Part shown: piece by piece, positions 1 through 36,953 of the stretch
Position numbering within the stretch: position 1 is the first letter of the stretch
How the letters are laid out: each line of letters starts with the position of its first letter
Origin: a virus
IMG/VR virus record: IMGVR_UViG_3300034198_005091
Coordinates: 1 to 36,953 of that record
Length of the DNA: 36,953 nucleotides
Reading direction: 5' to 3' (one strand)
The notes under the pieces: model-generated
The model's database searches: none
Told to the model about the DNA's origin: nothing
The model's input: only the letters and a program-made list of their open reading frames with translations
Made by a program: the position numbers and the translations under genes

Positions 1-2
1 AA

Positions 3-332
3 CAGTATCCCACATATGCACAAGGTACATTAACTGCAGGAACTAATACACTGTTTACTGGTCCAGCGGGGTATGATACTACGGTATCACAACTTACCTT
101 TACTAGTTCTGCTGCTAATAATATTACTTTAGTGGTAAATAGATTAACCCCTGCATCAACAGTTACATCGTTTAGTTTTAGTTTGGCAGCAGGTGATGTA
201 GTGTGTGATAATGGTACTTACTTCCTAAGACCTGGAGATACAATAGAGGTAACTACTACTGCAGCAGTTACTAATTATATGTTTAATGGATTATCAAACG
301 CAGCTAATAGAACCTATATAGACTTCCAATGA
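3..332 (+). CDS. Phage structural protein, C-terminal part (cut by window edge)
   Basis: This frame is open from the first bases of the window and ends in TGA, giving 109 residues. No ATG occurs in it and the only in-frame alternative start, a GTG at 132, lies well inside continuous coding sequence, so the gene begins upstream of the window. The visible part is rich in Thr, Ala, Asn and Gly with alternating beta-strand-like stretches and no charged helices, as in phage tail or appendage proteins. Its stop overlaps the next start by four bases (ATGA), which suggests translational coupling. I do not recognise the family; the role is inferred from composition and from the appendage genes that follow. 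Confidence 0.7.
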   Translation, partial: QYPTYAQGTLTAGTNTLFTGPAGYDTTVSQLTFTSSAANNITLVVNRLTPASTVTSFSFSLAAGDVVCDNGTYFLRPGDTIEVTTTAAVTNYMFNGLSNAANRTYIDFQ

Positions 333-982
333 TATTAGTAGGTAGATCGTTTGGCCTTACAGATGCTACAGGAAACACTTATGGTTTCCCTAGAGTAGTT
401 GTATATGGTGCAAATGGTAAGATAAAATTTCCATCAGGTGGTGGACCTGGTGTTATTCCTACCCTTCAACAAGTAGTAAATACTGGAAATGGTATTTCTA
501 ACTTTGGTGGTGCCGGAACAGCATCTATTCAGTCTACTAACTTTACTAATAATAGGACATTATTATTAAATGATAATGCCTATCCCACTATTAGACTAGT
601 AGATAATCTTAATGCGGCTAACTATCTACAGATTGATATTGATACACTTAACATAGATGGAGTATCATATAACTGGTCAAGTATTGTAAATCCCCCAAGT
701 GGTGCACTGGTAGCATTACCATTTACAACTGACCACTTAGCTGCAACAAACAATCCGTACTTAATAGGTGATATAGTTTATTATCTTGGTAATATTTATA
801 GATGCATTGCTAATAATGATTCAATACTACCAACTAGTGCACTTTATTGGACAAATCTTGGTGCAGGGTTTCCACTTGTACAACAACCAGCGGATTGGAA
901 CTCAACAAGTGGTAATAATCAGATATTAAACAAACCAACAATAGGGGATAGTTTTTCACCTTTATTATTAATGGGAGGATAA
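329..982 (+). CDS. Putative tail fibre/appendage protein with carbohydrate-binding-like module
   Basis: The 217-residue product is beta-rich and low in charge. Residues about 135-180 follow a pattern seen in CBM5/12-like carbohydrate-binding modules: Tyr, Gly-Asp-Ile-Val-Tyr-Tyr, Gly, Ile-Tyr-Arg-Cys, then Pro and Trp near the end. Residues 188-204 (ADWN...ILNKPT) match the 'ADWN-x-T-x-G-x(3)-ILNKPT' element that is common near the ends of tail fibre and baseplate proteins, where it often joins a further tip domain. The gene overlaps its upstream neighbour by four bases and abuts the next one. A role in host-surface binding is inferred from these motifs. It could instead be a non-binding structural adaptor. 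Confidence 0.6.
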   Translation: MILVGRSFGLTDATGNTYGFPRVVVYGANGKIKFPSGGGPGVIPTLQQVVNTGNGISNFGGAGTASIQSTNFTNNRTLLLNDNAYPTIRLVDNLNAANYLQIDIDTLNIDGVSYNWSSIVNPPSGALVALPFTTDHLAATNNPYLIGDIVYYLGNIYRCIANNDSILPTSALYWTNLGAGFPLVQQPADWNSTSGNNQILNKPTIGDSFSPLLLMGG

Positions 983-1312
983 ATGGCAACAGTATATAAA
1001 GTATTAGGACAATCTAGTCCAGCAGCAACAACAGAGACAGCTCTATATACAGTCCCTGCAGCTACATCAGCTGTGGCCAGTTCTGTTATAGTATGTAACA
1101 GATCAGCAGTTCTATCTACATTTAGAATATCAATTGCTATTGCGGGAGCAGCTACTGCTAATAAGAATTATATCTACTATGATTTACCCATAGGTGCTAA
1201 TGATACATTCATTGCTACTATTGGTGTAACTTTGGCTGCAACAGATGTGGTGAGAGTTTACTCATCAAATACTAATCTGTCATTCTCACTTTATGGATCT
1301 GAAATAAGCTAA
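983..1312 (+). CDS. Small beta-rich virion protein
   Basis: This 109-residue protein has the order 'ALYTVPA...SSVIVCNRS...FRISIAIAGAA...NYIYYDLPIGANDTF...L.ATDVVRVYSS...LSFSLYGSEI'. I know this pattern from small proteins encoded beside tail-fibre genes of many phages, usually annotated only as structural or hypothetical. The start directly follows the upstream stop, and a GGAGG lies five bases before the ATG, one of the few Shine-Dalgarno-like sites here. It is all beta by appearance, with no signal peptide or membrane segment. The exact position in the particle cannot be told from sequence. Confidence 0.6.
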   Translation: MATVYKVLGQSSPAATTETALYTVPAATSAVASSVIVCNRSAVLSTFRISIAIAGAATANKNYIYYDLPIGANDTFIATIGVTLAATDVVRVYSSNTNLSFSLYGSEIS

Positions 1313-1313
1313 C

Positions 1314-2555
1314 ATGGCACAAGGATACGCTTCATATAACATTATCAGCAGTGAGATTTCATATAAAAACTCTCCTAACATAGATGCGTTTGGTAGGCTA
1401 AGGGTTAGTAATCCATTCACATTGTTTGATTCAAGTCATAGATTTGCTGATAATGGGTTGTGGTCAACAGGAACCGCAACAGGTGGGACAGCTACATTTA
1501 ATGCTGATCAAGGATTAGTTGATCTAGATGTAACTGCTGCATCAGGTTCTGAGGTTGTTAGGGAAACAACTAAAGTATTCTCATATCAACCTGGAAAGAG
1601 TCTACTAGTACTCAGCACGTTTGTAATGAGTATTGCCAAAGCTAACCTCAGACAGAGGGTTGGCTACTATGGTGCAAACAATGGATATTACTTAGAACAA
1701 AACGGTACTACCGTAAGTTTCGTAGAGAGGAGTTTTGTTACAGGGGCTGTAGTAAACACACCGGTTGCTCAGGCAAGTTGGAATGTTGACCCTATGGATG
1801 GTTCAGGACCTAGTGGAATCACCCTTGACTTAACAAAGGCACAAATCCTGTTCATGGACCTGGAGTGGTTAGGGGTAGGTACAGTTAGAATCGGCTTTGT
1901 TATAAATGGTAACTTCTATGTTTGTCATAAATTTCATCATGCCAACTTCATTACATCTACGTACATCACAACGGCATCATTGCCATTGAGGTATGAGATA
2001 ACAAACACAGGTGCTACAAGTGGGGCAAGTACATTAAAACAAATATGTTCTACTGTAATATCTGAGGGAGGTTATGAACTCCGTGGAGCACAACAGGCTG
2101 TAGGTACACCAATTACTACACCTAAAACATTAACAACAGCAGGTACGTTTTATCCTATTGTTTCTATAAGACTTAAATCAGCAAGATTAGATGGTATAGC
2201 TGTAGCAACAGCTCTTTCAGCAATAGGTAATACGGCAGCCAATTTTAATTGGCAAGTTGTAGCATCAGGTACTACTACAGGTGGGACTTGGGTAAGCGCA
2301 GGAGCAAGCTCTTCTGTAGAGTATAACATAACAGGAACCTCTTTTACAGGAGGTAGAATTATTGCATCAGGATATTTTACAGCTACAGCAAGTACAAGTG
2401 TATCTGTAGATATATTAAGAGCAGCTTTATTAAGTACTCAATTAGAAAGAAATGGATTAACAAGCACTCCTTTTGAGTTTACATTAGTTTTAGCAGCAGG
2501 TACAAATAATGAAACTGTATTTGGTTCAATGGACTGGGAAGAAATAAGCAGATAA
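1314..2555 (+). CDS. Phage structural protein with 'DAFGRLRVSNPFTLFD' N-terminus
   Basis: The 413-residue product carries near residues 24-40 the signature DAFGRLRVSNPFTLFDS. This signature marks a widespread family of uncharacterised phage virion proteins, often next to fibre genes. The middle part has regular beta strands (VRIGFVINGNFYVCHKFHHAN) and a 'T-x-G-A-T-S-G' linker; the C-terminal part (about 270-413) looks like a separate beta domain. It starts two bases after the previous stop and is followed by a gene whose first residues (MSQGF) resemble its own (MAQGY). Appendage or baseplate location is inferred; no enzymatic motif is visible. Confidence 0.6.
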   Translation: MAQGYASYNIISSEISYKNSPNIDAFGRLRVSNPFTLFDSSHRFADNGLWSTGTATGGTATFNADQGLVDLDVTAASGSEVVRETTKVFSYQPGKSLLVLSTFVMSIAKANLRQRVGYYGANNGYYLEQNGTTVSFVERSFVTGAVVNTPVAQASWNVDPMDGSGPSGITLDLTKAQILFMDLEWLGVGTVRIGFVINGNFYVCHKFHHANFITSTYITTASLPLRYEITNTGATSGASTLKQICSTVISEGGYELRGAQQAVGTPITTPKTLTTAGTFYPIVSIRLKSARLDGIAVATALSAIGNTAANFNWQVVASGTTTGGTWVSAGASSSVEYNITGTSFTGGRIIASGYFTATASTSVSVDILRAALLSTQLERNGLTSTPFEFTLVLAAGTNNETVFGSMDWEEISR

Positions 2556-2556
2556 T

Positions 2557-3381
2557 ATGTCACAAGGATTTACAAAAGGAACCCCGATTGATACAGATCC
2601 TACTCTGTCACTTAATAGTGATATTGTAGTACCTTCACAATCTGCTGTTGTAGCATATGTTGCATCTCAGGTTAGCACTGGCGCGGTAGGCAGTGTAACT
2701 GCTTCAGCACCAATACTTTCCTCTGGAGGACTGACTCCTAATATTAGTATTCCTGTAGCAACTAGTTTAGTGAATGGATACTTAAGTGCTGCAGATTGGA
2801 CGATATTTAATAATAAAGTTCCATCAATAAGAACTCTTACTATAGACGGGACAAGCTATGATTTGTCTGCAGATAGGTCATGGACAACTGCGGGTGGTAG
2901 TTACGCCGCCTATAGCATGAAGGCAAATAATACAGGAGCTGCTGCTGTACCATCTGATTTTACTTTTAAAGATTTAGGTGAACAAGCATATGCCGCTACA
3001 ATTGTTTGGAATGGTACAGCACCATTACTACCAATAAATTTAAGGTATAGGTGGTTTCAAATGGGTAATTTAGTCCAATACTTTTTTTATTTTACCTACA
3101 CAACCCAGGGAGTAACTAATTCAAGTATTACATTTGATTTTCCATCTGGTATGCCTGCACCTGTACCAATTACTGGAACTGGTATAGCAAGAAGTTTTCT
3201 CTATAGAAATCAAGCTTTAGTTTATACTGCAGTTACATCTCCAGCATCAGGTACAGCAACTCCATTTTGGGGAGGGGGTATAAGAAGAGACTCTGCAAAT
3301 ACTAAATATGAATTCTTTTTTACAAACGGTACAGCTCAAACAGCCAGAGCATTTTATACATCAGGATTTTATTTTGCATAA
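2557..3381 (+). CDS. Putative tail fibre / receptor-binding protein
   Basis: The 274-residue protein begins with GTPIDTDPTLSLNSD followed by VVPSQSAVVAYVASQV, a pattern I recognise from N-terminal parts of phage fibre proteins. Residues about 75-92 (LVNGYLSAADWTIFNNKV) form another typical fibre linker. The C-terminal half, from roughly residue 125, is a distinct aromatic-rich beta domain (RYRWFQMGNLVQYFFYF) that ends in Phe-Ala and would be the distal tip. The gene lies two bases after its neighbour and two bases before the next start. Host recognition is an inference from modular layout, not from a demonstrated binding motif. Confidence 0.55.
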   Translation: MSQGFTKGTPIDTDPTLSLNSDIVVPSQSAVVAYVASQVSTGAVGSVTASAPILSSGGLTPNISIPVATSLVNGYLSAADWTIFNNKVPSIRTLTIDGTSYDLSADRSWTTAGGSYAAYSMKANNTGAAAVPSDFTFKDLGEQAYAATIVWNGTAPLLPINLRYRWFQMGNLVQYFFYFTYTTQGVTNSSITFDFPSGMPAPVPITGTGIARSFLYRNQALVYTAVTSPASGTATPFWGGGIRRDSANTKYEFFFTNGTAQTARAFYTSGFYFA

Positions 3382-3383
3382 AA

Positions 3384-3623
3384 ATGATTATATCTACACT
3401 AACTACACCAATTCCATACTTTAATGTAACTGCTACAAAAATTGGCTGGGTCCTATCCTATCCAGATTGCGTAGCATATTATCAATTACTTAATGATACA
3501 GATATTAAATTATATGATGGGCATTATTTGGTAGACACAACTATAGTTCAAGCTTGGGGAACTGATGATTCTGTTATTACAGATGCTATAGTTTCTGCAG
3601 CCCCGTGGAATATTATTTTATAG
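3384..3623 (+). CDS. Hypothetical small protein
   Basis: This 79-residue ORF begins two bases after the fibre gene and ends in tandem stops (TAG TAA). The product is hydrophobic in patches, with aromatic residues and several Asp (YPDCVAYYQLLNDTDIKLYDGHYLVD), but shows no clear transmembrane helix, signal peptide or known motif. Tight spacing supports a real gene in the same operon as the fibre genes. Possible roles are a fibre chaperone or small appendage component; I do not recognise it. Confidence 0.6.
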   Translation: MIISTLTTPIPYFNVTATKIGWVLSYPDCVAYYQLLNDTDIKLYDGHYLVDTTIVQAWGTDDSVITDAIVSAAPWNIIL

Positions 3624-3684
3624 TAAATACACAGTTCTTTTTGTTTTTTTTCGTATATTAGATACATAACAAAATTTATAAATA

Positions 3685-5979
3685 ATGTATAAAGCAATAT
3701 TTTACCAAGACTTATCTAGCTTTAATTCAGCTAAAAAATCAAATGTTGTTGTAGAATCTGTAGAACCATTTTTGTGTATTGTTACTCTTGAAGGAGCAAC
3801 AACTCCAGGTACTGCAAATAGAGTTAAAAACACTTTGTTGTTTTCTGACATTGAAAACATTCCTACCAACAGAGCTATTATTAGACTCGGAGCAACAGGC
3901 GGAACTACTAATGAAGCAGCAAATGCATGGTTACTAGCAAACAAAGTAACCGTCATTAGAGATTTGTTTAATTTCGGTCAAATGGTCGTTGAGATACCTA
4001 AAGGATCATTTGCATCTTTTGTTCAAAAAGTACAAAGTGAAAGTTGGTTTTCAACTATCGAGCAGGATGTACTTATTAAGGCAGAACCATGCTATGCATT
4101 TAGTTACGACCAACACTGGCATCTCGCTAATCTATCGGCACAGCAAGCATGGAATGCTATGTATCCTTATGCTGATAATTTTGCTACCTGTATTGATACA
4201 GGTAGTTATAATCTAGCACCTACAGGAAGCAGAGATGGTGAGGGTGGTGATTTGGAAGACTGTTGTTATCAGCCTGAAGTTGCACTTTTAGATGAGGGTG
4301 TTCAGATCAATCATCCAGATCTTGTTGGTAGACTTGGTTCTTGCGGATGTACTGGGAATGATCCAGTATTTGCACCACCTGCTGGTACAAGAGTAACTTC
4401 AAGTGGCGTATGCATAAATTCTTGGAATATTGTAAACAATAATGCTAATGTTACGCCACAGCTTACCTTTGAAAATCACGGAACTGCAATGGCAGGTATT
4501 ATTTCAGGAAATAATCTGAATAATAACTATACATTGTCTGTATCTAATAACTACATTAAGACTCAGGTGTTAAGACTTGGTTATAGAGCTAATGCTGCAG
4601 GTTTCTTCTACACTACTCCATCTTGGGCACTTGAAGCAACATATCGTGCTTCTGCAAATCCAAGTTGTGCTGCAATTGTTATTCCATGGGTAGTAACAAA
4701 TTTAACTTCAGCTGCTTCTCTAGAGGCTGTTCTTGAACCTGCTTTTGATTACATTACTACTCAAGCAAGAGATTGTACAGGAATTCCAATTTTTGCAGCA
4801 GCAGGTAATAGTAATATAACAGTTCTCCCATATCCCGCTATAAGTGGATATACACTAGCAATTGGTGCATCTAATTCTGCAGGTGCAAAAGCATATTTTT
4901 CAAATAAAGGCGGTGATATCTTTGCAGCCGCTCCTGGTATTGGCATTAGAACTACAGATAGAACAGGTCCTGTAGGATTTAATACAACATTACAAGACCC
5001 TACATTGCCTGCAAATGCTGACATTAATTTTACTAACCTAGCACAAACATTATTTAATGGTACGTCTGCCTCGGCCTGTATTGTAGCTGCTGTTACCGCA
5101 TGTATGAGAGCTGTAAATCCAGCACTTACAGTAGCACAGATTGAAACTGTTTTTGAAGAAACATCAACTGTTGTTGCCGATCTTGGTTTTGGAATTATAA
5201 ACATGCAAGGTGCTGTACAAGAGGCAATTAATCTTATTAATCCTAGTGAAGATTTGGATGTTACAGTAGGTATTACCGGTATTAGTCCAAATCCTGGAAC
5301 ACTTTGCGGTGGACTAGTAGTAGTTCAAACAGAAGTTGAAGGTTCTGGTGATACATGGGATCAGGTTACTGCAGTTACTCTTGAGTATTATGCTTCTAAT
5401 GATAATTTCTTGACATCTAACGATTATCTTTTGCAATCTTACACGTTTCCAGTTAACAATGTAACAAGTTTGTATACTTACCCACTTACAATTCCAAATG
5501 TACCTACGTTAACCTCAACTAGTAAGTTAATTGTTAGAGCAATTTTACAGACAAACTGTGGTCAGATTATTTCAAACGGAGCTACTGAATTTATTAGTTC
5601 TGCAACTGGCTTTACAATAACTACTGCAAACTGTCCAGGTACTGACCTTGGAATTGAAGTTCAGTCAGTAAACTATCCTAATCCTGGCCAAAGAATATTC
5701 CAGGTTAAGTATACTAATACCGGCACAGTTCCAATTACAGCTGCTAATATTACCAGAGGATGGGTTGGAGGAGCATCTTCTACATCAACCCTTACATGGA
5801 CAGGAACAACTGGTCAAACTGCGCCAATTCAACCTGGCCAAACGAGAATTATACAACAATCGTATAATACACCAGCTCCTTTATTCCCAGGTACTTTCTA
5901 TATGCAGATTAATACTGTGAATGGTGGTACTGACTTTAATACTACGAATAATTACTCAACACTTATTGTAAATTCGTAA
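3685..5979 (+). CDS. Subtilisin-like (S8) serine protease, array copy 1
   Basis: The 764-residue product is an S8 endopeptidase. Residues 1-135 form the leader/propeptide shared by the array (SNVVVESVEPF..., then an I9-like segment ending IEQDV); HWHL at 144-147 marks entry to the catalytic domain. Triad: Asp203 (LLDEG), His265 (NHGT), Ser461 (GTSAS); oxyanion Asn375 (AAGN). The Pro usually following GTSMAx is Cys here. Six Cys (169, 193, 194, 220, 222, 243) sit in two insertions around the catalytic Asp that the other copies lack. Two Ig-like domains follow (about 523-640 and 653-764). No signal peptide or membrane segment is seen. A 61-base spacer precedes it, with only a weak -7-like TATATTAG at 3654. 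Confidence 0.85.
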   Translation: MYKAIFYQDLSSFNSAKKSNVVVESVEPFLCIVTLEGATTPGTANRVKNTLLFSDIENIPTNRAIIRLGATGGTTNEAANAWLLANKVTVIRDLFNFGQMVVEIPKGSFASFVQKVQSESWFSTIEQDVLIKAEPCYAFSYDQHWHLANLSAQQAWNAMYPYADNFATCIDTGSYNLAPTGSRDGEGGDLEDCCYQPEVALLDEGVQINHPDLVGRLGSCGCTGNDPVFAPPAGTRVTSSGVCINSWNIVNNNANVTPQLTFENHGTAMAGIISGNNLNNNYTLSVSNNYIKTQVLRLGYRANAAGFFYTTPSWALEATYRASANPSCAAIVIPWVVTNLTSAASLEAVLEPAFDYITTQARDCTGIPIFAAAGNSNITVLPYPAISGYTLAIGASNSAGAKAYFSNKGGDIFAAAPGIGIRTTDRTGPVGFNTTLQDPTLPANADINFTNLAQTLFNGTSASACIVAAVTACMRAVNPALTVAQIETVFEETSTVVADLGFGIINMQGAVQEAINLINPSEDLDVTVGITGISPNPGTLCGGLVVVQTEVEGSGDTWDQVTAVTLEYYASNDNFLTSNDYLLQSYTFPVNNVTSLYTYPLTIPNVPTLTSTSKLIVRAILQTNCGQIISNGATEFISSATGFTITTANCPGTDLGIEVQSVNYPNPGQRIFQVKYTNTGTVPITAANITRGWVGGASSTSTLTWTGTTGQTAPIQPGQTRIIQQSYNTPAPLFPGTFYMQINTVNGGTDFNTTNNYSTLIVNS

Positions 5980-6014
5980 AAATTAATTACTTTTACTATA
6001 CAATCTGATACGGT

Positions 6015-6037
6015 AGGTCCTAGCTTTGCTAGGACTT
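6015..6037 (+). promoter_or_regulatory. Hairpin between protease copies 1 and 2
   Basis: A 10-bp inverted repeat (left arm 6015-6024, right arm 6028-6037, loop TTT, one G-T pair) lies in the spacer. It ends 23 bases before the ATG of copy 2 and no T-run follows, so it is not a classic intrinsic terminator. It could pause or attenuate transcription, or mark an mRNA processing site. Confidence 0.5.
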
Positions 6038-6060
6038 ACTTGTGTCATAAAACTACTAAA

Positions 6061-8112
6061 ATGAGCAAAATCAACTCCGTAAAATTCAAGGACAAAAAGT
6101 CCTTTGACAAAAACAAATCGAAGTCTAATGTAGTAGCGGTTTATGAACCGTTTAACATTATTGTCTTCAAAGACGAACAACCTGTTACTCCAGATCCAGC
6201 TAAGGTATCCCAAGCAGATACAGTAGATGCTTCTTTGGATAGTGTGCCTACAGGCCAGGCAATCCTTATTGCTAATGATTATAAGGAAGGCTTGGATTAC
6301 CTAAACTCTGCAAAAATTGTAGTTAAAGAATCTTTTGAGATTACTAATACTTTTTTTGTAGAAGTTCCAGACTTTGTACAGTTTGATTCTTTCTATGCTA
6401 GTGTAATGTCTACTGGCAAATTCAGTAGCGTAGAACCTGATAATATTGTGCAAATGAATATGGATGCAGAAGATGTGTATGCTGCACATTGGCATCTTGG
6501 TAACATGAGAGCAGCTGAAGCATGGGCAATTTTGCCAGAAGGTGTAGTAAAAGAAGTTGCTGTACTTGATATTGCATGTGAAACAACACATGAAGATTTA
6601 CAAGGTAGAATCAGTTCTACATCATGGAACTGTGTATTTGACACACCAGATGTAACTCCAATCAGTGATTTTGAAAAGCATGGTACACCATGTTCAGGTG
6701 TAATTGCAGCAAATACCGGAAACAACATTGGCTGTAAATCAATTGGCAACAATCACCTTAAAGTACAGTTTCTACACATTGGTATGAACAGTAATTCAGG
6801 TGGTAGTTTTATGACTTCTGATACTATTCTAATGAGAGCAGTAAACAAGATTCTTGCTAATCCTGATTGTGTAGCTGTATCTATGTCATGGGGAGGAGGT
6901 AGTGGATATACTGCATTTCCTAATGGCCTGAATCAAATTAGAACAATGGCAAGAGGTGGCAAGGGTATTCCGATCTTTGCTAGTTCTGGTAATAACTATC
7001 TTCCTGAATTTACACAATTTCCAGCATCTTATCCATCAGTAATGGCTGTTGGTGCTATTGCATCAAATAACCAACGTGCTGGATTTAGTAACTACGGTTC
7101 TAAACTATTTGCTGCAGCACCTGGTGTTGGAGTATGGACAGTAGATAGAACTGGTACTGCAGGTTATAAAGCAGAAAGCTATATGGGATTTGGCGGTACA
7201 TCAGCAGCATGTCCAGCAATGGCAGCTGTAGCTGGTCTTGTACTAGTAAAGAATCCTGATCTTACAGAACCACAAGTAAGAGACATTCTTAAGAACTCTT
7301 GCAATAAAGTTGGTGGTTATGTATATGATTCAACAGGCAGAAGTGCTGAATTGGGATGGGGTGCTATTGATTTATTTTCCGCAGTAACTAATGCTAGTGG
7401 TGTAACACCTGAACCTCCTGCACCTCCAGTTCTTTGGAATGCTTATGGAGTAATTAGTTCACAGACAACTGTTGAAGCAGGAAAAGCTGTAACAATATCA
7501 TACGGTCTTAGCATAGATAAAGATCAACTACTTGATACAGTAATTCCAGTAAGCATTGCATTTAAAAAAGCTGATGGTACAGTTATGAATTTTTATTCAG
7601 GTAATGTCACCATTCTTAAAGGAACAGGCAAAACTAATCTTACAATGCCGTATACAATTCCTGGAGATGTTAGCGGACCATGTCAGTTTATAATGACTAT
7701 TGACCCTGCAAATACAATCAAAGAGTCTAACGAAACTGATAATGTAGCTTACACATCTATTAATGTAACTTCTCCACCTCCACCAAACATGAGCATTGAT
7801 CTAGAAACCAAGATCTTACGCTATGAATGGTTAGATGCTGGCAGAGTACGTATCTGGCATACTACTACTAATAAAGGCACTACTACTTGTACATCACGTA
7901 AGTTTACAATGGGTTTTGAAGGTATGCCACAGGCAACACAGAATCGTGCAGAAACTATTCAACCTGGTAAGTCAGTAACTAATGGTAATGTTATGTACGC
8001 ATCAAATTGGGGAACTCTGCCTAATACGTTTAAAATTGAGATTGTTGCAGTGAATGGTGCTCCTGATGCCAATTCTGCAAATAACGTAGCTACTATTCTA
8101 GTGACTAAATAG
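6061..8112 (+). CDS. Subtilisin-like (S8) serine protease, array copy 2
   Basis: Start chosen at ATG 6061 because the protein then begins MSKINSVKFKDKKSF, matching copies 4 and 5; a TTG 21 bases upstream is less likely. The 683-residue product has the shared leader (1-50), an I9-like propeptide ending SSVEPDNIV (about 122-130), HWHL at 143-146, and an S8 domain with Asp170, His207 (KHGTP), oxyanion Asn311 (SSGN) and Ser381 in the canonical GTSAACP. A CARDB-type Ig domain (about 458-570, ending ESNETDN) and a second beta domain (578-683) follow a Pro-rich linker. TAG stop. No secretion signal is visible. The triad is intact, so activity is likely; the substrate is unknown. Confidence 0.87.
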   Translation: MSKINSVKFKDKKSFDKNKSKSNVVAVYEPFNIIVFKDEQPVTPDPAKVSQADTVDASLDSVPTGQAILIANDYKEGLDYLNSAKIVVKESFEITNTFFVEVPDFVQFDSFYASVMSTGKFSSVEPDNIVQMNMDAEDVYAAHWHLGNMRAAEAWAILPEGVVKEVAVLDIACETTHEDLQGRISSTSWNCVFDTPDVTPISDFEKHGTPCSGVIAANTGNNIGCKSIGNNHLKVQFLHIGMNSNSGGSFMTSDTILMRAVNKILANPDCVAVSMSWGGGSGYTAFPNGLNQIRTMARGGKGIPIFASSGNNYLPEFTQFPASYPSVMAVGAIASNNQRAGFSNYGSKLFAAAPGVGVWTVDRTGTAGYKAESYMGFGGTSAACPAMAAVAGLVLVKNPDLTEPQVRDILKNSCNKVGGYVYDSTGRSAELGWGAIDLFSAVTNASGVTPEPPAPPVLWNAYGVISSQTTVEAGKAVTISYGLSIDKDQLLDTVIPVSIAFKKADGTVMNFYSGNVTILKGTGKTNLTMPYTIPGDVSGPCQFIMTIDPANTIKESNETDNVAYTSINVTSPPPPNMSIDLETKILRYEWLDAGRVRIWHTTTNKGTTTCTSRKFTMGFEGMPQATQNRAETIQPGKSVTNGNVMYASNWGTLPNTFKIEIVAVNGAPDANSANNVATILVTK

Positions 8113-8155
8113 TTTAGCACTAGGATTAGTTAGATTTTTATTTTATATTATAGGT

Positions 8156-8189
8156 ATAGCGCATGTCTCAATTCGGAGATATGCGCTAT
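8156..8189 (+). promoter_or_regulatory. Strong hairpin between protease copies 2 and 3
   Basis: A 14-bp stem with one G-T pair (left arm 8156-8169, right arm 8176-8189) closes a 6-base loop (AATTCG). It is the most stable-looking structure in the left half of the window. It sits 19 bases before the ATG of copy 3 and is not followed by a T-run. Attenuation, RNA processing, or protection of an mRNA end are all possible. Confidence 0.6.
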
Positions 8190-8208
8190 TACAACATTAA
8201 TCCATAGT

Positions 8209-10725
8209 ATGATAAACGCTGTAATCTACAAAACTCCCACGGCATATAAAAAAGCATTGTCTGATACAAATATTCTTCAGACACATGAGCCTTTTAATAT
8301 GATTGTCTATAACGATCCTATTCCAGTTAATAGGAACTTTAATGTAATAGACAGAATAATTGAAGTAACAGACATAAATAAAATCCCAACTGGTAAGGCA
8401 ATATTTATTACTAACAATGTTGATCCTGAGGTATCTGATCAGCGCGGAAGATATGCCTATGCAGAACAATTACTAAAAGATAAAAACTATAGAGTAGATT
8501 TTAATTCAGTTATACTTGGTATTATTGTAGTTCAAATGCCTCCTGGTTTAAGTTTTAGTAAAGTTGAGGATTTGATAGATGAAGAATTGTATGGTACTCC
8601 TGTCTTTTCAGCAATTGAAGAAGATGTAATTTTTACTGCACAACCTGCGGATTATGTTTCTTGGCCTATTGCATCACAATGGCACCTGACAGATATAGAA
8701 TCTCCTCAGGCATATGCTTCTTTTGCAAATGGAGTAATATATAATTCAATAGGTAATGCAGAGTGGTTTACAAAAGATGTTGCAATTTTAGATGGTACGG
8801 GAATAGAAATTAATCATCCAGATTTATTTAATACAGATAGACCGGTTGACCACCCGGGCTATAGGTCTACTAGAGCATCTTGGAATTGTGTAAATAATAC
8901 AAGCAATGTTCAAGCTGTTGGACCTAATGAGAATCACGGAACTGTAATGACTGGTATTGCAGGTTCACAATGGGCGGATCATAGATTTTTACGAGGAGTA
9001 GGCTTAGATCACATTAATGTACAATATCTAAGGATTGGGTATAATGTAGGACCGACTGGTAGTTTTAACACAACACAGGGAATGATTTATAGGGCATTAA
9101 TAAAGGCAGTTTTTAATGAAAACTGTGCCTCTATTGCAATGCCATTTGTTTGGAATATTTATTTTGTAGTACTTGATAGGCTTTTAACCAGAATTACAAA
9201 ATATACTAGAGCCAATAAGGGTATTCCAATTTTTGCACCATCTGGAAATGCTGGAGCAAATAACATTACATCACAATTTCCAGGAGCATATGAATCTGTA
9301 TTGGTAATTGGTTCAAGTAATCAAGATCACGAAAAATCTACTTTTTCTAACTACGGGGGTAACATTTTTGCTGCTGCTCCAGGTGAGGGTATATTTGCAA
9401 TAGACAGAATATCTGTAAGGGGATATAATCAAAATCCTGATCCAAACTATGGTTCTGTTACTTATTTTAGTGGTACTTCTGCATCATGTGTAATTGCTGC
9501 AACTATTGCAGCTACAATGACTGTTGCTTATCCCGGTATATCGTTTGTTGAAATTAAGTATGCTTTAGCAGAAACAGCAAGAAGGATAGGGCCATATACT
9601 TATACTAGTCAAGATCCTAATAATGAACTTGGTGTTTCAAATGGAATATCTGATGAATTTGGAAATGGTATATTGACGCAACATGATGCAATACTAAAAG
9701 CACTAGAGTTGTCTGAGCAATTTCTTGATATAAGTGTTGCAATTACTGATTTAAATTTCCAATGGGCAGCATCTATGAATGGTCCTTGGTATAATGAACC
9801 TTTGATTAGTGGTACATATTTTCAAACTATTGCTGTACTTGAAGTTACAAACAATAGCACTAACCCAATTACTTATGCATTAGGACAAGATTTTCCTGTC
9901 GGAGTGTTTCTCGCTACAGATGATACAGGTAATCCAAGTTCTATTTTTAGATCGCAGGTTATAAGTACATCGTTGTATTCTGGTCCAGCAGGTGGAACTA
10001 CAATATTACCTGGTGAAACAACAGAAATTCTTACAAGAAAACGTTCTCTTATTACTGGAAGCAATTGCGATTTAAATGGAAGTTATTATGCTGTTGGAAA
10101 ATATGCTAATCCACTTATATCTACTGCTGAAGATGTTACATTTATAGAAGAAGTTATATTTGATAATGTAACTTCTGACTTAACAGATCTTTGGTGTGGT
10201 AATCAGCTTATGCCTGTTTATAATGATGCTGAATTAAAAATTAGTAATCTACAAATATCTAGAATTGGTACAACAAGCGAATTTACTGTATCAATAAGAC
10301 TTACAAATATTGGGTCAAGTCCAATATATGGTTGTCGAATACAATACTATTGGTATCCATCTGCTGATTATAATTTTTCTGCTGGAGCAGCTCCCGATTC
10401 TCAGATAAATATAAATTATGCTCTTGGTAGCAATGGACTTCGAGGAATTCTATATTATAGTAATTATTACACTCCACCAGTAATAGATATAGTTAATGAA
10501 GATCCTGTTTATGCGTCTGGATATCCAGCAGAGGCAGGATATCCACCAAATATGCCAATTTTACAATCTGGACAATCAGTGGTGTCTACAATAAATATAT
10601 TCATGAATCCTTTTGTAAGTCCTGCTGTATTAATTGGAAATGTAACTTCTATAAATCAAGTTCTTACAGAGGTTCTCGATCCCATAAATCATGTTACACA
10701 ATCACCAGTGCTACTTATAGAATAA
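8209..10725 (+). CDS. Subtilisin-like (S8) serine protease, array copy 3 (long form)
   Basis: At 838 residues this is the longest copy. The leader MINAVIYKTPTAYKKA and HEPFNMIVYND keep the array pattern; the propeptide ends FSAIEEDV (about 133-140), then QWHL. Triad: Asp195 (AILDGTG), His243 (NHGTV), Ser424 (GTSAS); oxyanion Asn347 (PSGN). The usual Pro after GTSMAx is Val, a change of the same motif position as in copy 1. The region after about residue 510 is longer than in the other copies and diverges, but still contains CARDB-like strands (VSIRLTNIGSSPIYG near 695-710). Eight bases separate it from copy 4. No signal peptide is visible. Catalytic competence is likely; target unknown. Confidence 0.86.
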   Translation: MINAVIYKTPTAYKKALSDTNILQTHEPFNMIVYNDPIPVNRNFNVIDRIIEVTDINKIPTGKAIFITNNVDPEVSDQRGRYAYAEQLLKDKNYRVDFNSVILGIIVVQMPPGLSFSKVEDLIDEELYGTPVFSAIEEDVIFTAQPADYVSWPIASQWHLTDIESPQAYASFANGVIYNSIGNAEWFTKDVAILDGTGIEINHPDLFNTDRPVDHPGYRSTRASWNCVNNTSNVQAVGPNENHGTVMTGIAGSQWADHRFLRGVGLDHINVQYLRIGYNVGPTGSFNTTQGMIYRALIKAVFNENCASIAMPFVWNIYFVVLDRLLTRITKYTRANKGIPIFAPSGNAGANNITSQFPGAYESVLVIGSSNQDHEKSTFSNYGGNIFAAAPGEGIFAIDRISVRGYNQNPDPNYGSVTYFSGTSASCVIAATIAATMTVAYPGISFVEIKYALAETARRIGPYTYTSQDPNNELGVSNGISDEFGNGILTQHDAILKALELSEQFLDISVAITDLNFQWAASMNGPWYNEPLISGTYFQTIAVLEVTNNSTNPITYALGQDFPVGVFLATDDTGNPSSIFRSQVISTSLYSGPAGGTTILPGETTEILTRKRSLITGSNCDLNGSYYAVGKYANPLISTAEDVTFIEEVIFDNVTSDLTDLWCGNQLMPVYNDAELKISNLQISRIGTTSEFTVSIRLTNIGSSPIYGCRIQYYWYPSADYNFSAGAAPDSQININYALGSNGLRGILYYSNYYTPPVIDIVNEDPVYASGYPAEAGYPPNMPILQSGQSVVSTINIFMNPFVSPAVLIGNVTSINQVLTEVLDPINHVTQSPVLLIE

Positions 10726-10733
10726 TAAAAACC

Positions 10734-12800
10734 ATGATAAACGCTGTAAAATTTAAAAACAATGCTAGTTTTGAAAAAACTAGAATAAAATCAAATGTTT
10801 TACAAGTTCACGAACCGTTTGGTATTGTTGTTTTTGAAGACGCTGAGCATGTTGAACCTGACCTAAGTAAAGTAAAACAGACTACTCAACTTGCTGATTT
10901 AAAGCTAATCCCATCTGGATTAGCAACAGCAGTTGCAACAGATTACAAAAAAGCAAAGAAGTACTTTACAGATAATAAAATTACTGTTATAAACAGTTTT
11001 GATCTTACAAATACTTTTATAGTAGATATTCCAGATGATGTAACTTTTAGTGATTTTAAAGCTCTGCTTGACAAATCAGGATTATTTATATCTATTGTAG
11101 AAGATCAAATAACTGAGTATTCATCAATGCTTACTAACTACCCATATTCTGCACACTGGTGGTTAGGTGATATTAATGCTTCTGCTGCATGGGCACAATT
11201 ACCTGCAGGAACAGTTGATGTGGCTGTAATTGATGGTACAGGTTGTGAATTGAGTCATCCAGATTTGATTGGAAGAACTAATGCAAACTGGAACTGTGTA
11301 AACAATAATTCAGATGTTTTACCAGTATCAGATAATGAAAAACATGGTACTCCATGTGCTGGTATTATTGCAGCCAACTGCGCAAATAATCAACTTGTTC
11401 TTTCTACAGGTAATGATAAAGTTAGAGTCCAATTTTTAAAAGTAGGATATAATCATACATCTACAGGTAGTTGGAATACATCAGATTCAATCATGACGTT
11501 GGCTGTAAACAGAGCCATCCAGAATGCTTCATGTGTTGCAATATCTATGTCATTTGCGTCAAGTTCATCCTTCACTAGTTTTAGGAATGCACTTATTTTT
11601 GCAAAATCAACAGGTCGTGGTGGTAAAGGTATCCCGTTGTTTGCTTCTTCTGGTAATAGTGGATTTGGTACATTTACACAAGTACCTGCTGCTTGGCCTG
11701 AAGTAATGGCTATTGGATCATCTAATAGTATCAATACTAGATCAACATTCTCAAACTATGGAACTAACTTGTTTGCAGCAGCTCCAGGTTCTTCAATTTT
11801 AACTACTGATAGAACAGGAGGAAAAGGATATTCTATTAATGTAGACCCAAGTTTAGATGCAGTAACATATTTTAGTGGTACCTCTGCTTCTTGTCCTGTT
11901 ATGGCTGGTGTAGCCGCTACAATGATATTGGCAAATCCAGGCCTTACAGAAAGTCAGGTACGTGCAATTCTTGCACAGACCAGTAGAAAACTTGGAGGAT
12001 ATAATTATACAAGTGGCAAATCTCTAGAATTAGGATATGGTATTGTTGATCAAAATGCTGCTGTTGCTGCAGCCATAGCCAATATTACCCCTATTCCTCT
12101 AGTGCCTAATCTGACAATGATAATGTCAGCTCAAGGTACTGCTACGCAAGGTACTATTATTCCTATAAACTATACTGTAAATGTATCTGTTGCCCAGACT
12201 AGTGCCCTGACATTAAATGTCTCTTTCTATAGATCTTTAGATGGAATACTTACCGTCAACGATACAATGATCCAGACTCAGGTAATTACAATACCTGCGA
12301 GTACAACGATGTATACAAGTACCTTTAACTATACAGTACCTACAAATATTGTTGGTAATGTGTACGTTATTGGTTTTGTGGATAGCAATAACATTGTTTC
12401 TGAGCCAATAGAAACTGATAATACAGGCAGAGTAGTTATAAACGTAGTTACTACAGGTCCTGTACCTAGTAACAGTGGATTAGATCTGTCCGTTCAAGTG
12501 CTACAGTACCGATATAATAATGCTGGTAGACTTTATGTCAAACAAAAGTTTACTAATACAGGATCAGTTGCCATTACAGGTTATAAATTTGTAAGGGGAT
12601 TTGTTGGTGGAACACAACAGACTAAAACAATTAGTAATTTGAACATGCAGCCAGGACAATCAACAACAACTGAAACTGTGTGGCAATCATTACCGCCGTC
12701 ATATCCTGGAACCTACAAAGTTACAATTACTGAAGTAAATGGTAGAGTAGATTCAATAGCAACTAATAACGTTAGTACAATTCAAGTAAACCAGCCGTAA
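10734..12800 (+). CDS. Subtilisin-like (S8) serine protease, array copy 4
   Basis: The 688-residue protein begins MINAVKFKNNASFEKT and keeps the EPFGIVVFED leader motif. The I9-like propeptide runs to about residue 128; HWWL replaces HWHL. Triad: Asp167 (VIDGTG), His204 (KHGTP), Ser384 (GTSASCP); oxyanion Asn308 (SSGN). A CARDB-like domain (about 455-570, ending EPIETDN) and a C-terminal beta domain (about 580-688) complete it. Eight bases after copy 3 and four before copy 5, it lies in the tight part of the array and is probably co-transcribed with both. No signal peptide or membrane helix is seen. Confidence 0.87.
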   Translation: MINAVKFKNNASFEKTRIKSNVLQVHEPFGIVVFEDAEHVEPDLSKVKQTTQLADLKLIPSGLATAVATDYKKAKKYFTDNKITVINSFDLTNTFIVDIPDDVTFSDFKALLDKSGLFISIVEDQITEYSSMLTNYPYSAHWWLGDINASAAWAQLPAGTVDVAVIDGTGCELSHPDLIGRTNANWNCVNNNSDVLPVSDNEKHGTPCAGIIAANCANNQLVLSTGNDKVRVQFLKVGYNHTSTGSWNTSDSIMTLAVNRAIQNASCVAISMSFASSSSFTSFRNALIFAKSTGRGGKGIPLFASSGNSGFGTFTQVPAAWPEVMAIGSSNSINTRSTFSNYGTNLFAAAPGSSILTTDRTGGKGYSINVDPSLDAVTYFSGTSASCPVMAGVAATMILANPGLTESQVRAILAQTSRKLGGYNYTSGKSLELGYGIVDQNAAVAAAIANITPIPLVPNLTMIMSAQGTATQGTIIPINYTVNVSVAQTSALTLNVSFYRSLDGILTVNDTMIQTQVITIPASTTMYTSTFNYTVPTNIVGNVYVIGFVDSNNIVSEPIETDNTGRVVINVVTTGPVPSNSGLDLSVQVLQYRYNNAGRLYVKQKFTNTGSVAITGYKFVRGFVGGTQQTKTISNLNMQPGQSTTTETVWQSLPPSYPGTYKVTITEVNGRVDSIATNNVSTIQVNQP

Positions 12801-12804
12801 TACC

Positions 12805-14907
12805 ATGAAAATAAATGCTGTAAAGTTTAAGGATAAAGAATCATTTGATAAAAATAAATCAAAGTCAAATGTCGCTGCATTTTATGAAAATCATAATGTT
12901 ATTGTTTTTAGGGATAATGCCTATGTAAAACCAAATAAAGCAAAGGTTTCACATATTGAACAAATAATTAAGCCAGAATATGGGGTACCCCATGGTACTG
13001 CAATATTAAAAGCTATTAATCATCATATAGGATTAGCTGCTTGTGAAAGATTAAAGTTAAAAGTTAAAAAAAATTATCCCAAAACTAAAACGATTGTAGT
13101 TGAAATTCCAGAACATACAACATATGAAAGTTTATATCACACATTAATAAGTACTGGTTCTTTTGATTATGTTGAACAAAGTGTAATTACCATATCACGT
13201 TCAAATGCAAATTTTGCTTATAATGATCATTGGCAACTTATTGCACTAAATGCACAAGAAGGATGGGATACCATAACCCAAAATCCACCGCCAATAAATA
13301 ACATTGTAGCCGTATTTGATATTGGTTGCGAAACAACACATCCTGATTTAGTTGGTCAAGTAATTGATACATTAGATGTTGTTACAAATACTACAAATGT
13401 TTTACCAGCTGATGGATTTGCTAATCACGGCACACCATGTACTGGTTTAGTTGTGGCAAATGCAACAAATAACTATGGTACAATAGGTGTTGCTGGACCA
13501 TACACTAAAGCAACCTTTGTAAACATAGGAACAATGGTCGATCCGCAATCTTTTGCATCAAGCACTGATGACAAAGTTCAAGCGATTAATCATGCAATTG
13601 ATATGCCTAATTGTATTTCAATTTCAATGTCCTACGGCGGCTCATTTCCAGCTCAACCAGAAGAAGATGCCTTAATTGCCGCACAGACAATAGGTAGAAA
13701 TCAAAAAGGAATATTATGTTGTGCATCATCTGGAAATGATAATGAGTTTAATTCAATACAATATCCAGCTTATTATCAAGGAGTTTTAAGTATAGGTGCA
13801 CTTGAATTTAATGATTTTGATTATGCTAGAGCAGGATATTCAAATTATGGTATACAGTTATTTGGATCAGCTCCTGGGTCAGGTACTCCAGCAACTGATA
13901 GGACAGGACCTTTTGGATATTCTTCTGATGATACAACATATTTTAACGGTACATCTGCAGCATGTCCTGTTTTTGCAGGTGCAATAGCTGCCATTGATGC
14001 TGCAAGACCTGGTTTATCAGCTAACCAAATAATAAGCATTCTTTCAGAAAGCTGTATACAAGTTGGCCCCTATAACTATAATGGGAATCCACTATATCCA
14101 AATAGATCATATGAGACAGGATATGGAATGATAAATATTGCAAATGCTGTTGCATTGGCTCTTGGCGGATCTGTTCCTCCTGATCCAGACATTCCAATAA
14201 ATTTAAGAATAACAGCAAGTGCGTTATCATTAACATTTCCAAATACTAATATAACAGTAATATATACGGCAATTCTTAATAAAATCGCTGAAGCTAATAC
14301 AACTGTTTCAATTACAATTTTTAAATCAGCAAATAATACACCAGCTCTTGAACCAACAGATACTGTACTTACTACAGTAAATATTACAGTACCGCAAGGT
14401 CAATATCGGTATCAAGGAACATATACTTTTTTAGTTGATAATTCTTGGGTTGGGTTGAATTATATCGGTGTTTATGGTGCAGCACTAGTTGGGGAAATTT
14501 TTACTGCAGATAATTATGCATTTAGGACACTTCAAGTAATTGGTGAAACTCCTCCTCCAAACTTAAATCTAAAAGCTAGAATACAAAACATTAAGTTAAA
14601 TGAAGATGGAACAAAGGTAAGTGTTTATTTTGATATTGAAAATACAGGTAATACGCCTGTTACTAAGTTTACTATTAAAAAAGGTTTTGTTGGTTATGAA
14701 GAATATACATATGAGATTGCATATGATTTAACACTTGGTAAATTTTACGTTGAGGATACATTCTGGGAGTTATTACCGCCACCAAATTTTATATTTAGCA
14801 CACCCTTTAGAGTTGAAGTTACTTCTGTAAACGGTATTTTTCCGGATGATGTTACTCCAGATAATATTTCAACCGCCCTTGTAATTCCAGTAATTGGTCA
14901 ACCATAA
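12805..14907 (+). CDS. Subtilisin-like (S8) serine protease, array copy 5
   Basis: The 700-residue product begins MKINAVKFKDKESFDKNKSK, closest to copy 2 in its leader, but the propeptide (about 60-130) is more Lys-rich than in the other copies. Triad: Asp172 (VFDIG), His208 (NHGTP), Ser383 (GTSAACP); oxyanion Asn311 (SSGN). HWQL at 142-145 replaces HWHL. Two Ig-like domains follow (roughly 467-590 and 597-700) after a PPDPDIP linker. The gene is two bases upstream of the holin-like gene, so proteases and lysis proteins are likely translated from one message. This packing is the best sequence hint that the array is expressed late. Confidence 0.87.
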   Translation: MKINAVKFKDKESFDKNKSKSNVAAFYENHNVIVFRDNAYVKPNKAKVSHIEQIIKPEYGVPHGTAILKAINHHIGLAACERLKLKVKKNYPKTKTIVVEIPEHTTYESLYHTLISTGSFDYVEQSVITISRSNANFAYNDHWQLIALNAQEGWDTITQNPPPINNIVAVFDIGCETTHPDLVGQVIDTLDVVTNTTNVLPADGFANHGTPCTGLVVANATNNYGTIGVAGPYTKATFVNIGTMVDPQSFASSTDDKVQAINHAIDMPNCISISMSYGGSFPAQPEEDALIAAQTIGRNQKGILCCASSGNDNEFNSIQYPAYYQGVLSIGALEFNDFDYARAGYSNYGIQLFGSAPGSGTPATDRTGPFGYSSDDTTYFNGTSAACPVFAGAIAAIDAARPGLSANQIISILSESCIQVGPYNYNGNPLYPNRSYETGYGMINIANAVALALGGSVPPDPDIPINLRITASALSLTFPNTNITVIYTAILNKIAEANTTVSITIFKSANNTPALEPTDTVLTTVNITVPQGQYRYQGTYTFLVDNSWVGLNYIGVYGAALVGEIFTADNYAFRTLQVIGETPPPNLNLKARIQNIKLNEDGTKVSVYFDIENTGNTPVTKFTIKKGFVGYEEYTYEIAYDLTLGKFYVEDTFWELLPPPNFIFSTPFRVEVTSVNGIFPDDVTPDNISTALVIPVIGQP

Positions 14908-14909
14908 TT

Positions 14910-15311
14910 ATGATAAAAAAAATACTATACAATCTACAGAAATACGATGGAGTATGGAGTATTCCAGCAGCATTTCTTGCATTCTTTCTTGCTGGTAAAT
15001 ACAGCTATGAATATTTTGGGGATGCGCTGATATCTACAGAATACATACAGATTGTATTTATGGCTGCTTTGATTTTGATCTTTGCAAACTTTGTTGTATT
15101 CTTGGGAATTAATTTTAACTTTAGGAGTTTACAGAGATATTTTTATTCGACTGAAATTAAAGATCATATAAGATTTGAATTAAACGTATGGCAAAGAATA
15201 AAGTTATATTTGTTTGTTTACTTTTCATTCTTAGTAGTATTCCTCTTTATAGTGTGGCTGCTAATGACAGTTACTGTGTCAGAGTTACCGCCAACTCTTA
15301 TGTCGGAGTAA
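14910..15311 (+). CDS. Holin-like membrane protein
   Basis: The 133-residue product has three hydrophobic segments, about residues 15-29, 44-66 and 98-121, separated by charged loops (FRSLQRYFYSTEIKDHIRFE). It has no enzymatic motif. It starts two bases after the last protease and its last 124 bases overlap, in another frame, the start of the CHAP hydrolase gene. Size, helices and position before a cell-wall hydrolase and spanin-like genes fit a class I-type (three-helix) holin, but I do not recognise the family by sequence. It may instead be an antiholin or another late membrane protein. Confidence 0.6.
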   Translation: MIKKILYNLQKYDGVWSIPAAFLAFFLAGKYSYEYFGDALISTEYIQIVFMAALILIFANFVVFLGINFNFRSLQRYFYSTEIKDHIRFELNVWQRIKLYLFVYFSFLVVFLFIVWLLMTVTVSELPPTLMSE

Positions 15312-15766
15312 AAGAAAAAGGTGGTAATAATAGGGGATTTACTGATAAGGAATTAAAGAACATGATGGCAGATGTTGGGTGGAAACCTGGCTATGCATGG
15401 TGTTCTTTTTTTGTTCGTGCAATATTAGATGCTTGTAGTATACCTAATACTGTAACTGGTTGGTCACCAACAGCCTATAATAAGAACGATGTAATTTTTA
15501 CCAATGGTGCATTTTATCAAAGTTTTAAACCTGGGGATGTAATGGTAATGACGTTGTCATATCAGAAGTTTAAAAATACAGGTCGCTATAAAGCAATAGG
15601 GCATACAGGTATAGTAGATGCTATTGGTCAGTATTCTGTTAGAACTATAGAGGGTAATACCAATAATGCCGGAGCAAGGGATTCTAGAGGCGGTGATGGG
15701 GTATACGTAAAAATTAGACCATTAAATAAAAACCTACACATAACAAGATGGAAAAAAGCAAAATAG
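15188..15766 (+). CDS. Secreted CHAP-domain peptidoglycan hydrolase (endolysin)
   Basis: The 192-residue protein has a Lys-rich N-terminus, a hydrophobic stretch and a likely cleavage site near YSVAA-ND (residues 1-26), i.e. a signal peptide. The CHAP domain follows: Cys72 in the WCSFFV motif, His139 in GHTGIVD, then IEGNTN (Glu155/Asn157). CHAP enzymes are cysteine amidases or endopeptidases that cut peptidoglycan cross-links or stems. The ATG lies 124 bases inside the upstream membrane-protein gene in the +1 frame relative to it, so the signal-peptide codons double as codons of that protein's last helix. Sec export would let the enzyme accumulate outside the cytoplasm, as with exported endolysins. 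The stop overlaps the next gene by 19 bases. Confidence 0.85.
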   Translation: MAKNKVIFVCLLFILSSIPLYSVAANDSYCVRVTANSYVGVKEKGGNNRGFTDKELKNMMADVGWKPGYAWCSFFVRAILDACSIPNTVTGWSPTAYNKNDVIFTNGAFYQSFKPGDVMVMTLSYQKFKNTGRYKAIGHTGIVDAIGQYSVRTIEGNTNNAGARDSRGGDGVYVKIRPLNKNLHITRWKKAK

Positions 15767-16164
15767 GAAAAATTGTAATGTTGTTGGGAATTGCAGCATT
15801 ACCTTTGACAGCAATAATCGTAATTGCAATTCAGAAGAAATCTACTGAAAATCCAGCAGTAAATAGACTAGAGACATTAAACGATAGTCTCCTTAAAGTA
15901 ATAGATAAAAATACCAAAGCATCTAATGATTTGTATCTTAAAATAGATTCTTTAAACTTTAGATCGGATACAATCATAGAAAGACAGTATACAGTAAACA
16001 AATATTATAAAGATGAGATATACAATATTCTTAATGCTGATGACCCTACTGCCAATAATCAGTTTAGGGCAACCCTCAAAAAATCGGACAGCCTCCTCAA
16101 ATCCGGATTTTACACCAAAACTTACGACCTACGACCTACAGTTAATGAACCTAAACTACACTAG
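15748..16164 (+). CDS. Putative inner-membrane spanin-like protein
   Basis: The 138-residue product has a short basic N-terminus (MEKSKIGK), one membrane segment (about 8-29) and a long charged helical region (NRLETLNDSLLKVIDKNTKASNDL and beyond, about 38-115) likely to form a coiled coil outside the inner membrane. This is the layout of an i-spanin (Rz type). It follows the endolysin directly, overlapping it by 19 bases, and its 3' end contains the start of a second secreted coiled-coil gene in another frame, the embedded arrangement known for Rz/Rz1 pairs. Assignment is by topology and context, since spanins show little sequence conservation. Confidence 0.6.
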   Translation: MEKSKIGKIVMLLGIAALPLTAIIVIAIQKKSTENPAVNRLETLNDSLLKVIDKNTKASNDLYLKIDSLNFRSDTIIERQYTVNKYYKDEIYNILNADDPTANNQFRATLKKSDSLLKSGFYTKTYDLRPTVNEPKLH

Positions 16165-16459
16165 CATGATGTATTGGTACAATACTTCTATGGAAATAGA
16201 TAGTTTGTACCAGCTAGAAAAGTTAAAAACTCATTATTACTCTAAAATAACTGGTATTCAGGCAAGTAGCTATGAGATCCTGCAGCAGATTTATGAGAAT
16301 AAGCAGGCTATAGAAAAGGCTATTGCACAAGAAAAAGAAATGCAAATAAAGGAACTAAAGAAACGTAACAGGAGATTAGCTTTTCAAAATGTAGGATTAT
16401 CAGTCGGAGTTGCATGTCTCTCACTTACAACTATTTATTTTGCAATTGCACCATACTAA
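16013..16459 (+). CDS. Putative outer spanin-like protein, atypical (no lipobox Cys, C-terminal membrane segment)
   Basis: The 148-residue product starts inside the upstream gene, with a 152-base overlap in the +1 frame. Its N-terminus (MRYTIFLMLMTLLPIISLGQ) looks like a signal peptide. An o-spanin would have a lipobox Cys there; none is present. Residues 60-120 are helical and highly charged (coiled coil), and 122-145 form a hydrophobic segment near the end. Position and overlap suggest an Rz1-like partner, but anchoring would have to rely on the C-terminal segment. Alternatives are a second inner-membrane coiled-coil protein or an unrelated envelope protein. Confidence 0.5.
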   Translation: MRYTIFLMLMTLLPIISLGQPSKNRTASSNPDFTPKLTTYDLQLMNLNYTSMMYWYNTSMEIDSLYQLEKLKTHYYSKITGIQASSYEILQQIYENKQAIEKAIAQEKEMQIKELKKRNRRLAFQNVGLSVGVACLSLTTIYFAIAPY

Positions 16460-16471
16460 GATATAATTTTG
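16439..16471 (+). promoter_or_regulatory. Candidate Bacteroidota-type promoter before fibre block
   Basis: TTTG at 16439-16442 and TAATTTTG at 16464-16471 (fits TAnnTTTG) are 21 bases apart, close to the Bacteroides -33/-7 arrangement; the ATG of the next gene is 26 bases downstream. An AT-only inverted repeat (TATATT at 16472-16477, AATATA at 16481-16486) follows directly. Confidence 0.45.
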
Positions 16472-16497
16472 TATATTGTTAATATAAATTTTTACCT

Positions 16498-17613
16498 ATG
16501 GATATAGTAAACTGGGACGCCCTGAAAAAAGGACTCCTAATTAAGAATTCACTTGAAAGTACAGACGATCTTGTACTTGTTTCAGCAAATACAACTTATA
16601 AGAAAAGGGGTGATTTATATCAAACTTATGCTGTACCTGCTAGTGCATTAGGCGGAGGAGGGGGAGGAGGTAATGGTATTACTCAATTAATAGGTGAAGT
16701 CACTGCAGGACCTGGTATAGGAATACAAACAGCAATTATTACCCCATTAGCCGTTACTGCTGCTAAGATTGCAAACAATGCAGTTACAAATGCTAAAATT
16801 GCTAATGATGCAGTTACAACAGCTAAGATTCTAAATGCTAACGTAACATTAGATAAAATACAGAATATTGCCGCAAATACATTTCTTGCTAATGCAACAA
16901 ATGGACTTGCAACTGTACAAGCAATTGCCACTAATAGAATACCTCTTTTTTCTGCAGCTATTGGTGGAGCTGCTAGTAATACCACCTTTCTAAGGGGGGA
17001 TGGTGCATGGGCTACTCCACCAGGTGGAGGTATTACGACACTCAATACTTCTGGATTAATTTCTGGTGGTCCAATTACTGCACCTTCTGGTACTGTTACT
17101 ACTAATATGAATACTGGCAAATTAGTAGGAAGATTTTCTGTTAATTCTGGTGAGATGGAAGAAATTTCAATCGGCAATGGTTTACAGCTTAATACAGGAA
17201 CAGGTACCCTAACTGCAACTGCTACACCAAGTGTACCACTTACACAAACACTTGGAACAACTGTTGATGGATCAGGAGGTACAGTAACGGTAGGTCTAAA
17301 AGGTTATATTAAAGTACCATATGCCTGCACAATTACTGGATGGACAGTAATTTCTACTACAGCTACTCCTGCTCAAGCAATTCAATTTGATATTTGGAGA
17401 AGAAATGGAGCATTACCCACAGTAGTAGGAGATTCTCTTATAGGGGGCGGCGGAGTTAAACCTCGACTTACTGCAGGACAACAGCTAGGAAACTCTGTAA
17501 ACTTGAACAACTGGTCTACATCACTTGCTGCAGGAGATTATCTATCATTTAGAGTAGATAGTGCAACAATTGTATCTTGGGCTATTTTACAAATAAACGT
17601 AACTAGAGTATAA
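16498..17613 (+). CDS. Fibre protein with MDIVNW anchor and polyglycine hinge
   Basis: The 371-residue protein has an N-terminal module (1-51, MDIVNWDALKK...AVPASALGG) nearly shared with the gene at 20132, a Gly-rich hinge (52-58), then ITQLIGEVTAGPG (61-73), which recurs in the gene at 21335. Residues about 85-125 form short repeats (NNAVTNAKIANDAVTTAKI) typical of fibre shafts, and FLRGDGAWATPP (164-175) is a common fibre connector. The C-terminal 140 residues form a separate beta domain with no recognised family. Modular sharing with its neighbours suggests that several fibres dock by a common N-terminal anchor. A virion location is inferred. Confidence 0.65.
   Translation: MDIVNWDALKKGLLIKNSLESTDDLVLVSANTTYKKRGDLYQTYAVPASALGGGGGGGNGITQLIGEVTAGPGIGIQTAIITPLAVTAAKIANNAVTNAKIANDAVTTAKILNANVTLDKIQNIAANTFLANATNGLATVQAIATNRIPLFSAAIGGAASNTTFLRGDGAWATPPGGGITTLNTSGLISGGPITAPSGTVTTNMNTGKLVGRFSVNSGEMEEISIGNGLQLNTGTGTLTATATPSVPLTQTLGTTVDGSGGTVTVGLKGYIKVPYACTITGWTVISTTATPAQAIQFDIWRRNGALPTVVGDSLIGGGGVKPRLTAGQQLGNSVNLNNWSTSLAAGDYLSFRVDSATIVSWAILQINVTRV
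16651..16670 (+). repeat. G-rich tract coding a polyglycine hinge
   Basis: A run of GGN codons encodes the hinge between anchor and shaft of the fibre at 16498. A similar tract occurs at 21443-21468 in another fibre gene, and both are followed by the same protein motif (ITQL-x-G-x-VTAGPG). Confidence 0.7.
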
Positions 17614-17615
17614 TT

Positions 17616-19394
17616 ATGCCAATTTGGACAAACGGAGGCGGAAACTTTTTATGGAGTAATCCACTTAACTGGGATACAAATGCTCTTCCAAGTGCTACTG
17701 GAGCCGGGACTGATGCTATATTTAATGCTGCATCTCCTGCCTGTACAGTAGATATAGCCGGTGTTTGCAAAAATTTAAATTTTACTGGTTATGCTAATAC
17801 CATAACTATGAATAATAGCATAACGGTTGGAAGTTTAGCTGGTGGTACTCCAAATCATTCAATTACTCTTTCTGCAGCTCTTACATTTAATATGATTGGT
17901 GTAGGTGCATTAGTAGCAAGAGCACATGGGATAACTACATTAACAAGTAATGGGGCAACATGGAAAACTCCTTTTAATATAAATACTGCCAATGTAACAA
18001 TAAATAGCAGTATTGTTTTAATAGATAATTGGATCAATAATGCTAATGTAACCATTGGTCCAGGAAGTACTGTAACTTTACGAGGGGCATTTAGTTTAAC
18101 CTGTAATGCAAATCTTACAATTAATGTCGGAACAACATCTGGTTCGGCTCTTAATTCTGATGCTGCCCTGTCTACAATTGTTCTTGCTGGTAACTCAACC
18201 TATACAGCAAATGCTGCATCTGTTAGTGTAAATCTGACAATCAATGCTCCAGCAAGGACAGTCATTTTAGCAGATGGTGCTAGTTATGGGGGCGGAATTA
18301 CCCAACCGACTAGCACATTCAGATATATTGCAGGAACTGTAGTTTGTGCTGGTACTTTTCATTTAAATTTTACTCCAACCGGTAATGGCTACAGTGTAAA
18401 TGTAAATGGAAATCCCTCTACAGCTGCTAATACAACAAATACTACTGGTGTTAATTTTAATAACTTATCTTTAAAGACCACAGGTGTTAGTAGTTCCGTA
18501 AATTGTACATTTACAAGTCCCGTTTGTGTTGTAAATGATTTATTAGTAACAAGTATATCAACACCTAAAGGAGCTGTTTTATTAACGGGAAATACAATAC
18601 ATGTCAATAAAAATTTTACACTTAATGGGTATATTACAACGGGATCAACAACAACAATAAAACTTCAGGGGACAGGAACTTGGTTTGAAAATTTAACTTT
18701 AACTCAAGCACCGACTGGTGGATGGGGAATAGTTAGCCCCGTAGTTATAGATACCGCTGGAACTATTACCTTGACAAGTTTTGTAGGTATAAGATTGGGA
18801 TCTTTGACCCTTGTTAACGGATCATTTATTACAACTTTATTTGGATTAAGGGTAGGTGGAGCAACACTTACTGGTTTAGGTTCTGGAAATGCTTTTATAG
18901 AATCAATATATCATACTTCACTTGGAACTCTTGCTCTATCTGGTTCAGCTGTTACTATAAATGATACTGCTCCATTAAGGATAGGACTTCTTACTTTTAA
19001 TGGATTTACTACAAATAATGCGCATAAATATTTAGGTACAGCAGGATGGACCTGTAATGATTTACTTTATCAGCAACCAGCTGGAGCCGCTGGAGCTGAT
19101 ATAGGTTTGGTCGCAGAACCAACAATTGAATATAGAATAAAAAATAGTTTAATACTAAGAGCTTTTAACATTACTACTTTTCCAAGCTTGGTCATAAAAA
19201 ACGGAGGTACTGCAGCAAGAGCACTATTTACTCTTGAATTAGGTGCTAGTCAAGATGTATTTTATATGGGAGGAACCAATATAGATAGTGATGCAGGACA
19301 AACTATATGGAGCAGAAAAGGCGCATTGACTAATACTATTAACTGGAATCTTTGGACATATCCGAAAACACGATTTGCAACATTTACAAATTAA
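17616..19394 (+). CDS. Large beta-solenoid-like appendage protein
   Basis: The 592-residue product starts with a Trp/Asn motif (WTNGGGNFLWSNPLNW, about 4-19) and continues in regular short strands rich in Thr, Asn, Leu and Gly (TITLTS, NVTINSS, NLTINVG), the pattern of a right-handed beta-helix or similar solenoid. The C-terminal end has AGQTIWSRKGALTNTINWNLW. The smaller gene immediately downstream has matching N- and C-terminal motifs, so they are paralogues of different solenoid length. Two bases separate it from the fibre gene upstream. Phage solenoids often form tailspikes or fibre shafts, sometimes with glycan-cleaving activity; I see no catalytic residue pattern. Confidence 0.6.
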   Translation: MPIWTNGGGNFLWSNPLNWDTNALPSATGAGTDAIFNAASPACTVDIAGVCKNLNFTGYANTITMNNSITVGSLAGGTPNHSITLSAALTFNMIGVGALVARAHGITTLTSNGATWKTPFNINTANVTINSSIVLIDNWINNANVTIGPGSTVTLRGAFSLTCNANLTINVGTTSGSALNSDAALSTIVLAGNSTYTANAASVSVNLTINAPARTVILADGASYGGGITQPTSTFRYIAGTVVCAGTFHLNFTPTGNGYSVNVNGNPSTAANTTNTTGVNFNNLSLKTTGVSSSVNCTFTSPVCVVNDLLVTSISTPKGAVLLTGNTIHVNKNFTLNGYITTGSTTTIKLQGTGTWFENLTLTQAPTGGWGIVSPVVIDTAGTITLTSFVGIRLGSLTLVNGSFITTLFGLRVGGATLTGLGSGNAFIESIYHTSLGTLALSGSAVTINDTAPLRIGLLTFNGFTTNNAHKYLGTAGWTCNDLLYQQPAGAAGADIGLVAEPTIEYRIKNSLILRAFNITTFPSLVIKNGGTAARALFTLELGASQDVFYMGGTNIDSDAGQTIWSRKGALTNTINWNLWTYPKTRFATFTN

Positions 19395-19397
19395 AAT

Positions 19398-20075
19398 ATG
19401 GCAATTTATACTTGGAATCCACCTGCACCAGGCAACTGGGGAACTAATACTAACTGGACGCCAAACGGTATTCCAACAAACCTAGATACAGTTTTATTTA
19501 GTTCTGCTAATAATAATAATTGTATTGTAGCAGCTAATGCCAATGCTCAAATTTTGAACTTTCAAGATTATGCTGGTACGGTGACAATAAATACTAATAC
19601 GGTGCCGATTCCTACCCTAACTCCATTTCTTTTGACAGTTGCCGGAAACTTAACACTTTCTACAAATCCATCTTTTCAGATAATTCCAGATGCAAATGGT
19701 CGTGGAACTTTAGTCATTAGTGCTAATTCTACCATTACTTCAAACGGAAGAACAATAGATACTACACTACGATTCTCAACAATAAATACGACTATCTTGC
19801 TTGCTGATACCCTGACATTAAGTAAGGGACTAACTATACAAGGTACTCCATCTGGGAATATTAATCTAGGATCTACAGTACCGAATACACAAAGAGCATT
19901 AAATCTTCTTAATAATGGAATTAGTGATCAGGATATAGATTATGCAGTTGTATCAGATATAAACGGAAATGGAGGATTAACAATTTGGAACTATAGTGGA
20001 ACTATTACTAATTGTAACAACTGGGTAATTATGACAACGCAGGCTGTGCCAATCAGTGGATTTGCAATTAGCTAA
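19398..20075 (+). CDS. Short paralogue of the solenoid-like appendage protein
   Basis: The 225-residue protein opens with a Trp-rich motif (YTWNPPAPGNWGTNTNW) and then DTVLFSS...NCIVAANANAQILNFQDYAGTV, matching the spacing of the 592-residue protein just upstream (DAIFNAA...CTVDIAGVCKNLNFTGYANT). Its end (GGLTIWNYSGTITNCNNWVIM) corresponds to that protein's final motif. It therefore looks like the same fold with most solenoid coils removed, or an unexpanded ancestor. It begins three bases after the larger gene. A structural role beside the fibres is inferred; no enzymatic motif is visible. Confidence 0.6.
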   Translation: MAIYTWNPPAPGNWGTNTNWTPNGIPTNLDTVLFSSANNNNCIVAANANAQILNFQDYAGTVTINTNTVPIPTLTPFLLTVAGNLTLSTNPSFQIIPDANGRGTLVISANSTITSNGRTIDTTLRFSTINTTILLADTLTLSKGLTIQGTPSGNINLGSTVPNTQRALNLLNNGISDQDIDYAVVSDINGNGGLTIWNYSGTITNCNNWVIMTTQAVPISGFAIS

Positions 20076-20131
20076 TTTTTTTAGCAGTATTAAAACACGG
20101 GTAAACTAAAAAGTAATGTATATTATATAGT

Positions 20132-21217
20132 ATGGATATAGTAAACTGGTTATACCTAAAAAAAGCTGAACTTATTCGGGATGCTATAAGCAGTCCAGAA
20201 GATTTAGTGCTTTTAGGTGCCGATGTAAGTTTTGAAAAACGTGGAGATAAGTATCTTACTTATGCAGTTCCTGTTAGCTTACTTGGCGGGGTAGGTTCAG
20301 GCATTACCCTAAAGACCAATGGTACTAATAATACTGTACAAACCATATTAAATTTAGTAGAAGGGAATAATATTGAATTGACTGATAATGGAGATGGATC
20401 AGTTATTATAGCTACGTTTGGGAATGAACTTGTTGATGCTGATAATGGACTAAACATAGGTGCACCAGGTGTAGTATATTTAGGTGGTGAATTATTAGAA
20501 ACAACAACTATTGATGTAACTAGTCAGTATCAGTTAAATATTATTGGTCAAAATAACCAGGTAAAAGGAGAAATTCTATTTGTAGAAAATTCATCGCCAT
20601 TATCTGGTGCTGTTTCGCTTAATGCAAAATGCGATGCTGGAATAGCAATTGTAGCAACGTCTACTACCGGAACGGGTATTGCTGTAACTGTTACCAATGC
20701 TGGCGACGGAATTTCTACTTCTTCAGACAATGGTTATGGATTAATTGCTATTGCATCTAGTACTAATCCCTCTAATGAGTGCAGACCAATATATGCATAT
20801 GGTACGGCTGATACAAAACCCTCTTTGTTATTAGCAGCAGGTTTACCCGGTGTTCCTGATGCTACTCAAACACCAGCACTTGTATTACGAAAAGGTGCTG
20901 ATTCAGTATTACCAGGTTTTGGACCATCGTTTCATTTTGAAGCAATTAATAATGACCCAGCAAATGTTAATCTAGTAACCTCAACTATAGCATCTGCCTA
21001 TACTAACGTAACAGTTAATTCTGAATCCACTGCATTAGAATGTTCTGCGTTAGACGGAGGAACTTTAAATAAGGTTCTTGTTATGGAGGGTAATGGTATA
21101 TTTACCCTCACACAAGGATTAGGAAATTATGCAGATGATACTGCTGCACAAGCTGGGGGAGTACCTATCAATGGACTTTACAGAACAGGATCAAATGTTA
21201 AAATACGAGTTGCATAA
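20132..21217 (+). CDS. Fibre protein with second MDIVNW anchor
   Basis: The 361-residue product repeats the anchor seen at 16498: MDIVNWLYLKKAELIRDAI, then EDLVLLGADVSFEKRGDKY and TYAVPVSLLGG (about 1-53). The body (about 60-330) is beta-rich and unlike the other fibre. The C-terminus (YADDTAAQAGGVPINGLYR, then GSNVKIRVA) is a tip motif I recognise from the ends of many Bacteroidota-phage fibre or structural proteins. A 56-base spacer precedes it, AT-rich with TATATTATATAG just before the ATG but no full promoter match. Shared anchor, different body: probably a sister fibre on the same attachment site. Confidence 0.65.
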   Translation: MDIVNWLYLKKAELIRDAISSPEDLVLLGADVSFEKRGDKYLTYAVPVSLLGGVGSGITLKTNGTNNTVQTILNLVEGNNIELTDNGDGSVIIATFGNELVDADNGLNIGAPGVVYLGGELLETTTIDVTSQYQLNIIGQNNQVKGEILFVENSSPLSGAVSLNAKCDAGIAIVATSTTGTGIAVTVTNAGDGISTSSDNGYGLIAIASSTNPSNECRPIYAYGTADTKPSLLLAAGLPGVPDATQTPALVLRKGADSVLPGFGPSFHFEAINNDPANVNLVTSTIASAYTNVTVNSESTALECSALDGGTLNKVLVMEGNGIFTLTQGLGNYADDTAAQAGGVPINGLYRTGSNVKIRVA

Positions 21218-21228
21218 AATATACTACT

Positions 21229-21333
21229 ATGGCATTAGGTAATAATAAATATTCAGAGGGAAGTAAAAGATCTAACTATTACTTTCAACTAAAAGTACTT
21301 CAACTGTTACAAAGAATTTTAAACGCACTATAA
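21229..21333 (+). CDS. 34-residue stand-alone copy of a fibre anchor domain
   Basis: This short ORF encodes MALGNNKYSEGSKRSNYYF followed by QLKVLQLLQRILNAL. It lines up with the N-terminal 34 residues of the next gene (MALGN...EG.K.SN....LKVLQ.L..I..A) and ends one base before that gene's ATG. Protein similarity has outlasted DNA similarity, which favours a translated gene rather than a recent duplication scar. It could be an independent small structural subunit that occupies or caps the fibre docking site. Alternatively it is the remnant of a lost fibre gene whose body was deleted. Confidence 0.6.
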   Translation: MALGNNKYSEGSKRSNYYFQLKVLQLLQRILNAL

Positions 21334-21334
21334 C

Positions 21335-22432
21335 ATGGCATTAGGTAATGGAAACCCCAAAGAAGGGGATAAAGGTTCAAATTTTTTCTGGGAACTAAAA
21401 GTACTCCAAGGACTTGAGGCTATTGCTGAGGCTATTGAAGCCGGAGGTGGTGGAGGAGGAGGGGGAGGTATTACCCAACTTACGGGGGATGTTACTGCAG
21501 GTCCTGGAGCAGGATCTGTTATTGCTACTATAGGTAACTCAAAAGTTACTACGATTAAAATTGCAGACGGGGCAGTAATTTTCTCTAAACTACAGAACAT
21601 TGCAGGATTAAGTTTTCTTGGCAATCCACTTGCTGGTGTTAATCCTGTTCAAGCAATTCCATTAACCACGGTTCCATATTTTGGAGCCGGTATTGGAGGT
21701 GCAGCAAGTGCTACAACATTTCTTAGAGGAGATGGTCAATGGGCTACCCCACCTACTGGAACTGTAACTGCAAACAACGGTCTCACAAAAACATTAGATA
21801 ACATACAGTTAGGTGGTGAACTTGTAACTGCTGGTCAGACTTTAATAGGAACAGCGGATGTTGCAAATCCAAATAGATTAAATTCTTTAGCTATTGCATC
21901 ATATAATACTACATCAACATTTACTACAGCAAATTATTCTGGTTCTGGAAGTGCGCTTGGTGTTACGCATTTTGGTACAGCAGGAGGTGTGGCTGCACTT
22001 TTTAACTCAAGAAACAATGGTGCTGCTGGTCAAGGAACGATACAACTTGATAGGACTGTAACCAATTTTCAGAGTATATATAGTATGATTAGTATGACCC
22101 GAAATGGTAATAGTAGTAATGCTATTGACGGTTATGGTATGCAATTTAGACAGCAGATGGGCACCACTGCAGGGATAACACAAAATGCTGCTTTCTTTAA
22201 TACTACTTGGTCAACGGCTGCTAATGCAACAAGAACAGCACAATATCAAATACTATTAGCTAATAATGGTGCTGAACCTACAGCCAATATAACATTTAAT
22301 GGTAATGGAAATATTAATCTAGCCAAAACTCTTCCGACTGCATCTGCTGGATTAGCTGCTGGTGATTTGTATACTCAGACAGCTGCCCAATTAGGAGGAG
22401 TTGGAGCACAAAAAGTAATATGTATCGTATAA
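21335..22432 (+). CDS. Fibre protein with MALGN anchor and polyglycine hinge
   Basis: The 365-residue product has an anchor (1-36) matched by the 34-residue gene just upstream, a nine-Gly hinge (37-45), ITQLTGDVTAGPG (46-58), and FLRGDGQWATPP (129-140), the last two shared with the fibre at 16498. Thus it combines a different anchor with the same shaft connector. The C-terminal part contains fibre-like beta sequence and ends LPTASAGLAAGDLYTQ and AQLGGVGAQKVICIV, resembling the tip of other phage fibres. It is the last gene of the fibre block. Receptor binding is inferred only from layout. Confidence 0.65.
   Translation: MALGNGNPKEGDKGSNFFWELKVLQGLEAIAEAIEAGGGGGGGGGITQLTGDVTAGPGAGSVIATIGNSKVTTIKIADGAVIFSKLQNIAGLSFLGNPLAGVNPVQAIPLTTVPYFGAGIGGAASATTFLRGDGQWATPPTGTVTANNGLTKTLDNIQLGGELVTAGQTLIGTADVANPNRLNSLAIASYNTTSTFTTANYSGSGSALGVTHFGTAGGVAALFNSRNNGAAGQGTIQLDRTVTNFQSIYSMISMTRNGNSSNAIDGYGMQFRQQMGTTAGITQNAAFFNTTWSTAANATRTAQYQILLANNGAEPTANITFNGNGNINLAKTLPTASAGLAAGDLYTQTAAQLGGVGAQKVICIV
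21443..21468 (+). repeat. G-rich tract coding a nine-glycine hinge
   Basis: This GGN-codon run is the counterpart of the tract at 16651. Sequence after both tracts encodes the same motif while sequence before them differs, which places a likely module-exchange point here. Confidence 0.7.
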
Positions 22433-22454
22433 TAATTTTTTACTATATTACAGT

Positions 22455-22808
22455 ATGGATCAGATAGAAATAAGAGATGTAGTAAGTATAATTGTAGGGG
22501 TATTATCTCTAGCAGGTTTATACTACGCACTAAAACGGTCTGTTGACCGCCTTTACAACAAAGTAAGCACTATGGAACAAAATCATGATCGTGACATTGA
22601 ACTTCTAAAAGAAGGTATAAAAGAAACAAAACTCGATCTTGATAAACGAGAAAAACATATATATGATCGTATGACTGAAATTAAAGAAGAACAAAAGAAC
22701 GCCATTGATAAGATTGAAGTAAAAATCGATGCTATATCAACTAATTTAAGTACTATGAATACATGTCTTTCAGAGCTTACTGGATATATCAAGGCAAAGA
22801 AGGCATAG
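22455..22808 (+). CDS. Membrane-anchored coiled-coil protein (XhlA/holin-accessory-like)
   Basis: The 117-residue product has one N-terminal membrane segment (about 8-26, VVSIIVGVLSLAGLYYALK) and then a long charged helix with heptad-like spacing (EQNHDRDIELLKEGIKETKL to about residue 108). This shape resembles XhlA/BhlA-like small phage membrane proteins that assist lysis, and also i-spanins. It lies away from the main lysis cassette, at the end of the fibre transcript, and is followed by a clear terminator. I cannot tell between a second lysis factor and another envelope-associated role such as superinfection control. Confidence 0.5.
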   Translation: MDQIEIRDVVSIIVGVLSLAGLYYALKRSVDRLYNKVSTMEQNHDRDIELLKEGIKETKLDLDKREKHIYDRMTEIKEEQKNAIDKIEVKIDAISTNLSTMNTCLSELTGYIKAKKA

Positions 22809-22839
22809 TTTGTTGTTAATTGTGTAATTGTTTAGTGTG

Positions 22840-22865
22840 AACCCAGGCATTAGCTTGGGTTTTTT
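22840..22865 (+). terminator. Rho-independent terminator closing the fibre block
   Basis: A 9-bp stem with one G-T pair (22840-22848 with 22853-22861) around the loop ATTA runs directly into TTTTTT (22860-22865). It lies 32 bases after the membrane coiled-coil gene and just before a promoter-like sequence, so it separates the fibre/lysis transcript from the packaging module. Confidence 0.8.
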
Positions 22866-22875
22866 ATTATAACTC

Positions 22876-22905
22876 TTGTAAGTTTAAACTTATTGTGTAT
22901 ATTTG
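22876..22905 (+). promoter_or_regulatory. Bacteroidota-type promoter for the packaging module
   Basis: TTG at 22876-22878 and TATATTTG at 22898-22905 are 19 bases apart, fitting the Bacteroides -33 (TTTG) and -7 (TAnnTTTG) consensus. It follows the terminator, and the ATG at 22929 lies 23 bases past the -7 box. The leader contains AAACCAA, also seen before the genes at 31274 and 34244. Confidence 0.6.
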
Positions 22906-22928
22906 TGTTATAATTTAAACCAATAGTT

Positions 22929-23192
22929 ATGATCGAAGAAACAATTAATCAGCCTGAGTTGTCAAAAGAACAACTTACAGAACGTCAGAAAGAAATTCAT
23001 GAGTACTATACATCTCAGGTACCTTTTCTACAAGTTCAGAAAGAATATGAAACTCTTATTACTGAACTAGAAGAACTTGAGTTACGTAGAATGATGGCCA
23101 GAATGCGGATGGCACAAATCATGGCGCCAGCACCAGATGAGACTGAATCAGATGACGAACCAGCAAAACCTAGATCCTTAAAAAAGAACTAA
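22929..23192 (+). CDS. Small coiled-coil protein at head of packaging module
   Basis: The 87-residue product is almost entirely helical and charged (QLTERQKEIHEYYTSQV, EYETLITELEELELRRMMARMRM) with a disordered acidic/basic tail (DETESDDEPAKPRSLKKN). No catalytic motif, membrane segment or signal peptide is seen. It is the first gene after the promoter and starts one base before the next gene's leader, so it is co-transcribed with the DNA-binding and packaging genes. Similar small coiled-coil genes are common at this place in crAss-like phages, but I know no function for them. Confidence 0.6.
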   Translation: MIEETINQPELSKEQLTERQKEIHEYYTSQVPFLQVQKEYETLITELEELELRRMMARMRMAQIMAPAPDETESDDEPAKPRSLKKN

Positions 23193-23193
23193 A

Positions 23194-23577
23194 ATGGCAG
23201 TAGTTAATCATGTACGTAAGAATGTAAAAATGGATCTATGGAGTATAGTTAAGTTTCAACTATCTGTGCATTGCCATCTTAAATCATTAAATGTATCTGA
23301 TCAGGATTTAAGCTGCTTGACCTTCCTTGCCCTTACTGGAGAAAAAGAACTTACTGAATTCTGTAATGACGCAACTAAAAATAAAATTTTTGGAAGTAGT
23401 CAGTCAGTTAGAAATGCGGTAACAAAAGCAGAAAAGAAAAAGTTAATTGTGAAAAATGGTAAGAATAGGAAAAAGATATACTTAAATCCTGAACTTAAGA
23501 TTCAAATTAGTGGTAACATATTATTAGATTATAAGATCCTCCATGCTGAACCCAAAGAAAATATCGTCGCTGTATAA
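23194..23577 (+). CDS. Putative winged-helix-like DNA-binding protein
   Basis: The 127-residue protein has helices over about 15-60 and then a segment (GSSQSVRNAVTKAEKKKLIV, about 69-88) that looks like the recognition helix of a winged-helix fold, followed by a basic hairpin (KNGKNRKKIYLNPEL). That is the usual layout of replication or regulatory HTH proteins, and Lys content is high at this end. Its last 35 bases overlap the IHF-like gene in another frame. Location before an IHF-like gene supports a DNA-binding role, perhaps regulatory or in packaging-site recognition. The assignment is tentative. Confidence 0.5.
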   Translation: MAVVNHVRKNVKMDLWSIVKFQLSVHCHLKSLNVSDQDLSCLTFLALTGEKELTEFCNDATKNKIFGSSQSVRNAVTKAEKKKLIVKNGKNRKKIYLNPELKIQISGNILLDYKILHAEPKENIVAV

Positions 23578-23920
23578 GTCTGTTTCTGAGGAGATTGATG
23601 TATCTGAGTCAGATCTTACAGATATAGTGTCTTTTTATTGGAGTCAGGTAAGGAAGGCAATGGAGGGATTAAATGATGCTAATATAAATGTTGAGAATTT
23701 TGGAACATTTACTGTTAAACCTAAAGCACTTAGGGCAGAGATGTATAAGTGTGAGAAGTTTATCAATAGTGTAAATCCTAAAGATTTTACAAGGTATCCT
23801 TACTATAAGGTAGCTAAAGAAAAACTTGAGAGATTTAATGTAATGAGTGCAAAGATTTTAGAAGAGAATCTAAGAAAAAAAAGTAAAATAGATAAACGCT
23901 ATGGCAAAAACATTTCTTGA
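23543..23920 (+). CDS. IHF/HU-family DNA-bending protein
   Basis: The 125-residue product carries the signature of the HU/IHF fold: an N-terminal helical part (ISSLYKSVSEEIDVSESDLTDIVSFYW) and VENFGTFTVKPKAL (about 50-63), equivalent to the conserved V-x-x-x-x-G-x-F central strand before the DNA-binding arms. It is longer than host HU (about 90 residues) because of a basic C-terminal helix. IHF-like subunits next to the packaging genes are characteristic of crAss-like phages. It probably bends phage DNA for packaging, replication or transcription. It overlaps neighbours at both ends (35 and 20 bases). Confidence 0.75.
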   Translation: MLNPKKISSLYKSVSEEIDVSESDLTDIVSFYWSQVRKAMEGLNDANINVENFGTFTVKPKALRAEMYKCEKFINSVNPKDFTRYPYYKVAKEKLERFNVMSAKILEENLRKKSKIDKRYGKNIS

Positions 23921-24221
23921 AGTCTGGAAGAAAAAGGGTAAAATACTGGAAGGTATTAAAAACTCTATATTTAAGGATGAACACGTAGAGGAGATAGCAG
24001 CAGAAAGAAACAGCATATGTCAATCTTGTGACCAGATTGATAGGGGAGGCAGTAAATGCTTTGCACCAGGAACACAACCTTGCTGTGGAGTATGTGGCTG
24101 CTCCTTAAAATTCTTACAAAGATCATTAGCATCTGAATGCGAAGCAGGTAAATGGAAAGCTGTGCTTACGCAGGAAGAAGCTGATGAACTAGAAAATAAA
24201 CTAAATGAAAATGGCAATTAG
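23901..24221 (+). CDS. Cys-rich putative zinc-binding protein
   Basis: The 106-residue protein has eight Cys at about 40, 43, 53, 61, 62, 65, 67 and 80 (CxxC ... C ... CCxxCxC ... C), enough for one or two zinc sites. The flanks are helical and charged, with an acidic C-terminus (TQEEADELENKL). It overlaps the IHF-like gene by 20 bases and the nuclease gene by 17. Phages of this group often have a similar small Cys-rich gene in the packaging block; the role is unknown to me. Nucleic-acid or protein binding is a reasonable guess. Disulfides are less likely for a cytoplasmic protein. Confidence 0.6.
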   Translation: MAKTFLEVWKKKGKILEGIKNSIFKDEHVEEIAAERNSICQSCDQIDRGGSKCFAPGTQPCCGVCGCSLKFLQRSLASECEAGKWKAVLTQEEADELENKLNENGN

Positions 24222-25023
24222 GTTTGAACCAATAGAGCATAAATACGTAAGTATTGATGATGACGGTATAAACTGGACTAGTGTTACTAGTATAATATCT
24301 AAGTTTAAAAAGCCATTTGATTCTGATACAATTGCCCAAAAATCTGCTAAGAATAAAAAAAGCAAATGGTATGGGTTAGATGTTGATGTAATAAAAGAAG
24401 CTTGGAAAAACGAATCACAAAAAGCAGTAAACCTAGGTAGCTGGTACCACAATCAAAGAGAAAAAGATTTACTTTCCTGTAATACAATAGTACTAGATGA
24501 AACAGAAATTCCGATTATACAACCTCTTACAGAAGATGGACTTAAAAAAGCTCCTGATCAAAAGCTTGGAAATGGTATTTATCCTGAGCATATGGTTTAT
24601 CTTAGGTCTGCTGGTATATGTGGTCAGGCTGACCGCGTTGAAGTAATCAACGGTGTAGTCAGTATATACGACTACAAAACAAACAAGGAGATTAAAACGG
24701 AAAGCTATGTTAACTGGGAAGGTATATCAGAGAAGATGTTACCACCTCTACAACATCTAGATGACTGCAATCATAGTCATTACAATATACAGCTTAGCCT
24801 ATATATGTATATGATACTAAAGCACAATCCTAGATTGAAACCTGGTAAGTTGGTTATTGAACATATACAGTTTAAGGAAGCTGGTAGAGATGCATATGAC
24901 AACAGAGTTGTGTTTTATGATAGTAACGGCGAACCTGTAGTAGACAAAATTGTGCAATATCACCTACCTTATCTAAAAGAAGAAGTAATATCTATAATCA
25001 ACCATTTGAAAAATGACAATTAA
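24205..25023 (+). CDS. PD-(D/E)XK-family nuclease (Cas4/RecB-like)
   Basis: The 272-residue protein shows the ordered motifs of RecB/Cas4-type nucleases: GSWYH (about 78-82), Glu128 in YPEHMVYL, GQAD with Asp143, DYK with Asp156 and Lys158, and QLSLYMYM (Gln196, Tyr200). No Fe-S Cys cluster is evident. Such enzymes are Mg-dependent DNA exonucleases or endonucleases. In crAss-like phages one lies upstream of the terminase, perhaps acting in recombination, replication or end processing before packaging. Start 24205 overlaps upstream by 17 bases; a second Met two codons on (24211) is equally possible. It overlaps the next gene by 11 bases. Confidence 0.75.
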   Translation: MKMAIRFEPIEHKYVSIDDDGINWTSVTSIISKFKKPFDSDTIAQKSAKNKKSKWYGLDVDVIKEAWKNESQKAVNLGSWYHNQREKDLLSCNTIVLDETEIPIIQPLTEDGLKKAPDQKLGNGIYPEHMVYLRSAGICGQADRVEVINGVVSIYDYKTNKEIKTESYVNWEGISEKMLPPLQHLDDCNHSHYNIQLSLYMYMILKHNPRLKPGKLVIEHIQFKEAGRDAYDNRVVFYDSNGEPVVDKIVQYHLPYLKEEVISIINHLKNDN

Positions 25024-25534
25024 ACTATTTGATATATCTAGCGGTAAAGTAATTCCCACGGAACATTGCCATACACTTGAGACATTGCGACGACTTATGG
25101 ACATGTATCCTGATAACTACCTTAAGGTCTATCAGTATTTGTTTTATATGACTTGTCCTAACCCAGAAATTAATCCATTTTTTAATACAGTTGATACAGA
25201 TAGAGAGGAGATTGTACTAGCAGAGATTGATGCTGATTTTAGTCCTGAGGAGGATGGTATACCGCAAGCAATAGAGTTCTGTAGGAAACTATATGAGACT
25301 CCGACAATGAGAGCATACAATGGTATTAAGAAGGCACTGGATAATATTGCTACCTACATGAATAACACATCTATTACGGATGGTAGAGATGGTAACATCA
25401 ACCAAATTAGAGCTATGGCTAAGGATTTTGATGCTATTAGATTATCCTATAAGGGTGCATTACGGGACATGCAGGAAGAGCAGAAGAGCCATGTAAGGGG
25501 TGGTACAGGCTTAGCATACGACCAAAACATGTAA
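25013..25534 (+). CDS. Conserved-looking packaging-module protein, candidate small terminase position
   Basis: The 173-residue product is acidic in the middle (EIVLAEIDADFSPEED) and helical towards the end (MRAMAKDF-like segment, GALRDMQEEQKSHV), with no known catalytic motif. It overlaps the nuclease gene by 11 bases and is one base upstream of the large terminase start, the slot where many phages encode the small terminase subunit. Nothing in the sequence shows a DNA-binding helix-turn-helix, so that role is only positional. It may equally be a packaging accessory protein specific to this phage group. Confidence 0.5.
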   Translation: MTIKLFDISSGKVIPTEHCHTLETLRRLMDMYPDNYLKVYQYLFYMTCPNPEINPFFNTVDTDREEIVLAEIDADFSPEEDGIPQAIEFCRKLYETPTMRAYNGIKKALDNIATYMNNTSITDGRDGNINQIRAMAKDFDAIRLSYKGALRDMQEEQKSHVRGGTGLAYDQNM

Positions 25535-25535
25535 T

Positions 25536-27752
25536 ATGCAACAAGAATTCTATACAAACATTCCTGTATATGACAATGGAGTCTGGACAGATATAACCTT
25601 TGACTCTCAAATAGAGTTTAGGGATTACTTACTTACCCTATTTAAAGTTCCCGGAGAATATAACTTTGATGATACTAGTCTAAAGTTTAATGAATTAGCT
25701 ACACTTTTTAATACACAGGGATTCTACTGTGTACATCCTGAGGGAACTAAAGACTTCCGTACATTCTGGGATACCGAAAAACAGAAATGTAGAAAGGGAG
25801 TATTCTTTATAAGTGGGGACAATAAATGGTATTTATCCCGTGACTATTACATGTGGCTAAACTTCCTACCTATCTTTAACAAGGAGATACAGAAGTTTGG
25901 CTTTGCTGATATACGTGATGCACAGTATCATATGGCATTATACGAAATGCTTGCTGAATTAAGTCATAAGCATGTGGCCATATTAAAGAAACGTCAGATA
26001 GCTAGTTCCTATTTTCATGCTGGTAAGTTTATAAATCAGGTATGGTTTGAGGAAGGGGTTACTCTAAAGATGGGAGCAAGTCTTAAGGACTATATCAATG
26101 AGAAGGGTACCTGGAAGTTTCTTAATGAATACGAGGCATTCCTGAATAAACATACTGCTTGGTATAGACCTATGAATCCTCACAAGACATTGTTCTGGCA
26201 ACAGAAGATTGAGATTGACACATATGTGGGGACACAGAAAAGAAAATCTGAGGTAGGTTTAAAAGGAGTTATACAAGGTATGTCCTTTGAAAAGGACCCT
26301 ACAAATGGTGTCGGTGGTCCATGTAAATTCTTTTTTCATGAGGAGGCTGGTATTGCACCTAAGATGGATACCACTTTTGAATTCATGAGACCTGCTATGA
26401 AATCTGGTATGACTACCACAGGTATGTTTATAGCTGCTGGTTCTGTCGGTGACCTTAGTCAATGTGAACCATTGAAAAAGATGATTACTAGACCAGATGC
26501 AAATGATATCTATAGTGTGGAGACAGATCTTATAGATGATTTAAATACTATAGGTAAATCAGGATTATTTATACCTGAGCAGTGGTCAATGCCACCTTAC
26601 ATTGATAGGTATGGTAATTCACAAGTTGCAGATGCATTAAAAGCATTAGATGAGCAGTTTGCTATTTGGCAAAGGGAACTAGATCCTCAGGATTATCAGT
26701 TACGTATATCCCAGCACCCTAGAAATATTAAGGAGGCATTTGATTTTAGAACGGTATCTGTATTTCCAGGTCACTTGATTACTGCACAAACTAGAAGAAT
26801 TGAAGATAAGATGTATGCCTATGAGCATCTTGAATTATATAGAGATGAGAGGGGCGCCATACAATCTACAGAAAGTAATAAACTCCCTATTAGAGAATTC
26901 CCTATTACCAAGGATACTGAAGATAAAACCGGTGTTATTGTAGTATGGGAAAGGCCAGTAAAGGAACCAGAGTTTGGAATGTACTATGCATCTGTTGACC
27001 CCGTGGGAGAAGGTAAGACAACTACCTCAGAATCACTGTGTTCCATATATGTTTATAAGACAGCTGTTGAGGTAACTAAGAATAAGGGAGATGGTGTTGA
27101 AACATACATAGAACAAGATAAACTAGTAGCTGCTTGGTGTGGTAGATTTGACGATATTAATAGGACACATGAAAGACTAGAAATGATAATTGAATGGTAT
27201 AATGCCTGGACTATTGTGGAAAATAACATTAGTCAATTCATTAACCATATGATTTATAGGAAGAAGCAGAAATATTTAGTACCTAGATCTCAGATATTAT
27301 TCCTTAAAGATATTGGTGCCAATGCTACTGTTTTCCAGGAATATGGCTGGAGAAATACAGGTACACTCTTTAAGAGTCATATGCTAAGTTATGCTATTGA
27401 GTTTGTAAAAGAAGAACTATATAGTGATACAGATGAAAGTGGAAAGGTATTTAAAACTGTATATGGGATAGAAAGAATACCAGATCCTATGCTATTAAAA
27501 GAGATGATGGCATACCGAGATGGAGTAAACGTCGATAGACTAGTTAGTTTTGCTGCACTTGTTGCTTTTGCCAAGGTTCAGCAAGCTAATAGGGGTTATA
27601 AAAAAAGATATGAGGAATCTGGTGGCAAAAAATTGGATAATAATAATAATTTCAGTAAATTGAATAGAAGTCCGTTCCGTCATATTGGAGGGGGATCTGG
27701 TTCAATTTCAGGAATGAAAGTACCAAAATTACCGTTTAGAAATTTAAGATAA
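25536..27752 (+). CDS. terL: Terminase large subunit (ATPase and nuclease)
   Basis: The 738-residue product powers DNA packaging and cuts the concatemer. ATPase region: an atypical Walker A-like motif KKRQIASS (151-158) without the usual GKT/S; Walker B at KFFFHEEAG (264-272, Glu269/270); coupling motif near FIAAGSVGD (299-306). Nuclease domain (RNase H-like): Asp486 in ASVDPVGEG, Glu560 in IVENN, Asp664 in VDRLVSFA. The nuclease carboxylates are complete. The C-terminus is basic and Asn-rich. It is followed by a GIY-YIG homing endonuclease gene that separates it from the portal gene. High confidence from motif order and context. Confidence 0.87.
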   Translation: MQQEFYTNIPVYDNGVWTDITFDSQIEFRDYLLTLFKVPGEYNFDDTSLKFNELATLFNTQGFYCVHPEGTKDFRTFWDTEKQKCRKGVFFISGDNKWYLSRDYYMWLNFLPIFNKEIQKFGFADIRDAQYHMALYEMLAELSHKHVAILKKRQIASSYFHAGKFINQVWFEEGVTLKMGASLKDYINEKGTWKFLNEYEAFLNKHTAWYRPMNPHKTLFWQQKIEIDTYVGTQKRKSEVGLKGVIQGMSFEKDPTNGVGGPCKFFFHEEAGIAPKMDTTFEFMRPAMKSGMTTTGMFIAAGSVGDLSQCEPLKKMITRPDANDIYSVETDLIDDLNTIGKSGLFIPEQWSMPPYIDRYGNSQVADALKALDEQFAIWQRELDPQDYQLRISQHPRNIKEAFDFRTVSVFPGHLITAQTRRIEDKMYAYEHLELYRDERGAIQSTESNKLPIREFPITKDTEDKTGVIVVWERPVKEPEFGMYYASVDPVGEGKTTTSESLCSIYVYKTAVEVTKNKGDGVETYIEQDKLVAAWCGRFDDINRTHERLEMIIEWYNAWTIVENNISQFINHMIYRKKQKYLVPRSQILFLKDIGANATVFQEYGWRNTGTLFKSHMLSYAIEFVKEELYSDTDESGKVFKTVYGIERIPDPMLLKEMMAYRDGVNVDRLVSFAALVAFAKVQQANRGYKKRYEESGGKKLDNNNNFSKLNRSPFRHIGGGSGSISGMKVPKLPFRNLR

Positions 27753-27755
27753 GAC

Positions 27756-28418
27756 ATGCAGGTATATAATGCGATGCATTACGTGTATAGACATATTAGA
27801 TTAGACACTAATCAAGTTTTTTACATAGGGATGGGTAGAAACACTTATGCTAGAGCGTACTCTAAAAAAAATAGAAACAAACATTGGCATAATATTGTAA
27901 ATCTTGCAGGATATAAAGTGGATATTATTTTAGAGGGATTGTCTTTTGAAGAAGCTTGTAATAAAGAAAAAGAGTTTATTAAGTTGTACGGAAGAAGTAC
28001 TAATGGTTCTCTTTGTAATATAACAGAAGGAGGTGAAGGTTTAAAAAATCCCACAATAGAAACTCGTAATAAACTGGCATTAAGCAAAAAGGGTGTAAAA
28101 AATCCACAATTTGGTAAAAAATGGACAGAGAGTAAAAGATTAGAAATGCTCAAAAGAATGTCTGGTCAGAATAATCCAAACTATGGTAAAACTATTTCAG
28201 ACAAACAAAAGCAAAGTATTGCAGCTGCTCAAAGAAATAGAAAAAAATCTGAAAGTGAAAAAGAAGCAATCTATTCAAAAACTAGGATTCCTGTTATAAA
28301 TCTTGAAACAGGAATAGTCTATAGTTCTATTAATGATGCTGCTAATGCTCACTGTATTCCAAGTTATACTATAACAAGATGGATTAAAAATCCAAAGAAA
28401 AAGTTTAAGAAAATATGA
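27756..28418 (+). CDS. GIY-YIG homing endonuclease with NUMOD3/NUMOD1 modules
   Basis: The 220-residue protein has the GIY-YIG core (YVYRH at 9-13, YIGMG at 23-27, Glu72 in KEKEFIKL), then two NUMOD3-type repeats (KNPQFGKKWTES near 115-126 and QNNPNYGKTISDK near 138-150), and a C-terminal NUMOD1-type helix-turn-helix (IPVINLETGIVYSS...ITRWIKNP, 178-213). This order is standard for free-standing phage homing endonucleases, which cut a copy of the genome lacking them and spread by repair. It lies between terminase and portal and overlaps the portal start by four bases (ATGA). Its first six residues (MQVYNA) copy those of the portal (MNVYNA), a sign of how it was inserted. Confidence 0.85.
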   Translation: MQVYNAMHYVYRHIRLDTNQVFYIGMGRNTYARAYSKKNRNKHWHNIVNLAGYKVDIILEGLSFEEACNKEKEFIKLYGRSTNGSLCNITEGGEGLKNPTIETRNKLALSKKGVKNPQFGKKWTESKRLEMLKRMSGQNNPNYGKTISDKQKQSIAAAQRNRKKSESEKEAIYSKTRIPVINLETGIVYSSINDAANAHCIPSYTITRWIKNPKKKFKKI

Positions 28419-31162
28419 ACGTATATAACGCCCTACAAATGAAGGCTGGTGCCAAGGTAGAGTACAATAAAATGGGTACTCTAAACCAGCCAATCCAGTT
28501 TATTCCCAGAAGTAAAAAGGATAATGACTGGACAGCTTGGAATCTTGACTGGCTAGAATGGAAGGGATTGCAACATGTCCGTAGAAATGCTAGACGCCTG
28601 ATGAAAAACTATAAGCTTGCTAAAGGTATTATAGACAAGGGTGACTATATAATTGAGGAGGATAATGAATATGCTGATCTTATTGAGGTATTGACTAAGG
28701 AAGATGCATCTGCACTTGAACTTAAGTTCTACCCAATCATTCCTAATGTAATTAATACACTAGTTTCTGAATTTGCTAAAAGGGCAACAGGGGTATCATA
28801 TAGAGCAGTAGATGATTTATCCTATAATGAATTGCTTGAATTAAAAAGACAACAGGTTGAGCAAGCATTGGTGTATGATGCAGAAAGGCAATTAATGATG
28901 CGTCTTGCTGAGGATGGAGTAGATATTGAATCAGAAGAATATCAGCAAGCTATGTCTCCTGAAGCAATTAGACAACTGCCTGAAATTCAAGGGTTTTTTG
29001 ATAAAACTTATAGGTCATTATCTGAACAATGGGCCTCCCATCAGCATGCTGTTGATGTAGAAAGGTTTAAAATGGATGAACTAGAAGAAAGAGCATTCAG
29101 AGATATGCTCATTACTGATAGAGAATTCTGGCATTTTAGAATGCTTGATGATGATTATGATATTGAATTATGGAATCCGGTACTAACCTTTTATCATAAA
29201 TCACCAGACGTAAGATATATTTCTCAAGGACAATGGGTTGGAAAGTATGATATGATGACTGTTGCTGATGTTATTGACCGTTATGGATGGTTAATGACTG
29301 AAGAACAGATGGAGACATTAGAGCAGATTTATCCTGTACGTTCTGCTGGTTATCCATTGCAGGGCTATCAGAATGATGGTACATACTATGACGGTACCAA
29401 ATCACATGATTGGAATACAAATATGCCGTCATTGGGATATCGTCAGTATACCTCTATGTGGGATAATACCTTACGTGGGGGAGATATTGTAAACTGGATC
29501 CTAGCAGATAGTGAAGATTACTTTGACATGGGTATGACAAACCTCCTTAGAGTAACAACTGTATACTGGAAGTCACAAAGAAAAGTAGGACACTTAACTA
29601 AAATTGATGATTACGGCAGCGTAACTAATGATATTGTTGATGAGTCGTATGTTATAACAGATAAGGCTTTATACAATACTGACCTCTTTAAAAATAAGAG
29701 CAAACAGAATTTATTGTTTGGAGAACACATTGATTGGATCTGGATTAATGAAGTATGGGGCGGTGTAAAGATTGGACCTAATCACCCTACTTACTGGGGT
29801 ACTAATAATCCTGGTGGTATTAATCCTATTTATTTAGGAATTAATACTAATAATATTGGACCACTTAAGTTCCAATTTAAGGGTGACGATACAATGTACG
29901 GGTGTAAACTACCTGTTGAAGGTTCTGTATTCTCAGATAGAAATACTCGATCTACATCCCTTGTAGATCTTATGAAGCCATTCCAAATTGGCTATAACAT
30001 TGTAAATAACCAGATTGCAGATATTCTAGTAGATGAATTAGGTACAGTTATCTTACTGGATCAGAACGCATTACCGAGACATAGTCTGGGAGAAGATTGG
30101 GGAAAGAATAATCTGGCTAAGGCTTATGTAGCAATGAAGAACTTCCAGATGTTACCTCTGGATACCTCAATTACTAATACTGAAAATGCATTAGCATTCC
30201 AGCATTATCAGAAGCTAGACCTTGAACAAACTAATCGTTTGATGTCTAGGGTCAATCTTGCTGGATACTTTAAGGGTCAAGCATTTGAAGTTATTGGTAT
30301 TACACCCCAACGTATGGGACAACAGATTTCTCAGCAGACTGCAACAGGTGTTGAGCAATCAGTTAATGCAAGTTATGCACAAACAGAAGTTTACTTTATG
30401 CAGCATTCAGATTATCTGATGCCTAGAGTACACCAGATGAGAACAGATCTTGCGCAGTTCTACCAGGCCACAAAACCTTCAGTAAGACTTCAGTACATTA
30501 CAAATACAGAACAACGAAAGAATTTTGAGATTAATGGTACCGATCTTCTGCTTAGAGATCTGAATATATTCTGTACAACTAAGGCAAACCATAGAGCAGT
30601 TGTAGAGCAATTAAAGCAATTGGCCATTAATAACAATACTACAGGGGCTTCTATATACGACTTAGGTAATCTGATGATGGCTGAATCCTTGCCAGACGTT
30701 AATCAAGTTCTTAAGCAGACTGAGAATAAGCAACAGCAGATGCGTCAAGAAGAAATGCAGCAACAGCAACAAATGCAGGAGCAGCAGCTTCAGGCACAAG
30801 CTGATGAAGCAAGACTTAAGAGAGAGTTTGAAGCTGAACAGAATGACCTTAATAGACAAACTAGACTGCAAGAGGCTAGAATCAGATCTGCTGGTTTCGG
30901 TGCTACTGTTGATATTAATCAGAATCAGCAATCCGACTACATGGATGCCCTTACTCAGATTAATAAAATGGGTATTGAGAATGAGAATATTACCCTTCAA
31001 AAAGAAAAGGAAATTAATAGAATGGCTGAGAATAGAGACAAAATGAACATTGAGCAGCAGAAGATTAATACACAAAAAGATATAGCCAATACACAATTGC
31101 AAATAGCAAGAGAGAATAAGAACAAGTATGATAAAAAGAACAATGAGAAGAAGAAAAAGTAA
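28415..31162 (+). CDS. Portal protein
   Basis: The 915-residue product is the dodecameric head-vertex portal by context (terminase, portal, scaffold-like, capsid order), size, and an N-terminal 'WLEWKGLQHVRRNARRLMKN' helical region followed by alternating helical and strand regions. A long Gln-rich helical tail (about 780-915, with QQQQMQEQQLQAQ) ends in a Lys/Asn-rich segment. It is longer than most portals (500-750 residues), mainly because of that tail, which is usual for crAss-like phages. Start chosen at 28415 because it overlaps the homing endonuclease stop and encodes MNVYNA. It may carry extra functions at the vertex. Confidence 0.75.
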   Translation: MNVYNALQMKAGAKVEYNKMGTLNQPIQFIPRSKKDNDWTAWNLDWLEWKGLQHVRRNARRLMKNYKLAKGIIDKGDYIIEEDNEYADLIEVLTKEDASALELKFYPIIPNVINTLVSEFAKRATGVSYRAVDDLSYNELLELKRQQVEQALVYDAERQLMMRLAEDGVDIESEEYQQAMSPEAIRQLPEIQGFFDKTYRSLSEQWASHQHAVDVERFKMDELEERAFRDMLITDREFWHFRMLDDDYDIELWNPVLTFYHKSPDVRYISQGQWVGKYDMMTVADVIDRYGWLMTEEQMETLEQIYPVRSAGYPLQGYQNDGTYYDGTKSHDWNTNMPSLGYRQYTSMWDNTLRGGDIVNWILADSEDYFDMGMTNLLRVTTVYWKSQRKVGHLTKIDDYGSVTNDIVDESYVITDKALYNTDLFKNKSKQNLLFGEHIDWIWINEVWGGVKIGPNHPTYWGTNNPGGINPIYLGINTNNIGPLKFQFKGDDTMYGCKLPVEGSVFSDRNTRSTSLVDLMKPFQIGYNIVNNQIADILVDELGTVILLDQNALPRHSLGEDWGKNNLAKAYVAMKNFQMLPLDTSITNTENALAFQHYQKLDLEQTNRLMSRVNLAGYFKGQAFEVIGITPQRMGQQISQQTATGVEQSVNASYAQTEVYFMQHSDYLMPRVHQMRTDLAQFYQATKPSVRLQYITNTEQRKNFEINGTDLLLRDLNIFCTTKANHRAVVEQLKQLAINNNTTGASIYDLGNLMMAESLPDVNQVLKQTENKQQQMRQEEMQQQQQMQEQQLQAQADEARLKREFEAEQNDLNRQTRLQEARIRSAGFGATVDINQNQQSDYMDALTQINKMGIENENITLQKEKEINRMAENRDKMNIEQQKINTQKDIANTQLQIARENKNKYDKKNNEKKKK

Positions 31163-31235
31163 TAAGTTTTGACCTTGTTTGCTATAAAGTGCCGCTTAAT
31201 TATTTTATCATGCTAATTTTTAAAGTTTAAATCTA

Positions 31236-31243
31236 TACTTTTG
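31236..31243 (+). promoter_or_regulatory. Candidate -7 promoter element before the scaffold-like gene
   Basis: TACTTTTG fits TAnnTTTG and lies 30 bases before the ATG in a 111-base spacer. I see no clear -33 element at the expected distance. The leader right before the ATG (31261-31273, AAACCAACAAAAA) is almost identical to that of the gene at 34244. Confidence 0.45.
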
Positions 31244-31273
31244 TGTATATTGATATTATAAAACCAACAAAAA

Positions 31274-32515
31274 ATGAGTGAAAAGGAAACAGCTACTGCC
31301 GAGACTACGTCTATTGAGCAAGTAGATATTGACCTAGATAGTCTTGACTTTCTAGGGGCACCGGGAGCAGAAAACGTTATGCTTCCAGAGGAAACAAAAC
31401 CTAGTGTATTTTCTAGGGGATCTGTTGACCTCAGTTTTATTGACAAGGATTCATCTGATGAAAAAGATGAAACAAAGGAACCAGAAGTAAAGATTGATGA
31501 CGTAATTCAGGAAATGGATCCTGATAGTGACTTTAGACTTAAGGCAGAAACAAAAGCAGAGGAAACTCCAGAAGCAAAAGCCGGAAGACCTAAAGTAGAA
31601 AAGAATGGAATGGCTGAGGTAGTTAATAAACTAATTGAGTCAGGTAAGATTATTCCATTTGATGATGATAAGCCTTTAGAGGAATATTCATTAAAAGACT
31701 ATCAGGAACTTATTGAAGCTAATTTTCAAGAAATTGAGAATAAGGTACGTCAACAAACTCCAATTGAATTTTTTGATTCTCTTCCCCAGGAACTACAATA
31801 TGCTGCAAAATATGTAGCAGATGGTGGTCAGGATTTAAAAGGCTTATTTAAAGTATTAGCCTCGTCTGAAGAAGTTAGAGAATTAAATCCATCTGTTGAG
31901 CAAGATCAGGAACAAATCGTAAGAGAATATCTTAAGGTAACTAATTTTGGATCAACAGAAGATATTCAAGAGGAGATCGACGCATGGAAGGACAGGGGTG
32001 ATCTTGCTAATAAAGCATTAAAGTTTAAACCAAAACTGGATGCTATGCAAGAAGATGTTGTCCAACAGAGACTTGCACAACAAGAACAAATGCGTCAACA
32101 ACAGCAACAAGCTGCACAACAATACATGGACAATGTATATAATACAGTAAGTGTTGCTGAAATCAACGGATTGAAAATGGATAAAAAGGTTCAAGGCATG
32201 TTATATAATGGTCTTGTACAACCTAACTATCCATCTATTTCAGGAAGACCTACCAATATGTTAGGACACCTCCTAGAGAAATATCAATACGTTGAACCTA
32301 ACTATCCGTTGATTGCTGAAGCTTTATGGCTTCTTGCTGATCCAGATGGTTACAGAAGTAAAGTAAAAGAACAGGGTAAGACTGAAGCTGTAGAAAAAAC
32401 AGTTCGTCAATTGAAGACAGAACAAGCTAAGTTACAGACAAGTGCCCCTGTTGTTGAAAAAGAAGAAACAGTACAAAGAAGAATCCCACGTGGTGGTAAC
32501 TTCTTTAAACGATAA
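31274..32515 (+). CDS. Putative scaffold/head assembly protein
   Basis: The 413-residue protein is acidic and apparently disordered at its N-terminus (DSSDEKDETKEPEVK), has helices with Gln runs (QQRLAQQEQMRQQQQQAAQQ, about 273-292), and ends in a basic tail (RRIPRGGNFFKR). It lies between the portal and major capsid genes, where tailed phages encode their scaffold, and these features (acidic, helical, soluble, no catalytic motif) match scaffolding proteins. No protease active site is visible, so capsid maturation by this protein is unlikely. It has its own likely promoter. Identity is inferred from place and composition. Confidence 0.6.
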   Translation: MSEKETATAETTSIEQVDIDLDSLDFLGAPGAENVMLPEETKPSVFSRGSVDLSFIDKDSSDEKDETKEPEVKIDDVIQEMDPDSDFRLKAETKAEETPEAKAGRPKVEKNGMAEVVNKLIESGKIIPFDDDKPLEEYSLKDYQELIEANFQEIENKVRQQTPIEFFDSLPQELQYAAKYVADGGQDLKGLFKVLASSEEVRELNPSVEQDQEQIVREYLKVTNFGSTEDIQEEIDAWKDRGDLANKALKFKPKLDAMQEDVVQQRLAQQEQMRQQQQQAAQQYMDNVYNTVSVAEINGLKMDKKVQGMLYNGLVQPNYPSISGRPTNMLGHLLEKYQYVEPNYPLIAEALWLLADPDGYRSKVKEQGKTEAVEKTVRQLKTEQAKLQTSAPVVEKEETVQRRIPRGGNFFKR

Positions 32516-32548
32516 ACGATAACCCTTTTAATTTAAATAAATAAGTAA

Positions 32549-34171
32549 ATGGCAACTCCAGTTTTAAACAATGGTATATTTCTACGAGATACCAATTATG
32601 CGGCTAGTTCGCACGTAGATTCATACCACCTGGTTAACATGCTGAAGAATGCGGAGCCGATGGACCTTGGACCAGTTGACCTTTGGGCAATGGCACAAAA
32701 GGTAGAGATGCCGCTTTATCAGATGTCTTCCTTTGGTGGTAAGAACGTAATTAGCGTAGACAATGCACGTGGTGAATACAAGTGGCAGACTCCTGTAGTT
32801 CAGGATCTTCCTTACATTGTAGATTCACAAGTTTCAGGCATTGTCGGTCTTGATGGTACTACCTTCCAGATCAAATTGTCACGCAGAGAATTTGGTCATG
32901 GTGATATCATCACTTACGATAAGTATAACGGTTTTGAAATGTACATTACTGTAGATGATATCCTTCCTCTCGGTGATGGTTTCTTGTACACTGTACAACT
33001 CGTAAACAATGATACTGGTAATGGTATTGATGCTGATCAGTATCTTGTATCAGGTACCAAGCTTTTCCGTAAAGGTTCTGCTCGTGGTGAATACGGAGAA
33101 AGATTCTCTGATATCATCACAGCTACTGGCTTCCGTGAATTCTACAACTTTGTAGGTGGTGCAGAAGCACACGTACACTATTCTATTTCTAGCCGTGCTG
33201 ATCTTATGATCAAGGGTGGTATGAATGCAGATGGTACTGTACCTGTAACTGAAATCTGGCGTAACTTTGATAAGAACATTGATCCTGCTGTAGCTAACTT
33301 GGATACTATGGTTAGCCGCATGGGTAAGGATTATGTTAAACGTGCAATGAATAATGGTTCATTGTCTCGTACTTTCTTGACTACAATGGAAGCAGCACAC
33401 TTGACTAAAGTTGCTAATGACATTGAGACCTACTTGATGTGGGGACAAGGTGGTAGAGTACGTCAGGATGGTCCAGATGATATCCGTCTATCTGTCGGTC
33501 TCTGGAAACAACTTGATAACTCATTCAAGCGTGTATACAACAAGTCTGGCTTTAGCTTGGATTTGTTCCGTTCTGAAATCTACAACTTCTATGCTGGTAA
33601 GGTTGAATTCAAGGGTCCAGATCCTAAGCGTCAACTGATTGTACAAACTGGTATGGGTGGTATGAGAATGGTAAATGAGGCAATCCGCAGAGAAGCTGTG
33701 TCTTCAGGTCTTGTTATCCAAGCATCAACTGATGCAGGTATTGGTGCAGTATCTGGTCAAAGCATGGACTTGAACTTTGGATTTGCTTTCACATCATATG
33801 TGATTCCATTCTTGGCAAATGTTAAGTTCGTATTGAACCCAGCATTTGACAACTTGCATACAAATGACATTGAAAACCCAATCATTGATGGTTTCCCATT
33901 GTCATCTTATAGCTTCATTATCTTCGATATTACTGATAACACCAATGATAACATCTTCTTGTTGAAGTTGTCTTGGGATAATCAATTGAAGTGGTGGTAT
34001 CAAAACGGTACTATGGACTACATGGGTCGTACCCAAGGCTTCCAGTCTTCTGGTCAGTTCAATGGATACCGTGTATTTATGACACAAACAATGCCTGCAA
34101 TCTGGGTTAAAGACCCAACCAAGGTATTGAAGATTGTTATGAGAAACCCTGTTACAGGTGGTTCATTCTAA
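32549..34171 (+). CDS. Major capsid protein (HK97-type fold)
   Basis: The 540-residue product is the main head shell protein by context and style: N-terminal arm (MATPVLNNGIFLRDTN), long domain with PLYQMSSFGGKNVISVDNARGEYKWQ, and a C-terminal part with KWWYQNGTMDYMGRTQGFQ typical of crAss-like capsid proteins. Codon choice differs from neighbours: CGT for Arg and C-ending codons such as TTC, AAC and ATC are common, where nearby genes use AGA and T-ending codons; this fits very high expression. A strong terminator lies 12 bases after the stop. I see no signal of proteolytic maturation in the sequence. Confidence 0.85.
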   Translation: MATPVLNNGIFLRDTNYAASSHVDSYHLVNMLKNAEPMDLGPVDLWAMAQKVEMPLYQMSSFGGKNVISVDNARGEYKWQTPVVQDLPYIVDSQVSGIVGLDGTTFQIKLSRREFGHGDIITYDKYNGFEMYITVDDILPLGDGFLYTVQLVNNDTGNGIDADQYLVSGTKLFRKGSARGEYGERFSDIITATGFREFYNFVGGAEAHVHYSISSRADLMIKGGMNADGTVPVTEIWRNFDKNIDPAVANLDTMVSRMGKDYVKRAMNNGSLSRTFLTTMEAAHLTKVANDIETYLMWGQGGRVRQDGPDDIRLSVGLWKQLDNSFKRVYNKSGFSLDLFRSEIYNFYAGKVEFKGPDPKRQLIVQTGMGGMRMVNEAIRREAVSSGLVIQASTDAGIGAVSGQSMDLNFGFAFTSYVIPFLANVKFVLNPAFDNLHTNDIENPIIDGFPLSSYSFIIFDITDNTNDNIFLLKLSWDNQLKWWYQNGTMDYMGRTQGFQSSGQFNGYRVFMTQTMPAIWVKDPTKVLKIVMRNPVTGGSF

Positions 34172-34182
34172 TACTTGATAAT

Positions 34183-34210
34183 AAAGGGGGAGGGAAACCT
34201 CCCCTTTTTA
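34183..34210 (+). terminator. Intrinsic terminator after the capsid gene
   Basis: An 11-bp stem (34183-34193 with 34198-34208, one G-U pair) closes a GAAA tetraloop and ends in a T-rich run. It lies 12 bases beyond the capsid stop. Because it is inside the apparent ORF upstream of 34244, it rules out the more distal start for the next gene. Confidence 0.85.
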
Positions 34211-34243
34211 TACTTTTATGATAAATTTATTAAACCAACAAAA
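34211..34243 (+). promoter_or_regulatory. Leader with degenerate -7 element (TACTTTTA) and AAACCAACAAAA
   Basis: TACTTTTA at 34211-34218 differs from TAnnTTTG only at the last base. The AAACCAACAAAA leader at 34232-34243 is nearly the same as that before 31274. No -33 box is seen. Together they suggest a reinitiation point for transcription or a shared translation-initiation element. Confidence 0.4.
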
Positions 34244-35260
34244 ATGAGTTTTACATTAATTGAACAGAACCCTGCAATTAAAAAAGGGCCAATTGCTATT
34301 AAACCGTACTTTAACAGCAATGTACAGAACATGGGATTAGAAAAGTACGGATTATCATTATATGATGGCGTACATCATGAAGAACAATTAGCTTGTGTTG
34401 AATTAAATGGTATCAGTAGATACCTTACTGGATTGAACGAGTTTGCACCAGATGTAAAATTGCTTCCAGATCCAGAGCAACGTGAGGCTAAGATTAAAGA
34501 GATTAGAAATACAGTTTGTCAGCTTGAGAAAGAACTTGCTGCAAATGTTATTAATCCAGAGGATCCAGAATTTTGGAATAAGGTTAAACTATTGAGACCT
34601 GATAATCACGAGTTCTGGAGTAAGATAACACTTCGTTGTGGTAATGAACCATTGTTTTTAGATCCAGCAAAGGATCCATATGATTTAATTAAATTGTATG
34701 CTATTCAAGCTGGTGGTTTTTCTATAATATCTAAAAGCTATGAAGAGGCTAGAACAAGACAAAAACCACCAAAGTTTTATCTAGACAAGTATGAAGATAC
34801 CGTGTCCACTAAAACAGAAGGTAAGAAACTTCGTAACAGAGCACTGTCTGAGTTGCAGAAGTTGTTTGATAAGAATACAAATAAACTCCTTTACATTGCT
34901 AAAGTAGTTGACGTAAGTAGTGTTCAATACAAGAAGTCTACACCAACGGATGTATTGTATGATAACATGGATACATTTATTAATGGTCAGGGTACTGAGA
35001 AAAATGCAAACAGAGCAGCACAAATGTTCTTGGATGCAGTTAATCAGGACATGGAATCATTGAAACTGAGATCTATTGTTAAAGATGCTACTTACTATAA
35101 GTTAATTGCTACTAAATCAGACGGATTTATCTACGAAGTATCATCAGGTGCTATGATGGGTAGAACTCCTTCAGAAGTTGTTGAATACCTCAAGAATCCT
35201 CTAAATGAAGAAATTCTTGTGAATTTGACAAAAAAAGTTGAGAAGTATTGGAATCAATAA
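34244..35260 (+). CDS. Head-module protein downstream of capsid
   Basis: Start at ATG 34244 gives 338 residues (MSFTLIEQNPAIKKGPIAIK); an earlier in-frame TTG would place the capsid terminator inside the gene. The protein is mostly helical and charged, with YTGL-like segments absent and Lys-rich helices (RNRALSELQKLFDKNTNKLL). No membrane segment or catalytic motif is seen. Position after the major capsid gene suggests a head-completion, head-tail adaptor or capsid-associated protein. I do not recognise the family with certainty; crAss-like phages have a conserved gene here. Confidence 0.55.
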   Translation: MSFTLIEQNPAIKKGPIAIKPYFNSNVQNMGLEKYGLSLYDGVHHEEQLACVELNGISRYLTGLNEFAPDVKLLPDPEQREAKIKEIRNTVCQLEKELAANVINPEDPEFWNKVKLLRPDNHEFWSKITLRCGNEPLFLDPAKDPYDLIKLYAIQAGGFSIISKSYEEARTRQKPPKFYLDKYEDTVSTKTEGKKLRNRALSELQKLFDKNTNKLLYIAKVVDVSSVQYKKSTPTDVLYDNMDTFINGQGTEKNANRAAQMFLDAVNQDMESLKLRSIVKDATYYKLIATKSDGFIYEVSSGAMMGRTPSEVVEYLKNPLNEEILVNLTKKVEKYWNQ

Positions 35261-35288
35261 GTATATTAATAATATAAATATTTGTAAC

Positions 35289-35558
35289 ATGAAAAAAATG
35301 TCTAAGAAAATGATGACCGGCGGCATGGCAAATACAAATGCTAAAGCCGTGGCATCTAAAGTAGCTACTGGTAGATCTGGTGGCGGTAATACTGCTGCCA
35401 AAGAACAAAAAGCTGCTACTGGTAAATCATCTGGTGGTGTAAATACTCCTCCTTCATCTGCTATTCCTGCTGCAATGTATGGTGGTAAGATGAAAATGGG
35501 AGGCAAGATGTCCTACGGTGGTAAGGTTAGCATGAAGAAAATGGGTAAGAAGAAGTAA
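35289..35558 (+). CDS. Small Lys/Gly/Met-rich basic protein
   Basis: From ATG 35289 the product has 89 residues (MKKMSKKMMTGGMANTNAKA), dominated by Lys, Gly, Ser, Ala and Met, with a repetitive end (YGGKMKMGGKMSYGGKVSMKKMGKKK spread over about 64-89). An in-frame start 51 bases upstream overlaps the previous gene and is less likely. Small basic low-complexity proteins near the capsid gene are common in Bacteroidota phages and may bind DNA or decorate the virion; no function is known to me. It opens a cluster of short basic genes. Confidence 0.6.
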   Translation: MKKMSKKMMTGGMANTNAKAVASKVATGRSGGGNTAAKEQKAATGKSSGGVNTPPSSAIPAAMYGGKMKMGGKMSYGGKVSMKKMGKKK

Positions 35559-35559
35559 G

Positions 35560-35694
35560 ATGAATAAGCTGCTTAACCCAGAGGAACAGAAGAACATGGT
35601 TTCTTATGGAAAACCTCAAGGAAAGAATAACAAGCCTTCTGCTAAAAACGGAGGGCTTGTTAAAACCCTTAAAACATGTAAGTATGGCTGCTAA
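35560..35694 (+). CDS. 44-residue basic protein
   Basis: This short gene starts one base after the preceding stop and encodes MNKLLNPEEQKNMVSYGKP, then a Lys/Asn-rich stretch ending LKTCKYGC. Its final 11 bases overlap the start of the next gene in another frame. The frame is open, tightly spaced with both neighbours, and uses the ordinary lysine-rich composition of this cluster, which is why I prefer it over the overlapping alternative frame from 35606. Two Cys near the end (CKYGC) could be a metal or redox pair. The function is unknown. Confidence 0.55.
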   Translation: MNKLLNPEEQKNMVSYGKPQGKNNKPSAKNGGLVKTLKTCKYGC

Positions 35695-35839
35695 AAAACA
35701 AATGATTAAACGGAAAGATGGATCCTACAGTCAACGAGGACTGTGGGATAATATCCGTGCTAATAAAGGTTCTGGAAAGAAACCTACTACTGAAATGCTT
35801 AAGCAAGAAAAAAAGATTAAATCTAAAAATAAAAAATAA
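35684..35839 (+). CDS. 51-residue basic phage protein
   Basis: The product is MAAKKQMIKRKDGSYSQRGL, then WDNIRANKGSGKKPT and a Lys-rich tail (EMLKQEKKIKSKNKK). The KRKDGSYSQRGLWDNIRANKG pattern is widespread in short phage proteins of unknown function. The 5' extension of the open frame to 35606 would add 26 residues but would overlap the 44-residue gene almost completely, so the ATG at 35684 is preferred. It lies two bases before the LCIB-like gene. Virion or DNA association is only a guess from charge. Confidence 0.65.
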   Translation: MAAKKQMIKRKDGSYSQRGLWDNIRANKGSGKKPTTEMLKQEKKIKSKNKK

Positions 35840-35841
35840 TT

Positions 35842-36789
35842 ATGGCAACTTTAAAACCTTACGGTCTAAAAAATAAAAAGACAAATTTGCCTGTTCCTGG
35901 TAGTTTAATACTATCTTATAAAAAACCATCTCCAGGACCTTGGTATAAAATATTTCCTGAATCAGATGGAGTAGTGAGTAACCCATCTGATTATAATGCT
36001 ACTGTTAAAATTACTTATCCCAATGCTGTATTAGCAGAAAGATTTGGTAGACAAGCTAAAAACTTTATTCAATCTAAAGGTTATAGTCCAAACAATATAG
36101 TATTATCTGATTCAATTTGTTCAGATGATGTTGATGGACCTGTTTATATTGATATTAATAATATTGGTCAAACACCAGCATCTCAGAATCAATTCTTAGG
36201 TGCATTTATGTCTGGTGGTTTAGCAGGTTACCCACATACAGGTATACTAGGTATACAAGCTTGGGGATCTCATGTTACCTCAACTACAAACGGTGGTTTA
36301 TTTATGATTAATATGCCACATATTGGAATATCAAGAATAGGTAATGTTGGTAGAATACATAGAAGAGGTAAAACCGCTGCTCAAGCATTAACAGATAATA
36401 CTTGTGGTGCAGTAGCTACCGCAATTGGTTGGGTTGCTGCTAACGGAAGTGCTCCTGTAGTTGGCAATTTTCCAGATGACTATCAGAATTTTACTTTATG
36501 TAATATACTGTTTCCGTTTAAAGCAGCTCTTGCTGCTTTACCAACATATGGTGAAAAAATGGTATTTGGAACAGAAAAAATTAGATTATCTGGTAATACA
36601 TTCTTAACGGGAGCTACTGGAATAGTTGGTGCTAATGTCGGTACTAATGTAGATGTATTCTATTGCACTGGTATTTTTATAAATACAGATGATGGTTTTA
36701 ATGCCTACGTCGATGTAAAAGAATTTAAAAAATATAATAGTGTTGGGGGATGGGTAGATTTAACAAATGAATTTTTAGCAACATTATAA
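35842..36789 (+). CDS. Putative LCIB-like beta-carbonic-anhydrase-fold protein
   Basis: The 315-residue product shows the ordered motifs of the LCIB/C beta-carbonic anhydrase family (algal limiting-CO2 proteins and prokaryotic relatives): SICSDDVD (about 91-98), where Cys93 and Asp95 parallel the C-x-D of that group; SGGLAGYPHTGILGI near 124-138; His144 (WGSH); MPHIGIS (158-164); and NTCGAV with Cys188. Cys93, His144 and Cys188 are plausible zinc ligands. The remainder (1-60 and about 200-315) is unassigned. It lies among short basic head-module genes. The match is by motif recognition and has not been checked by search or structure; activity is uncertain and a noncatalytic role is possible. 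Confidence 0.55.
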   Translation: MATLKPYGLKNKKTNLPVPGSLILSYKKPSPGPWYKIFPESDGVVSNPSDYNATVKITYPNAVLAERFGRQAKNFIQSKGYSPNNIVLSDSICSDDVDGPVYIDINNIGQTPASQNQFLGAFMSGGLAGYPHTGILGIQAWGSHVTSTTNGGLFMINMPHIGISRIGNVGRIHRRGKTAAQALTDNTCGAVATAIGWVAANGSAPVVGNFPDDYQNFTLCNILFPFKAALAALPTYGEKMVFGTEKIRLSGNTFLTGATGIVGANVGTNVDVFYCTGIFINTDDGFNAYVDVKEFKKYNSVGGWVDLTNEFLATL

Positions 36790-36791
36790 TC

Positions 36792-36953
36792 ATGGCTAAA
36801 TCACCTGCATGGCAAAAGAAATCTGGTAAGTCACCAAGTGGTGGACTTAATGAGAAAGGAAGAAAGTCTTATGAAAGACAAAACCCTGGATCAGATTTAA
36901 AGGCACCACAGCCTGAAGGCGGATCTAGAAAGAAGTCATTTTGTGCAAGAATG
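36792..36953 (+). CDS. Small basic phage protein, cut by right edge
   Basis: The first 54 residues are visible (MAKSPAWQKKSGKSPSGGLN, then EKGRKSYERQNPGSDLK and RKKSFCARM). The pattern KSPAWQ-x-K-x-G-K-x-P-x-G-G-L-N-x-K-G-R and the final SFCARM are typical of a short conserved protein of unknown function found in many unrelated tailed phages, often near structural genes. It starts two bases after the LCIB-like gene, so it probably shares its transcript. The end lies beyond the window. Confidence 0.7.
   Translation, partial: MAKSPAWQKKSGKSPSGGLNEKGRKSYERQNPGSDLKAPQPEGGSRKKSFCARM

What the first reader, a model, noticed from the sequence alone, without database searches (positions are those of the whole stretch)
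3685..14907. Five consecutive, apparently active subtilase genes in one phage
Seen: five adjacent genes with the same domain order, each with Asp, His, Ser and oxyanion Asn intact. About 11 kb of compact phage DNA goes to one enzyme family. Known: S8 proteases are usually single genes. Inference: selection for diverse specificities, for example several host surface proteins, or a multi-subunit proteolytic layer on the virion. I do not recall a described phage system of this kind.
Basis: partly seen in the sequence, partly recalled or inferred. Interest (0 to 1): 0.88.

Follow-up and report, generated by a model that had tools for sequence, protein, structure and literature searches.

The report
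Array of five proteases in phage
A crAss-like bacterial virus carries five different subtilisin-type protein-cutting enzymes side by side, next to its cell-bursting genes; relatives carry none, one, two or six there, so it looks like a swappable host-adaptation kit rather than a fixed part of the virus.

Summary
Five consecutive full-length ORFs (3685-14907) each match Pfam Peptidase_S8 and keep the catalytic Asp, His and Ser and the oxyanion Asn; the S8 fold is predicted even for the most divergent copy. Gene 2 starts at 6061, not at the TTG at 6040. One correction to 'apparently active': the substrate-binding S-x-G-G strand is kept only in copies 2 and 5.

The array fills an accessory slot between a tail-fibre gene with its small downstream ORF and a holin/CHAP/spanin-like lysis cassette. 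Relatives carry 0, 1, 2 or 6 copies there. Copies 1, 3, 4 and 5 have orthologues in the same order in a second phage. Copy 2 does not: it is a gene-length cassette 87-89% identical to genes in other phages, one with a TerL only 27% identical. Single-copy relatives are widespread in unrelated siphovirus contigs, between head-maturation protease and scaffold genes. No full-length relative occurs in annotated GenBank phages, and eight named crAss-like or related genomes have no S8 gene. I found no description of such an array.

Best reading: late-made, self-processing proteases acting on host envelope proteins at exit or entry, multiplied and exchanged to match host variation. Function is inferred; virion location is untested.

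The parts
3685..5979 (+). S8 copy 1 (c1), 764 aa; triad D203 H265 S461, oxyanion N375; binding strand PWVV
   Evidence: Pfam PF00082 E 2.6e-20; alignment; orthologue of G001 copy 1, 43% identical over aligned residues
6061..8112 (+). S8 copy 2 (c2), 683 aa; triad D170 H207 S381, oxyanion N311; canonical SWGG strand; horizontally exchanged gene-length cassette (an ORF extended to TTG 6040 is listed)
   Evidence: PF00082 E 1.2e-36, CARDB; 87-89% identical to L083/L058 genes with no similarity at the gene's flanks; AU test rejects pairing with G001 copy 2; AF2 model
8209..10725 (+). S8 copy 3 (c3), 838 aa; triad D195 H243 S424, oxyanion N347; binding strand PFVW
   Evidence: PF00082 E 1.5e-21; AF2 model and Foldseek to subtilisins, TM 0.88-0.89 by target; orthologue of G001 copy 4
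10734..12800 (+). S8 copy 4 (c4), 688 aa; triad D167 H204 S384, oxyanion N308; binding strand SFAS
   Evidence: PF00082 E 1.3e-32; orthologue of G001 copy 5 (79%) and of L258 first copy (58%)
12805..14907 (+). S8 copy 5 (c5), 700 aa; triad D172 H208 S384, oxyanion N311; SYGG strand; always the last copy before the holin
   Evidence: PF00082 E 1.1e-27; orthologue of G001 copy 6 (68%), kin of the second copies in L083, L257, L258
2557..3623 (+). Tail-fibre-like gene (2557-3381) and small ORF (3384-3623): left border of the slot
   Evidence: PHROG tail fibre hit; same order next to the lysis cassette in S8-free G035
14910..16459 (+). Right border: holin-like membrane protein (14910-15311), CHAP endolysin with signal peptide (15188-15766), two overlapping spanin-like genes (15748-16164, 16013-16459)
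   Evidence: CHAP PF05257 E 9e-6; the four genes recur together next to or downstream of S8 genes; holin and spanin labels are by position and sequence look, not by family match

Best explanation
The five genes form a copy-number-variable accessory module of late-made subtilases at the junction of tail-fibre and lysis genes of a crAss-like phage. Each is made without a signal peptide and has an I9-like prodomain, so it probably folds and cleaves itself in the infected cell; C-terminal CARDB/Ig-like domains probably bind target surfaces. The enzymes most likely leave with the virions or with the lysate and cut host envelope or surface proteins, either helping exit and freeing progeny from debris or helping the next adsorption. 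Copies differ in their substrate-binding strand and are swapped between phages one gene at a time, which fits tuning to different host surface proteins, as capsule-depolymerase sets do for polysaccharides. Shown: module, slot, copy-number series, gene-wise exchange, intact triads, predicted fold, average purifying selection. Inferred: self-processing, expression time, release route, substrates, benefit of several copies.
For: Slot with 0, 1, 2, 5 or 6 copies, always directly upstream of the holin in crAss-like relatives. Gene-exact horizontal exchange of copy 2 between phages with unrelated cores. S8 presence follows the lysis-cassette type: CHAP 62-91% identical in about 30 S8-bearing contigs against 37-44% in three S8-free relatives, one of them with an 85% identical portal. 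S8 and lysis genes have dS 0.9-1.4 against G001 while core genes have 0.24-0.51, so the whole region was exchanged. Prodomain-like and beta C-domains, CARDB in 29 of 44 members. Substrate-binding strand diverged among copies.
Against: No activity, proteomic or expression data. No signal peptide, so reaching the envelope needs virions or lysis. In siphovirus relatives the gene sits between head-maturation protease and scaffold, not near lysis. Three copies lack the canonical binding strand and may be poor proteases. No docking domain shared with other phage proteins was found in the held loci.
Confidence: 0.5

Rival explanations
1. Morphogenesis protease: the S8 enzymes process phage structural proteins (head or tail fibres) during assembly, and extra copies process different fibres.
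For: In about 75 siphovirus-like contigs the gene lies between an XkdF-type head-maturation protease and the scaffold; in crAss-like phages it adjoins tail-fibre genes.
Against: Those siphoviruses already have an XkdF protease; crAss-like relatives with 84-89% identical major capsid proteins do without any S8 gene; copy number is highly variable.
Confidence: 0.15
2. Injected cargo: the proteases are packed in the virion, ejected into the host and cut cytoplasmic targets such as defence proteins; the prodomain acts as an intramolecular chaperone for refolding after ejection.
For: Crassviruses store about 5.5 MDa of cargo proteins and eject them partly unfolded (PMC10172136); head-module position in siphoviruses; no signal peptide.
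Against: No protease is mentioned in that crassvirus structure paper; the C-terminal CARDB/Ig-like domains are typical of extracellular enzymes; no packaging signal was found.
Confidence: 0.12
3. Mixed array: only c2 and c5 are proteases, while c1, c3 and c4 keep the fold and triad but serve mainly as binding proteins or have very narrow activity.
For: Loss of S-x-G-G in c1, c3 and c4 and higher dN/dS for c1 and c3 (0.41-0.49).
Against: Triad and oxyanion Asn are invariant in all copies, unexpected without catalysis; in c1 and c3 the S8 part is the best-conserved part between orthologues.
Confidence: 0.12
4. Neutral or selfish expansion: recombination piles up copies in a tolerant slot with no benefit from the number.
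For: Copy number varies widely and relatives have none.
Against: Paralogues at about 30% identity are still intact with catalytic residues; order is conserved in two phages; average dN/dS is 0.11-0.49; 11 kb is costly in a genome of this size.
Confidence: 0.1

Closest known systems
Subtilase family, Peptidase_S8 / PF00082 (subtilisin, Vpr, mirolase)
   Same: Catalytic fold, triad, oxyanion Asn, prodomain-like N-terminal part; best sequence match in the PDB is mirolase 8ehe
   Different: Extra N-terminal domain, no signal peptide, C-terminal CARDB-type domains, tandem array in a virus, degenerate binding strand in three copies
Single S8 genes of named phages (for example Bacillus phages SP-15, vB_BcoS-136 and Goe3)
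   Same: Phage-borne S8 domain, about 30% identical
   Different: Only the S8 domain is shared; single copy; SP-15's is a 375-aa gene annotated as similar to an intracellular serine protease
PHROG 3677 'protease' and UniProt A0A6J5R7S5 (uncultured Caudovirales phage, 'Peptidase S8/S53 domain containing protein')
   Same: A0A6J5R7S5 is a 683-aa protein 52% identical to c2 over its length, so the single-copy family is already in databases; PHROG 3677 matches c2-c5 over the S8 region
   Different: No array, context or function described in what I could read
Multi-depolymerase Klebsiella phages (K64-1: 11 receptor-binding proteins, 9 active on capsule; PMC11652154)
   Same: Many paralogous enzymes in one phage, thought to widen host range
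   Different: Polysaccharide depolymerases on tail proteins with known specificities; here protein-cutting enzymes with unknown location and substrate

Membership tests
Peptidase S8 (subtilases) | Score above the curated PF00082 cut-off | tested here: met
   All five copies, 73-127 bits against a cut-off of 21.8
Peptidase S8 (subtilases) | Asp-His-Ser triad and oxyanion Asn in order | tested here: met
   All five and all 81 members examined; the search pattern was biased towards His but not towards D, N or S
Peptidase S8 (subtilases) | Subtilisin fold | tested here: met
   AF2 and Foldseek on c2 and c3; c1, c4 and c5 by alignment only
Peptidase S8 (subtilases) | Canonical S-x-G-G substrate-binding strand | tested here: inconclusive
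   Met in c2 and c5, not met in c1, c3 and c4; typical but not strictly required for membership
Peptidase S8 (subtilases) | Proteolytic activity | not testable with these tools
   Needs expression and assay
crAss-like phages (Crassvirales and relatives) | crAss-type portal, TerL and major capsid protein | tested here: met
   PHROG matches and long portal alignments to Crassvirales records at 23-26% identity; family placement not attempted
Multi-depolymerase host-range system (works like) | Several paralogous surface-degrading enzymes, exchanged between phages | tested here: inconclusive
   Paralogues and exchange shown; surface degradation not testable here
Multi-depolymerase host-range system (works like) | Enzymes carried on the virion | not testable with these tools
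   No proteomics; no shared docking domain found
Head-maturation (prohead) protease | Encoded beside scaffold and capsid and required for head assembly | tested here: inconclusive
   Position met in siphovirus relatives, where an XkdF protease is already present; not met in the window, and S8-free crAss-like relatives have 84-89% identical capsid proteins

The most novel reading that the evidence does not exclude
Some environmental crAss-like phages carry an evolvable set of virion- or lysate-borne proteases, each cutting a different host surface protein: the protein-degrading counterpart of multi-depolymerase phages, with single enzymes traded between unrelated phages of the same hosts.
Probability: 0.3. 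Interest if true: 0.85.

Novelty: new variant of a known kind. Interest (0 to 1): 0.6.

Why it matters
S8 enzymes are among the best-studied proteases, yet no phage with a paralogous set of them turned up in the paper searches here. The 0-1-2-5-6 copy series in one slot, plus gene-exact swaps, is a natural experiment on what extra proteases do for a phage. If the products prove to be virion- or lysate-borne, they would show that protein coats of environmental bacteria are a barrier that phages fight enzymatically, as capsules are, and would supply a ready set of diversified proteases.

Tried and rejected
Recent tandem duplication within the window: rejected, copies are about 30% identical and the array copies do not form one clade. 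Decay or pseudogenes: rejected. Non-S8 fold for the most divergent copy: rejected. A shared virion-docking N-domain in other phage proteins: searched, none in the held loci. Full-length relatives in GenBank phages: none; plasmids: only weak partial matches, about 26%; bacterial genomes: only S8-centred matches up to 40%. Host identification through the endolysin: three bacterial genomes tested, nothing found, uninformative. Promoter and terminator scan: promoter-like sites at or below the shuffled expectation, terminator-like sites slightly above, nothing usable. Paper searches gave no phage subtilase array. The dN/dS value printed for ORF 34175 is a codon-mapping error and is not used.
Full report
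OBSERVATION. The window is a 36,953-base IMG/VR virus record. Five consecutive + strand ORFs fill 3685-14907. Each exceeds the Pfam S8 cut-off by a wide margin, and they are the only S8 matches in the record. Asp, His, oxyanion Asn and Ser are present in all five. Gene 2 should start at ATG 6061, not TTG 6040: this gives 683 aa, the length of its closest relatives. The gaps between the last ORFs are small (8 bases c3>c4, 4 bases c4>c5, 2 bases c5>holin), which fits co-transcription.

BACKBONE. TerL, portal and major capsid genes match PHROG head and packaging families, and the portal aligns along most of its length with Crassvirales records at 23-26% identity; the nearest named record by portal is Leptolyngbya phage Lbo-JY46 at 34%. 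PF00082 finds nothing in eight named crAss-like or related genomes (Lbo-JY46, csAssE-Sib, Cellulophaga phi17:2 and phi4:1, cr1_1, cr7_1, ProJPt-Bp1, cr115_1), while the same search finds the single S8 gene of Bacillus phage SP-15.

ANATOMY. AF2 on copy 2 (44 sequences, mean pLDDT 87) shows an N-terminal beta-alpha-beta domain (about residues 1-56), a beta-alpha-beta-beta-alpha-beta domain typical of I9 prodomains (62-129), the S8 domain (about 140-448) and two beta domains. Pfam recognises the S8 domain in 44 of 44 aligned members and CARDB in 29 of 44; the I9 assignment is inferred from the predicted topology only. Foldseek gives single-domain subtilisins with TM 0.85-0.90 by target length. 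The most divergent copy 3 also gives subtilisins at 0.88-0.89, though its C-terminal part is poorly modelled. No copy has a recognisable signal peptide by inspection, in contrast to the neighbouring CHAP endolysin.

ACTIVITY CAVEAT. The strand that pairs with substrate in subtilisins (S-x-G-G) is SWGG in c2 and SYGG in c5, but PWVV, PFVW and SFAS in c1, c3 and c4; the single-copy relatives aligned there keep S-W/F-G-G or a close variant. The triad alone therefore does not establish five ordinary subtilisins; altered specificity or reduced activity are both open.

COPY-NUMBER SLOT. Relatives show 0, 1, 2, 5 or 6 copies in one place. G035 (portal 72% identical) runs tail fibre > small ORF > holin > CHAP with no S8 gene, and G037 also has none before its holin; the records of 21 portal relatives have no S8 match, though some may be fragments. 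L017, L021 and L038 have one copy; L083 and L258 two; L257 at least two (its left gene is cut by the contig end); G001 (123,735 bases) six. All of these lie immediately upstream of the holin. L130 has an S8 C-terminal end in the same place at its contig edge.

ORIGIN AND EXCHANGE. In a 32-protein maximum-likelihood tree, c1, c3, c4 and c5 pair with G001 copies 1, 4, 5 and 6, in the same order. Copy 2 pairs with L058 and L083, not with G001 copy 2 (AU p 9e-52), and all array copies together are not one clade (AU p 6e-49). Some deep branches are long, so the earliest duplications are not resolved, and the groups tested were named after a first tree had been seen. DNA similarity to L083 covers exactly the copy-2 gene (6061-8110, 84%), and to L058 6067-8096 (87%), with none at its flanks; the L058 TerL is only 27% identical. 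Against G001, core genes are 96-98% identical with dS 0.24-0.51, while S8 and lysis genes have dS 0.9-1.4: the region was exchanged between divergent phages, not merely fast-evolving. dN/dS of 0.11-0.49 (Nei-Gojobori, partly saturated) indicates average purifying selection; it cannot exclude positive selection at single sites.

WIDER CONTEXT. Of 97 contigs examined (95 with a usable S8 match), about 75 are siphovirus-like, with one S8 gene between an XkdF-type head-maturation protease (PF14550) and a scaffold gene; the crAss-like ones have it next to the holin; three others have it just after CHAP. Two apparent two-copy siphovirus contigs are a split gene (L067) and an inverted fragment at a contig end (L059). 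Where the contig reaches far enough, the siphoviruses carry the same lysis cassette about 5.5 kb downstream. About 30 S8-bearing contigs have CHAP 62-91% identical to the window's; three S8-free crAss-like relatives, one with an 85% identical portal, have CHAP of 37-44%. S8 genes thus follow a lysis-cassette type, probably a host group, rather than a backbone. This association is not corrected for shared ancestry.

INTERPRETATION. A late-region, horizontally traded, copy-number-variable enzyme with a prodomain and surface-binding type C-domains, tied to lysis and host type, is best read as a host-adaptation factor acting on host envelope proteins at exit or entry. Head-module placement in siphoviruses keeps the morphogenesis and ejected-cargo readings alive; the crassvirus structure paper documents large cargo stores but mentions no protease. 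The nearest functional analogy is multi-depolymerase Klebsiella phages. I found no description of a phage subtilase array in the papers searched, but the library lacks most subscription journals.

LIMITS. All relatives with the array are uncultured metagenome contigs; the host is unknown; collection searches use short seed patterns and can miss members, so the frequency of arrays is a lower bound. Late expression, self-processing, release route and substrates are inferences.

Noticed in passing
window 15748-16164 and 16013-16459: Two genes overlapping in different frames after the CHAP endolysin, one with an N-terminal membrane segment, the other with an N-terminal signal-like and a C-terminal membrane segment: a spanin-like pair, recurring in relatives.
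   Followed up: partly
L009 8980-12574 (and about 75 similar siphovirus-like contigs): The XkdF head-maturation protease and the scaffold match the two ends of one PHROG family (phrog_24921, 349 positions), with the S8 gene lying between them, as if inserted into a protease-scaffold unit.
   Followed up: partly
window 329-3381 against L170 10828-13890: G001 has one 1020-aa tail-fibre gene where the window has several shorter genes; only the ends (329-982 and 2557-3381) are similar, so the fibre region is also mosaic.
   Followed up: no
L067 2488-4564: The single S8 gene of this siphovirus-like contig is split into two ORFs, either a frameshift or an assembly error.
   Followed up: no
window 28415-31162: The named record nearest by portal (34% identity) is a phage of a cyanobacterium, Leptolyngbya phage Lbo-JY46, although described crAss-like phages infect Bacteroidota.
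   Followed up: no
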